36,075 nucleotides of DNA from a virus. The notes under the pieces were generated by a model, which was given only the letters and a program-made list of their open reading frames with translations, was not told where the DNA came from and ran no database searches. The position numbers and the translations under genes are program-made. Positions 1 through 36,075 of this stretch are shown here, one piece after another. The DNA is taken from positions 1 through 36,075 of the IMG/VR virus record IMGVR_UViG_3300027969_000015; one strand, given 5' to 3'. Position 1 is the first letter of the stretch. Every line of letters begins with the position of its first letter.

Positions 1-127
1 CCACCCGACCCGCCAGTACCTTGAGTTCCTCCTGATGCATAACTAGCACCGCCGCCGCCACCGGCATAGTAAGTGCCAAGTGATTGCCAGTTAAGGCCAA
101 CGCCACCATTGCCACCACCAGCAGAAG
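1..127. repeat. Terminal direct repeat, left copy (circularisation overlap)
   Basis: These 127 bases are identical to 35949-36075. The tail fibre gene reads through the join in frame when the two copies are merged: 3926 nt on the left plus 229 nt on the right gives 4155 nt, an exact multiple of three. The sequence is therefore a circle (or circularly permuted molecule) of 35,948 bp. A length of 127 also equals a common largest k-mer of short-read assemblers, so the repeat is more likely an assembly overlap than a physical terminal repeat. Confidence 0.95.
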
Positions 128-3100
128 TTCCCGCAGCGCCAACTGCACCTGCGCCACCACCACCGCCAGAACCGTAATTCGGGCCTGTGTATCCAGTGCC
201 ACCAGCGTATCCTTGCCCCGATGTACCGGAACCGGCAGTAGTACCACTACCACCACCACCGCCTCCACCTCCACCGCCGGAGCCACCTGACACACCCGCA
301 ATGTTGGTATCTCGGCCAGGGGAACCGCCGCCACCGCCAACAGGCGCGGTGCTATTAAAGGAAGATGTACTTCCGCTAAATCCAACTTGTCCAGTTGCTG
401 CGCCGCCGCTACCGCCTGCGCCGATGGTGACTGTATAGCCAGTTCCAATGTTTACATTTGCTGTGCTAGTTAAATATCCACCAGCACCACCACCACCGGC
501 AATACCGCTTCCGACTTGAATGCCGCCGCTGCCAGCACCGCCAGCAACAACCAAATAATCAATGCTATATGATTGAGCAGGTGTTTGCGTATTAAAACCA
601 GAATATGGAATCCAGCCTTGTGTCGCATCTATGTAGACTAAATGTATTGATGACCTAGTAGTTTGTATGTAAGAATTACCAGTTGTCGCATCTATCTTAG
701 ACCCATTAGGGTTTAAGATTAAATTATTGGTAGCAAAAGTTCCAGCGTAATCAGTCAAGCATAAAAAATTACCCGCGCTTGGGCTTGCTGGAAGCGTTAC
801 GGTTATTGCGGCTGATGTTGTGTTAACCGGATAAGCGTTACCCGATACACCAGTAAAGTTAGCTGTTTGGACAGATTGCCAAGACAAACCACCACTGCCA
901 CCACCACCAGCCGCCCATGTAGCTGTTGTTCCGTTGGATGTCAACACATAAGTGTTAGCACCAATAGCCAATCTGGTTGCGCTGTTTGTGCCATTGCCAA
1001 TGATCAGGTCACCGGTTGTGGTGATGGGTGATAAAGCATTAAACGCAGCGCCTGCCGTAGTCTGGCCTGTACCGCCGTTTGCAATTGGTAAAGCGGTTCC
1101 CGAATAGGAAATTGCCAAAGTGCCCGCAGTTGTGATTGGACTGCCGGTGATGGACAAAAATGATGGGACTGTTGCCGCAACACTGGTAACAGTCCCAAGT
1201 CCCGCAGCAGAAGCCCAAGCAAACCCTGTACCGTTGTATTGCAGATATGTGCTGCCAATAGTAGGAGCCGCAATAAACGATGTCGCACCAGAACCCGTGT
1301 TGTACGGAATCTGAAGATTTGCACCAGCAGCAATGTTGGTGGCAGTTGTTGCGGATGTGGCGGTAGCTGCGTTGCCTGTCGTATTCTGATTGAACGTAGG
1401 CCAAGTAAATGTGCCTGTACTGAAATTACCGCTAGTTGGCGTACCAAGAATTGGCGTAGTAAAGCTGGGTGAAGTAGCCAACGCCACAACAGTCCCGCTG
1501 CCGGTGGTGCTGTACGAAGTACCCCAAGCGGTTCCCGTGGAATTAGGAATGCCAGCGCCAGGGTACACCATTGGCAATGAATTGTTGACGGTGATTGCCG
1601 CCGATCCGTTGTAGGTAGTGCCAGAACTAAACGATATGCCTGTTCCCGATGTCAACGCATTGGCAACAGACCCAGCAGAACCCGTTGTGTTCTGATTAAG
1701 CGTAGGAATGTCAGCGGCAACCACAGCCCTAAATGTAGGCACACCAGCGGTTCCATTTGGTGCTGCTAGGACATAGTTAGCGGTCTTGGACGCATATGGA
1801 TTTTGAGTATCACCATAACTAGCAGAAAGACTTAGTGCAGGAGTAGCTCCACCACTAGATGCAATTGGAGATGTACCTGTTACTGAAGTAACTGTACCCT
1901 GTGGGTTAGCAGCGGTTGTGATACTAGTAACACGACCATAGGTATCAATAGTTACAACAGGAACTAAACTAGCTGATCCTGTAGTGCCAGCAGTAGCAAT
2001 ACCACTAGCTAAATCAATAACAGGTGTAGCACCTCCAGTGCTTGTAATGTTACCTATAGTTCCAGATACAGATGTAACTGTTCCAGATCCTTTGTTGTTA
2101 AACGTATTCCAATCTGTGCTAGTTAAATAACCGCTAACACTTGTTGTAGCTGCTGCCATTGAAATAGCAGGCGTTGCACCGCCGCTAGAAACAACCGGAG
2201 ACGTTCCCGTTACGGATGTAACAGTCCCCGAATTAGTCGCCGCAATGGTGATGGATCCGCTTGCGTTGGTGACGCTGATTCCTGTGCCTGCGGTCAAAGT
2301 AGCACGGGTAAACCCTGTGCCATTGCCAATGTCCAATGCGCCATTAGCTGGCGTGGTTGTTAGCCCTGTACCGCCATTTGCAACCGCCACAGTCCCCGTC
2401 ACATTGGACGCGGTTCCCGTGGTGTTCTGATTGAGCGTGGGCACATCCGCAGCCTGGATGGTTGCCATCACCACATTTGTTCCGTTACCGCGCAAGTATG
2501 AGCCGCTGGTGACCGCACCAGCAAAAGCGTTCATAGCCAACTGCGCGGTAATCTCTCCCGATCCACCGTTTGCAATTGGCAGTGCAGTGCCTGAGTAGCT
2601 GATTGCCAAAGTGCCTGACGTAGTGATTGGGCTGCCGGTCACCGACAAGAAAGTTGGAACAGTTGCAGCAACGCTGGTCACGGAACCAGAGCCTTTGCTG
2701 TTGAATGTAGACCAATCTGTGGAGGTCAAATAACCGTTTGTTGACGAAGTGGCTGCCGCCATGCTGATAGCAGGGGTTGCACCACCAGACGATACAACTG
2801 GCGCGGTTCCTGTCACGCTGGTGACTGTGCCCTGCGGGTTGGCCGCTGTTGTGATGCTGGTGACGCGCCCGTAGGTGTCAATGGTCACCACAGGAATCAA
2901 AGAAGCTGACCCTGTTGTTCCTGCTGTTGCCACACCGCTTGTTAAGTCAATAACAGGCGTGGTGCCGCCCGTGCTTGTGACGCGGCCTGTAGTGCCTGAT
3001 ACCGACGTAACTGTGCCTGTCCCTTTGCTGTTAAAAGTGTTCCAGTCTGTGCTGGTCAAATAACCGTTGGTGCTTGTCGTAGCCGCAGCCATTGAAATGG

Positions 3101-3926
3101 CAGGCGTTGTACCGCCGGACGATACAACTGGGGCAGTGCCCGTCACGCTAGTGACAGTTCCAGATCCCTTGTTGTTAAACGTAGTCCAATCCGCTGCGCT
3201 CAACGCGCCCCGATTGGTTGCCGATGCGGTAGGCAAATTGAGCGTGATGACCGGCGTGGTGGTTGAATTGGCAACTGTAGAAGAAACATCCGTGCCTGTT
3301 GTTCCAAGCGTCAGCGCCGCAACGCTAGTGACGGTTCCACTAGAAGCACCAGCGTTAATTGTCTGATTGGGCCAGCTTCCCGTGATGGTGACATTGGTTC
3401 CCGCCACCAAAGCCGGTGTGGCCGTGCCAGTGCCACCACTAGCCACCGCAAGCGTGCCGCCAAGGGTAACAGCGCCAGTAGTAGCTGTCGCAGGCGTAAG
3501 GCCCGTAGAACCGCCGCTAAATGAATCCACGCCGGAGCTAGACAGGACGCTGTATTTGATGTTGCCTGCGTTGTTGACAACTTGCCAGGCGCTGCCGTGC
3601 GTGTAGGTCAGCTTGTCGCCTACCAGCAAAGTGACTGTGATGATTTTGTAAACAGTTGCCGTGTCTAGCAACTGAATCGTGACAACTTGAGAAGCTGAAT
3701 CTGTATTCAGCACGGTCACCATGTCAATGTCACGAATGACAGACGCAACAGGGGCAGAACAAATGGTTACGGCGGTTGTGCCGTTGGAATTTGCAAGCTG
3801 GGTGGAACCCAGATAGGTGGATGAAGTTTGATCCGAATAAGAGACAACGATTTGCAAAGGCGCAGTAGCTTGCGCCCCGCCAAGAATAAGGGTTAATGAC
3901 CTGTTTATCGTGTCTAGTCTTATCAT
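1..3926 (-). CDS. Large repetitive glycine-rich tail fibre, N-terminal and central part (runs off the window, continues at 35948)
   Basis: One reading frame is open from the ATG at 3926 to base 1 and continues after circularisation to a TGA at 35720-35722, giving 1384 residues. The protein is rich in Thr, Ser, Gly and Val and is built from recurring segments: GTVTSV linkers, blocks of the type SSGGATPAISMAAAT followed by GYLTSTDW and TFN(S/N)KG, blocks of GSPITTxGTLAISYSGTALPIANGG, and LNQNTTGxA linkers. This is typical of long phage fibres made of beta-rich repeats. After about residue 1130 it becomes a poly-glycine domain. The N-terminus (first about 120 residues) is non-repetitive and probably attaches to the tail. 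The start lies 3 nt after the stop of the preceding gene and has no clear ribosome binding site, so translation is probably coupled. Host recognition is the likely role; the receptor cannot be told from sequence. Confidence 0.85.
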   Translation of the reverse strand, partial: MIRLDTINRSLTLILGGAQATAPLQIVVSYSDQTSSTYLGSTQLANSNGTTAVTICSAPVASVIRDIDMVTVLNTDSASQVVTIQLLDTATVYKIITVTLLVGDKLTYTHGSAWQVVNNAGNIKYSVLSSSGVDSFSGGSTGLTPATATTGAVTLGGTLAVASGGTGTATPALVAGTNVTITGSWPNQTINAGASSGTVTSVAALTLGTTGTDVSSTVANSTTTPVITLNLPTASATNRGALSAADWTTFNNKGSGTVTSVTGTAPVVSSGGTTPAISMAAATTSTNGYLTSTDWNTFNSKGTGTVTSVSGTTGRVTSTGGTTPVIDLTSGVATAGTTGSASLIPVVTIDTYGRVTSITTAANPQGTVTSVTGTAPVVSSGGATPAISMAAATSSTNGYLTSTDWSTFNSKGSGSVTSVAATVPTFLSVTGSPITTSGTLAISYSGTALPIANGGSGEITAQLAMNAFAGAVTSGSYLRGNGTNVVMATIQAADVPTLNQNTTGTASNVTGTVAVANGGTGLTTTPANGALDIGNGTGFTRATLTAGTGISVTNASGSITIAATNSGTVTSVTGTSPVVSSGGATPAISMAAATTSVSGYLTSTDWNTFNNKGSGTVTSVSGTIGNITSTGGATPVIDLASGIATAGTTGSASLVPVVTIDTYGRVTSITTAANPQGTVTSVTGTSPIASSGGATPALSLSASYGDTQNPYASKTANYVLAAPNGTAGVPTFRAVVAADIPTLNQNTTGSAGSVANALTSGTGISFSSGTTYNGSAAITVNNSLPMVYPGAGIPNSTGTAWGTSYSTTGSGTVVALATSPSFTTPILGTPTSGNFSTGTFTWPTFNQNTTGNAATATSATTATNIAAGANLQIPYNTGSGATSFIAAPTIGSTYLQYNGTGFAWASAAGLGTVTSVAATVPSFLSITGSPITTAGTLAISYSGTALPIANGGTGQTTAGAAFNALSPITTTGDLIIGNGTNSATRLAIGANTYVLTSNGTTATWAAGGGGSGGLSWQSVQTANFTGVSGNAYPVNTTSAAITVTLPASPSAGNFLCLTDYAGTFATNNLILNPNGSKIDATTGNSYIQTTRSSIHLVYIDATQGWIPYSGFNTQTPAQSYSIDYLVVAGGAGSGGIQVGSGIAGGGGAGGYLTSTANVNIGTGYTVTIGAGGSGGAATGQVGFSGSTSSFNSTAPVGGGGGSPGRDTNIAGVSGGSGGGGGGGGGGSGTTAGSGTSGQGYAGGTGYTGPNYGSGGGGGAGAVGAAGTSAGGGNGGVGLNWQSLGTYYAGGGGGASYASGGTQGTGGSG
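1795..2160 (-). repeat. AT-rich duplicate of a fibre module
   Basis: Approximate limits. This segment encodes almost the same peptide as about 2755-3120 (a run ending in VTIDTYGRVTSITTAANPQG in both) but uses mostly A/T-ending codons, whereas the other copy uses mostly G/C-ending codons. Amino-acid identity with synonymous divergence points to an old duplication or to recombination with another phage's fibre gene. Confidence 0.7.
2755..3120 (-). repeat. GC-rich copy of the same fibre module
   Basis: Approximate limits. Protein-level counterpart of about 1795-2160, with codon choice matching the rest of the gene. Flanking copies of the SSGG(A/T)TPAISMAAAT unit occur on both sides, so this area holds several tandem units. 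Confidence 0.7.
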
Positions 3927-3929
3927 AAT

Positions 3930-4175
3930 TTACCCATGCGCCGCAGCAAAAGCATAAATGGCAGGCCCACTAGAACTTGTGGAAGCTGTAGTGATACTTG
4001 GAACCGCAGGCGGTGAAAGCTGCAAATCATCCAACGAAGTCTGGTTGCCGCCGCCGCCCGTTAAGGTAAACAAATTAAGAAAAAACCGATACCACTCACG
4101 CGACATTAAGCCTGTGCGAGGATCAATAAAATCAACCCGTGATGACGGAATGCTTGTGACGTTAAATTCAGGCAT
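3930..4175 (-). CDS. Small tail-associated protein
   Basis: 81 residues. The central SREWYRFFLNLFTLTGGGG stretch is a motif I recognise from many small proteins encoded between tail-hub and fibre genes of podovirus-like phages; its function is not known. The tail after it is low complexity (Ser/Thr/Pro/Ala). The start overlaps the end of the gp10-like gene by 8 nt, and the tail fibre starts 3 nt after its stop, so it lies inside a coupled tail block. A role in joining fibre to tail hub is inference from position only. Confidence 0.75.
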   Translation of the reverse strand: MPEFNVTSIPSSRVDFIDPRTGLMSREWYRFFLNLFTLTGGGGNQTSLDDLQLSPPAVPSITTASTSSSGPAIYAFAAAHG

Positions 4176-5610
4176 TTGTTGGACTCAATATCAGTTCAGC
4201 GCCCATGATGGCAATCTTTACCGGGTCAGTGCCAGACACTTCGTAGACCCTGTCCCGCAGCTTCAGCGTCATGCCCAGCCGCCGCCAAAAGACGCGCTGG
4301 TAGTACGCCCCAATCTTACCCATTGGTGACCAGTGTTCGTTGCTCCAAGTGTGGCCGCCATCATCCGACCAACGCAGCATAGCTTGTGGATCTGAGCCTT
4401 GGCCGTCATTCAGCCCAACGCCAGACTCGCAATTTAACTGCAAACTGTGGTGCGCGGTGCGCTTGAGATTGTTCTGCCCTGTTGGCAACGCCCGCCATGA
4501 GCGCAGCCACTTCTGAATGCCACCATTGTCCGCGTAGATGTCTAAGCTGAATTTGTAGATGTTGCCGTTTTCATAGTCGCCAACAATAATGTTGCCGCCA
4601 AAATTGCACTGGCAATTGCTGCGGTGGCGAACAAACTCGCCGTTATCCCAACCGGCACGCTCATGCCAGGCTTGCGTGGACACATCATAGACCCAGGTTG
4701 CGTCGCCGCTAGGAAATGTCAACACATAGAAAGCGTGACCCTCTTGCTGGTAGGTGTAGGCTATAGCGTCTGAAATGTCGCCGTATTGGGCAATTGCGTA
4801 CTCAATGGCGTGGGTAGAGATGCGCTGGCCGGTGTAGCCATTGGCGCGGTAGACAATGCCCTGACCGCGAGCGTCGGTTCCTAACCAAAATAGACCATTG
4901 TCCAGCTTGGCAATAGAAAATGCCGCAACGCAGCCGATTTCGTTGAACGCGCCTTGGATGCGGGTTAGCGGAAAATCCGGCAAGCCAGCGTCATACCAAA
5001 CCTCTACCGAGTCAGTGCCAAACAACCAGGCTTCGCGGTGGTCAACAATCAAGCCCACCAATCCGTCAGGCGAACCCTCTGCGCTGGCAAAATCCAACGG
5101 GTCAACCGATAGGCCGTCCAGCAAGGATGTCACCCATACGCGCTGACTGTCTGGCTCATTGAAAACAAAGTACCCGTCCAAATAGCCTACCGTCACCGCG
5201 CCTGGAAAATCAGGGTCGGTGATTTGGGCAAATACGTTGGTAACCTCGTTGTAAATGAAACCGTCAGGGTTGCAGGCAAAGAATATCTGCGAGCCGTTGT
5301 CCGCAATTGACACCGGCCCTGTGCCTGATACCGCCCCTATCAAGGTAGGCGCTGAAGTCATGTTGTTTAGCTTGTAGACCTCACCGCCGGACACCACATA
5401 GAAGTCACTGCCGTTGGTTTGGTGCGCCCACAGAGCGCGGATTGGGCCTGTGCCCACAGTCTGTAAGAATTCAAGCCCAGGGGCACGATTAAGAAACGCG
5501 GCGGTCTGTCCGTTGTCCGGCGTCATCTCCGGAAACATATTGACCATCCGGTTGTCCGCAGCATTGATACTGCGGGCGACGTAGGACGCGCCGAGTATCG
5601 GGGTCTGCAT
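4168..5610 (-). CDS. P22 gp10-like packaged-DNA stabilisation / tail hub protein
   Basis: 480 residues, close to the size of P22 gp10 (about 470). The opening, with an ILGASYVARS segment followed by NMFPE and then RAPGLEFLQTVGTGPIRAL, is characteristic of the phage_stabilise family. The rest alternates beta-rich repeats (DxxFYVVSGGEVYKL, GYFVFNEPDSQRVWVTSL, TWVYDVSTQAWHERA), as expected for a beta-propeller-like plug under the portal. In P22 this protein binds below gp4, seals the packaged DNA and anchors the rest of the tail. It follows the gp4-like gene with a 1-nt overlap, the P22 order. Function is assigned by family similarity seen by eye. Confidence 0.88.
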   Translation of the reverse strand: MQTPILGASYVARSINAADNRMVNMFPEMTPDNGQTAAFLNRAPGLEFLQTVGTGPIRALWAHQTNGSDFYVVSGGEVYKLNNMTSAPTLIGAVSGTGPVSIADNGSQIFFACNPDGFIYNEVTNVFAQITDPDFPGAVTVGYLDGYFVFNEPDSQRVWVTSLLDGLSVDPLDFASAEGSPDGLVGLIVDHREAWLFGTDSVEVWYDAGLPDFPLTRIQGAFNEIGCVAAFSIAKLDNGLFWLGTDARGQGIVYRANGYTGQRISTHAIEYAIAQYGDISDAIAYTYQQEGHAFYVLTFPSGDATWVYDVSTQAWHERAGWDNGEFVRHRSNCQCNFGGNIIVGDYENGNIYKFSLDIYADNGGIQKWLRSWRALPTGQNNLKRTAHHSLQLNCESGVGLNDGQGSDPQAMLRWSDDGGHTWSNEHWSPMGKIGAYYQRVFWRRLGMTLKLRDRVYEVSGTDPVKIAIMGAELILSPTNA

Positions 5611-6326
5611 CAGTAGTTTCCTGCGTAGATGTTGAACCGCTGGCGAGTAGCCACAATGGCGTAAGGCATTGACATCACATCATCAGGGTTGTTGATGCGC
5701 TTCAGATTGCGTTTGCTTGTCATGGCAATGCGAGTCACTTGTGGGCTGGGTTCAACGCCAAACTCTGGCGCAATCTCCATCGCCAAGTTGTAAGTGAACG
5801 CCCGCAAATAGCCTGGCGGGAACAGGATGTCAGTTGTAAGCGTAGCTGGCCGGTCAAGTTCTTCAACGCTAATAAAGTGCCATTCCAAATCCCGCGTGGG
5901 CTTAGGGTAGATGAACATATCAATGTTGGGATATGTCATATTGACAAATATCACCTGTGGATATGTGGATGTCACCGTTTTAACAGCAATCCCGTCGTAC
6001 TGCTGCTGGTTGATTGCTTTTATGCCAAAACTGACATTAGTGCCTGGGTCGCGGTAGTAGGTTGCGTCATCTAGCAAAATAGGCCGGTTACCAACAAAGT
6101 CGCCGCTTGGGCCAAGAGTGCGGTTGATGAAACCGGCAGGCCAGGTAAACATTTGGTCTTGAGTGCTGAACACCGACAGGCGTTCAGTGTTCCAAGAATC
6201 GATCATCTGATTCATCGCCATCAGTGAGTCTTGCGACACTGACGCGCCAGGAGTCTCGCCTTCAGCAAGGACGCCAAGCAACCGCAGTGCCCTATTGATC
6301 TGGTCACCCGCTGTATAGGTCGCCAT
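5610..6326 (-). CDS. P22 gp4-like head-completion/tail adaptor protein
   Basis: 238 residues. The start (TAGDQINRALRLLGVL) and the SLMAMNQMIDSWNTERL helix are typical of the P22 tail accessory factor gp4 family, and so is the C-terminal RxxLKRINNPDDVM region. P22 gp4 forms a ring beneath the portal and completes the head; the P22 protein also has muramidase activity, but no such activity can be inferred here. It sits directly before the gp10-like gene and after small decoration genes. The protein is longer than P22 gp4 (166 aa), as is common in related environmental phages. Confidence 0.85.
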   Translation of the reverse strand: MATYTAGDQINRALRLLGVLAEGETPGASVSQDSLMAMNQMIDSWNTERLSVFSTQDQMFTWPAGFINRTLGPSGDFVGNRPILLDDATYYRDPGTNVSFGIKAINQQQYDGIAVKTVTSTYPQVIFVNMTYPNIDMFIYPKPTRDLEWHFISVEELDRPATLTTDILFPPGYLRAFTYNLAMEIAPEFGVEPSPQVTRIAMTSKRNLKRINNPDDVMSMPYAIVATRQRFNIYAGNY

Positions 6327-6328
6327 AG

Positions 6329-6514
6329 CTAGACTCCTTCTAGTTCAACTTTTCTACGCCGCTTTACTTCCAGGACGTTTACGGGAGCCGCCAACTCAAA
6401 ATCGGGCGTGTCCAAAGTATATCTCACCCAACCGTTTTTCTCGTCAGCTTCTGCTTCAAGTTCCATAGTCGCCACTTTAGCGCCGTGGATGGGATGCTTT
6501 AGGTATATGACCAT
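6329..6514 (-). CDS. Small hypothetical protein of the head region
   Basis: 61 residues, starting MVIYLKHPIHGAKVATMELEAEADE and ending in a basic-acidic tail with KRRRK. Its start lies about 10 nt after a GC-rich hairpin and its stop is 2 nt before the gp4-like gene. Position between decoration proteins and the adaptor is consistent with a minor head or assembly role, but no family is recognised. Confidence 0.65.
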   Translation of the reverse strand: MVIYLKHPIHGAKVATMELEAEADEKNGWVRYTLDTPDFELAAPVNVLEVKRRRKVELEGV

Positions 6515-6523
6515 AAGTGAGAA

Positions 6524-6545
6524 AGGGGGCTTGTGGCCCCCTCCT
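6524..6545 (-). terminator. GC-rich intercistronic hairpin
   Basis: Arms AGGGGGC and GCCCCCT around a TTGTG loop (plus-strand reading) lie just after the stop of the 6548-6967 gene. On the transcribed strand the run after the hairpin is TTTCTC, so termination would be partial. It is one of three such hairpins separating successive capsid-region genes. Confidence 0.55.
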
Positions 6546-6547
6546 TT

Positions 6548-6967
6548 TTAGGACGCGCCGTGGATGATGGAGAAATTGATAATCACTGCTTCAGAATATG
6601 AAGTAGCAGCAGTCAAGTTCCGCAACGTAATCAAGGCAGAGCCAGCAGCCAAATACGAAACGTAAGTGGTGTAAGCCCCCGCAGCGCTACCAGTCGTATT
6701 GCTGGAAACACACACAATGATTGTGTCATTGATGGATATTGAGCTGTTCGTCAAAATGAACGACACGGCGGTGGCTCCTGCCAACGCTGCGTTGTTCATT
6801 GTGATGCGGCCAGCACTGGTATTCAGCGTCACGCCAGTGGATTTGCTGGTCAACTGCGTTACCGCACCTTGGGCTGCTGCGCTGTAGCCAATTTCTTGAC
6901 TTGCGTAGCAGGTAGTGAATTCGGGGTCGCTATACGCAACACCGACAGCTTGGGTATTTGATGCCAT
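6548..6967 (-). CDS. Probable head decoration / structural protein
   Basis: 139 residues. The core motif GAVTQLTSKSTGVTLNTSAGRITMNNAALA followed by AVSFxLTNSSI and SEAVIINFSII is a beta-rich module I know from many small phage structural proteins found beside coat genes. Those are usually annotated only as hypothetical or head protein. A good ribosome binding site (AAGGAAACATC before ATG) precedes it, immediately after a hairpin and T-run. High translation signals and position after the coat gene suggest a high-copy capsid surface component. Confidence 0.7.
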   Translation of the reverse strand: MASNTQAVGVAYSDPEFTTCYASQEIGYSAAAQGAVTQLTSKSTGVTLNTSAGRITMNNAALAGATAVSFILTNSSISINDTIIVCVSSNTTGSAAGAYTTYVSYLAAGSALITLRNLTAATSYSEAVIINFSIIHGAS

Positions 6968-6977
6968 GATGTTTCCT

Positions 6978-7001
6978 TAAAAACAGGGGCCAAAGCCCCC
7001 G
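6978..7001 (-). terminator. Intercistronic terminator-like hairpin
   Basis: On the minus strand GGGGC-TTTG-GCCCC forms a stem-loop followed by TGTTTTT, and the T-run leads straight into the AAGGAAA ribosome binding site of the next gene. This has the form of a rho-independent terminator placed between two capsid genes, probably giving partial termination and a step-down in mRNA level. Confidence 0.65.
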
Positions 7002-7007
7002 TTAAGT

Positions 7008-7430
7008 TTAGGCAATACGATAAACAGTGTATGCAGCATCGCCGGTCTTGCGGAACAAGAATTGCCCCGCGCCGCCAACGCCTGCCGCGCTACCAGTAAT
7101 CGCAACAACCAAGTTACCAACCGCAGTGATGCCGGTTCCAACGGCCATCGTAATCAGGCCAGTTGAAGTGCCCAAGTTAATGACGGTCAGTTCAAACGTG
7201 CTGTTGACTTTTGCGTTTGTAAACACCGCGTCAATTGCCGTAGCAGTTGGAAGCGTGTAAGTCGCCGCAGTAGTCGACGGGTTGCCAACCAAGATGCCGC
7301 CAGTGGTTTGTGCAACGGTCAGAGTGGCCGTAGCAGTTGCCGTATTAGGCGCTGCTTGAACGCCCATAACAATTTCATTAGTGTTGCCGTCGGTGAATTG
7401 ATACCCACCACCAGAATTAGGAATAGCCAT
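7008..7430 (-). CDS. Probable capsid-associated (decoration) protein
   Basis: 140 residues from the ATG at 7430, chosen because AAGGAAATTATC gives a proper ribosome binding site there. A longer reading from 7478 would run through the preceding hairpin and T-run. The sequence (MAIPNSGGGYQFTDGNTNE, then Thr/Ala/Val-rich beta strands and a C-terminal GAGQFLFRKTGDAAYTVYRIA) resembles small phage surface proteins encoded just downstream of coat genes. It follows the coat gene with 53 nt between, holding a UUCG hairpin. A role as a decoration protein is inferred from position and composition. Confidence 0.7.
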   Translation of the reverse strand: MAIPNSGGGYQFTDGNTNEIVMGVQAAPNTATATATLTVAQTTGGILVGNPSTTAATYTLPTATAIDAVFTNAKVNSTFELTVINLGTSTGLITMAVGTGITAVGNLVVAITGSAAGVGGAGQFLFRKTGDAAYTVYRIA

Positions 7431-7462
7431 GATAATTTCCTTAAAAAAAGTTACGAAATGAA

Positions 7463-7476
7463 GCCCCCGAAGGGGC
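7463..7476 (-). terminator. UUCG-tetraloop hairpin after the coat gene
   Basis: Minus-strand GCCCC-TTCG-GGGGC is a perfect 5-bp stem closed by the very stable UUCG tetraloop, 7 nt after the coat stop codon. A T7 run occurs about 13 nt later and merges into the next ribosome binding site. The T-run is not adjacent, so this may act as a 3' mRNA stabiliser more than as a terminator. Confidence 0.55.
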
Positions 7477-7483
7477 ATTCAAT

Positions 7484-8683
7484 TTATCCCCACATACGGC
7501 AGGCCATTGCGGGACGAATTGTCGAAAAACCGTACAAGACATCAATCCTGCAGGGCAGTCGGTCGTTGTTAATATCATACTGACGAACAACACGCAAGCT
7601 GATACCGTTGTGAACCGAGCGTGCAGCCATGTCAACGCCTTGGGGAAGCAACAAGTCAGCAGTAGCAAACGTGATTGCGTCCTTGTGGTAGATCAAGTTC
7701 TGTGGGTACTGAGTGCTTGCAGTGCCGATGAACACGACGGCTTTGCTGGTGGCAGGCAAAGTCAGCATGGTCGCCAGTGCGCTAGCAGCGGAGTACATGG
7801 GAGCCACGGTCACAGTAGCAGTAGTGGTGCTGGTCGAAGATGCCAAGGCCACAAACTGGAACAACGAACCGGTGGATTCACGGGTTTGTGGGTTCACAGC
7901 GTAGCAATCAGCAATCGTAAACACATCACCAACAGCAATCAGTTCACCAGAGCCAACGGTCAGGGTCAGGGTAGACGAACCTTCAGTTGTCACAGCAGCG
8001 CCGGTAGTGTTGCCGGTAGCAGCGCGAGTGCCGGTGGTGTGTTGCTTGATGGACTGAGACATATTGATCTCGTCATAGCCCAACACGCCAGTACCCATCA
8101 TGCCGTTCTTGAACTGCTTGCTGATAGTGTCGGTGGGATTGAACAGACCTTTCATGCCTTCAACCAGACCAGCGTTGGCAGCGGGGTTAACCGTTGCGTA
8201 GCGGGGCGACATCACAGCAGCAGACTCGTTCAGCTTCTGCTGGGCTTGCAACAGCACCAAAGAAGTGGATGGGGTAGTGCCGGGAGTGCCGACCGATTGG
8301 CCGATGGTCTTGTAAGCATTGGCAACGTCAGCGTCAATGCTGGAGGCCAACTGGCTGATACGCGGCTTGAGAACACGCTCTGCGAAATCGTCCAATTGCA
8401 TGGTCAATTCAGCAGACGTGAAGTTCACGCCGATGTGCTTCTGGCTGGCAACGGACAGGGTTGTGAACTGCTCGTTATCGTCCTGCACTTGCAAGGCAGC
8501 GCCGTCGGTGACCAGGGCGCGGTCAGGCAGACGAATACGCAGAGTGGAACCGATCTTCGCACCTTCGACAGCGAAGCTGTCGTCGTACTGACGGTTCACG
8601 TTACGGGTGAGTACCAGGTTGTTCTCGAGGATTTCGAGCGCCTTCCGGGTAATCATGTCAATTGTTAGGATGCTATTAGCCAT
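7484..8683 (-). CDS. Major capsid (coat) protein, P22 coat family
   Basis: 399 residues (P22 gp5 is 430). The N-terminus (MANSILTIDMITRKALEILENNLVL) followed by a DDSF...GSTLRIRLPDR segment, the FTSAELTMQLDDFAERVLKPRI helix and the GVLGYDEINMSQSIKQHTTGTR region are signatures of the P22 coat family, an HK97-fold shell protein. The section with GDVFTIADCYAVNPQTRESTG corresponds to the extra inserted domain seen in this family. The ATG at 8683 has an AAGGAC ribosome binding site 7 nt upstream, placed right after a T7 run. It lies directly downstream of the scaffold gene, the expected order. This is one of the most secure assignments in the window. Confidence 0.93.
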   Translation of the reverse strand: MANSILTIDMITRKALEILENNLVLTRNVNRQYDDSFAVEGAKIGSTLRIRLPDRALVTDGAALQVQDDNEQFTTLSVASQKHIGVNFTSAELTMQLDDFAERVLKPRISQLASSIDADVANAYKTIGQSVGTPGTTPSTSLVLLQAQQKLNESAAVMSPRYATVNPAANAGLVEGMKGLFNPTDTISKQFKNGMMGTGVLGYDEINMSQSIKQHTTGTRAATGNTTGAAVTTEGSSTLTLTVGSGELIAVGDVFTIADCYAVNPQTRESTGSLFQFVALASSTSTTTATVTVAPMYSAASALATMLTLPATSKAVVFIGTASTQYPQNLIYHKDAITFATADLLLPQGVDMAARSVHNGISLRVVRQYDINNDRLPCRIDVLYGFSTIRPAMACRMWG

Positions 8684-8703
8684 GAAAAATGTCCTTAAAA
8701 AAA

Positions 8704-9489
8704 TTAGCGGTTAGCCTGCGCTTCCCACTTCTTACGTTGTCGTGCCCTATCGGCTTCAATCCACTGCGAATCGGTCATGGTCTTGATAGACCGTGGATCC
8801 GTAGTGTCATAGGCCGATGATCCAGTGGATCGGGCAGAGACAGGCGAAATAGGTGCTGGCGCTGACGATGTACGTTTCACGGGCGGGTCTGCGGCCAATT
8901 TGGCTTCAATCCGTCCAATCTCTTTAGCCTGAGCGAGTGGCGACAGACGGGAAATGCGGTCTGCTTCCTTGGGGTTTGTGCCGAGGTGGTAAGCCAACTC
9001 AGGCCCAATATCCGAGGATTGGATCGCTTCTGCCATCACGTTGGTGATCGGAAGTTTGGGGTTGTACGCAACTTGTTCAAAGTCCTCGTACTTGCTCCGT
9101 GCTTCTTCTTCCCGTTCATGATAGCTTTCAAGAACTTGCGACTGTTGCTTTGCTGCTTCACGCTGTGCGATCAACTGCTCGGCCTTTTGATAGGCCAGCG
9201 CGTCGGCGTAAGCCTCGGTGCTTTCAAATTGATCAACAGACTGAACCGGCGCGGCTCTTAACGTCTGCGTTTCCGCAGCGCGTTGCGCTTGTTCCCGTTC
9301 CCATTTCCTTTGCTCTCTTGCAAGGCGTTTGCCGATTGCAGCGTCCAATTCTTCCTGTGTGAAAGTTTTAGATTGCTGTTCTTCAGCTACTTCCGGCGCA
9401 TTAACTTCGGGTTCCGATACAGCCGTTGCAATCGGTTCCGGCGCGGGGTCAACTACCGCTAGGTTTTCTTCTGACATTTTTGATTCCAT
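8704..9489 (-). CDS. Scaffolding protein
   Basis: 261 residues, highly charged. It has an acidic Glu/Ala/Pro-rich N-terminus, the motif KTFTQEELDAAIGKRLAREQRKWERE typical of phage scaffold proteins, a long predicted coiled-coil around residues 60-140 and a basic C-terminus (TDSQWIEADRARQRKKWEAQANR), which in P22-type scaffolds contacts the coat. It lies between portal-associated genes and coat, the normal place. Two ATG codons 12 nt apart (9489 and 9477) are possible starts. The first has AGGGA 5 nt upstream, the second only a GGAATC context, so the choice is not certain. Confidence 0.88.
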   Translation of the reverse strand: MESKMSEENLAVVDPAPEPIATAVSEPEVNAPEVAEEQQSKTFTQEELDAAIGKRLAREQRKWEREQAQRAAETQTLRAAPVQSVDQFESTEAYADALAYQKAEQLIAQREAAKQQSQVLESYHEREEEARSKYEDFEQVAYNPKLPITNVMAEAIQSSDIGPELAYHLGTNPKEADRISRLSPLAQAKEIGRIEAKLAADPPVKRTSSAPAPISPVSARSTGSSAYDTTDPRSIKTMTDSQWIEADRARQRKKWEAQANR

Positions 9490-9525
9490 AGAATCCCTGG
9501 TGATCGCACCAGTACGTTTTTTGCA

Positions 9526-9795
9526 TTATTCGTATGCGACTGTAAATGCGGCGGATGTACCGGCCAAAACGATATACAGACCCTTGTTAAAGAACAGTCC
9601 CGCAGGAATGTTCAGATATGTGGTTCCAGCAGACACGTTAAAAACGTCCGAAATCTTTGGATCGCTGGTGCTTGAGGCTTGCGAATCATAAATGGTGAGC
9701 GTTCCGCTGCTGGATGCCGACACAAAGATTCCGTAAAGTTTGCCAGCGCCGACTTTGACTTGATTGGTTGCAGCCAGTTGCGTGTAGTTTGCCAT
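9526..9795 (-). CDS. Small structural protein of unknown function
   Basis: 89 residues starting MANYTQLAATNQVKVGAGKLYGIFVSASS, a beta-rich protein with a hydrophobic end (KGLYIVLAGTSAAFTVAYE). I recognise this type from small genes in podovirus-like head modules; no biochemical role is known to me. It sits between the DUF5856-like gene and the scaffold gene. A minor virion or capsid-associated protein is likely from location. Confidence 0.68.
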   Translation of the reverse strand: MANYTQLAATNQVKVGAGKLYGIFVSASSSGTLTIYDSQASSTSDPKISDVFNVSAGTTYLNIPAGLFFNKGLYIVLAGTSAAFTVAYE

Positions 9796-9804
9796 GATGT
9801 TCCC

Positions 9805-10173
9805 TTATGCCAAAAAGCGTAGTTTATACAGGGTTGATAGATACAGTTCGACAATATTGTCAATCAACTGCTGGAGCGAAGAGTCGGACTTGTCCACCAC
9901 CTCGTAGCGGCACTTCTCAATATCGTCTAATTGCCCTTGCAAGAAATCAATGATGTTGGCCGTCTTGGTGGCTGAATGCAGCGTGATCGGCCCCATCAGA
10001 CCGTGACGGCCTTGGTAGGCTTCGGCAAACGCATCGGCGTGGTCAATGATGCTGTCGTAAAAGGTGTTCAACGCGACGTGCTTGGAGTAGCTGCGCGTGT
10101 TCAGATGAACGCTGTGCGCCACATCACGGGCGAGGAATAGCATTCCTACAAAATCGGCGGCTTTGTACATCAT
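9805..10173 (-). CDS. All-alpha phage protein (DUF5856-like)
   Basis: 122 residues, predicted almost wholly helical. FVGMLFLARDVAHSVHLNTRSYSKHVALNTFYDSIIDHADAFAEAYQGR is the characteristic N-terminal part of a phage family that I believe is DUF5856 and which looks like a ferritin-like four-helix protein. Spaced His, Asp and Glu residues (AHSVHLN, IIDHADAFAE, DDIEKC) could bind metal, but this is not shown. The ATG overlaps the portal stop by 4 nt (ATGA), so expression is tied to the portal gene. Function unknown. Confidence 0.7.
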   Translation of the reverse strand: MMYKAADFVGMLFLARDVAHSVHLNTRSYSKHVALNTFYDSIIDHADAFAEAYQGRHGLMGPITLHSATKTANIIDFLQGQLDDIEKCRYEVVDKSDSSLQQLIDNIVELYLSTLYKLRFLA

Positions 10174-12365
10174 TGGGGCATTCCCATCGGTTGTTGTTGC
10201 TGTTGCTCCATGCCTTCCATTGGCATCTCAGGGCCGGTATCCATATCGCGCCCAGGCATCTCGTTGACTAGGTCGCCAGAAGTGATCATGCCATGCACCG
10301 TGCCCAGCACAACGTCTTGAATCTGTTCAAACGTCATACCGGCTTGCACCGCAGCAATCCGCTGAGTCTCAGCCTGGTACGCTTTAATTTCGGCCTCGTA
10401 GTCCTTGCGCTTCATGTCTTGCATCTCAATGGACTTGCCGACATTCTGAATCATTTGGTGCATCTGCTCCATCTCTTGGCCCATCGCTTGGATTTGTTGC
10501 TCGGCGGCTTGCAACTCAGGCGGCTTATCGCCGTCTTGCATCAGCTTGGGGTCAATCGTCTTCGCAAAGCGTTTCGCCATCTCCTGAGCGCCAGGCCAAT
10601 CCATGTTCTTCACAAACAGGTCGCCGGCCACTTGCCACAGTTGCGGGTTGCCTTGCAGCAACTGCGCCATAGCTTCCAGCGCTTCTTGGCGCTTGGTGGC
10701 GTAGCCTGGGCCGGTGGTAACCACTACGTCGTACTTGCCGACGGACGGATTGTAGATCTTGTCGATCACAATGCCTTCTTGGTTGACAATCTTCTTGACC
10801 GGCTCGGCCTGCATCGGGTCAATCTTGACCATGTCGGTCTCACCGTCCTCACCAATAATCCGCGCCACGCGCTGGGTGTCGTAAATCTTGGGGATCAGGT
10901 CAACCAACTGGCGGGTAATGTGCCGCACGCCGCGCGCCAGGTTATCGCCGTAATGGTAAGTACCTACATCGCCCTCACGCTGACGCGCAAGAATCGCCTT
11001 TCCTGAGCGTTCGTTGGACGTCATGCCCAAAGAAGCGTTGTATTGGCCGGTGGACGCTTTTATGTCCTCGGACGCGCCAGCTTTTGCCTGCAACAACCCG
11101 CTGGAGGCCATTGGCGGCTGGGCACGCTGCGGCAAAGGCAGAATGCTGCCGGATCCGTCGGTGACGTCAGGGTTGACCTCTAAATACGGCCAATTTGTCG
11201 TGTTTGCGGTTTTCCACTGAGTCTCGTAACCTTCAAACTGACCGCCATAGCCAATAAATGGCGCTTTTGGAGCCAAAGCCAGCATTTCTGCCTCTTGCGA
11301 CACCCAATAGTTGTACATCCGTTGCGCGTCTTTGGCATTTCGCACAATTCCTGACACATACAGACGCCCGTCAACCTCAAATTCATTGCCCACAATCCGC
11401 ACAACTGGGATATACCGGCCCGCCCACTCGCGCTCTTCAAGGATTTCGTACCCGTTGATCTTGCAGTACTTGATCTTGCACCGGTCAGACTCGCGTGACT
11501 TGGTTGGCTTGCCAAATTGGCCTTTCAGCATCTTGTCTTCGGGTGTACCGGCAAACGCCGTGATGTTCCCAGGGTACAGATTCAGCGTTTCGCGGTCATA
11601 GTCAACGTAGTAGTAGTCCGCAATGCGGATCGTATCTTCGTTGAGCCATTGAGACAAATTCTGGTCACCGACGCCCAGCGACTGCAAGGTCGTGATAGGC
11701 GCTGAATCAGGGTACATACGCTCATAGTCTGCTTTCGTAATGTCTTCGGTGATGAAACACCACTTGGCGTCAGACCCGCACGGGTCTTGGATTGTCGGAT
11801 CCATGTAGACGCTAAAACTGTTACGGATGCGCCCAATCTTGATGTCTTGGTCAAAGGTATCGTCGTCGCAGTATTCCGTCAGGATGCGGATGTAGCCTTC
11901 GCCGTAGCTGACCTGATTTTCGCAGGCGGTGTCGTAAGCGACATCGGCGTCCGATATGTATTCAATGTGCCTGACCATGCCGTTGAAGATTTCGGCGACT
12001 GCAACGTCGGCCTGGTCATCGGCTGGAATAACCTTGCCACTTGGGCGGTTTTGGCGTTGGTCATTGGTCACTTGCCGAACGTGCTGCGGCAGTTTGTTAA
12101 TTGTCAGGCACGGGCGGGCGTTGATCGTCTGGCCCTGCACTGCGCCGCGAGTCGCCAGCACATCAGCAGGCCACTGCCAGTGATTGTCCGGGCTGCCCGC
12201 GTAGAACTTCAGATCGTCAATCTCATCCTCGCGGGACTCGGACAATGCCCCAATCGCCATATCCAAGCGGCTGCGGGCAGTCGCCAAAATGTCGGATTTG
12301 TCGTTTTTCTTGCCGCCGCCATTGGCTACTGCGCCTGCGGCAGCTATGCCGGTGTAATCAGCCAT
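10170..12365 (-). CDS. Portal protein, P22 gp1-like
   Basis: 731 residues, nearly identical in length to P22 gp1 (725). Features of the P22 portal family include FYAGSPDNHWQWP near residue 50, NKLPQHVRQVTNDQRQNRPSGKVIP around 110, then DQDIKIGRIRNSFSVYMDPTIQDPCGSDAKWCFI and ASTGQYNASLGMTSNERSGKAILARQREG. The C-terminus is a long helical barrel-like region (AEQQIQAMGQEMEQMHQMIQ) ending in a Gln/Met-rich tail. The portal is the dodecameric ring at the DNA entry vertex. The start overlaps the stop of a tiny upstream gene (TAATG) and the stop overlaps the next gene (ATGA), so it belongs to a tightly coupled block. Confidence 0.93.
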   Translation of the reverse strand: MADYTGIAAAGAVANGGGKKNDKSDILATARSRLDMAIGALSESREDEIDDLKFYAGSPDNHWQWPADVLATRGAVQGQTINARPCLTINKLPQHVRQVTNDQRQNRPSGKVIPADDQADVAVAEIFNGMVRHIEYISDADVAYDTACENQVSYGEGYIRILTEYCDDDTFDQDIKIGRIRNSFSVYMDPTIQDPCGSDAKWCFITEDITKADYERMYPDSAPITTLQSLGVGDQNLSQWLNEDTIRIADYYYVDYDRETLNLYPGNITAFAGTPEDKMLKGQFGKPTKSRESDRCKIKYCKINGYEILEEREWAGRYIPVVRIVGNEFEVDGRLYVSGIVRNAKDAQRMYNYWVSQEAEMLALAPKAPFIGYGGQFEGYETQWKTANTTNWPYLEVNPDVTDGSGSILPLPQRAQPPMASSGLLQAKAGASEDIKASTGQYNASLGMTSNERSGKAILARQREGDVGTYHYGDNLARGVRHITRQLVDLIPKIYDTQRVARIIGEDGETDMVKIDPMQAEPVKKIVNQEGIVIDKIYNPSVGKYDVVVTTGPGYATKRQEALEAMAQLLQGNPQLWQVAGDLFVKNMDWPGAQEMAKRFAKTIDPKLMQDGDKPPELQAAEQQIQAMGQEMEQMHQMIQNVGKSIEMQDMKRKDYEAEIKAYQAETQRIAAVQAGMTFEQIQDVVLGTVHGMITSGDLVNEMPGRDMDTGPEMPMEGMEQQQQQPMGMPQ

Positions 12366-12514
12366 TATTTCTTACCCTTTGGCATAGGCTTTTGCGCTTC
12401 GCGCTTAACCGAATATGCAATCGCCACGGCCTGCTTCACCGGCTTACCGGCGGCAACTTCAGCTTTCACGTTTTTACGGAAAGCCTCGGGTGTTTTGGAT
12501 TTGACAAGTGGCAT
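12365..12514 (-). CDS. Small basic protein upstream of portal
   Basis: 49 residues, very rich in Lys, with the pattern SKTPEAFRKNVKAEVAAGKPVKQAVAIAYSVKREAQ. This is a recurrent kind of short basic phage protein near the portal gene (DUF6496-like, a weak assignment); it may bind DNA or act in packaging. Both junctions are TAATG, in which the stop and the next start share one base: upstream with the 12514-12855 gene, downstream with the portal. The shared layout supports it as a real coupled gene despite its size. Confidence 0.7.
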   Translation of the reverse strand: MPLVKSKTPEAFRKNVKAEVAAGKPVKQAVAIAYSVKREAQKPMPKGKK

Positions 12515-12855
12515 TACTTACCTCTCATGTAAGTTTTAAGATCTTGTTCCATTACATCATGCATTCGTTTTTCTGCTTCCAATGCTTCTGGCACGGATTT
12601 ATACGTTGGGAACTTGATCCCAGACCGTATAGCAAAACGCATTGCATCAGGCACTTCTCTTACCGATCCGCCCCAATATCTAGGCAATATCATAGCCCCA
12701 TTGTCGGTGTCAACAACAGACCCCATAAAAGTGGTCATGCCGCCATCATCGTGCTTTAAACCACTTCCCGTTAGCAAATTTTGCCGATGATAATTTAACG
12801 CGGCTTGCTCGTCCGGCGAGAATTTATCAATGTTGGGAAGTTCTAAGGCGGGCAT
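12514..12855 (-). CDS. Hypothetical protein between terminase and portal
   Basis: 113 residues. The SLEL-like start (MPALELPNIDKFSPDEQAAL) is followed by KHDDGGMTTFMGSVVDTDNGAMILPRYWGGSVREVPDAMRFAI and a C-terminal helix rich in Glu/Lys (SVPEALEAEKRMHDVMEQDLKTYMRGK). Proteins of this type occur in P22-like environmental phages between terminase and portal; no function is known to me. TAATG overlaps link it to both neighbours. Possibly a packaging accessory; that is inference only. Confidence 0.7.
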   Translation of the reverse strand: MPALELPNIDKFSPDEQAALNYHRQNLLTGSGLKHDDGGMTTFMGSVVDTDNGAMILPRYWGGSVREVPDAMRFAIRSGIKFPTYKSVPEALEAEKRMHDVMEQDLKTYMRGK

Positions 12856-13007
12856 TATTTCTTCTTCGCCGTCTTAGCTGCCTGCTTAAAATCGGCTGCG
12901 CTAGGCGCTGCCTTTGTGCCAGGCTTGTTCATCTTCTCTTTACTGCCAGCCGCGATACGCGCTTGCTTGGCGTGAATGTTGGCATAAAGCCCTGGTTTAG
13001 TCGCCAT
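12855..13007 (-). CDS. Small basic protein after large terminase
   Basis: 50 residues with the pattern GLYANIHAKQARIAAGSKEKMNKPG followed by a Lys/Ala-rich tail. This is a common tiny phage protein (usually GLxxNIHxKRxRIxxGSGExMRKPG) found next to terminase or portal genes, of unknown function. The start lies 1 nt after the terminase stop, and the stop shares a base with the next ATG (TAATG). The family pattern makes it more secure than its size suggests. Confidence 0.75.
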   Translation of the reverse strand: MATKPGLYANIHAKQARIAAGSKEKMNKPGTKAAPSAADFKQAAKTAKKK

Positions 13008-13008
13008 A

Positions 13009-14532
13009 CTATGCCCCCATCCAAGATGTGTTAACGCCGCTGCCCTGAGAATTCACTCGGCGGGTTGGCTCCGTGTACTGCCGATGCGCCACGGGAAAAG
13101 CAAAGGTCACGGCAATCGCGTCTGCCGCGTCAGGTGAAGCCAATCCTCTTGCTCTCATCTCTTTTTTCCCTTCAAGGAAAATAGTCCCCGACGAATTCGG
13201 TTTCTTCATAGGCCCAGTTAGGTCAGCTTTAAGCTGCCGGTCTGTGGGAATACTAGCAGATTTTAGCCACGATCTCATATCGTTCCACATTTCGGCCCGC
13301 TTATTCCCAAACGCAATGGAGTGTTTCGCTTTGGAACCGAAGTTCACGCCGCGCACCTTATACCTTTGCTCAGTCAACCTGTCCAGTATCCCGTAGCCCA
13401 AACCGCCCTCGTCAATCACCGTCATTACAGGCTTAAATTCCTCCATCGCCTCAATGACGCGCCCGACAATTGTCATGGTGTCCTCGCCCTGGTACCGCTT
13501 AATCGCAACAATGTCCCGCCCTTGGCGTACCGCAATAACGGTGGCATCAGCACCACCTCGAGCCGGATCCACTCCCATCACGATAGGCGCAGATAAATCC
13601 TTGTAGCGTGGACGCTTGGCAGCATCATCCACCAGCAACCCCGAAATGAACTGATCTTCGCCGGCAGACGGAAACTCGCCGTACACCTCAACCTTGGCCT
13701 GGGCTGAGTCCTCGCCGTACTCTTGGATAATCTGCTCGTAGACCGCCTTGTCGGTATCTTCAACCGTCCTAGCATCTACGCACCGCGTGTTCCAAAAATC
13801 CCGCTTGGCGTTAAAGCACTCAAAGAAATAGCCTTCATTGCGGCGCGGATTGCTAAACGCAAACCAGTACCTATCCGGCGTGTTCTCCGTAAAGAATCCC
13901 GCGCCCACTTCCCATATCGGATTCGGGATACCGCTACTCTCATCAAAGATCAGCATCATGCCGTCCTGATTGTGGACACCCGCGTAACTATCAGGATTCT
14001 CCGCAGACCACAGCTTACCTTCGCAAGCCCAGTAACGCGTTCCCTTTTTCAGATCACGCTCAACCAGTTCCGTCAACCAGTTCGCTGGCACTAGCTTGGT
14101 GGCGCTTATCTCCCACCAGTGCGAGTTAATCAGCATGGCCGCCCACTTCGTCAACTCGGCCCAGGTGACCGAACGCAGCTGGTTCTCAGAGTTTGCGCTG
14201 ACCACTACGCTGCCGCCAATCCGTGTAGTCAGCATCCACAGCACCAGCCAGCTAACCAATGCAGACTTCCCTATCCCGCGCCCAGATGACACCGCCATCC
14301 GCACGGTGTCAAACGTAATTTGACCCTTTTGCTTTTTAATGTGATCCGTGATGTCGCGTAGCACTTCGCGTTGCCACTTGCGCGGGCCAGTAAACCTTTC
14401 TAATGGCGTGTTCTTGACACCCCAAGGAAATGCAAACCTTACAAACGCCTCTAGGTCATTAGCAATCGCCGGTGACCATAGCTCCGTCATCAGCTTTTGC
14501 TCTTCCTCGCCTTTGTAAATCGGAAGTTGCAT
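13009..14532 (-). CDS. terL: Terminase large subunit
   Basis: 507 residues. The N-terminal ATPase has a Walker A-like motif GRGIGKS at residues 84-90 and a Walker B LIFDE at 194-198 followed by SSG. The coupling motif region SNPRRNEGYFFE follows. The C-terminal nuclease domain carries MGVDPARGGADAT with D322, VIDEGG with D374/E375, and SPDAADA with D468 and D471, which are the acidic positions of the RNase H-like packaging nuclease. It pumps and cuts DNA at the portal. It is the first gene of the late leftward unit, behind a 416-bp non-coding stretch. No strong ribosome binding site is seen before the ATG. Confidence 0.94.
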   Translation of the reverse strand: MQLPIYKGEEEQKLMTELWSPAIANDLEAFVRFAFPWGVKNTPLERFTGPRKWQREVLRDITDHIKKQKGQITFDTVRMAVSSGRGIGKSALVSWLVLWMLTTRIGGSVVVSANSENQLRSVTWAELTKWAAMLINSHWWEISATKLVPANWLTELVERDLKKGTRYWACEGKLWSAENPDSYAGVHNQDGMMLIFDESSGIPNPIWEVGAGFFTENTPDRYWFAFSNPRRNEGYFFECFNAKRDFWNTRCVDARTVEDTDKAVYEQIIQEYGEDSAQAKVEVYGEFPSAGEDQFISGLLVDDAAKRPRYKDLSAPIVMGVDPARGGADATVIAVRQGRDIVAIKRYQGEDTMTIVGRVIEAMEEFKPVMTVIDEGGLGYGILDRLTEQRYKVRGVNFGSKAKHSIAFGNKRAEMWNDMRSWLKSASIPTDRQLKADLTGPMKKPNSSGTIFLEGKKEMRARGLASPDAADAIAVTFAFPVAHRQYTEPTRRVNSQGSGVNTSWMGA

Positions 14533-14559
14533 TTATCGTCAAGTGGTTTTGTTGGCGCG

Positions 14560-14568
14560 GTTATAGCA
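14560..14568 (-). promoter_or_regulatory. Candidate late promoter (extended -10)
   Basis: Minus-strand TGCTATAAC matches the extended -10 pattern TGnTATAAT at all but the last base and lies 28 nt before the ATG of the large terminase, preceded by an A/T tract. No good -35 hexamer is found at 16-18 nt (CACAAT at 17). It is the only recognisable promoter candidate for the leftward late genes. Confidence 0.4.
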
Positions 14569-14668
14569 TAAAAAAAATAAAAATTGTGCGCGGAGGCTAC
14601 GTTTCCTTGGCCCTTTGCCGTCGGCCCTACCCCCCCCTACCGGGCGAACGGGCCACGGCCAGCGGCCT

Positions 14669-14686
14669 GCATATGCTGGCATATGC
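14669..14686. repeat. Paired palindromic octamers GCATATGC
   Basis: Two identical 8-bp palindromes at 14669-14676 and 14679-14686 are separated by TG, so the same protein could bind both on one face of the helix (10-bp spacing). They lie upstream of the candidate late promoter and might be an activator or repressor site; no cognate protein can be named. Confidence 0.4.
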
Positions 14687-14731
14687 CAACGCATTCACTT
14701 AGTTCGTACATTGAACTTACTATGTCATGCC

Positions 14732-14740
14732 TGTGCATAA
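14732..14740 (-). promoter_or_regulatory. DnaA-box-like site 1
   Basis: The minus-strand reading TTATGCACA matches the DnaA-box consensus TTATNCACA. Single nonamers occur by chance; it gains some weight from the two further sites about 200 bp away. Confidence 0.35.
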
Positions 14741-14926
14741 CTTTGCTTCTGCATTTTCTCCTCTGATAAAACGCCAGCATTAACGTAAACCATTGATTCC
14801 ATTAGGATTTTTTCATGTACGTTTTACATAGTTCAACAACACTACTAAATACAGTGTCCATTATGTGAATGAAAACAGGGTACTTATGGCCCTTTCTGCT
14901 TAAACATTAAGCACGTGACCTTATTT

Positions 14927-14975
14927 TGTGGACAACTTCGGGTACTTTTCACTTTGACCCTGTGGATAACTTCGG
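14927..14975 (-). promoter_or_regulatory. DnaA-box-like direct repeat
   Basis: Two copies of CCGAAGTT(A/G)TCCACA on the minus strand (about 14961-14975 and 14927-14941) are 34 bp apart. The first contains the perfect nonamer TTATCCACA at 14961-14969, the second the one-mismatch TTGTCCACA at 14927-14935. The perfect copy lies within the last codons of the small terminase gene and the other just after its stop. Possible host DnaA contacts, or a packaging-recognition repeat beside terS. Confidence 0.45.
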
Positions 14976-15554
14976 TGTTATGTCCGTAACGTCCATTCCG
15001 ATCTGGACGCGGGAGCGTGCGGCCTCAAGCGCGTCAATGACACTTATGCGGTCATCACGCACGCTAACGTCAATCTTGTCGCCGTACACCTTGGGATGCA
15101 ACTTGGCAGCAACCCACTTTCGTGCGTCCACTTGCAGGCGCTTCTGCGCTACCCAGGCGCTGATCTCCACGCCTTGTAGATGCTCAGGGATCGGCGCGTC
15201 AGCCAGTTCGATAATCTCCTCTGCCATCCGCGACGCTCGAGTCTTCTTCGCCGTCTCATAGGCTTCGCTTAGTGCTGGATCGGCGTCTATCAGCCGCTGC
15301 GCGTGCGAGTAGCTGATGCCTGGCTCTTTGATTGCCGTTGTCAGCGACGCGCCTGCACCTATTTTGTCAAATATTCCATGCCAAATTTCTTTGCCGTATT
15401 CTGTTGGTCGCCCCGCGCCTGGTCGGTTCACGCGCGTAGCTCGCTCAATATTTCGTGCGGCTTCGCCGCCTTCCGTCGATACGAATGCACTGCCAATTGC
15501 TTTTTTCGCAGCACGTTGTGCTGTTTTTGCTTCCGATTGCCCTACAAATGCCAT
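14949..15554 (-). CDS. terS: Terminase small subunit
   Basis: 201 residues from the ATG at 15554, chosen because GGAAGG sits 7 nt upstream and the gene then starts 4 nt after the previous stop. A longer reading to 15653 would overlap the previous gene by 95 nt. A basic N-terminus is followed by GAGRPTEYGKEI and a helix-turn-helix-like segment (GASLTTAIKEPGISYSHAQRLIDADPALSEAYETAKK), then EIIELAD and RLQVDARKWVAAKLHPKVYGDKIDV. The last stretch is a frequent signature of small terminase subunits of this type. The subunit recognises the packaging site in phage DNA and activates the large subunit. Separation from the large subunit gene by 416 bp is unusual. Confidence 0.82.
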   Translation of the reverse strand: MAFVGQSEAKTAQRAAKKAIGSAFVSTEGGEAARNIERATRVNRPGAGRPTEYGKEIWHGIFDKIGAGASLTTAIKEPGISYSHAQRLIDADPALSEAYETAKKTRASRMAEEIIELADAPIPEHLQGVEISAWVAQKRLQVDARKWVAAKLHPKVYGDKIDVSVRDDRISVIDALEAARSRVQIGMDVTDITPKLSTGSK

Positions 15555-15558
15555 TGCG

Positions 15559-16212
15559 TTACCTTCCACGTTTGCCGCCTTGCGCGTGTACTTCCGCTTC
15601 TGCGGTGTCAAAGAGTTTGGTTCCTCTGAATGGTTTGCTGATGTCAATGTCATTTTTCATGTCCTCAAAGCCGCTGGATCCTGTCGCCTCCACTGGAACC
15701 ATTGTCGTACCAGGCAATGCTGCCTTGATTCCACGCACCTGGCTCAGTGTTGGCCCGTTCATTACCGTTTCCAATTCTGCAAGTGTCCAGATTGACCGTG
15801 CGCCTGGCTCTTTACGAAATTGCTCATACCAAGTCGCCATTGTCCTATCCCTGACAACGACTAGCAAGCTGCCGTCCTGCATCCTATGCTCCATGCAATC
15901 GATTTTAGGCATCCTTTCTAGCCCTACCCCTTCAGCCCACTTGGTTAACGCCTTGTAGGCCGCCACAAGCCCTTTGCTGGCCCTCTCTAACCTTTCCTCA
16001 TCCCGCGCCTGCACCGCTTCCGCAATCCGTTCCCGCTGCGCGGCAAACTTGCGCCGAAATTCTGCGTCCACCAATCCGATCACGCGGTCTATTCCATAAA
16101 CCCGTTCATGCTCTAACTTTGCCAGTTCAACCTCAACCGCCAACGCCTGATTCCAAACCTTGAACGGGTCGGATGGATAAACGTCAGTCTCCAACAATTT
16201 CTTTGATGCCAT
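15559..16212 (-). CDS. Hypothetical protein upstream of small terminase
   Basis: 217 residues, not recognised. The N-terminal half is helical and charged (VELAKLEHERVYGIDRVIGLVDAEFRRKFAAQRERIAEAVQARDEERLERASKGLVAAYKALTKW, continuous helix in appearance). The second half has WYEQFRKEPGARSIWTLAELETVMNGP and a basic end (AQGGKRGR). The ATG at 16212 has AAGGATTAGAG upstream. It lies between the repeat-rich block and terS with a 4-nt gap to terS, so a role in packaging or replication initiation is possible by position. The repeat block ends 15 nt before its start codon. Confidence 0.7.
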   Translation of the reverse strand: MASKKLLETDVYPSDPFKVWNQALAVEVELAKLEHERVYGIDRVIGLVDAEFRRKFAAQRERIAEAVQARDEERLERASKGLVAAYKALTKWAEGVGLERMPKIDCMEHRMQDGSLLVVVRDRTMATWYEQFRKEPGARSIWTLAELETVMNGPTLSQVRGIKAALPGTTMVPVEATGSSGFEDMKNDIDISKPFRGTKLFDTAEAEVHAQGGKRGR

Positions 16213-16276
16213 CTCTAATCCTTTCCATAGCCGACTTCATCTGATAGCCAACTTCCAAAATCGCGAGATAGCCGAC

Positions 16277-16321
16277 TAGCCGACTTCATATTGCATTAAG
16301 CAATATTATGCAAGTCGGCTA
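16277..16321. repeat. Long imperfect inverted repeat (cruciform/hairpin)
   Basis: Outer arms TAGCCGACTT (16277-16286) and AAGTCGGCTA (16312-16321) match over 10 bp. Inner arms ATATTGC (16288-16294) and GCAATAT (16300-16306) match over 7 bp around an ATTAA loop, with a small asymmetric bulge between. There is no T-run on either side, so it is not a typical terminator. Confidence 0.8.
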
Positions 16322-16350
16322 TCCGACCACCTATTTCTGGCCGACTTCAC

Positions 16351-16372
16351 CATAGCCAGCTTGCCATGTTTT
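16351..16372 (+). repeat. 22-bp direct repeat, copy 1
   Basis: Starts CATAGCCAGCTTGCC and is exactly repeated at 16405-16426, 54 bp away. Each copy is followed within about 20 bp by a reverse AAGTCGGCTAT copy, so the two units are built alike. Confidence 0.85.
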
Positions 16373-16404
16373 TACAAGTCGGCTATGTTTTCCAAACAAT
16401 AGTA

Positions 16405-16426
16405 CATAGCCAGCTTGCCATGTTTT
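16405..16426 (+). repeat. 22-bp direct repeat, copy 2
   Basis: Exact copy of 16351-16372. It is followed directly by an ATAGCCAACTTCA copy and the reverse AAGTCGGCTAT copy at 16442-16452, whose last base is also the last base of the primase-helicase stop codon. Confidence 0.85.
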
Positions 16427-16451
16427 AATAGCCAACTTCATAAGTCGGCTA

Positions 16452-18521
16452 TCAGGATGAGGCCACAAACGGCTCATCTTTGTCCTTATCGGGGTAAATA
16501 ACCCAGCAGTATTCCGCTACATCCGTCTTGTGGTAACCCACCAACTCCTTGGCAAACATCGACTTCTTGCCCTTGTAAAAGTCCGTGTTGATGCTGCTGC
16601 TGTCACCCTTCAGCTTCACAAACTCGTCCTTCCACTCGTTCACAGTCACCGTCTTATGGCGCTGGTCACCCACATTTGTCATATGCCCATTCTTTTCTAA
16701 CGCCTTGTGGATAGCGTTTAAAGCGATTTGCTGGTTCTCTTGCAGCTTGCGTGGTTTGTCTTGGCGGTTGACTGCTTGCTGCTGCATTTCCTGCTGGATT
16801 GCCTCGTCACTGGCCCTGACCGCCAGACTGATCTGGGCTTCGCTGATGCCTAACTGGCTGCCCTGAATCTCCACCTTCACCATCTCAAAGCCAATCTTCA
16901 GACCGTCCTGGCCGTCCTTCTGCTTGCTGATCGTGAGAATTCCTGATCCCGCTATCGGGCTGGACGGGTTGGGAGTTGCGTCAACCTTCATCAGCTCCAG
17001 TTGGGTGTCAACGGCTCCCAGCAGGCTTGAGTGCCCACGCAAACCCTTGGTGGCATCCTTTCCGCTGTGATGCAACACCATCATGGCACATCCCAGCATC
17101 CGCTGAATCCGTCCCGCGTTATGGATAAACGCTCCCATGTCTTCGCTGTTGTTCTCGTTGCCACCGCCAAACGCCCTAGCTAACGTGTCAATCTGCACCA
17201 GTTCAAACTGGACGCCTGTCTTCTCCACCAGATCCTTGATCGAGGCCACCAGCAAATCAAAGTCATCCGCGCTGGATCTCATGTTTATCGCGGCCCTGAT
17301 GACGTAGATTTCTGCGCCGGCCTGAGTGCGGTTGTGCATCTTGCAGGCTTTGATGCGTGCGCCGATGCCGCCAAAGCCTTCCCCGCAGATGTACAGGACT
17401 GCACCGGCAGCTTGCACCTCCCGCCCCATCCACGCCCTGCCCGTTGCCACCGCCTCCGCAATGTCCAGCGCAACAAATGACTTGTAACTGCCTGGCGGCC
17501 CATACAAAGCGCAAAACGCACGCTTCGGCAGGACGTTGTCTATCAGCCACTCAACCGGCTCGTCCTCAATGTCATCCCAAGATTCAATGTTGAGCAGTTG
17601 CCGCGGGACTAGGATGGGAGGCTCTTCCTCGGGTAACGCTGCCACTTCCTCTACCGTTTCCCGTGGAACAATCCAATCAGGTGTCACAACCTGGTCTATG
17701 CTGGTGATAACCGGCAGCGCCTTGGCAAGTTCGGCTAACTTGGCGCGGTCACCGCCATCCGCTACCCACTCGTAGGCGTCATCCCCGAGTTCCGGTAAGT
17801 TAAAATCTAGCACTCGGATTGCTTTAGCCACCGGCAGCAGAGCCTGGACTACGCGCTTGGCGTACTTCCAGCCTGGTGCATCGCAGTCCGGAACCACTAT
17901 CACTACCGCGTTGGTGAAGTATTGGGTGATGTCTTCCGGCCAGTGGCTTGCACCAGCATGGGACGTAGTGGCAATGGCTCCAATGCTGACCAGGGCGTCG
18001 GCTGCCTTCTCGCCTTCCACTAGGTATATAGCGCGGCCAGCTTCCCTTGCGTTGATGAGTTCCGGCAGGCGGTAAGGCACTATCCGCGCCCCTGTCATGC
18101 TGCCCTTGCGGTTCCCAGCGGCATCCACCTTGTGCAAAGAGTACGTCTTACCCTTCTCGGTGTTGGTCTTGAACCGGCGCTTTACGAACAGCGTCTCGCC
18201 TTGCTCATCCTTGTACTCCCACTCGTTCTCCAACTGCGGCATGGTCATCAATTCACCTTTGATTAACTGGAGAGAATACTCTTGGCGCTGTAACGCTGGC
18301 AATAAGTTGCGTTCCCTGACAGCGTCAAATACTGAGTGCTGGTCGCACCCACCATGACAGTGGAATAAGAGTTTGCCATTGTCTTCCTTGATGCTGAGAC
18401 TCGGATTCTTGTCGCCGTTGCCGCGTCCGTGGCCTGCCACAGGGCAACTCGCAAGCCAGTTCCCGTTCACTTGCTTGGCGTTCCCTAGGGCTTTGGCTAT
18501 GTGTTCTGTTGAGTCTTGCAT
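16452..18521 (-). CDS. Primase-helicase (zinc/Toprim domain plus RepA/KaiC-like ATPase)
   Basis: 689 residues from the ATG at 18521, preferred over one 36 nt upstream because AGAGGTGG lies before it. The N-terminal zinc site of CHC2 type has C26, H31, C55 and C59 (CPVAGH ... FHCHGGC). A Toprim domain follows with VEGEKAADAL (E169) and the acidic VVPDCDAPG (D212, D214). The C-terminal ATPase has Walker A GPPGSYKS at 341-348, Walker B LVQIDTLAR (D445) and a sensor-like MMVLHHSGKD at about 481-489. It primes and unwinds DNA at the fork; the polymerase must come from the host, since none is encoded. The start overlaps the methyltransferase gene by 25 nt. The repeat cluster lies directly at its 3' end. 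Confidence 0.9.
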   Translation of the reverse strand: MQDSTEHIAKALGNAKQVNGNWLASCPVAGHGRGNGDKNPSLSIKEDNGKLLFHCHGGCDQHSVFDAVRERNLLPALQRQEYSLQLIKGELMTMPQLENEWEYKDEQGETLFVKRRFKTNTEKGKTYSLHKVDAAGNRKGSMTGARIVPYRLPELINAREAGRAIYLVEGEKAADALVSIGAIATTSHAGASHWPEDITQYFTNAVVIVVPDCDAPGWKYAKRVVQALLPVAKAIRVLDFNLPELGDDAYEWVADGGDRAKLAELAKALPVITSIDQVVTPDWIVPRETVEEVAALPEEEPPILVPRQLLNIESWDDIEDEPVEWLIDNVLPKRAFCALYGPPGSYKSFVALDIAEAVATGRAWMGREVQAAGAVLYICGEGFGGIGARIKACKMHNRTQAGAEIYVIRAAINMRSSADDFDLLVASIKDLVEKTGVQFELVQIDTLARAFGGGNENNSEDMGAFIHNAGRIQRMLGCAMMVLHHSGKDATKGLRGHSSLLGAVDTQLELMKVDATPNPSSPIAGSGILTISKQKDGQDGLKIGFEMVKVEIQGSQLGISEAQISLAVRASDEAIQQEMQQQAVNRQDKPRKLQENQQIALNAIHKALEKNGHMTNVGDQRHKTVTVNEWKDEFVKLKGDSSSINTDFYKGKKSMFAKELVGYHKTDVAEYCWVIYPDKDKDEPFVASS

Positions 18522-19789
18522 ATCGCGTCCACCTCTTGAATTCTTTTGCCGATCCATGCCATCACAGGCACAGCCATTGAGTTGCCTAACGCTTTGTACC
18601 TTGGCCCGTCAGGGGTTGCCTTGCCTTTGGGTTGGATGTCGGTGTAGCGGTCTGGGAAACCTTGCAGGCGCTCACACTCCACGGGAGTCAAACGGCGTAC
18701 TGCCATTGCTTGTAGCGCCATGTATCCAGCCGCAGCGTAATCAATGCTGTTGCTGAACCCGCCTGATGTTTTTCGGGAAAGCATTGTTCCAGCTACATCA
18801 TGAGTTGCCACCGCCATCGGATTCTTGGCTCCCAATGTCTGAGTCATGTCCACATCAGTCTGTGGGTTTGACATCTGACCGCTGAATGCAATGGGTTGCA
18901 ATATCGCCGTACCTTCTTGATGCATTTCTGGATTGCTTGCAGATGCATCTAAAGTCTTCGATGCATGGGCATCAGTGACATGAATATCATCTTTTAATGC
19001 GCCTTTACCCGGCGAGATGTTGTAAGCAATCGGTTGCATTGGCACGAGTATTGCGCCATCGCCATCGCCATCGCCATCGCTTGACGGCCCTTTATGGTCA
19101 CGCGCTTTGAGTGCTGGGCTAATCTCTGAGTGCAACACTGCAACCATTGCTTCAGCCTCTACTCTGTCATTCCCTGTGCGGCTGAAAGGAGCGCCTGATG
19201 CAATGCTGGCGGCAAAACTTTTCCCCTTTTCTCGGCTCGGCGCAGGATGCCCTTGCAAGCTGTAGCGCTCAAAAAGTACCGCTGCGGCAGGTCGCCAATC
19301 TCCAAGGTATCCGACAACGAACACACGTTTGCGTCGCTGTGCCACTCCGAAATACTGAGCGTCAAGCACCCTGTATGCGAACCCATACCCGCACTCTGCC
19401 AACCCTCCGAGGAGGGAACCAAAGTCCCGTCCTCCATTGCTGGACAAAACGCCGGGGACGTTCTCCCAAACCAACCAGTTGGGGCGATATCGTTGAGCAA
19501 TGGCAAGGTAGACAAGCATGAGGTTGCCACGCGGGTCATCCAATCCTTTTCTGAGTCCTGCGACTGAGAAAGACTGGCATGGTGTTCCTCCGACGAAAAC
19601 ATTGACATCTGCATTAGGCCACTCCTTAAATTTAGTCATGTCGCCCAAGTTGGGCACGTTTGGGTAATGGTGCTGTAGCACCTTGCAAGGAAACGGCTCA
19701 ATCTCCGAATACGCCACCGATTCCCATCCCAATGGATGCCAGGCGACACTTGCCGCCTCAATCCCACTGCAAACTGATAGAAATTTCAT
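18497..19789 (-). CDS. C5-cytosine DNA methyltransferase
   Basis: 430 residues with all landmark motifs in order. SAM-binding motif I is CSGIEAASVAWHPLGWESV with the following EIEP. The catalytic motif IV is GGTPCQSFSVAG with C71. WENVPG contains E109 (motif VI), QRRKRVFVVG at 151-160 is motif VIII, RRLTPVECERLQGFPDRY is motif IX and YKALGNSMAVPVM is motif X. The target-recognition region between VIII and IX is long and low in complexity, with an SSDGDGDGDGA stretch from a hexanucleotide repeat. No cognate restriction endonuclease gene lies nearby, so it is an orphan enzyme probably protecting phage DNA from host restriction. A strong terminator precedes it, and no good ribosome binding site is seen. 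Confidence 0.93.
   Translation of the reverse strand: MKFLSVCSGIEAASVAWHPLGWESVAYSEIEPFPCKVLQHHYPNVPNLGDMTKFKEWPNADVNVFVGGTPCQSFSVAGLRKGLDDPRGNLMLVYLAIAQRYRPNWLVWENVPGVLSSNGGRDFGSLLGGLAECGYGFAYRVLDAQYFGVAQRRKRVFVVGYLGDWRPAAAVLFERYSLQGHPAPSREKGKSFAASIASGAPFSRTGNDRVEAEAMVAVLHSEISPALKARDHKGPSSDGDGDGDGAILVPMQPIAYNISPGKGALKDDIHVTDAHASKTLDASASNPEMHQEGTAILQPIAFSGQMSNPQTDVDMTQTLGAKNPMAVATHDVAGTMLSRKTSGGFSNSIDYAAAGYMALQAMAVRRLTPVECERLQGFPDRYTDIQPKGKATPDGPRYKALGNSMAVPVMAWIGKRIQEVDAICKTQQNT
19055..19078 (+). repeat. Hexanucleotide repeat (GCCATC)x4 inside the methyltransferase gene
   Basis: Four perfect tandem copies encode the Asp-Gly run in the variable region of the methyltransferase. Length changes would stay in frame and alter only the linker, so it is unlikely to be an on/off switch. 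Confidence 0.85.
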
Positions 19790-19808
19790 ACTTGTACTTT
19801 TTTAGAGG

Positions 19809-19840
19809 AAAAAAAAGCCGGTGGAGATCAACCCACCGGC
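19809..19840 (-). terminator. Rho-independent terminator between SSB-like and methyltransferase genes
   Basis: Minus strand: an 8-bp perfect stem GCCGGTGG / CCACCGGC around an 8-nt loop is followed immediately by eight T residues. It lies 15 nt after the stop of the SSB-like gene and about 20 nt before the methyltransferase ATG. It should strongly reduce read-through into the methyltransferase and primase-helicase genes unless there is antitermination or a further promoter. Confidence 0.88.
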
Positions 19841-19854
19841 CACCAGACTACTGG

Positions 19855-20433
19855 TTAGAAAAACTCTTCGTCATCCATAACGGGTGCAGGCGCAGGCTTT
19901 GCCGCCTTGCGTACAGGCGCTGGTGCTGGCTCCGGCTCAACAAACTCACCGCCGTCCGCATCCATGCCTAAGGGTCGCGCAACCCAACTTACCAGCTTGA
20001 AGTTCGGCACTCGCGTGTTGCCCTTGCCAACCTTCTCGGCGGTAGAGTTAACGTACTCGATGACGGGCAGCTTGCCATCGCTGATACCAGCAGCCTTCGC
20101 GGCCTCAGAGTAGATTTTCTCAAATCCTTTACACGGCCCGTAAGCGTTGGCGCTCCAATCGACCAGGCCAAGTTCCTTTGAGTACAGCGTCACCACAAAC
20201 CCGCGCTTGTACCCCTCGCCTGGCGACTGAGACTTAGCGCCCAGAGTCTCATCCGGCTGCCAATCACGCATTCCTGCGGCAATCATCAGCCAGCCGGTCT
20301 GCACCGAGTCCAGATCCATAACGACTTTTTTAAGTTGGATTTCCTCACCGTCGCGGTTAGTCCAAGCGTTAGCCTGGGGAGCAAAGCGGATGTAAGAGTT
20401 ACCTGATCCAGAGTTGTTAGATAAATTTAGCAT
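19855..20433 (-). CDS. Single-stranded DNA-binding-like protein
   Basis: 192 residues from the ATG at 20433. A single beta-rich domain (SYIRFAPQANAWTNRDGEEIQLKKVVMDLDSVQTGWLMIAAG, then GEGYKRGFVVTLYSKELG and a later NTRVPNFKLVSWVARP) is followed by a flexible Ala/Pro/Lys linker and an acidic tip DDEEFF. An acidic, aromatic-ended C-terminus is the hallmark of SSB-type proteins (E. coli SSB, T7 gp2.5), which use it to recruit partners. Position next to the DUF2800 nuclease gene and upstream of primase-helicase fits. The domain itself is one I have seen in similar phage operons, not a classical OB-fold motif, so the call rests partly on the tail and context. Confidence 0.72.
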   Translation of the reverse strand: MLNLSNNSGSGNSYIRFAPQANAWTNRDGEEIQLKKVVMDLDSVQTGWLMIAAGMRDWQPDETLGAKSQSPGEGYKRGFVVTLYSKELGLVDWSANAYGPCKGFEKIYSEAAKAAGISDGKLPVIEYVNSTAEKVGKGNTRVPNFKLVSWVARPLGMDADGGEFVEPEPAPAPVRKAAKPAPAPVMDDEEFF

Positions 20434-20468
20434 TTCAGTTTCCAAAAGTTACAGGCTTGCGCCCAATG

Positions 20469-21521
20469 TTAGATGGCAGAGGATTCCACCATCTTTGCCA
20501 GAGTCAGTCCACTTGAGACCTTCTCTGTCAAATCGTCGAGCAAATGCTTGTCTGCCTTGCCCAGTAATTTCTCAGCTTGCGCTGGCGTGATTGGCTCATG
20601 CGTATAAAGCAGTTCAATATCTACTGGTAACCTCGCAATGACCGCATCCTTGCGCCACTTTCGGATAGCGCGTTTCGGAACCAAGTTCCAGCCTGGCACT
20701 GCACCGCCACCTTCTAGGCGGGCAAACGCCACCTTCTTAAGTTCTTCGTAGAACGCCTCCACCAGTTCGCCTTGCTCCAACCAATTAGCAATCTCATCTG
20801 CGCTTAACTCTTTCACTGGCACAGGCGGTTCCGCTGCCATTGCTTTAAGCGCAGGGCAATGCAACTTTGCCGGGCAGTACTTGCAGGCGGTGGTGGATGG
20901 GGTAGGATAGGTATCAGGGTTGTGTGCCTTCTCAATGGCAGGCATCACTACGTCTGATTCCCATGCAAGCAAATCAGCAAGCAGCATCTCGTGAGTGCGG
21001 TTAGCGCCTGTCTGCGGCTGCACAATCGTTAGCTTGATGCGCTGAAAGTCTCCCATCAACTTGATTGCGCCCAACGCATATAGCTTCATCTGACTGCTAT
21101 CAGCGTCCACATATCCGCGCCCCGTTTTCAGATCCGCAATCTCCAAGCACTGGCCCTCGTTGTCCCAAGCCACAACGTCAGCAGTACCCTGGCAATTGGC
21201 TTTCATGGTGTCAAGGATTGACAGGTGTTCTTCCACCGTGACGTTGTCGTAGTTCGCTTCCAGTTCCTTGATGGTGTCCAAGTGCAACTGCGCGAAGTCG
21301 GCGTTGTCTTGAGTGATCGTGATGCCCTCAACGATTGACCCGACATGGTTGGCCGGCACGTCACCTGATAGCCAGCAAATCTCGGCCAATGCGTGAATGG
21401 CCGTGCCAATCTGGGCGGCTTCACCTGATGGCGAGTCGGGAATTCCCTCGCAAAGCCTTACGCTTGCAGGGCAAGCCAACCAACGTGATGCGGCACTAGG
21501 TCTCAGTTTGATGCGTTCCAT
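20469..21521 (-). CDS. DUF2800 Cas4/RecB-like PD-(D/E)XK nuclease
   Basis: 350 residues. The start LRPSAASRWLACPASVRLCEG, then AAQIGTAIHALAE, is the DUF2800 pattern. The nuclease core reads GTADVVAWDNEGQCLEIADLKTG, giving D115, D130 and K132 as the PD-(D/E)XK residues. C17 together with C214, C217 and C223 (CKYCPAKLHC) forms the four-cysteine arrangement that binds a [4Fe-4S] cluster in Cas4 and AddB. A role in DNA end processing or recombination is likely, paired with the neighbouring SSB-like protein. It starts within the end of the coiled-coil gene (19-nt overlap). Confidence 0.88.
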   Translation of the reverse strand: MERIKLRPSAASRWLACPASVRLCEGIPDSPSGEAAQIGTAIHALAEICWLSGDVPANHVGSIVEGITITQDNADFAQLHLDTIKELEANYDNVTVEEHLSILDTMKANCQGTADVVAWDNEGQCLEIADLKTGRGYVDADSSQMKLYALGAIKLMGDFQRIKLTIVQPQTGANRTHEMLLADLLAWESDVVMPAIEKAHNPDTYPTPSTTACKYCPAKLHCPALKAMAAEPPVPVKELSADEIANWLEQGELVEAFYEELKKVAFARLEGGGAVPGWNLVPKRAIRKWRKDAVIARLPVDIELLYTHEPITPAQAEKLLGKADKHLLDDLTEKVSSGLTLAKMVESSAI

Positions 21522-21724
21522 TTTTCTCTTTCTCTTTCATGTTCGTTGCTGATGATTGCGTAAGCCTGCTTGCGTACTTCGTTGGTGACCGCGTGACCCA
21601 AGTCATCAGGGTCCAGCAGGCGCTTGAGCAGCACAGTCTTCTCGCGTGAGGAGTCGCGCTCCTGCTCCAACTGAGTGCCCAGCCAGATAATGTGTTCGCG
21701 CATGGTGCGTAGTTGGTCAAGCAT
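21503..21724 (-). CDS. Small coiled-coil hypothetical protein
   Basis: 73 residues from the ATG at 21724, with GGGGACTGACC upstream as ribosome binding site and only 2 nt after the previous stop. The sequence is helical and charged (LRTMREHIIWLGTQLEQERDSSREKTVLLKRLLD, then NEVRKQAYAIISNEHEREREKW), so it is probably a coiled coil. No family recognised. The gene is held in the recombination/replication operon between a PAPS-reductase-like gene and the DUF2800 nuclease gene. Confidence 0.65.
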   Translation of the reverse strand: MLDQLRTMREHIIWLGTQLEQERDSSREKTVLLKRLLDPDDLGHAVTNEVRKQAYAIISNEHEREREKWNASN

Positions 21725-21726
21725 GG

Positions 21727-22551
21727 TCAGTCCCCGCAAAAGCAGGCAATGCTTTCTTCTGCTGGATCAAACATATCGCGCTGATCAACAGCGAATGCCG
21801 CCATTTGAGCGTAGCTAGGCCGGTCGGAACGGAACACCGCACCGCTTGGCTTGGATGCCAATGCCAATGCCAATGCCTCCATCTTGGCCCACCATATAGC
21901 ACGTTCTGGTTTTTCTGCAATTAGAGATAACACCTGTGCGCCGCCCTTCAAAAAACATAAATCGCAATTTCCATGCATAGTCACGCCGTTCATGTTAGGC
22001 AGGCCAAGATCAAATGGCTGCGACTTCCAAAATGCAGAAATGTCTGACTTGGTGATGCCAGCAGTCACCAGTGGAATGCGTGACTTGTCAGCAATTTTTG
22101 CGGCTCGGCGCTGCTCGTCTGCTCTCATGCCAACCCAATCCATTGACTCGTTGTGCGCCCAGCCCAGCGACTTCAGATACTTGTGAATGCTGCGGATCTT
22201 CAGCTCCACGGTGCAGAACCTGGTAACCGGATTAGGTAGGTAATTCCGCTTGCGGATCAGCGCCTCAAACGGCTCACCATCGCGGCTGGCGGTTTCAAAC
22301 GTCACGCGCTTGAATGCTAGATCAGCGTTTTGGAACTCAACCCAATGAACCTCAACATTCCACTGCTCTGAGCAATCCTGCACAAACCGCAGAGTCGCCT
22401 CATCTTCCTTGCCGGTATTCGCAAAGCAGACAATCGCCTCCGCTGGCAAACCGCCATTGCTTTGCAGTACGCGCCAAAGCATATAGGCACTAGTGCGCCC
22501 ACCGCTAAACGATATGCACGTTGGCTCTGTGATTTTGAATGGGTCAAGCAT
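21727..22551 (-). CDS. Phosphoadenosine phosphosulfate reductase (PAPS reductase) family protein
   Basis: 274 residues. The PP-loop SGGRTS is at 16-21, followed by YMLWRVLQ and an IVCFANTGKEDEATLRFVQD segment typical of the family. The cysteines lie in RFCTVELKIR, GNCDLCFLKG (CxxC) and a C-terminal ACFCGD, resembling the Fe-S-type members and phage homologues. PP-loop enzymes adenylate a substrate. Relatives include CysH, the DNA-phosphorothioation protein DndC and tRNA thiolation enzymes, so sulfur assimilation is not certain. It shares an operon with DpdA-like, transporter and methyltransferase genes, so a nucleic-acid modification role is worth considering. It overlaps the RuvC-like gene by 8 nt. 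Confidence 0.85.
   Translation of the reverse strand: MLDPFKITEPTCISFSGGRTSAYMLWRVLQSNGGLPAEAIVCFANTGKEDEATLRFVQDCSEQWNVEVHWVEFQNADLAFKRVTFETASRDGEPFEALIRKRNYLPNPVTRFCTVELKIRSIHKYLKSLGWAHNESMDWVGMRADEQRRAAKIADKSRIPLVTAGITKSDISAFWKSQPFDLGLPNMNGVTMHGNCDLCFLKGGAQVLSLIAEKPERAIWWAKMEALALALASKPSGAVFRSDRPSYAQMAAFAVDQRDMFDPAEESIACFCGD
21856..21873 (+). repeat. Hexanucleotide repeat (TGCCAA)x3 in the PAPS-reductase-like gene
   Basis: Three perfect tandem units plus TGCC encode alternating Ala-Leu (EALALALAS). In frame; any slippage would keep the reading frame. Confidence 0.75.
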
Positions 22552-23026
22552 TGCGTGTTATGTACCAGTAAGCAATCAAAGCAGCATCTGCGCGGCCATC
22601 GTCCTTCGCACGCTTGAACAAATCAGCTTTGCTTGGGAACAGTTCCATAGCACGCATACGGCTTGCATCCTTACCCGCTGCGCGGCCCACAGCCTTCGTC
22701 CAGGCGGCAGGGGTGACGTAGGTGCTTGGGAAGTGCATAGCGGCCACAACGCCCTCAATAATGCCTGCGCTGCGCCCAAAATTGAACATGGAAACAGACC
22801 CGTTCCCGGGGAGTGCGCCAACCTTCTCAATAACAACGTGCGCTTCATTTCGCGGATACCAGCCATCTAGTATGTCCACCAAGGTCACCGCTGAAATATG
22901 GCTCTTCATCGTCTTGCCAGATGCAATTTTCAGCGTAGGCATATCCACTACACAGTCCAGCACTCCATCCTCAAAGAATGCAATGGCTCCGCTGATGCCT
23001 GGGTCGATGCCGATAACGAAGCTCAC
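22544..23026 (-). CDS. RuvC-like Holliday junction resolvase
   Basis: 160 residues, GTG start at 23026 in a GTGA overlap with the transporter stop. The RNase H-like fold is recognised by VIGIDPGISGAIA (D8), VVIEKV (E67) and the C-terminal KDDGRADAALIAYW (D142/D143 and D147), matching the spacing of the four acidic residues of bacterial RuvC (D7, E66, D138, D141). PGNGSVSMFNFGRSAGIIEGV is also typical. It resolves branched DNA produced by replication and recombination before packaging. It is phage-encoded, so junction resolution need not rely on the host. Confidence 0.9.
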   Translation of the reverse strand: MSFVIGIDPGISGAIAFFEDGVLDCVVDMPTLKIASGKTMKSHISAVTLVDILDGWYPRNEAHVVIEKVGALPGNGSVSMFNFGRSAGIIEGVVAAMHFPSTYVTPAAWTKAVGRAAGKDASRMRAMELFPSKADLFKRAKDDGRADAALIAYWYITRNA

Positions 23027-23493
23027 TTAACTTTCCCCAGCAACACAGACCAAACATATCCACCAGCGACCTTAGCGGCAAATTGCAGGGCAATGATTTC
23101 CGGCATCAGCACACCGAAAGCAATGGTCGGGAACGCCACAGAGTCAACTGCTGCACCAGCAACATTGGACACATTGGCACGCTTGAACCATGACCCTGTC
23201 ACCTTTGAGAACACCGCCCAATCGGCCAACGCCGCCAGCGTGAAAGATGCAGCAGATGCTACGGCAATCATGCCAGCATCCTGGTTCAAGGCATAGGTCA
23301 GGATGCCGCTGACTGAAATCAAGACCGCCATCTGCCACGCCTTAATCTGCATTTGCAACCAATCCCGTAATGCCAGGTCAAGGCCAATAAACAGAAACGC
23401 ATTGATAGGACTGACCCAAACGCCAAAGGTGGCAATGGATAGGTTTGCCAATGTCATGGCAATGGCGTAGACAATGATGGCGGCAATCAGCAT
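23023..23493 (-). CDS. VUT/YhhQ-family queuosine-precursor (preQ0/preQ1) transporter
   Basis: 156 residues from the ATG at 23493, chosen because it starts a membrane segment (MLIAAIIVYAIAMTLANLSIATFG) and overlaps the previous stop by only 7 nt. About five or six hydrophobic segments. The motifs ATFGVWVSPINAFLFIGLDLALRDWLQ, AALADWAVFS and RANVSNVAGAAVDSVAFPTIAFG are the diagnostic ones of the VUT_1 (PF02592) family. E. coli YhhQ imports 7-deazaguanine queuosine precursors. It is shorter than YhhQ (221 aa), as phage versions can be. The overlap with the DpdA-like gene strongly suggests joint function in 7-deazaguanine use. Confidence 0.88.
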   Translation of the reverse strand: MLIAAIIVYAIAMTLANLSIATFGVWVSPINAFLFIGLDLALRDWLQMQIKAWQMAVLISVSGILTYALNQDAGMIAVASAASFTLAALADWAVFSKVTGSWFKRANVSNVAGAAVDSVAFPTIAFGVLMPEIIALQFAAKVAGGYVWSVLLGKVK

Positions 23494-24167
23494 AAAACTT
23501 CCTGTAGTGGTTGATTTTTCCAGTGTGCTGGTGGGTTTGTTGAGTCGATGCGTTTTGCCATGCAACCAGCGCATTCCAAATGCTCTGCATGGTGCAGCGC
23601 AACATTGGTCGAATCGGCACTTGCCAAAGGCCACGGGCCGCTTGATTGCCCAAGCATACGCATTCCATGCACCCAAGGGATTTGCTTGCCGTAAGTGTTC
23701 ACCAGGGCGTTGAATGCCTCGTCCATACGGTGACACCACTTGGATGTGCCAATCTGCCAAAACTCACCAGCCGACCCAAAGCATACCCGTCCCCAAGCAT
23801 CGCACAATTCAATCAGGTAGGAAATCGAAAGTCCGAGATGCCAAACTGGAATGCCCATCTCCTTGCGGAAAGGCCAAGACTTCACCATTTCGCGCTGCTC
23901 GTCTTCCGACCCGTCAATCACGTCAGGCACAACACCCCAATGCGGATGCGCCAGCAAGGGTTCCACCCAGCCATAAAACCCATCGCGGTCAAAGGGTAAG
24001 CCTCTCGTCTTCGCGCTGAATGCGCCGTTGTCCAACATCAAAGATTGACCAATACGCAAGCAACGTTTGAGATCATCGGGACGTGCATACGACACACAAA
24101 AGTGCTTGCCGCCCATTGTCTCTATGGCCTTCATGGGACTGATAGGCGTCCCGTGATAGTGAATCAC
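23487..24167 (-). CDS. DpdA-like (TGT-fold) 7-deazaguanine insertion enzyme, putative
   Basis: 226 residues from the GTG at 24167, which overlaps the regulator stop as GTGA and has GGAGAGCC upstream. Conserved pieces suit the tRNA-guanine transglycosylase / DpdA superfamily: LMLDNGAFSAKTRG with D46 (the substrate-binding Asp position), WGVVPDVIDG with D82, PVWHLGLS, WVHGMRMLG, and LASADSTN with D185 at the place of the nucleophilic Asp. A CxxC (C199, C202) with nearby His residues may be a remnant zinc site. In bacteria and several phages DpdA exchanges guanine in DNA for preQ0-type bases. It is shorter than bacterial TGT (about 375 aa). Assignment is by motif and by the adjacent precursor transporter, so fairly but not fully secure; acting on tRNA is the alternative. 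Confidence 0.72.
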   Translation of the reverse strand: MIHYHGTPISPMKAIETMGGKHFCVSYARPDDLKRCLRIGQSLMLDNGAFSAKTRGLPFDRDGFYGWVEPLLAHPHWGVVPDVIDGSEDEQREMVKSWPFRKEMGIPVWHLGLSISYLIELCDAWGRVCFGSAGEFWQIGTSKWCHRMDEAFNALVNTYGKQIPWVHGMRMLGQSSGPWPLASADSTNVALHHAEHLECAGCMAKRIDSTNPPAHWKNQPLQEVLC

Positions 24168-24394
24168 TGCTGGCTCTCCTTCTGCAACGCCAGCAGCCTG
24201 GCTTCCACCAGAGCATCGCAAGCCTCTTGCAGATTGATAACGGCGCTGTACAGTGGAACGACCTTGCCGGTAGACCAGCGGCTCACCTGGGCCTTGTCAA
24301 TGCCTGCGGCGTAGCTGACGTCTGACAAGGTGAAACCTGACCTTTCCGCTTTCTCGCGTATGGCTCTGATTGCAATTTGTGTAGTGGATTCCAT
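24164..24394 (-). CDS. Cro/CI-like helix-turn-helix regulator
   Basis: 76 residues from the ATG at 24394. A helix-turn-helix is visible in FTLSDVSYAAGIDKAQVSRWSTGKVVP (about residues 18-44), the usual HTH_3 layout with a Q-V-S-R-W recognition helix, and there is no further domain, so it is Cro-like in size. AAGGAG lies upstream, about 14 nt from this ATG. It is the first gene of the leftward early unit, and the upstream divergent region contains a 22-bp palindrome over a promoter, its likely operator. It probably controls the divergent early promoters; without an integrase gene, lysogeny is not shown. Confidence 0.82.
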   Translation of the reverse strand: MESTTQIAIRAIREKAERSGFTLSDVSYAAGIDKAQVSRWSTGKVVPLYSAVINLQEACDALVEARLLALQKESQQ

Positions 24395-24415
24395 GATTAG
24401 ATTATCATCTCCTTG

Positions 24416-24444
24416 TTGACGCATTTTACACGGGAAAGTATAGG
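24416..24444 (+). promoter_or_regulatory. Sigma70-type promoter for the rightward early unit
   Basis: TTGACG (24416-24421), exactly 17 nt spacer, TATAGG (24439-24444). The -35 box has five of six consensus bases. The -10 box lies inside the 22-bp palindrome. The first downstream gene starts at 24538, so the leader would be about 85 nt. Confidence 0.6.
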
Positions 24445-24453
24445 TAGTTTCCC
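24432..24453. promoter_or_regulatory. 22-bp palindromic operator candidate
   Basis: The sequence reads GGGAAA-n-TA-nnnn-TA-n-TTTCCC, symmetric at 16 of 22 positions with a four-base centre, the form expected for a dimeric Cro/CI-like protein. It covers the -10 box of the rightward promoter and, on the other strand, a TATACT hexamer that could be a leftward -10. Binding would block both. Confidence 0.7.
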
Positions 24454-24475
24454 TAATGCATTTCGCAACTGCTGT

Positions 24476-24505
24476 TTGTGATGTAACTGTCAACTGCGAT
24501 ATGAT
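24476..24505 (+). promoter_or_regulatory. Second candidate rightward promoter
   Basis: TTGTGA (24476-24481), 18-nt spacer, TATGAT (24500-24505). The -10 is good, the -35 moderate. The spacer holds AACTG repeats (GTAACTGTCAACTGC), possibly a further regulator site. It would start transcription about 25 nt before the first gene. Confidence 0.4.
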
Positions 24506-24537
24506 TCACTCATCAACAACGCAACTGGAGCAACAAC

Positions 24538-24669
24538 ATGACAACACTTACCCGCACCTCAGTAACTGGCAAGCAACTGACCTACCAAGTCATTGCCTAC
24601 AAAATCATTGGCACTAAAAAGTACGCAGTTTGCTTGCGTGATGGTATGCAAGTTCTTCTGCCGGTGTAA
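24538..24669 (+). CDS. Small early protein (43 aa)
   Basis: 43 residues, starting MTTLTRTSVTGKQLTYQV and ending QVLLPV, with GGAG 8 nt before the ATG. It has a beta-like hydrophobic pattern and is mildly basic. No family recognised. It is the first gene of the rightward early unit, where small proteins that interfere with host functions are often found; that role is not shown here. Confidence 0.65.
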   Translation: MTTLTRTSVTGKQLTYQVIAYKIIGTKKYAVCLRDGMQVLLPV

Positions 24670-24695
24670 CCCTATCATCAACAACCGGAGTAAAT

Positions 24696-24995
24696 ATGAA
24701 ACTCACAGACTACCAGCGCAACCAGCTAAAGGCTGCCGCTTGCTTTGGAGGCGATCAGATTGATATGGTTGCCGCTAGCTTGCAACGCGAGAACCCTGAT
24801 GCATTTTTGCGCGAGTCGGAATTGCACCAGCGCAACTTCTACCATGAACCAAAAAGTTACGGGTCACCCGTACCCCACCGTTCCTACGTCCAGCGCTTGG
24901 TGGTTCGCCGCCGTGAGCAGGACAATGAGCAACGCCAGGTGATGGATCAGAACCACTACCTTCAGCAAACTTTTCAAATCGGAGTCGGAGCATGA
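24696..24995 (+). CDS. Early hypothetical protein
   Basis: 99 residues, ATG at 24696 with CCGGAG upstream (7 nt). A helical start (YQRNQLKAAACFGGDQIDMVAASLQRENPDAF) is followed by a His/Tyr/Arg-rich middle and a basic stretch RLVVRRREQDNEQRQ. Not recognised. Its stop overlaps the next start (ATGA at 24992-24995), and it stands second in the early unit. Confidence 0.68.
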   Translation: MKLTDYQRNQLKAAACFGGDQIDMVAASLQRENPDAFLRESELHQRNFYHEPKSYGSPVPHRSYVQRLVVRRREQDNEQRQVMDQNHYLQQTFQIGVGA

Positions 24996-25078
24996 AATCC
25001 TTAATCCTTGACGCGCTGCTTTCAGCAGCAATCCTTGCCGGTTTGGTTTACGTCCTTGCACAATGGTGGTTCGCATGA
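24992..25078 (+). CDS. 28-aa membrane peptide
   Basis: Only 28 residues, nearly all one hydrophobic segment (LILDALLSAAILAGLVYVLAQWWFA), so it would be a single-pass membrane peptide. The ATG sits in an ATGA overlap with the preceding gene, and its own TGA overlaps the next ATG in the same manner, with GGAG upstream. The coupled position on both sides supports it as a real gene. Function unknown. Confidence 0.6.
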   Translation: MKSLILDALLSAAILAGLVYVLAQWWFA

Positions 25079-25305
25079 AAGTGAAAGAATTGATTGAGAA
25101 GCTGCAAGACTTTGACCCCGAGGATATGGTTGTGCGTGATGGATATGAGGGAGGAGTGTGCGAGGTCATAGACATCAGTCTGAAGACTGTGGCGCTCAAC
25201 GCCAATCAGGCTTGGTATTACGGCGACCATGAAATACTGTCTGATGGAGTGTCATTCAAGCAATACCCTGATAGCGCGAAAGCAAGAGTCGTATACATAA
25301 CTTAG
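25075..25305 (+). CDS. Early hypothetical protein
   Basis: 76 residues from the ATG at 25075, in an ATGA overlap with the membrane peptide. KVKELIEKLQDFDPEDMVVRDGYEGGVCEVIDI is a pattern I have seen in many short phage and plasmid proteins (KELIxxLxxxDPDxxVxxxxxEG), generally of unknown role. An acidic first half is followed by NQAWYYGDHEILSDG. Probably an accessory early protein. Confidence 0.75.
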   Translation: MKVKELIEKLQDFDPEDMVVRDGYEGGVCEVIDISLKTVALNANQAWYYGDHEILSDGVSFKQYPDSAKARVVYIT

Positions 25306-25316
25306 GAGAGCAAGCA

Positions 25317-25565
25317 ATGATGAACCCACTAGAAATTGAGATCAAGCGCACCGTGTTCGCGCACCTTCCCGCCGTTGGGAATATTGGCCTCATCTCGCGT
25401 GAAGAGTTGGCGACTATGCTGCATACCGCTTGCACCGATGCCGCACTTGCAGGCTGGGCGCGTGGTACTGAGACGGCACAAAAGCGCTTAGACCAGGAAC
25501 TGGAGATCCTGCGCCAGGAGTTGAAAGCGATCCAGACTGAACTGGCGTATGCCAAGGCGAATTAG
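25317..25565 (+). CDS. Early hypothetical protein with C-terminal coiled coil
   Basis: 82 residues. The first part (EIEIKRTVFAHLPAVGNIGLISREELATMLHTACTDAALAGWARG) is followed by a strong coiled-coil-like helix (QKRLDQELEILRQELKAIQTELAYAK). TAGGAGAGC lies 8 nt before the ATG. No family recognised. Confidence 0.65.
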   Translation: MMNPLEIEIKRTVFAHLPAVGNIGLISREELATMLHTACTDAALAGWARGTETAQKRLDQELEILRQELKAIQTELAYAKAN

Positions 25566-25625
25566 CCTAGTCGTTGTGGCGCTCTGCGCCATGCTGTTTT
25601 TATTCGATTCACCGGAGTACGAATC

Positions 25626-25811
25626 ATGGATACAGATGATGAGATTGAGTCCTGGGCCAGCATTGTCCTGGGCCTGATAGCGACATTGTTCTTCTTTATC
25701 GGAGTCGTTGCCGTCATAGTCTCGGCCTGCATGGCCTGGGGCTACTACACCTATGAACCCTTGTGCGGCACTGTCGCCGCGCTGTTCACCCAGGAGTGCA
25801 AGCTAACATGA
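25626..25811 (+). CDS. Small membrane protein
   Basis: 61 residues with an acidic N-terminus (MDTDDEIESW) and a long hydrophobic stretch ASIVLGLIATLFFFIGVVAVIVSACMAWGYY, so one or two membrane segments. ACCGGAG lies about 12 nt upstream. Two C-terminal cysteines (PLCGTV, QECKLT) could lie outside the membrane. Its stop overlaps the ATG of the next gene by 4 nt. Not recognised; an envelope-targeted early protein is possible. Confidence 0.62.
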   Translation: MDTDDEIESWASIVLGLIATLFFFIGVVAVIVSACMAWGYYTYEPLCGTVAALFTQECKLT

Positions 25812-26020
25812 TCCATATCCTTTACATACCCGTCCTGTTTGTCTGCATGAATGGCAACTGCGAGTTCATGCAGGCGCAGACCTCATACAAATCAGAGCAG
25901 CAATGCCGCGCCTCAATAGACGTGCAAAAAGAAAATTTGCAAAAAATGGCGCTCAAAGGTGGTCAGATGGTCACGCTGATTGAGGGCACTTGCATCACGC
26001 TCAAAGGTGGGATGCTATGA
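25808..26020 (+). CDS. Small Cys-containing envelope protein, early copy of a two-member family
   Basis: 70 residues from the ATG at 25808 (ATGA overlap with previous stop). A hydrophobic start (MIHILYIPVLFVCM), then a pattern C-x5-CEF-x3-QT-x-Y-x5-C-x3-I and, near the end, GTCIT. The same pattern occurs in the minus-strand gene 27744-27971 of the lysis region. Four conserved cysteines after a membrane or signal segment suggest two disulfides in the periplasm. Not assigned to a named family. The stop overlaps the next gene's start (ATGA). Confidence 0.7.
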   Translation: MIHILYIPVLFVCMNGNCEFMQAQTSYKSEQQCRASIDVQKENLQKMALKGGQMVTLIEGTCITLKGGML

Positions 26021-26397
26021 CCGGATTTGAATCAAAGAGTGAAGCGGCTGCGGACAAGCAGAAAGAATATGACCCGTGCCTTCATTGCATCAAAGGCGTT
26101 GTTTGTAGGACACCGAAATGTGGTCGCCTTGCGTTGCCACTTGACCATCCATTTCGTAATGCACAGCCAGCGCAGGAGCCTGTGGCGCACGTTTATTTGT
26201 TTGACCGTGCGGGCAGACCCCTCATTGCGTGGAATAACGCTAAAGGCATCAAGATAGGCGACAAACTCTACACCGCACCATCACAGCGCGAATGGGTAGG
26301 GCTGACAGATGAGGAGATTGACGCATGGACACCAGAAATTCACGTCGTAATTCGCGCCATTGAGCAAGCCTTGAAGGAGAAAAACGGATGCGCCTAA
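26017..26397 (+). CDS. QPAQEPVA-module protein 1
   Basis: 126 residues, ATG at 26017 in an ATGA overlap. A Cys-rich N-terminal part (DPCLHCIKGVVCRTPKCG, possible zinc binding) is followed by AQPAQEPVAHVYLFD, then KLYTAPSQREWVGLTDEEIDAW and a C-terminal helix. The PAQEPVA ... LYTAPxQR ... LTDEEI architecture is very common in small phage accessory genes of Betaproteobacteria phages; to my knowledge no function is established. It shares DNA-level repeats with the next two genes. Confidence 0.75.
   Translation: MTGFESKSEAAADKQKEYDPCLHCIKGVVCRTPKCGRLALPLDHPFRNAQPAQEPVAHVYLFDRAGRPLIAWNNAKGIKIGDKLYTAPSQREWVGLTDEEIDAWTPEIHVVIRAIEQALKEKNGCA
26164..26187 (+). repeat. QPAQEPVA-encoding repeat, copy 1
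   Basis: 24-bp unit beginning CAGCCAGCGCAGGAGCC. Identical copies are at 26556-26579 and 26727-26750, and a copy with two changes at 27095-27118. All four are in the same frame within three consecutive genes. Confidence 0.9.
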
Positions 26398-27020
26398 CCC
26401 GTAAAACCGACCACACTCAACTACTGGAAATGCTTGCTTATCGCGCCGAGTGCTTTCCAAACTATCCGATTGGCGGGCACATTCCCGAAGTGTTTGCCGC
26501 GCTTGGCAGGCCAATTCCGATTGGGGATTTGTTGGCACAGCCACCCCTGCCAGTGCAGCCAGCGCAGGAGCCTGTGGCGTGGGCTGACCTTGTAAAAGAG
26601 GCGCAACAAATCGTGAAATCAAAATTTCTGTGGAAAAAGTTTATTGATAAAACACCACTAGCAAACGACATTGCTTGTTGGATGGCTGACTTTGCTCAAC
26701 AGCACACCACACCACCCCTGCCAACACAGCCAGCGCAGGAGCCTGTGGCGTGGATATGGAAAGATATGCGCGGGCAAGACATTGTTAGCTTGTTTGAGCC
26801 ACGATTTAATTCAATTCCTCTCTACACCGCACCATCACAGCGCCAGCCGCTGACGGATGAGACAGAAGCCGTAATTGCAGCAGCAAAAGCAGCAATGGAT
26901 GCTAGTTTCGAAACCAAAAACAGGGAATTAGACATATCAATCCCCGCACACCTTGCCGCTGCTTTGAGTTTACGGCTTGATGAGTTTGAAGCCGCCCACA
27001 ACATAGGAGCCAAGCCATGA
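26388..27020 (+). CDS. QPAQEPVA-module protein 2 (two modules)
   Basis: 210 residues, start overlapping the previous gene by 10 nt. An N-terminal domain (RKTDHTQLLEMLAYRAECFPNYPIGG, ending in GDLLAQPPLP) precedes two copies of PxQPAQEPVAW at about 56-66 and 113-123. A unit WIWKDMRGQDIVSLFEPRFNSIPLYTAPSQR and a C-terminal helical part (EAVIAAAKAAMDASFE, HLAAALSLRLDEFEAAHN) follow. It looks like a mosaic in which interchangeable units are strung together by a Pro/Gln linker. Function unknown. The stop overlaps the next start (ATGA). Confidence 0.75.
   Translation: MRLTRKTDHTQLLEMLAYRAECFPNYPIGGHIPEVFAALGRPIPIGDLLAQPPLPVQPAQEPVAWADLVKEAQQIVKSKFLWKKFIDKTPLANDIACWMADFAQQHTTPPLPTQPAQEPVAWIWKDMRGQDIVSLFEPRFNSIPLYTAPSQRQPLTDETEAVIAAAKAAMDASFETKNRELDISIPAHLAAALSLRLDEFEAAHNIGAKP
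26556..26579 (+). repeat. QPAQEPVA-encoding repeat, copy 2
   Basis: Identical to copy 1. The upstream CCACCCCTGCCA context is also shared with copy 3, so this pair is longer at DNA level. Confidence 0.9.
26727..26750 (+). repeat. QPAQEPVA-encoding repeat, copy 3
   Basis: Identical to copies 1 and 2, preceded by CCACCCCTGCCAACA. A second shared segment, CTCTACACCGCACCATCACAG, recurs at about 26269 and 26820 downstream of copies 1 and 3. Confidence 0.9.
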
Positions 27021-27217
27021 AAAAGCTAACGCGAGACGAGACCGAGCATGGGCAGCACTACTACCTTGCGTCTGAAGTTGATGCGCTATTAGCACAGCCA
27101 GCGCAGGAGCCGGTGGCTTATGTAACGGGAACTTATGGTGGTAGGTTTGTAGTTGCGCCGCTGAACCCTGCAATGGTTTTGCCTATTGGCATGGCGCTTT
27201 ATGCTGGTCCAACATGA
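27017..27217 (+). CDS. QPAQEPVA-module protein 3 (short)
   Basis: 66 residues. A basic-acidic start (MKKLTRDETEHGQHYYLASEVDALLA) runs into the fourth QPAQEPVAY copy, then YVTGTYGGRFVVAPLNPAMVLPIGMALYAGP. The ALYAGP ending corresponds to the LYTAP unit of the neighbours. It reads as a one-module relative of the preceding genes, overlapping both neighbours by 4 nt. Confidence 0.72.
   Translation: MKKLTRDETEHGQHYYLASEVDALLAQPAQEPVAYVTGTYGGRFVVAPLNPAMVLPIGMALYAGPT
27095..27118 (+). repeat. QPAQEPVA-encoding repeat, copy 4
   Basis: Same 24-bp unit with two substitutions relative to copies 1-3 (CCGGTGGCT at the end in place of CCTGTGGCG). Confidence 0.85.
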
Positions 27218-27426
27218 TCTGCCCGCAATGCAACGCCTGGACTCGCGTTTTGGAGACGCGGCACAAATACGACAACCAGGTCTACCGGCGCTATGAGTGC
27301 GCCAATACGCACCGCTTTTCAACTATGGAAAAAGTTGTCCTACGTCCAGTTAAACAATCACTGAGCCAGACTGAAGCTGGGCAAGTGTCATCCCACCCGT
27401 GTACTGAAAATGCGGAAACTCTTTGA
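27214..27426 (+). CDS. Zinc-ribbon protein resembling the NrdR N-terminus
   Basis: 70 residues. CPQC at 3-6, then VYRRYECANTHRFSTMEKVVL. The spacing C-x2-C ... RRxxCxxxxRFxTxE is that of the NrdR zinc ribbon, except that the second pair here is Cys plus His. The ATP-cone domain of NrdR is absent. It could bind DNA or the polymerase as a small regulator. It ends the rightward unit, in an ATGA overlap with the previous gene, and its last 77 nt are antisense to the end of the endolysin gene. Confidence 0.75.
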   Translation: MICPQCNAWTRVLETRHKYDNQVYRRYECANTHRFSTMEKVVLRPVKQSLSQTEAGQVSSHPCTENAETL

Positions 27427-27766
27427 ACGTCTTCCAATCTCCAGCCCATTCTAGGCCGCAAGCCTTGCCAATTTCGCCCACTTGCTTCCAGACGCCTTGA
27501 TCGTCCCAGATGGCCTTGCCGTTGACCAACGGCACGACATCCAAGGCGCAGCGCCAGTTGTGCCAAGATTGACCGGCCTTGGCTTTGGTCACAATGTTGC
27601 CTGGTGCTGTGCGGCCCTGGGCGTAAAGAGCGTTTTGGCTTTCGCTGTCGCGGTAAGTGGAGGTCACCAGCAAGTCAATGCCCTTGGCCTTGGCCGCTGC
27701 AATAAACGCCTCTGCCCGTTGCTTAACGGGCGGTGCTAGGTCATCAAGGTTTCGAGAATTGATCAT
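27350..27766 (-). CDS. Endolysin, M15-family L,D/D,D-peptidase
   Basis: 138 residues. A VanY/CwlK-like M15 peptidase: SxYRDSESQNALYAQGR at about 36-52, the zinc ligands in SWHNWRCALDVV (H69, D76), then GLEWAGDWKTFKEFPHFQY with the catalytic acid region and H119. Family members cut peptide cross-links of peptidoglycan. No signal peptide, so access to the wall would depend on the holin-like proteins encoded just upstream. It is the last gene of the late unit. The 3' end overlaps the convergent zinc-ribbon gene, and no terminator is visible between the two. Confidence 0.92.
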   Translation of the reverse strand: MINSRNLDDLAPPVKQRAEAFIAAAKAKGIDLLVTSTYRDSESQNALYAQGRTAPGNIVTKAKAGQSWHNWRCALDVVPLVNGKAIWDDQGVWKQVGEIGKACGLEWAGDWKTFKEFPHFQYTGGMTLAQLQSGSVIV

Positions 27767-27971
27767 TTGTTACCGACTTGTAAGGTTGTTTCAAATCCAC
27801 ATAAACGTCAATGCAAGTGCCTTCTGCACGGGCGTGCGTGTTTTGCAAGTACCAATCCACCTTCTCGTTGATGGTTTTGACGCAAAGCGCCCTGTCGGTG
27901 TAGATGGTTTGCTGCTGGAGGAATTCGCACTTTTCCAGCACGCAGATGTACATGACCGGAACCCAAATCAT
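27744..27971 (-). CDS. Small Cys-containing envelope protein, late copy of the two-member family
   Basis: 75 residues. A hydrophobic start MIWVPVMYICVL, then CEF-x3-QT-x-Y-x5-C-x3-I and a GTCID near residue 51. These are the same landmarks, in the same order, as in the plus-strand gene at 25808-26020. It overlaps the endolysin gene by 23 nt and the upstream gene by 4 nt, so it is part of the lysis cassette. A disulfide-bonded periplasmic or membrane product, perhaps acting in envelope disruption, is plausible but unproved. Confidence 0.7.
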   Translation of the reverse strand: MIWVPVMYICVLEKCEFLQQQTIYTDRALCVKTINEKVDWYLQNTHARAEGTCIDVYVDLKQPYKSVTNDQFSKP

Positions 27972-28198
27972 TTTGGCTCCCCGTCAGTCTCGCCGTGCGA
28001 CAACTTCACACCAGCCAGCAAGCCAATGAAGCCACCGACAATGGTTTGGAACGCGGGCGAGATGAGTTTGAAGATTTCAGCGTTGTCAACTTTGTCGTCA
28101 AACAAGCCAGCCATTAAAACGCCAACCATGCCAACGACAACAATACATAGCGTAAAACTAACCATCAAAGTTACAAGAAACGTCAGCTTGGCTTTCAT
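27968..28198 (-). CDS. Two-TM membrane protein of the lysis cassette (holin-like)
   Basis: 76 residues with a hydrophobic segment at about 5-32 (LTFLVTLMVSFTLCIVVVGMVGVLMAGLF) and another at about 52-66 (TIVGGFIGLLAGVKL), separated by a charged loop (DDKVDNAEIFKL). Such two-TM proteins beside a 3-TM holin may be a second holin or an antiholin. The start overlaps the 3-TM holin stop by 4 nt. Confidence 0.7.
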   Translation of the reverse strand: MKAKLTFLVTLMVSFTLCIVVVGMVGVLMAGLFDDKVDNAEIFKLISPAFQTIVGGFIGLLAGVKLSHGETDGEPK

Positions 28199-28602
28199 TT
28201 TGCTGCTACTCCGCTAATTTTCTCCGCTGTTCGCATACCGCCTAAGCCAAGCATTCCTAGCAGCAATGGCATCATGGTTCCCATGTCCATCTGCGGGAAC
28301 TTGATCGGGTGACCGTAGACCGCTGCGCCCCACTCGGCCAATGGGCCAACAACAAACTGGACGGCAAAGCCTGCACCGCAGACCCAGCCTATGCCTGGTC
28401 GCCAACCGCTGACAAATACCGACGGGTTGGCGGCTTCAGCTTTGTTGATGTCAAGCTGACCGGCAATCATTGCCAGTTCGCCGGACTGCTGTAGCTTGAA
28501 CAATTCCAATTTGGCGGCGGCAGCTTGCGCTGGATCCGGCCAAAGCCGATCCATGACCTTGCCACCGATGTCTAAGAGCGCGGATACAGGATCAAGTGCC
28601 AT
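28195..28602 (-). CDS. 3-TM type holin
   Basis: 135 residues from the ATG at 28602 with AAGGAAA upstream. A helical amphipathic start (GKVMDRLWPDPAQAAAAKLELFKLQQSGELAMIAGQLDINKAEAANPSVFVSGWRPGIGWVCGAG) is the hallmark of the 3TM phage holin family (Phage_holin_3TM, PF11351), followed by hydrophobic segments GIGWVCGAGFAVQFVVGPL and TMMPLLLGMLGLGG. It makes lesions in the inner membrane that release or activate the endolysin. Located three genes upstream of the endolysin. Confidence 0.88.
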   Translation of the reverse strand: MALDPVSALLDIGGKVMDRLWPDPAQAAAAKLELFKLQQSGELAMIAGQLDINKAEAANPSVFVSGWRPGIGWVCGAGFAVQFVVGPLAEWGAAVYGHPIKFPQMDMGTMMPLLLGMLGLGGMRTAEKISGVAAK

Positions 28603-28828
28603 TTGTGTTTCCTTTGGTACGGATGTCAACAATCTTCTCTGCGGTCTTGCCCGCAAAGATAGCGGTGATCACAATGATCATGGCCTGACCCAGCAAATCA
28701 ACGTATGCGCCCCGTGTCTCTAGATTAAAGACCGATAGCAACGCAAAGAAAAAGTAGGAGAACAGCAAGAACGCAACCGTGACCGGCTGGATGTTCTTAG
28801 CTAACCAAGACTCATTTGGCTCGTTCAT
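28592..28828 (-). CDS. Two-TM membrane protein (holin-like)
   Basis: 78 residues from the ATG at 28828. After a hydrophilic start (MNEPNESWLAKNIQP) two membrane segments are visible, VTVAFLLFSYFFFALLSVF and VDLLGQAMIIVITAIFAGK, then a basic end. It overlaps the upstream gene by 17 nt and the 3-TM holin by 11 nt. The layout suggests another lysis component; no specific family is recognised. Confidence 0.68.
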   Translation of the reverse strand: MNEPNESWLAKNIQPVTVAFLLFSYFFFALLSVFNLETRGAYVDLLGQAMIIVITAIFAGKTAEKIVDIRTKGNTNGT

Positions 28829-29087
28829 AAAGTTTATCAATCTTTGTTCTGACGCGCATGGTATCCGCTGCGCCTAAGACTTGCGCCAGATTCGTGTAAA
28901 TAAGTACCAACTGCTCTTTAGTGCAGACTTGGCCCGAGTCATCCAACCATTCAAGTATTCGATCATGTCTTTCCTTTGAATCGTGAACACTGTACGCAAT
29001 GTTTACGAAGTCGCTGACGCTGCACTCACGCTTGACTGTTGCGCCGTAGACAAACGACAGCAGAACAATAGGAATAAGCCAACGCAC
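28812..29087 (-). CDS. Small exported protein of the lysis region
   Basis: 91 residues, GTG start at 29087. A signal peptide-like start (MRWLIPIVLLSFVYGATVKREC) may be cleaved near GAT. Two cysteines (REC, QVC) suggest a disulfide. The rest is helical (SKERHDRILEWLDDSGQVCTKEQLVLIYTNLAQVLGAADTMRVRTKIDKLYERAK). Not recognised; a spanin-like function was considered, but neither a lipobox nor a typical long coiled coil is present. Confidence 0.62.
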   Translation of the reverse strand: MRWLIPIVLLSFVYGATVKRECSVSDFVNIAYSVHDSKERHDRILEWLDDSGQVCTKEQLVLIYTNLAQVLGAADTMRVRTKIDKLYERAK

Positions 29088-29093
29088 ATTGGT

Positions 29094-30074
29094 TTAACGA
29101 TATACAGCAACCGCTGTATAACTTGTGGAATCTGTAGCCCCAACGCCAGTTCGGGTATTGATAACAGTCACACTTGTTGATGTCTGACCAGATACAGCAA
29201 AAGTTTCTGTTTGACCTGAATTACAACCCGATACAACAGCAGCAAAATTTGCGTCTGTCATTGTGGTGGTGAAATTTACAGTGTAATTTCCTGCTGAATT
29301 GCGAGTGACACTTGTTACATTTCCACCGGCGGTAGGCGCGTTTGTGCCAGTAAGAGTACCGTTAAAAATACACCATGCCCTTGCCATATACAAAGGCGTT
29401 GCGCCAACTACGGTAGCTACGGGCGCAGAATTAAACGATTTATTTGTCAGCGACTGTGCGCCTGCTAACGTGGCAACTGTGCTGTCAATGGCAATTGTGC
29501 CGGTAGAAGTGATTGGGCCGCCAGTAAGACCTGTGCCCGTAGCAACAGACGATACAGCAGTACCCGACACTATGCTTGTCCATGCGCTGTTAATGTAGCC
29601 TTCAACTGCTGCCGTGCTGGTGTTGTAGCGAATCATGCCGTTAGTCGGTGATGGGCGCTCTGCGGTAGTGCCAGAGTTCAATTTCATTGCGCCGAGGCCG
29701 GTCAGCGTAACCGCGCCGGATGCCGTCAGCGTGGTGAAAGCGCCGGTGTTGGGTGTGGTGTTGCCGATAGGCGGTGGCGACGCCAACGCGCTAAGGTCTA
29801 GCGGCGTGGTAATGTTGTCCACGGTGTACAGCAGCACCTCAGTCGAAGTCCTGACAATGAACTTGTAGCTAACGGTGGACAACAGCCAAATGTTGGCCTG
29901 GCCGTAAGAGTCCAAGATGATGGGGTTAGTGTTGGCCGTGCCAGCCGAATAGTCGGTGTAGGTAGTGGCTGGAGTAGATGTGCCCGCAAGGTAGGTGTAG
30001 ATCTTCCCGCCAACTAGCGGAGCGCCGTCCGAGCCAAAGATTTGCTGCTTAGGGGTAGGTGATAGTCCGGCCAT
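29094..30074 (-). CDS. Second tail fibre / tailspike-type protein
   Basis: 326 residues. The N-terminus (SPTPKQQIFGSDGAPLVGGKIYTYLAGTSTPATTYTDYSAGTANTNPIILDSYGQANIWL) is the common virion-attachment domain of phage fibres and tailspikes resembling the P22 tailspike head-binding domain. A repetitive section follows (NTTPNTGAFTTLTASGAVTLTG, SVATGTGLTGGPITSTGTIAID). The C-terminal about 90 residues (TAGGNVTSVTRNSAGNYTVNFTTTMTDANFAAVV) form a beta-rich receptor-binding or trimer domain. It differs from the large fibre in size and attachment domain, so the virion may have two adhesins. The start overlaps the preceding stop by 1 nt. Confidence 0.82.
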   Translation of the reverse strand: MAGLSPTPKQQIFGSDGAPLVGGKIYTYLAGTSTPATTYTDYSAGTANTNPIILDSYGQANIWLLSTVSYKFIVRTSTEVLLYTVDNITTPLDLSALASPPPIGNTTPNTGAFTTLTASGAVTLTGLGAMKLNSGTTAERPSPTNGMIRYNTSTAAVEGYINSAWTSIVSGTAVSSVATGTGLTGGPITSTGTIAIDSTVATLAGAQSLTNKSFNSAPVATVVGATPLYMARAWCIFNGTLTGTNAPTAGGNVTSVTRNSAGNYTVNFTTTMTDANFAAVVSGCNSGQTETFAVSGQTSTSVTVINTRTGVGATDSTSYTAVAVYR

Positions 30075-30298
30075 TATTTGTCCTTGTCTTGTTTGTTTTC
30101 CAAACGGTCAAAAATCTTACTCAGCATCTCTTTGATTTCTTTCATGTCGTCGCGGTAGTCCTGCCGGGCGACGTAGACCAATGGTAGTTTACTCAGGTCT
30201 GTTTTCAGTTCCTGCACCGCCGACCACAGTTCACGGGCGAACCATCCAGCCACCGTCAAAGCAGCGCCAAATAGGATGTTGAGTAGATGCTGATCCAT
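30074..30298 (-). CDS. Small membrane-anchored coiled-coil protein
   Basis: 74 residues: an N-terminal membrane segment (LLNILFGAALTVAGWFARELW) followed by a charged helix (VQELKTDLSKLPLVYVARQDYRDDMKEIKEMLSKIFDRLENKQDK). This is a frequent phage protein type near lysis and tail genes with no settled function. TAATG overlap with the upstream ejection-protein gene. Confidence 0.7.
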   Translation of the reverse strand: MDQHLLNILFGAALTVAGWFARELWSAVQELKTDLSKLPLVYVARQDYRDDMKEIKEMLSKIFDRLENKQDKDK

Positions 30299-32205
30299 TA
30301 TCTTCCTGCTTGTAGCGCTTGTTGGAATCGTGGGTCAACTGCCGCATTAGCACGCAAAAATTCCTCAAACGCGCTTTGCTGCTGGTTGGCTAGTTGGTTG
30401 GCTGCAAGTGTGCCGGTTTTGATGCCTTGGTTGGCGCGTAGCTGATTGGCTACAGCCGCCGCACCGGCTGGCCTAGCGGTCAATGCGGCAGCCGCCAAGC
30501 GTTGGCCTGGTGCTGAGTACAGCGCAGGGCCAGCAAGCATTCCAGCGGCAATCGCTGGGTAACCAGCGCCTGCTGCACCGCCTGATGCAATCAGTGCTGC
30601 CAATGACCGATAAGGTGTGCCGGAGTCAGGCAACTTGTTGCCCAATACGGTTTTGCCCGTCTCAGACAGATCCTGCATCAGAGCCTCGCCGGTAGCAAAC
30701 CTTGACTTGTCTTTGCTGCGATCCATAGCACGCACTGCGCTTTGCAATTGGGCCGGCGAGAAAATACCCTCTTCAGCGCCCGTGATTCCAGACGCCCGTT
30801 GTACTCGCTTGAAGTTTGCATATCCGGTGTCAATTGCTCTTAATTCCGCAGCATTTTGCGGATTAGACCTAATCACCAATTGACGAAATTGGTCTTGCAC
30901 TTCTTGAAGTGCTTGACCCATTAGTCGCTGATCAGCATCAGTTGAGGCACTAAGCAAATTTATGCGTTCGCGCAAGTCACTCTGAATCTGTTTCAGTGTT
31001 TGGCCAGTAATCGCTTGTTGGCCTTGAAATTTGTTGACCACATTGGTGTCTAGGAATCTGTCAAATGCTCTTACTGCATTAGGATCAATTGCGCCTTGCT
31101 GAACCATTTGGCGAAGATTGCCAATTTCAGCGCCAAATACAGGATCTGCTTGCACCGTCATCCTTGGCAACAAATTTCCATATGCATCGTCCAATCTGTC
31201 AGATACAAATTGCACTGCTTCTCGGCCAGTAGTGCCTTCGGGCAATGTTTGTCCAATTGGCCTTAGTGCCCTATTAAATGCGGCAGTGTTTAACTGCTCA
31301 ACTGCTCTGTTTTGTGCTGACTTGATAAAGTCACCAATGACGGGAATGCTGGTCAAGCCTTCCTCAAAACGCTTGTAGCCACCACCAAGGATTTGGCCTG
31401 TAGTGGGCGTTACGCCTTCAGCCATAAGCGCTCTGACGCCAGGGTCAACCGTTGGGTTAACCATTGCCGCAGCGGGACGGGTAAGCATATTGATTGGGTT
31501 GGTGAGTTCACCGCCCCGAATCAAAGCATTGGCTACAGGCAATGTTGCGCGAGAAATTTGTCCAGCAATTGGTGCTCCTCTAGTTCCGGCTGTTGCGCCT
31601 AAACCTAAAGCGGTAGTGCCTCGCAACAATGCACCGCCACCGCCTAGCACCGTGGATACATCACCCACAACGCGAAACGGGTCTTGCTCCATCATTTGCT
31701 GAAAGCCTGCGCCTGTGCCGTAAGTTTTGGCGTAATCTTGACCTACTACATTTGCGGTTTGAATGGCACGTTTTTGCGCTTCTGGGTTAAACTCAATTGC
31801 ATTAAGTCCTTTTTGTATTGGTTCTGGCAAAGCGTTGTACACACCTCCCGCCACAATGTCGCCAATGCCTTGCGCGGTCTGCAATGGGCTTGATACGGCA
31901 TCCACTAAGCCGCCAATGGTGTTTTTGTACAAGCTAGGAAAGAAACTACCAGCAGTCGCAAACGGGTTGTAGCCTGCTGGTTGCTCTGCTTCTACCGCTG
32001 GTGCTGCGGCTGGCGTTCCTGCGCGAGCAGCAGGCATACCTTCACTGGCGGGTGCGCCTTTTTTGCCACCGTCAACGCCAATTACATTTTTGCCAAAGTC
32101 TTGCTGGGCGCGTTGCTGCACCGCAGCAGGCGTCAAATCATCAGGCGCGTTTTGATAGACATGGGTTGTCCCATCTTCAAATGTGATTGTGATATTGCGT
32201 GCCAT
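30298..32205 (-). CDS. Internal virion / DNA ejection protein
   Basis: 635 residues from the ATG at 32205 (TAATG overlap with previous stop). The first about 50 residues are a small domain (NITITFEDGTTHVYQNAPDDLTPAAVQQRAQQDFGKNV). A hydrophobic Gly/Ala-rich section follows (GGLVDAVSSPLQTAQGIGDIVAGGVYNAL, VVGDVSTVLGGGGALLRGTTALGLG), then the conserved VTPTTGQILGGGYKRFEEGLTSIPVIGDFIKSAQNRAVEQLNTAAFNRALRPIG. The centre is helical and the tail Ala-rich and hydrophobic. This composition suits P22 gp16/gp20-like proteins that are stored in the head and cross the envelope ahead of the DNA. Confidence 0.78.
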   Translation of the reverse strand: MARNITITFEDGTTHVYQNAPDDLTPAAVQQRAQQDFGKNVIGVDGGKKGAPASEGMPAARAGTPAAAPAVEAEQPAGYNPFATAGSFFPSLYKNTIGGLVDAVSSPLQTAQGIGDIVAGGVYNALPEPIQKGLNAIEFNPEAQKRAIQTANVVGQDYAKTYGTGAGFQQMMEQDPFRVVGDVSTVLGGGGALLRGTTALGLGATAGTRGAPIAGQISRATLPVANALIRGGELTNPINMLTRPAAAMVNPTVDPGVRALMAEGVTPTTGQILGGGYKRFEEGLTSIPVIGDFIKSAQNRAVEQLNTAAFNRALRPIGQTLPEGTTGREAVQFVSDRLDDAYGNLLPRMTVQADPVFGAEIGNLRQMVQQGAIDPNAVRAFDRFLDTNVVNKFQGQQAITGQTLKQIQSDLRERINLLSASTDADQRLMGQALQEVQDQFRQLVIRSNPQNAAELRAIDTGYANFKRVQRASGITGAEEGIFSPAQLQSAVRAMDRSKDKSRFATGEALMQDLSETGKTVLGNKLPDSGTPYRSLAALIASGGAAGAGYPAIAAGMLAGPALYSAPGQRLAAAALTARPAGAAAVANQLRANQGIKTGTLAANQLANQQQSAFEEFLRANAAVDPRFQQALQAGR

Positions 32206-34202
32206 TACCAATTGCTCACAGTTGCGGGTGCTGCCTTACTTTTACCGGAAAGAGTGGGACTAGCTTTATATCCTTGATCTTCCCCATAAGTTTCGGATAA
32301 CCCTTGTTGATTCAATTTTGCCCATTTCAGCATTGACTCAAGTTTGGTCTTAGCATTGTCTGCCCTATCGGTTGGGGTAGGAATAAATCCCAAACGCTGC
32401 ATTTCGCCTACAGACACAGCAGACCCGCTGCGATCATGTATTACCAAAGAACCAATGTCGCTAATCGCTGACCTTGCCGCCACTCCTTTTGGATCCATTC
32501 GATCTAACGCTTGACCTGGCAAAAGATTTTTTAATCCAACTGCATCAGGATTCTTTTTAATCAAATCCAACGCTTCTTGAATCCGTTTAATTGACATATC
32601 GTTTGTGCTAATAGCCGTATTGATATGGGCAGGAATAGGTTTAAGCTTTTCTTGTTTATCAGCAGGGCCACCTGGAATAGGTTCAAGGTTCTCGCCAGTA
32701 GCGTCATAACGGTATCCACTAGGCGGCTTGGGTTTGCCAGCCGCTGCCTGTTTATTCGTGCCGACTTTGCCAGCAACAGGCAATGCTCCACCTTCAATTG
32801 GAACGCGAACAAGTTTTCCTTCTGCGTTAAGGGTATGCGGAATTCCCTTAATGTTGATGATTTTTGGTGCAGCTACAGCTTGAGATTTAGCGGCAACAGC
32901 AGGCAGTACGCCACCTTCAACAGGGACAGGTACAAGATTTCCATCTTCGTTAAGGGTATGCGGAATGCCTTTAATGTTGATGATCTTTGGTGCAGCTGTA
33001 ACCGCAGCAGCGGGCAATGCCCCGCCTTCAACGGTTAATGGTTCAAGATTTCCTTCTGCATTAACGGTGTGCGGAACACCTTTAATGCTAATAATTCTGG
33101 GTGCTGCTGCGGCTGCTGGGATTTTGTCCTTCGCAATGATTAAGCCTGACTCAGTGTCCAAAGCCGCGCCAGCGCCAAGACTGATATATCGCTGGCCTTG
33201 ATTGCGTTCAACTTTCACCGCTTGTTCAAAAGCCTTGATTAGCAACTCACGCTCTTGTGCCCATCCCGGCGTTGCAACTCCTCCACGCGCAAATCTTTGA
33301 TTGCCATCTTGAATTTTCTTCATTAGGGCAGCAGGATCTTGCAAAGGATTAACCGCTTTCTTTGCCATTGCGTTAACGGCAGGCGCAGCGGCAACTGCCG
33401 GAGCCAAGGCATTAACAGATTCACCTTGAACTGGCGCTAATTCAGCGGGAATAGGCTCTCTTGTCAAAAGGCCACTAGGGCTTAAAGTCCATCGCATCCC
33501 AGGAAACTCTTTAAGACTTGCCGTTTCCCCGTAATTTTTTAGCTTATCAACAATTTGGCTTTTAAATTTAGCGTTTATTTTTACGTCGGGCGCTATGTCT
33601 ATAGTTCCTTCGGCTTCAATTGCAACAGGTTTAACAGGAAAAGCAACAACTCCCCTACCTTGGTCAATACCAACAGGCGCAGGCATCCCAGGCGCAACCA
33701 TTGGCGCAGCAACATTGTTAGCGCTAGGCGCAACTACGGCTGGCAAACCGGCAGGCGCAGGCGCACCAGCAAGCCGGTCTTCCTCGTATGCTTTCTCATT
33801 TGCCCTTTGATATTCATACGCTTGCAATATTTGCAAAGATTTTAGAAGCTTCTCCCCACCGTCCCGCACTATAGAGTTAGAGCTGTTAAACATTTCTTTT
33901 GCGGCTTGAAAAGGATCTCGCGGCGCGTCTGGAAACTCTGCCGCCTTTGCCATAATTCCATTAACAATATTTTTTGCTTCATTTACCTCATCAAACGTCA
34001 TCTTGGCTGTTGCAGCGCGGGATTGCTGCTCTTGCATCCGATACGGCGCTAGTTGCCGAGCCTCTTGCATCTGCATCTGTGCAAGCTGATTTTGATTTTG
34101 GGCAGATTGCATCTGCGCTAATTGGTTGTATTCTGCGCCAAGGTCTCGAAATTGAATTTTGAGTGGTCTTCCACTCATTGGTATGCTTGTGTCTAAAGGC
34201 AT
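32205..34202 (-). CDS. Internal virion / DNA ejection protein with tandem repeats
   Basis: 665 residues. A Gln/Met-rich helical N-terminus (YNQLAQMQSAQNQNQLAQMQMQEARQL) precedes a long Ala/Pro/Val-rich disordered region. That region contains three tandem units reading AP(K/R)IIxIKG(I/V)PHTxNxxGxL followed by an EGG(A/V)LPxA tail. The C-terminus (SAISDIGSLVIHDRSGSAVSVGEMQRLGFIPTPTDRADNAKTKLESMLKWAK) is a conserved ending seen in phage ejection proteins. It stands between the other ejection protein and a gp7-like gene, the P22 gp7-gp20-gp16 arrangement. Similar role likely. Confidence 0.78.
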   Translation of the reverse strand: MPLDTSIPMSGRPLKIQFRDLGAEYNQLAQMQSAQNQNQLAQMQMQEARQLAPYRMQEQQSRAATAKMTFDEVNEAKNIVNGIMAKAAEFPDAPRDPFQAAKEMFNSSNSIVRDGGEKLLKSLQILQAYEYQRANEKAYEEDRLAGAPAPAGLPAVVAPSANNVAAPMVAPGMPAPVGIDQGRGVVAFPVKPVAIEAEGTIDIAPDVKINAKFKSQIVDKLKNYGETASLKEFPGMRWTLSPSGLLTREPIPAELAPVQGESVNALAPAVAAAPAVNAMAKKAVNPLQDPAALMKKIQDGNQRFARGGVATPGWAQERELLIKAFEQAVKVERNQGQRYISLGAGAALDTESGLIIAKDKIPAAAAAPRIISIKGVPHTVNAEGNLEPLTVEGGALPAAAVTAAPKIINIKGIPHTLNEDGNLVPVPVEGGVLPAVAAKSQAVAAPKIINIKGIPHTLNAEGKLVRVPIEGGALPVAGKVGTNKQAAAGKPKPPSGYRYDATGENLEPIPGGPADKQEKLKPIPAHINTAISTNDMSIKRIQEALDLIKKNPDAVGLKNLLPGQALDRMDPKGVAARSAISDIGSLVIHDRSGSAVSVGEMQRLGFIPTPTDRADNAKTKLESMLKWAKLNQQGLSETYGEDQGYKASPTLSGKSKAAPATVSNW
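32771..32870 (-). repeat. Ejection protein repeat, unit 3
   Basis: About 100 bp encoding the third KIINIKGIPHTLN unit of the ejection protein, with approximate edges. Confidence 0.75.
32894..32993 (-). repeat. Ejection protein repeat, unit 2
   Basis: Second unit. Its DNA is close to unit 3 around TAAGGGTATGCGGAAT, so this pair is probably a recent duplication. Confidence 0.75.
33005..33104 (-). repeat. Ejection protein repeat, unit 1
   Basis: First and most divergent unit (RIISIKGVPHTVN). Confidence 0.7.
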
Positions 34203-34211
34203 GATTTTTCC

Positions 34212-34973
34212 TTAACGACCTTGATAATCCAAATACATATTGTTTCTGCTTTGATTTAGCAAATTTTGATCAGCCAACAATGCGTTTCGTTGTTGGCTTT
34301 GGGTGTAATCCAAATATGTGCCTAGACCGCTTTGTGCTGCGTTAGACATTCCCATGTACCCAGATGCGCGGGCGTTGGCAGAGCCAAGATAACCTTCACC
34401 TGTAGCCGCTGCCCCTTGCATTCCATAGCCGCCCACATTGGACGCCATGTTTTGACCAGCAGCGCCTAAACCGGCAGCGGTTGTCTGGCCCATCCCGGTC
34501 AACGATTGCAACGGATTGAGTCGTGCGGCGCGCTCAGTTTGGTAACGGTTGAATGCGTTGGTGTACTCTTGCGATCCCATGTCCTGACCAAAGCGCGTAG
34601 CAGCTTTCAATGCACCGCCAGAGATCAGCCCGCCGCGTGCAGCCGCCGAACGCTCCAACGCCTTTTGGCCTTCCGATAACCGAAAAGCGTAGCCTGGGTC
34701 AGCTTGAAATTGCTCTTGTCCAAACGGCGTGTACCTAGAGGCTTGCACCAACTCAGGCAATGCGTTGACGCCTGCCTGATAAAACGGTTGCTGGCGGGCC
34801 ACATTTTCGTTGTACTGCTGTTGCTGCAAGTCGGCTGCGTAGCGAGATGCGGCCGCTTGTGCTTCAGCCGTTCGCGTTGCAGCATCAGATTGCTCGCCTG
34901 CGGCTCTATTGGCGGTAAATGCGCCAAGTAAGCTACTTCCCACCATTGCTGCTGGTAACATCCATGCGGCCAT
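34212..34973 (-). CDS. DNA transfer / ejection protein (P22 gp7-like in position)
   Basis: 253 residues. A hydrophobic start (MLPAAMVGSSLLGAFTANRAAGEQSDAA) is followed by a helical region with AARYAADLQQQQYNENVARQQPFYQAGVNALPELV, then FQADPGYAFRLSEGQKALERSAAARGGLISGGALKA. That is a widely shared signature of phage virion-internal proteins (ADPGYxFRxxEGxKAxERSAAARGGLxSG). A Gly/Ala/Tyr/Asn-rich C-terminus follows. It is the first of three successive ejection-type genes. Confidence 0.82.
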   Translation of the reverse strand: MAAWMLPAAMVGSSLLGAFTANRAAGEQSDAATRTAEAQAAASRYAADLQQQQYNENVARQQPFYQAGVNALPELVQASRYTPFGQEQFQADPGYAFRLSEGQKALERSAAARGGLISGGALKAATRFGQDMGSQEYTNAFNRYQTERAARLNPLQSLTGMGQTTAAGLGAAGQNMASNVGGYGMQGAAATGEGYLGSANARASGYMGMSNAAQSGLGTYLDYTQSQQRNALLADQNLLNQSRNNMYLDYQGR

Positions 34974-35022
34974 CGCTAATTCTCCTTCGCCAATAGTGGC
35001 ATATTATCAGGCTCAATGAAAC

Positions 35023-35358
35023 TCATGTCACTTCCCTTCCGCTAACGCGCATATTGATGGCGCTGCCCGAACTGGCCGTGGTTGAGATGAACGCGCCGGA
35101 ACCTAAGATTTGGCCTACCAACTCAGGAAAGATGTAAGTTTCACTGGCCGCAAGTAGCTTGTCCTTGACAATCAAGTTGCTGCTGTCCGGCGAGTAGGTC
35201 TGAGTCACCAGGTTGACGCTGATGGTCGCCGAGGATCCGCTGATGTTGGTGGCCGTAAACTTGTCAATGATGGCCGTGACGTTGGTGGCCGTGTATTGCG
35301 TGGTTTGCGCCACATCAACAAACTTGGCGGGCACTAGCGTTTTGGCGGTTACGGTCAT
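35023..35358 (-). CDS. Small beta-rich structural protein
   Basis: 111 residues from the ATG at 35358, which overlaps the preceding stop by 4 nt (ATGA). A longer reading upstream would run deep into the previous gene. The sequence TAKTLVPAKFVDVAQTTQYTATNVTAIIDKFTATNISGSSATISVNLV with ASETYIFPELVGQILGSGAFISTTAS resembles small phage proteins commonly found near tail fibres. Function unknown; probably virion-associated. Confidence 0.7.
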   Translation of the reverse strand: MTVTAKTLVPAKFVDVAQTTQYTATNVTAIIDKFTATNISGSSATISVNLVTQTYSPDSSNLIVKDKLLAASETYIFPELVGQILGSGAFISTTASSGSAINMRVSGREVT

Positions 35359-35711
35359 GCTGGCATCTCCGGCACTTCCACCCAAGATTGGGCGGTTTCG
35401 TCCCAAGTGTAACGCCCATCAGCAGGATAAGGAATAGGCGATTCCCACAAACAAGTGTCTTCATTTAACACCCAAGACGCATACGGGGTTGGTGGGATAA
35501 AGGCATCACGTTCACGGTCATAGGTAAACCCAATGCCTGCGTAATTTTTACGCAATGGAGTACCGCCATTAGCATGAACGCCGCCTCGCGTGTTGTAGCT
35601 GGTTTGAATCCACTCGCCTGGGGAACTATCCACAAACGTCTGAAAAAACTCATGTTCAGCCACAATAACTTGAACCACAATTCCATTGTTGACTTTTGCA
35701 AAATGAGACAT
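35355..35711 (-). CDS. Virion-associated protein downstream of the tail fibre
   Basis: 118 residues from the ATG at 35711 (MSHFAKVNNGIVVQVIVAEHEFF). A GTG 12 nt upstream is possible, but the family normally begins at M(S/A)HFAK. GGTPLRKNYAGIGFTYDRERDAFIPPTPYASWVLNEDTCLWESPIPYP is typical of a small protein common in cyanophages and other aquatic phages, encoded near tail fibres; the molecular function is not established. Starts 9 nt after the tail fibre stop. Confidence 0.8.
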   Translation of the reverse strand: MSHFAKVNNGIVVQVIVAEHEFFQTFVDSSPGEWIQTSYNTRGGVHANGGTPLRKNYAGIGFTYDRERDAFIPPTPYASWVLNEDTCLWESPIPYPADGRYTWDETAQSWVEVPEMPA

Positions 35712-35719
35712 AGATTTAC

Positions 35720-36075
35720 TCACGCAGTATATGTACCGGAAGAAGTGAACGTATGGTAAGTGTAGCCACCGACTGAAGTAACAGTTCCACCAGTTCCTCT
35801 TTGTGAGCCTGAGTAACGAATAATTACCGTTCCAGAACCGCCATTGCCACCGACTGCGCCAGTGTTGTCTTTTCCGGTTCCACCGCCGCCGCCGCCGGTA
35901 TTAGCGGTTGCATTATTTCCCGCGCCGGTATTGCTACCATTGCCGCCGCCACCCGACCCGCCAGTACCTTGAGTTCCTCCTGATGCATAACTAGCACCGC
36001 CGCCGCCACCGGCATAGTAAGTGCCAAGTGATTGCCAGTTAAGGCCAACGCCACCATTGCCACCACCAGCAGAAG
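35720..36075 (-). CDS. Large tail fibre, C-terminal glycine-rich end
   Basis: This is the C-terminal part of the fibre starting at 3926; bases 35949-36075 duplicate 1-127. The residues are runs of Gly interrupted by Ala, Ser, Asn and Thr, then SGTVIIRYSG and the ending GGYTYHTFTSSGTYTA before TGA at 35720-35722. The combination of YLVVAGG near the start of the domain and TVIIRY plus HTFTSSGTYT at the end is a known phage glycine-rich domain. Poly-glycine type II sandwiches form receptor-binding tips in some phage adhesins; that fold here is inference. Confidence 0.85.
   Translation of the reverse strand, partial: SAGGGNGGVGLNWQSLGTYYAGGGGGASYASGGTQGTGGSGGGGNGSNTGAGNNATANTGGGGGGTGKDNTGAVGGNGGSGTVIIRYSGSQRGTGGTVTSVGGYTYHTFTSSGTYTA
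35949..36075. repeat. Terminal direct repeat, right copy
   Basis: Identical to bases 1-127. The two copies should be merged to obtain the circular genome. Confidence 0.95.

Follow-up and report, generated by a model that had tools for sequence, protein, structure and literature searches.

Many phages encode a DpdA-type enzyme and have no synthesis of their own for its substrate, which raises the question, posed in the literature (PMC6884629, PMC8306585), of where the base comes from. The same question is posed by a single linear-type virus contig of 36,075 bases (the window, that is, the whole stretch of DNA analysed here), which may be slightly incomplete. In it, a first-pass annotation had described a DpdA-like gene overlapping a gene for a queuosine-precursor transporter and had proposed that the two form a compact scavenge-and-insert pair. 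Genes for portal, scaffold, major head protein, head closure Hc3, DNA ejection and terminase were found in the record, as were primase/helicase and DNA methyltransferase genes. This gene content agrees with the podovirus-type label that the small freshwater phage had been given.

The two genes lie in a chain of overlapping minus-strand genes comprising an HTH frame, DpdA, the transporter (VUT), a RuvC-like resolvase and a PAPS-reductase-like gene. The gene at 23487..24167 (-) begins with GTG and encodes the DpdA-type base-exchange enzyme of 226 aa; the gene at 23023..23493 (-) begins with ATG and encodes VUT (156 aa), a proposed importer of preQ0-type bases. The DpdA stop and the VUT start share 7 nt (23487..23493, -). 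On re-reading of the sequence both the span of the pair, annotated as 23023-24167, and the length of the overlap were exact. Directly upstream, an HTH regulator reading frame (24164..24493, -; HTH_31, E 1.5e-5) overlaps DpdA by 4 nt, and directly downstream a RuvC-like Holliday junction resolvase (22544..23026, -; phrog_1770, E 7.7e-34) overlaps VUT by 4 nt. Both are context and lie outside the mobile unit described below, as nucleotide matches to unrelated loci end at the DpdA start codon and the resolvase is missing beside the pair in many loci. The last gene of the chain (21727-22551, -) encodes a PAPS-reductase-like N-type ATP pyrophosphatase with a CDLCFLKG motif (phrog_424). Some loci have a relative of it (52-86% identity) at varying distance from the pair but most have none, and the gene thus seems to move separately. 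It was considered as a substitute for QueC and rejected, since the QueC model gave no match and the gene is often absent beside the pair.

In profile searches the enzyme was matched by phrog_887, named 'queuine tRNA-ribosyltransferase' (E 3.1e-47), a family that also matches the DpdA of phage CAjan (E 8.2e-96), and hhalign comparison of a 63-member family alignment (A4) with CAjan DpdA gave an E-value of 6.4e-12 and a probability of 97.5. D46, D82, H110, H167 and D185 are invariant in the 63-member alignment, so that the D46, D82 and D185 motifs first read in the sequence are indeed present. D46, H110, H167 and D185 align with Asp and His residues of CAjan DpdA, the segment LDNGAFSA lying opposite LDSGAFSA (D46) and SADST opposite SCDSS (D185). 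D82 is invariant in the short family, yet stands opposite a Ser in CAjan DpdA, whose Asp falls at D85. The Pfam TGT model did not match the window enzyme, but since it also missed the proven CAjan DpdA, this was not counted against the enzyme. No match emerged when the DpdA alignment was compared by hhalign with bacterial TGT proteins taken from 18 genomes, a sequence search of solved structures gave nothing useful, and an alignment built from 29 diverse DpdA proteins proved too variable to serve in a contig scan. The structure model of the enzyme was poor (pLDDT 60, pTM 0.63), and Foldseek returned for it weak, low-score TIM-barrel matches with no TGT among the best 50 listed. Taken on the profile evidence, the DpdA-like identity first suggested for the protein was upheld, and its membership in the DpdA family is supported. 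Its length, which had been regarded as notably short, is normal for this branch, as relatives are about 225-280 aa long and the 26 database relatives have open frames of 227-280 aa.

Like the enzyme, the transporter could be placed in a family. Pfam Vut_1 matches it at 33 bits (cut-off 27.2), as does phrog_4899 (E 3.3e-33), which also matches the transporters of PS25B.1 and Pam5. Its model has six long helices (pLDDT 93.4) and in structure comparison weakly resembles ECF S-components of several substrates. The description of the gene as VUT/YhhQ-type was thus borne out at the family level, but not as a YhhQ equivalog, as it scored 18.7 bits against a cut-off of 252 with the NCBIfam model for YhhQ (preQ0/preQ1 transporter), with which a Serratia protein, a true YhhQ, scored 374 bits. 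Because this cut-off was missed, the sequence of the window VUT is best filed with the Vut_1/QPTR superfamily and not as a YhhQ ortholog. The window VUT has in common with QPTR/YhhQ (COG1738) the Vut_1 domain, the six helices and a set of invariant residues (N17, D44, A79, S80, D91, D117 and F121, found in the window VUT, the Serratia YhhQ and all other aligned proteins), whereas a true YhhQ is 221 aa long and the window protein stays far under the equivalog cut-off. Transport of preQ0 was reported for YhhQ, a member of the QPTR family (Zallot 2017, as cited in PMC11130926), and the substrates of the family vary, being preQ0/preQ1 in E. coli and queuine in Chlamydia (PMC11130926). A bacterial relative of the phage-type VUT, in Rhizobiales bacterium AFS063105 (L226/L230), overlaps queC by 8 nt; in L230 queC lies at 2853-3575 and the short Vut_1 gene, at 3568-4146, begins within the queC end. 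This overlap provides independent context for a preQ0-related VUT substrate. In mEp021 and its kin a Vut_1-like gene (L120:3956-4468) lies between nearby DNA methyltransferase genes, and no DpdA was found within the 8 kb examined; mEp021_31, upstream of VUT, was considered as a hidden DpdA and rejected, being a DUF6378 protein.

Profile searches found no QueC, PTPS/QueD, GTP cyclohydrolase I (FolE) or radical-SAM (QueE) domain anywhere in the window record, in line with the reported absence of folE, queD, queE and queC. The window phage, allowing for a record that may be slightly incomplete, falls in group 3 of Hutinet 2019, which has DpdA without FolE, QueD, QueE and QueC. Across 39 records (the window, 11 viral relatives and 27 database phages) QueC was found in none, and PTPS gave two matches only, in DMCA and SW9, both under the cut-off. 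Among bacteria, the closest carriers are a Betaproteobacteria MAG (L142, 84%) and Ideonella livida (L143, 67%), where terminase, baseplate and tail genes lie alongside and mark the locus as a prophage; this makes a betaproteobacterial host likely for the window phage. Both of these carriers have QueC, QueF and TGT, and the sole Vut_1 match in each is the phage copy. Of the two sources that had been suggested, import and the host pool, host supply is thus at least as likely as import. In a QueC-bearing host, VUT would supplement synthesis with an import route and would not cure a deficiency. A general role of VUT in the rescue of preQ0-deficient hosts was rejected on the same ground, as it is only in the more distant carriers Rhizobium subbaraonis and Devosia that a full-length QueC match was not seen, and both have Vut_1 genes of their own besides that of the phage.

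The pairing of the two genes recurs widely. We identified 71 window-type viral loci, four of which have too little flank to be read; VUT lies directly downstream of DpdA in 66 of the remaining 67. When the search was made from the VUT side, the neighbour was DpdA even where it was only about 36% identical. Twelve of 26 database phages with this DpdA type carry both genes, and in all 12 the pair lies within 1.5 kb, in both gene orders and with 10 directly adjacent. The chance of such co-location would be about 4e-14 if the pairs were independent, a figure that overstates their independence, as RCIP0319 was found via VUT and three are related Drexlerviridae. Database phages with no neighbouring VUT had none elsewhere in the genome either. 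Outside the window type a neighbouring VUT is optional, being found in 7/18 of the Pam5-type, 6/14 of the AB3P2-type, 4/18 of the MED16-type and 3/4 of the PEAT2-type (counted as 90% clusters with readable flanks). On a DpdA tree of 107 rows, 68 of which have no VUT nearby (that is, within 1.5 kb), the presence of VUT changed at least 23 times, gain and loss being indistinguishable on this tree, and gene order changed at least 6 times. Among 75 distinct pairs, 62 have an overlap of 4, 7 or 10 nt between the two genes, and 12 have a gap of 216-235 nt with a small reading frame inside it in the three that were read.

The sole window-type locus without VUT (L028) has a short VUT-like N-terminal remnant (IYPAI, L028:3340-3420), which suggests that VUT was lost there by deletion. 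In L101, L105 and L111 the DpdA-VUT gap of about 230 nt is filled by a conserved small frame of roughly 70 aa.

Blastn comparison of the window with the other loci indicated how far the unit extends. Many loci match over the pair only (for example, at about 84-90% identity, L011, L018, L009/L078, L012/L076, L013/L080 and L017/L082). On one side these matches end at 24166-24168, where the start codon of DpdA lies, and on the other at 23039-23080, shortly before VUT ends; several of these loci have no or few other blastn matches in their 3-8 kb flanks. Twenty-one distinct loci match over both genes and have 1.5 kb or more of flank on each side, and in 15 of them the match is bounded at the pair edges. 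The two genes are thus transferred together, and they also exchange partners, as some loci keep DpdA (80-86% identity) with a different VUT (about 52%) and others keep VUT (65-71%) with a different DpdA (about 36%). It follows that each partner is replaceable while the pair persists. The dN/dS values of 0.03-0.07 for DpdA and 0.04-0.11 for VUT mean that neither gene is decaying, and both are under strong purifying selection. The link between DpdA and VUT is therefore strongly supported by recurrence, unit-wise horizontal movement, partner exchange and purifying selection, and the pair looks like a mobile two-gene cassette, without synthesis genes, that recurs in many otherwise unrelated phages.

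Several described phages resemble the window phage in part. The Escherichia phage CAjan, a Seuratvirus which has dPreQ0 in its DNA, has a DpdA of the same PHROG 887 with aligning Asp and His positions, but this protein is 306 aa long against 226 aa in the window, and the preQ0 synthesis genes, all of which CAjan encodes (PMC6884629), are missing from the window. Pantoea phage MED16 has in common with the window the short DpdA type (37-40% identity) and the lack of preQ0 synthesis genes, but no Vut_1 gene was detected in its genome; its DNA contains dADG at about 0.13% of G, as determined by LC-MS/MS, with no restriction protection (PMC8306585). Phage Orion, with DpdA alone and a host without preQ0 synthesis, has no modification (PMC6884629). 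In Pantoea phage Vid5 (2018, PMC6266253) and Enterobacter phage EC151 (2021, PMC8310023) a putative preQ0/preQ1 transporter of the Vut_1 family was described beside DpdA, within the DpdA cluster, and salvage was already proposed. However, three or four preQ0 synthesis genes are present there, whereas the window pair stands alone as a mobile unit. Vibrio phage PS25B.1, Pectobacterium phage PEAT2, Acinetobacter phage AB3P2, Pseudanabaena phage Pam5 and Rhizobium phage RHph_N3_2 lack QueC and have a Vut_1/DUF165 gene next to DpdA or almost next to it, and one of their transporters is annotated 'putative preQ0 transporter'. They differ from the window in that the proteins are about 21-47% identical to those of the window and the gene order is reversed in some. 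YhhQ homologs were noted by Hutinet 2019 in some phages, uncorrelated with any group (PMC6884629). The literature searched, coverage of which was partial, yielded no account of a mobile DpdA-VUT cassette that lacks synthesis genes and can exchange its partners. What had made the scavenge-and-insert pair seem worth attention is thus to be divided, as an importer beside DpdA was proposed in 2018 and 2021, so that preQ0 import by a phage is already a published idea; what looks new is the form, a recurrent, synthesis-free, mobile two-gene cassette.

The best reading of the pair, which we consider reasonably probable, is that of a self-contained, horizontally mobile cassette for import and insertion. 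It draws on the family membership of both proteins, their overlap, recurrence, joint transfer, partner exchange and purifying selection, the absence of synthesis genes, the queC overlap of a bacterial VUT relative and the preQ0 transport reported for YhhQ. We infer that during infection VUT would sit in the host inner membrane and bring in a 7-deazaguanine base (preQ0 or a close relative), so that more of it would be available in the cytoplasm. DpdA, as a TGT-type transglycosylase whose conserved Asp would be the nucleophile, would then swap guanines in the phage DNA for this base, the likely benefit being protection from host nucleases. Several observations count against this reading, namely the poor model of the enzyme with its weak TIM-barrel matches, the varied substrates of QPTR proteins, the VUT of mEp021 without a neighbouring DpdA and the many DpdA relatives with no VUT nearby. 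The sparse modification of MED16 and the unmodified DNA of Orion also run counter to it and advise caution in speaking of hypermodification of the window phage DNA; the pair may raise low, MED16-like levels of modification, or the modification may serve another purpose. A bolder version strikes us as rather doubtful. In it the transporter replaces the whole four-enzyme preQ0 pathway, and phages that hand the cassette on to each other build modified genomes from a base taken up out of the water or released by cells nearby, with VUT variants that suit different imported bases and are swapped as the supply changes.

It is also conceivable, if unlikely, that DpdA is fed mainly by a base that the host makes, with VUT in a supporting role, in which it adds a little to the pool or helps to retain the base, and with sparse modification as the outcome. 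The QueC, QueF and TGT of the two betaproteobacterial carriers, with no Vut_1 but the phage copy, would be in keeping with this, as would the common occurrence of short-DpdA phages without VUT and the low-level modification of MED16, which has no detected VUT. On the other hand, the strong purifying selection on VUT and its retention in 66/67 window-type loci argue against a dispensable role, and the host of the window phage is itself only likely, being judged from the carriers of its relatives. If VUT instead imports some other compound, such as queuine, a different purine or a vitamin, and is linked with DpdA for the sake of a different step, which we hold to be improbable, then its score under the cut-off of queuosine-transporter equivalog models, the varied substrates of the QPTR family (PMC11130926), the mEp021 VUT without a neighbouring DpdA and the weak likeness to ECF S-components would all be accommodated; the repeated pairing with DpdA, the bacterial relative that overlaps queC and the invariant residues common to the window VUT and true YhhQ speak against such a substrate.

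Deletion of DpdA in CAjan abolishes dPreQ0 in the phage DNA (PMC6884629), and the inclusion of this protein in the family makes it quite improbable that the pair acts on tRNA, as a TGT-like enzyme and a Q-precursor importer that together raise queuosine-type modification of host or phage tRNA. The ancestral activity is that of TGT, the PHROG family bears the name of the tRNA enzyme and the model left the fold of the window enzyme unsettled (pLDDT 60), all of which would suit an action on tRNA, but hosts already have TGT and the gene sits in a DNA recombination/replication cluster. That the adjacency reflects nothing but phage modularity, with two unrelated passengers of one lineage, could draw on the close relationship of many of the metagenomic loci to each other. 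It is made extremely improbable by the DpdA tree, on which VUT was gained or lost at least 23 times and gene order changed at least 6 times, by cassette edges at the gene ends, by partner exchange and by the co-location of the genes in 12/12 database phages.

Should the import-and-insert reading hold, a recurrently assembled enzyme-transporter cassette that moves as a unit would offer a testable answer, namely salvage, to the source of the base in some DpdA phages without their own synthesis. Phage DNA modification would then be tied to the exchange of queuosine precursors among microbes, and the pair would provide a very small tool for putting 7-deazaguanine bases into DNA.

Elsewhere in the window, the DNA methyltransferase frame (18497-19789, -), which gives this phage a DNA modification gene of a second kind, overlaps the primase/helicase frame (16452-18557, -) by 61 nt. 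In the structural region two big overlapping frames (30298-32211 and 32205-34202, -), of 637 and 665 aa, are without any PHROG match. Adjoining frames at 25990-27020 (+) contain repeated 'QPAQEPVA' and 'LYTAPSQR' segments and apparently represent a duplicated repeat protein.
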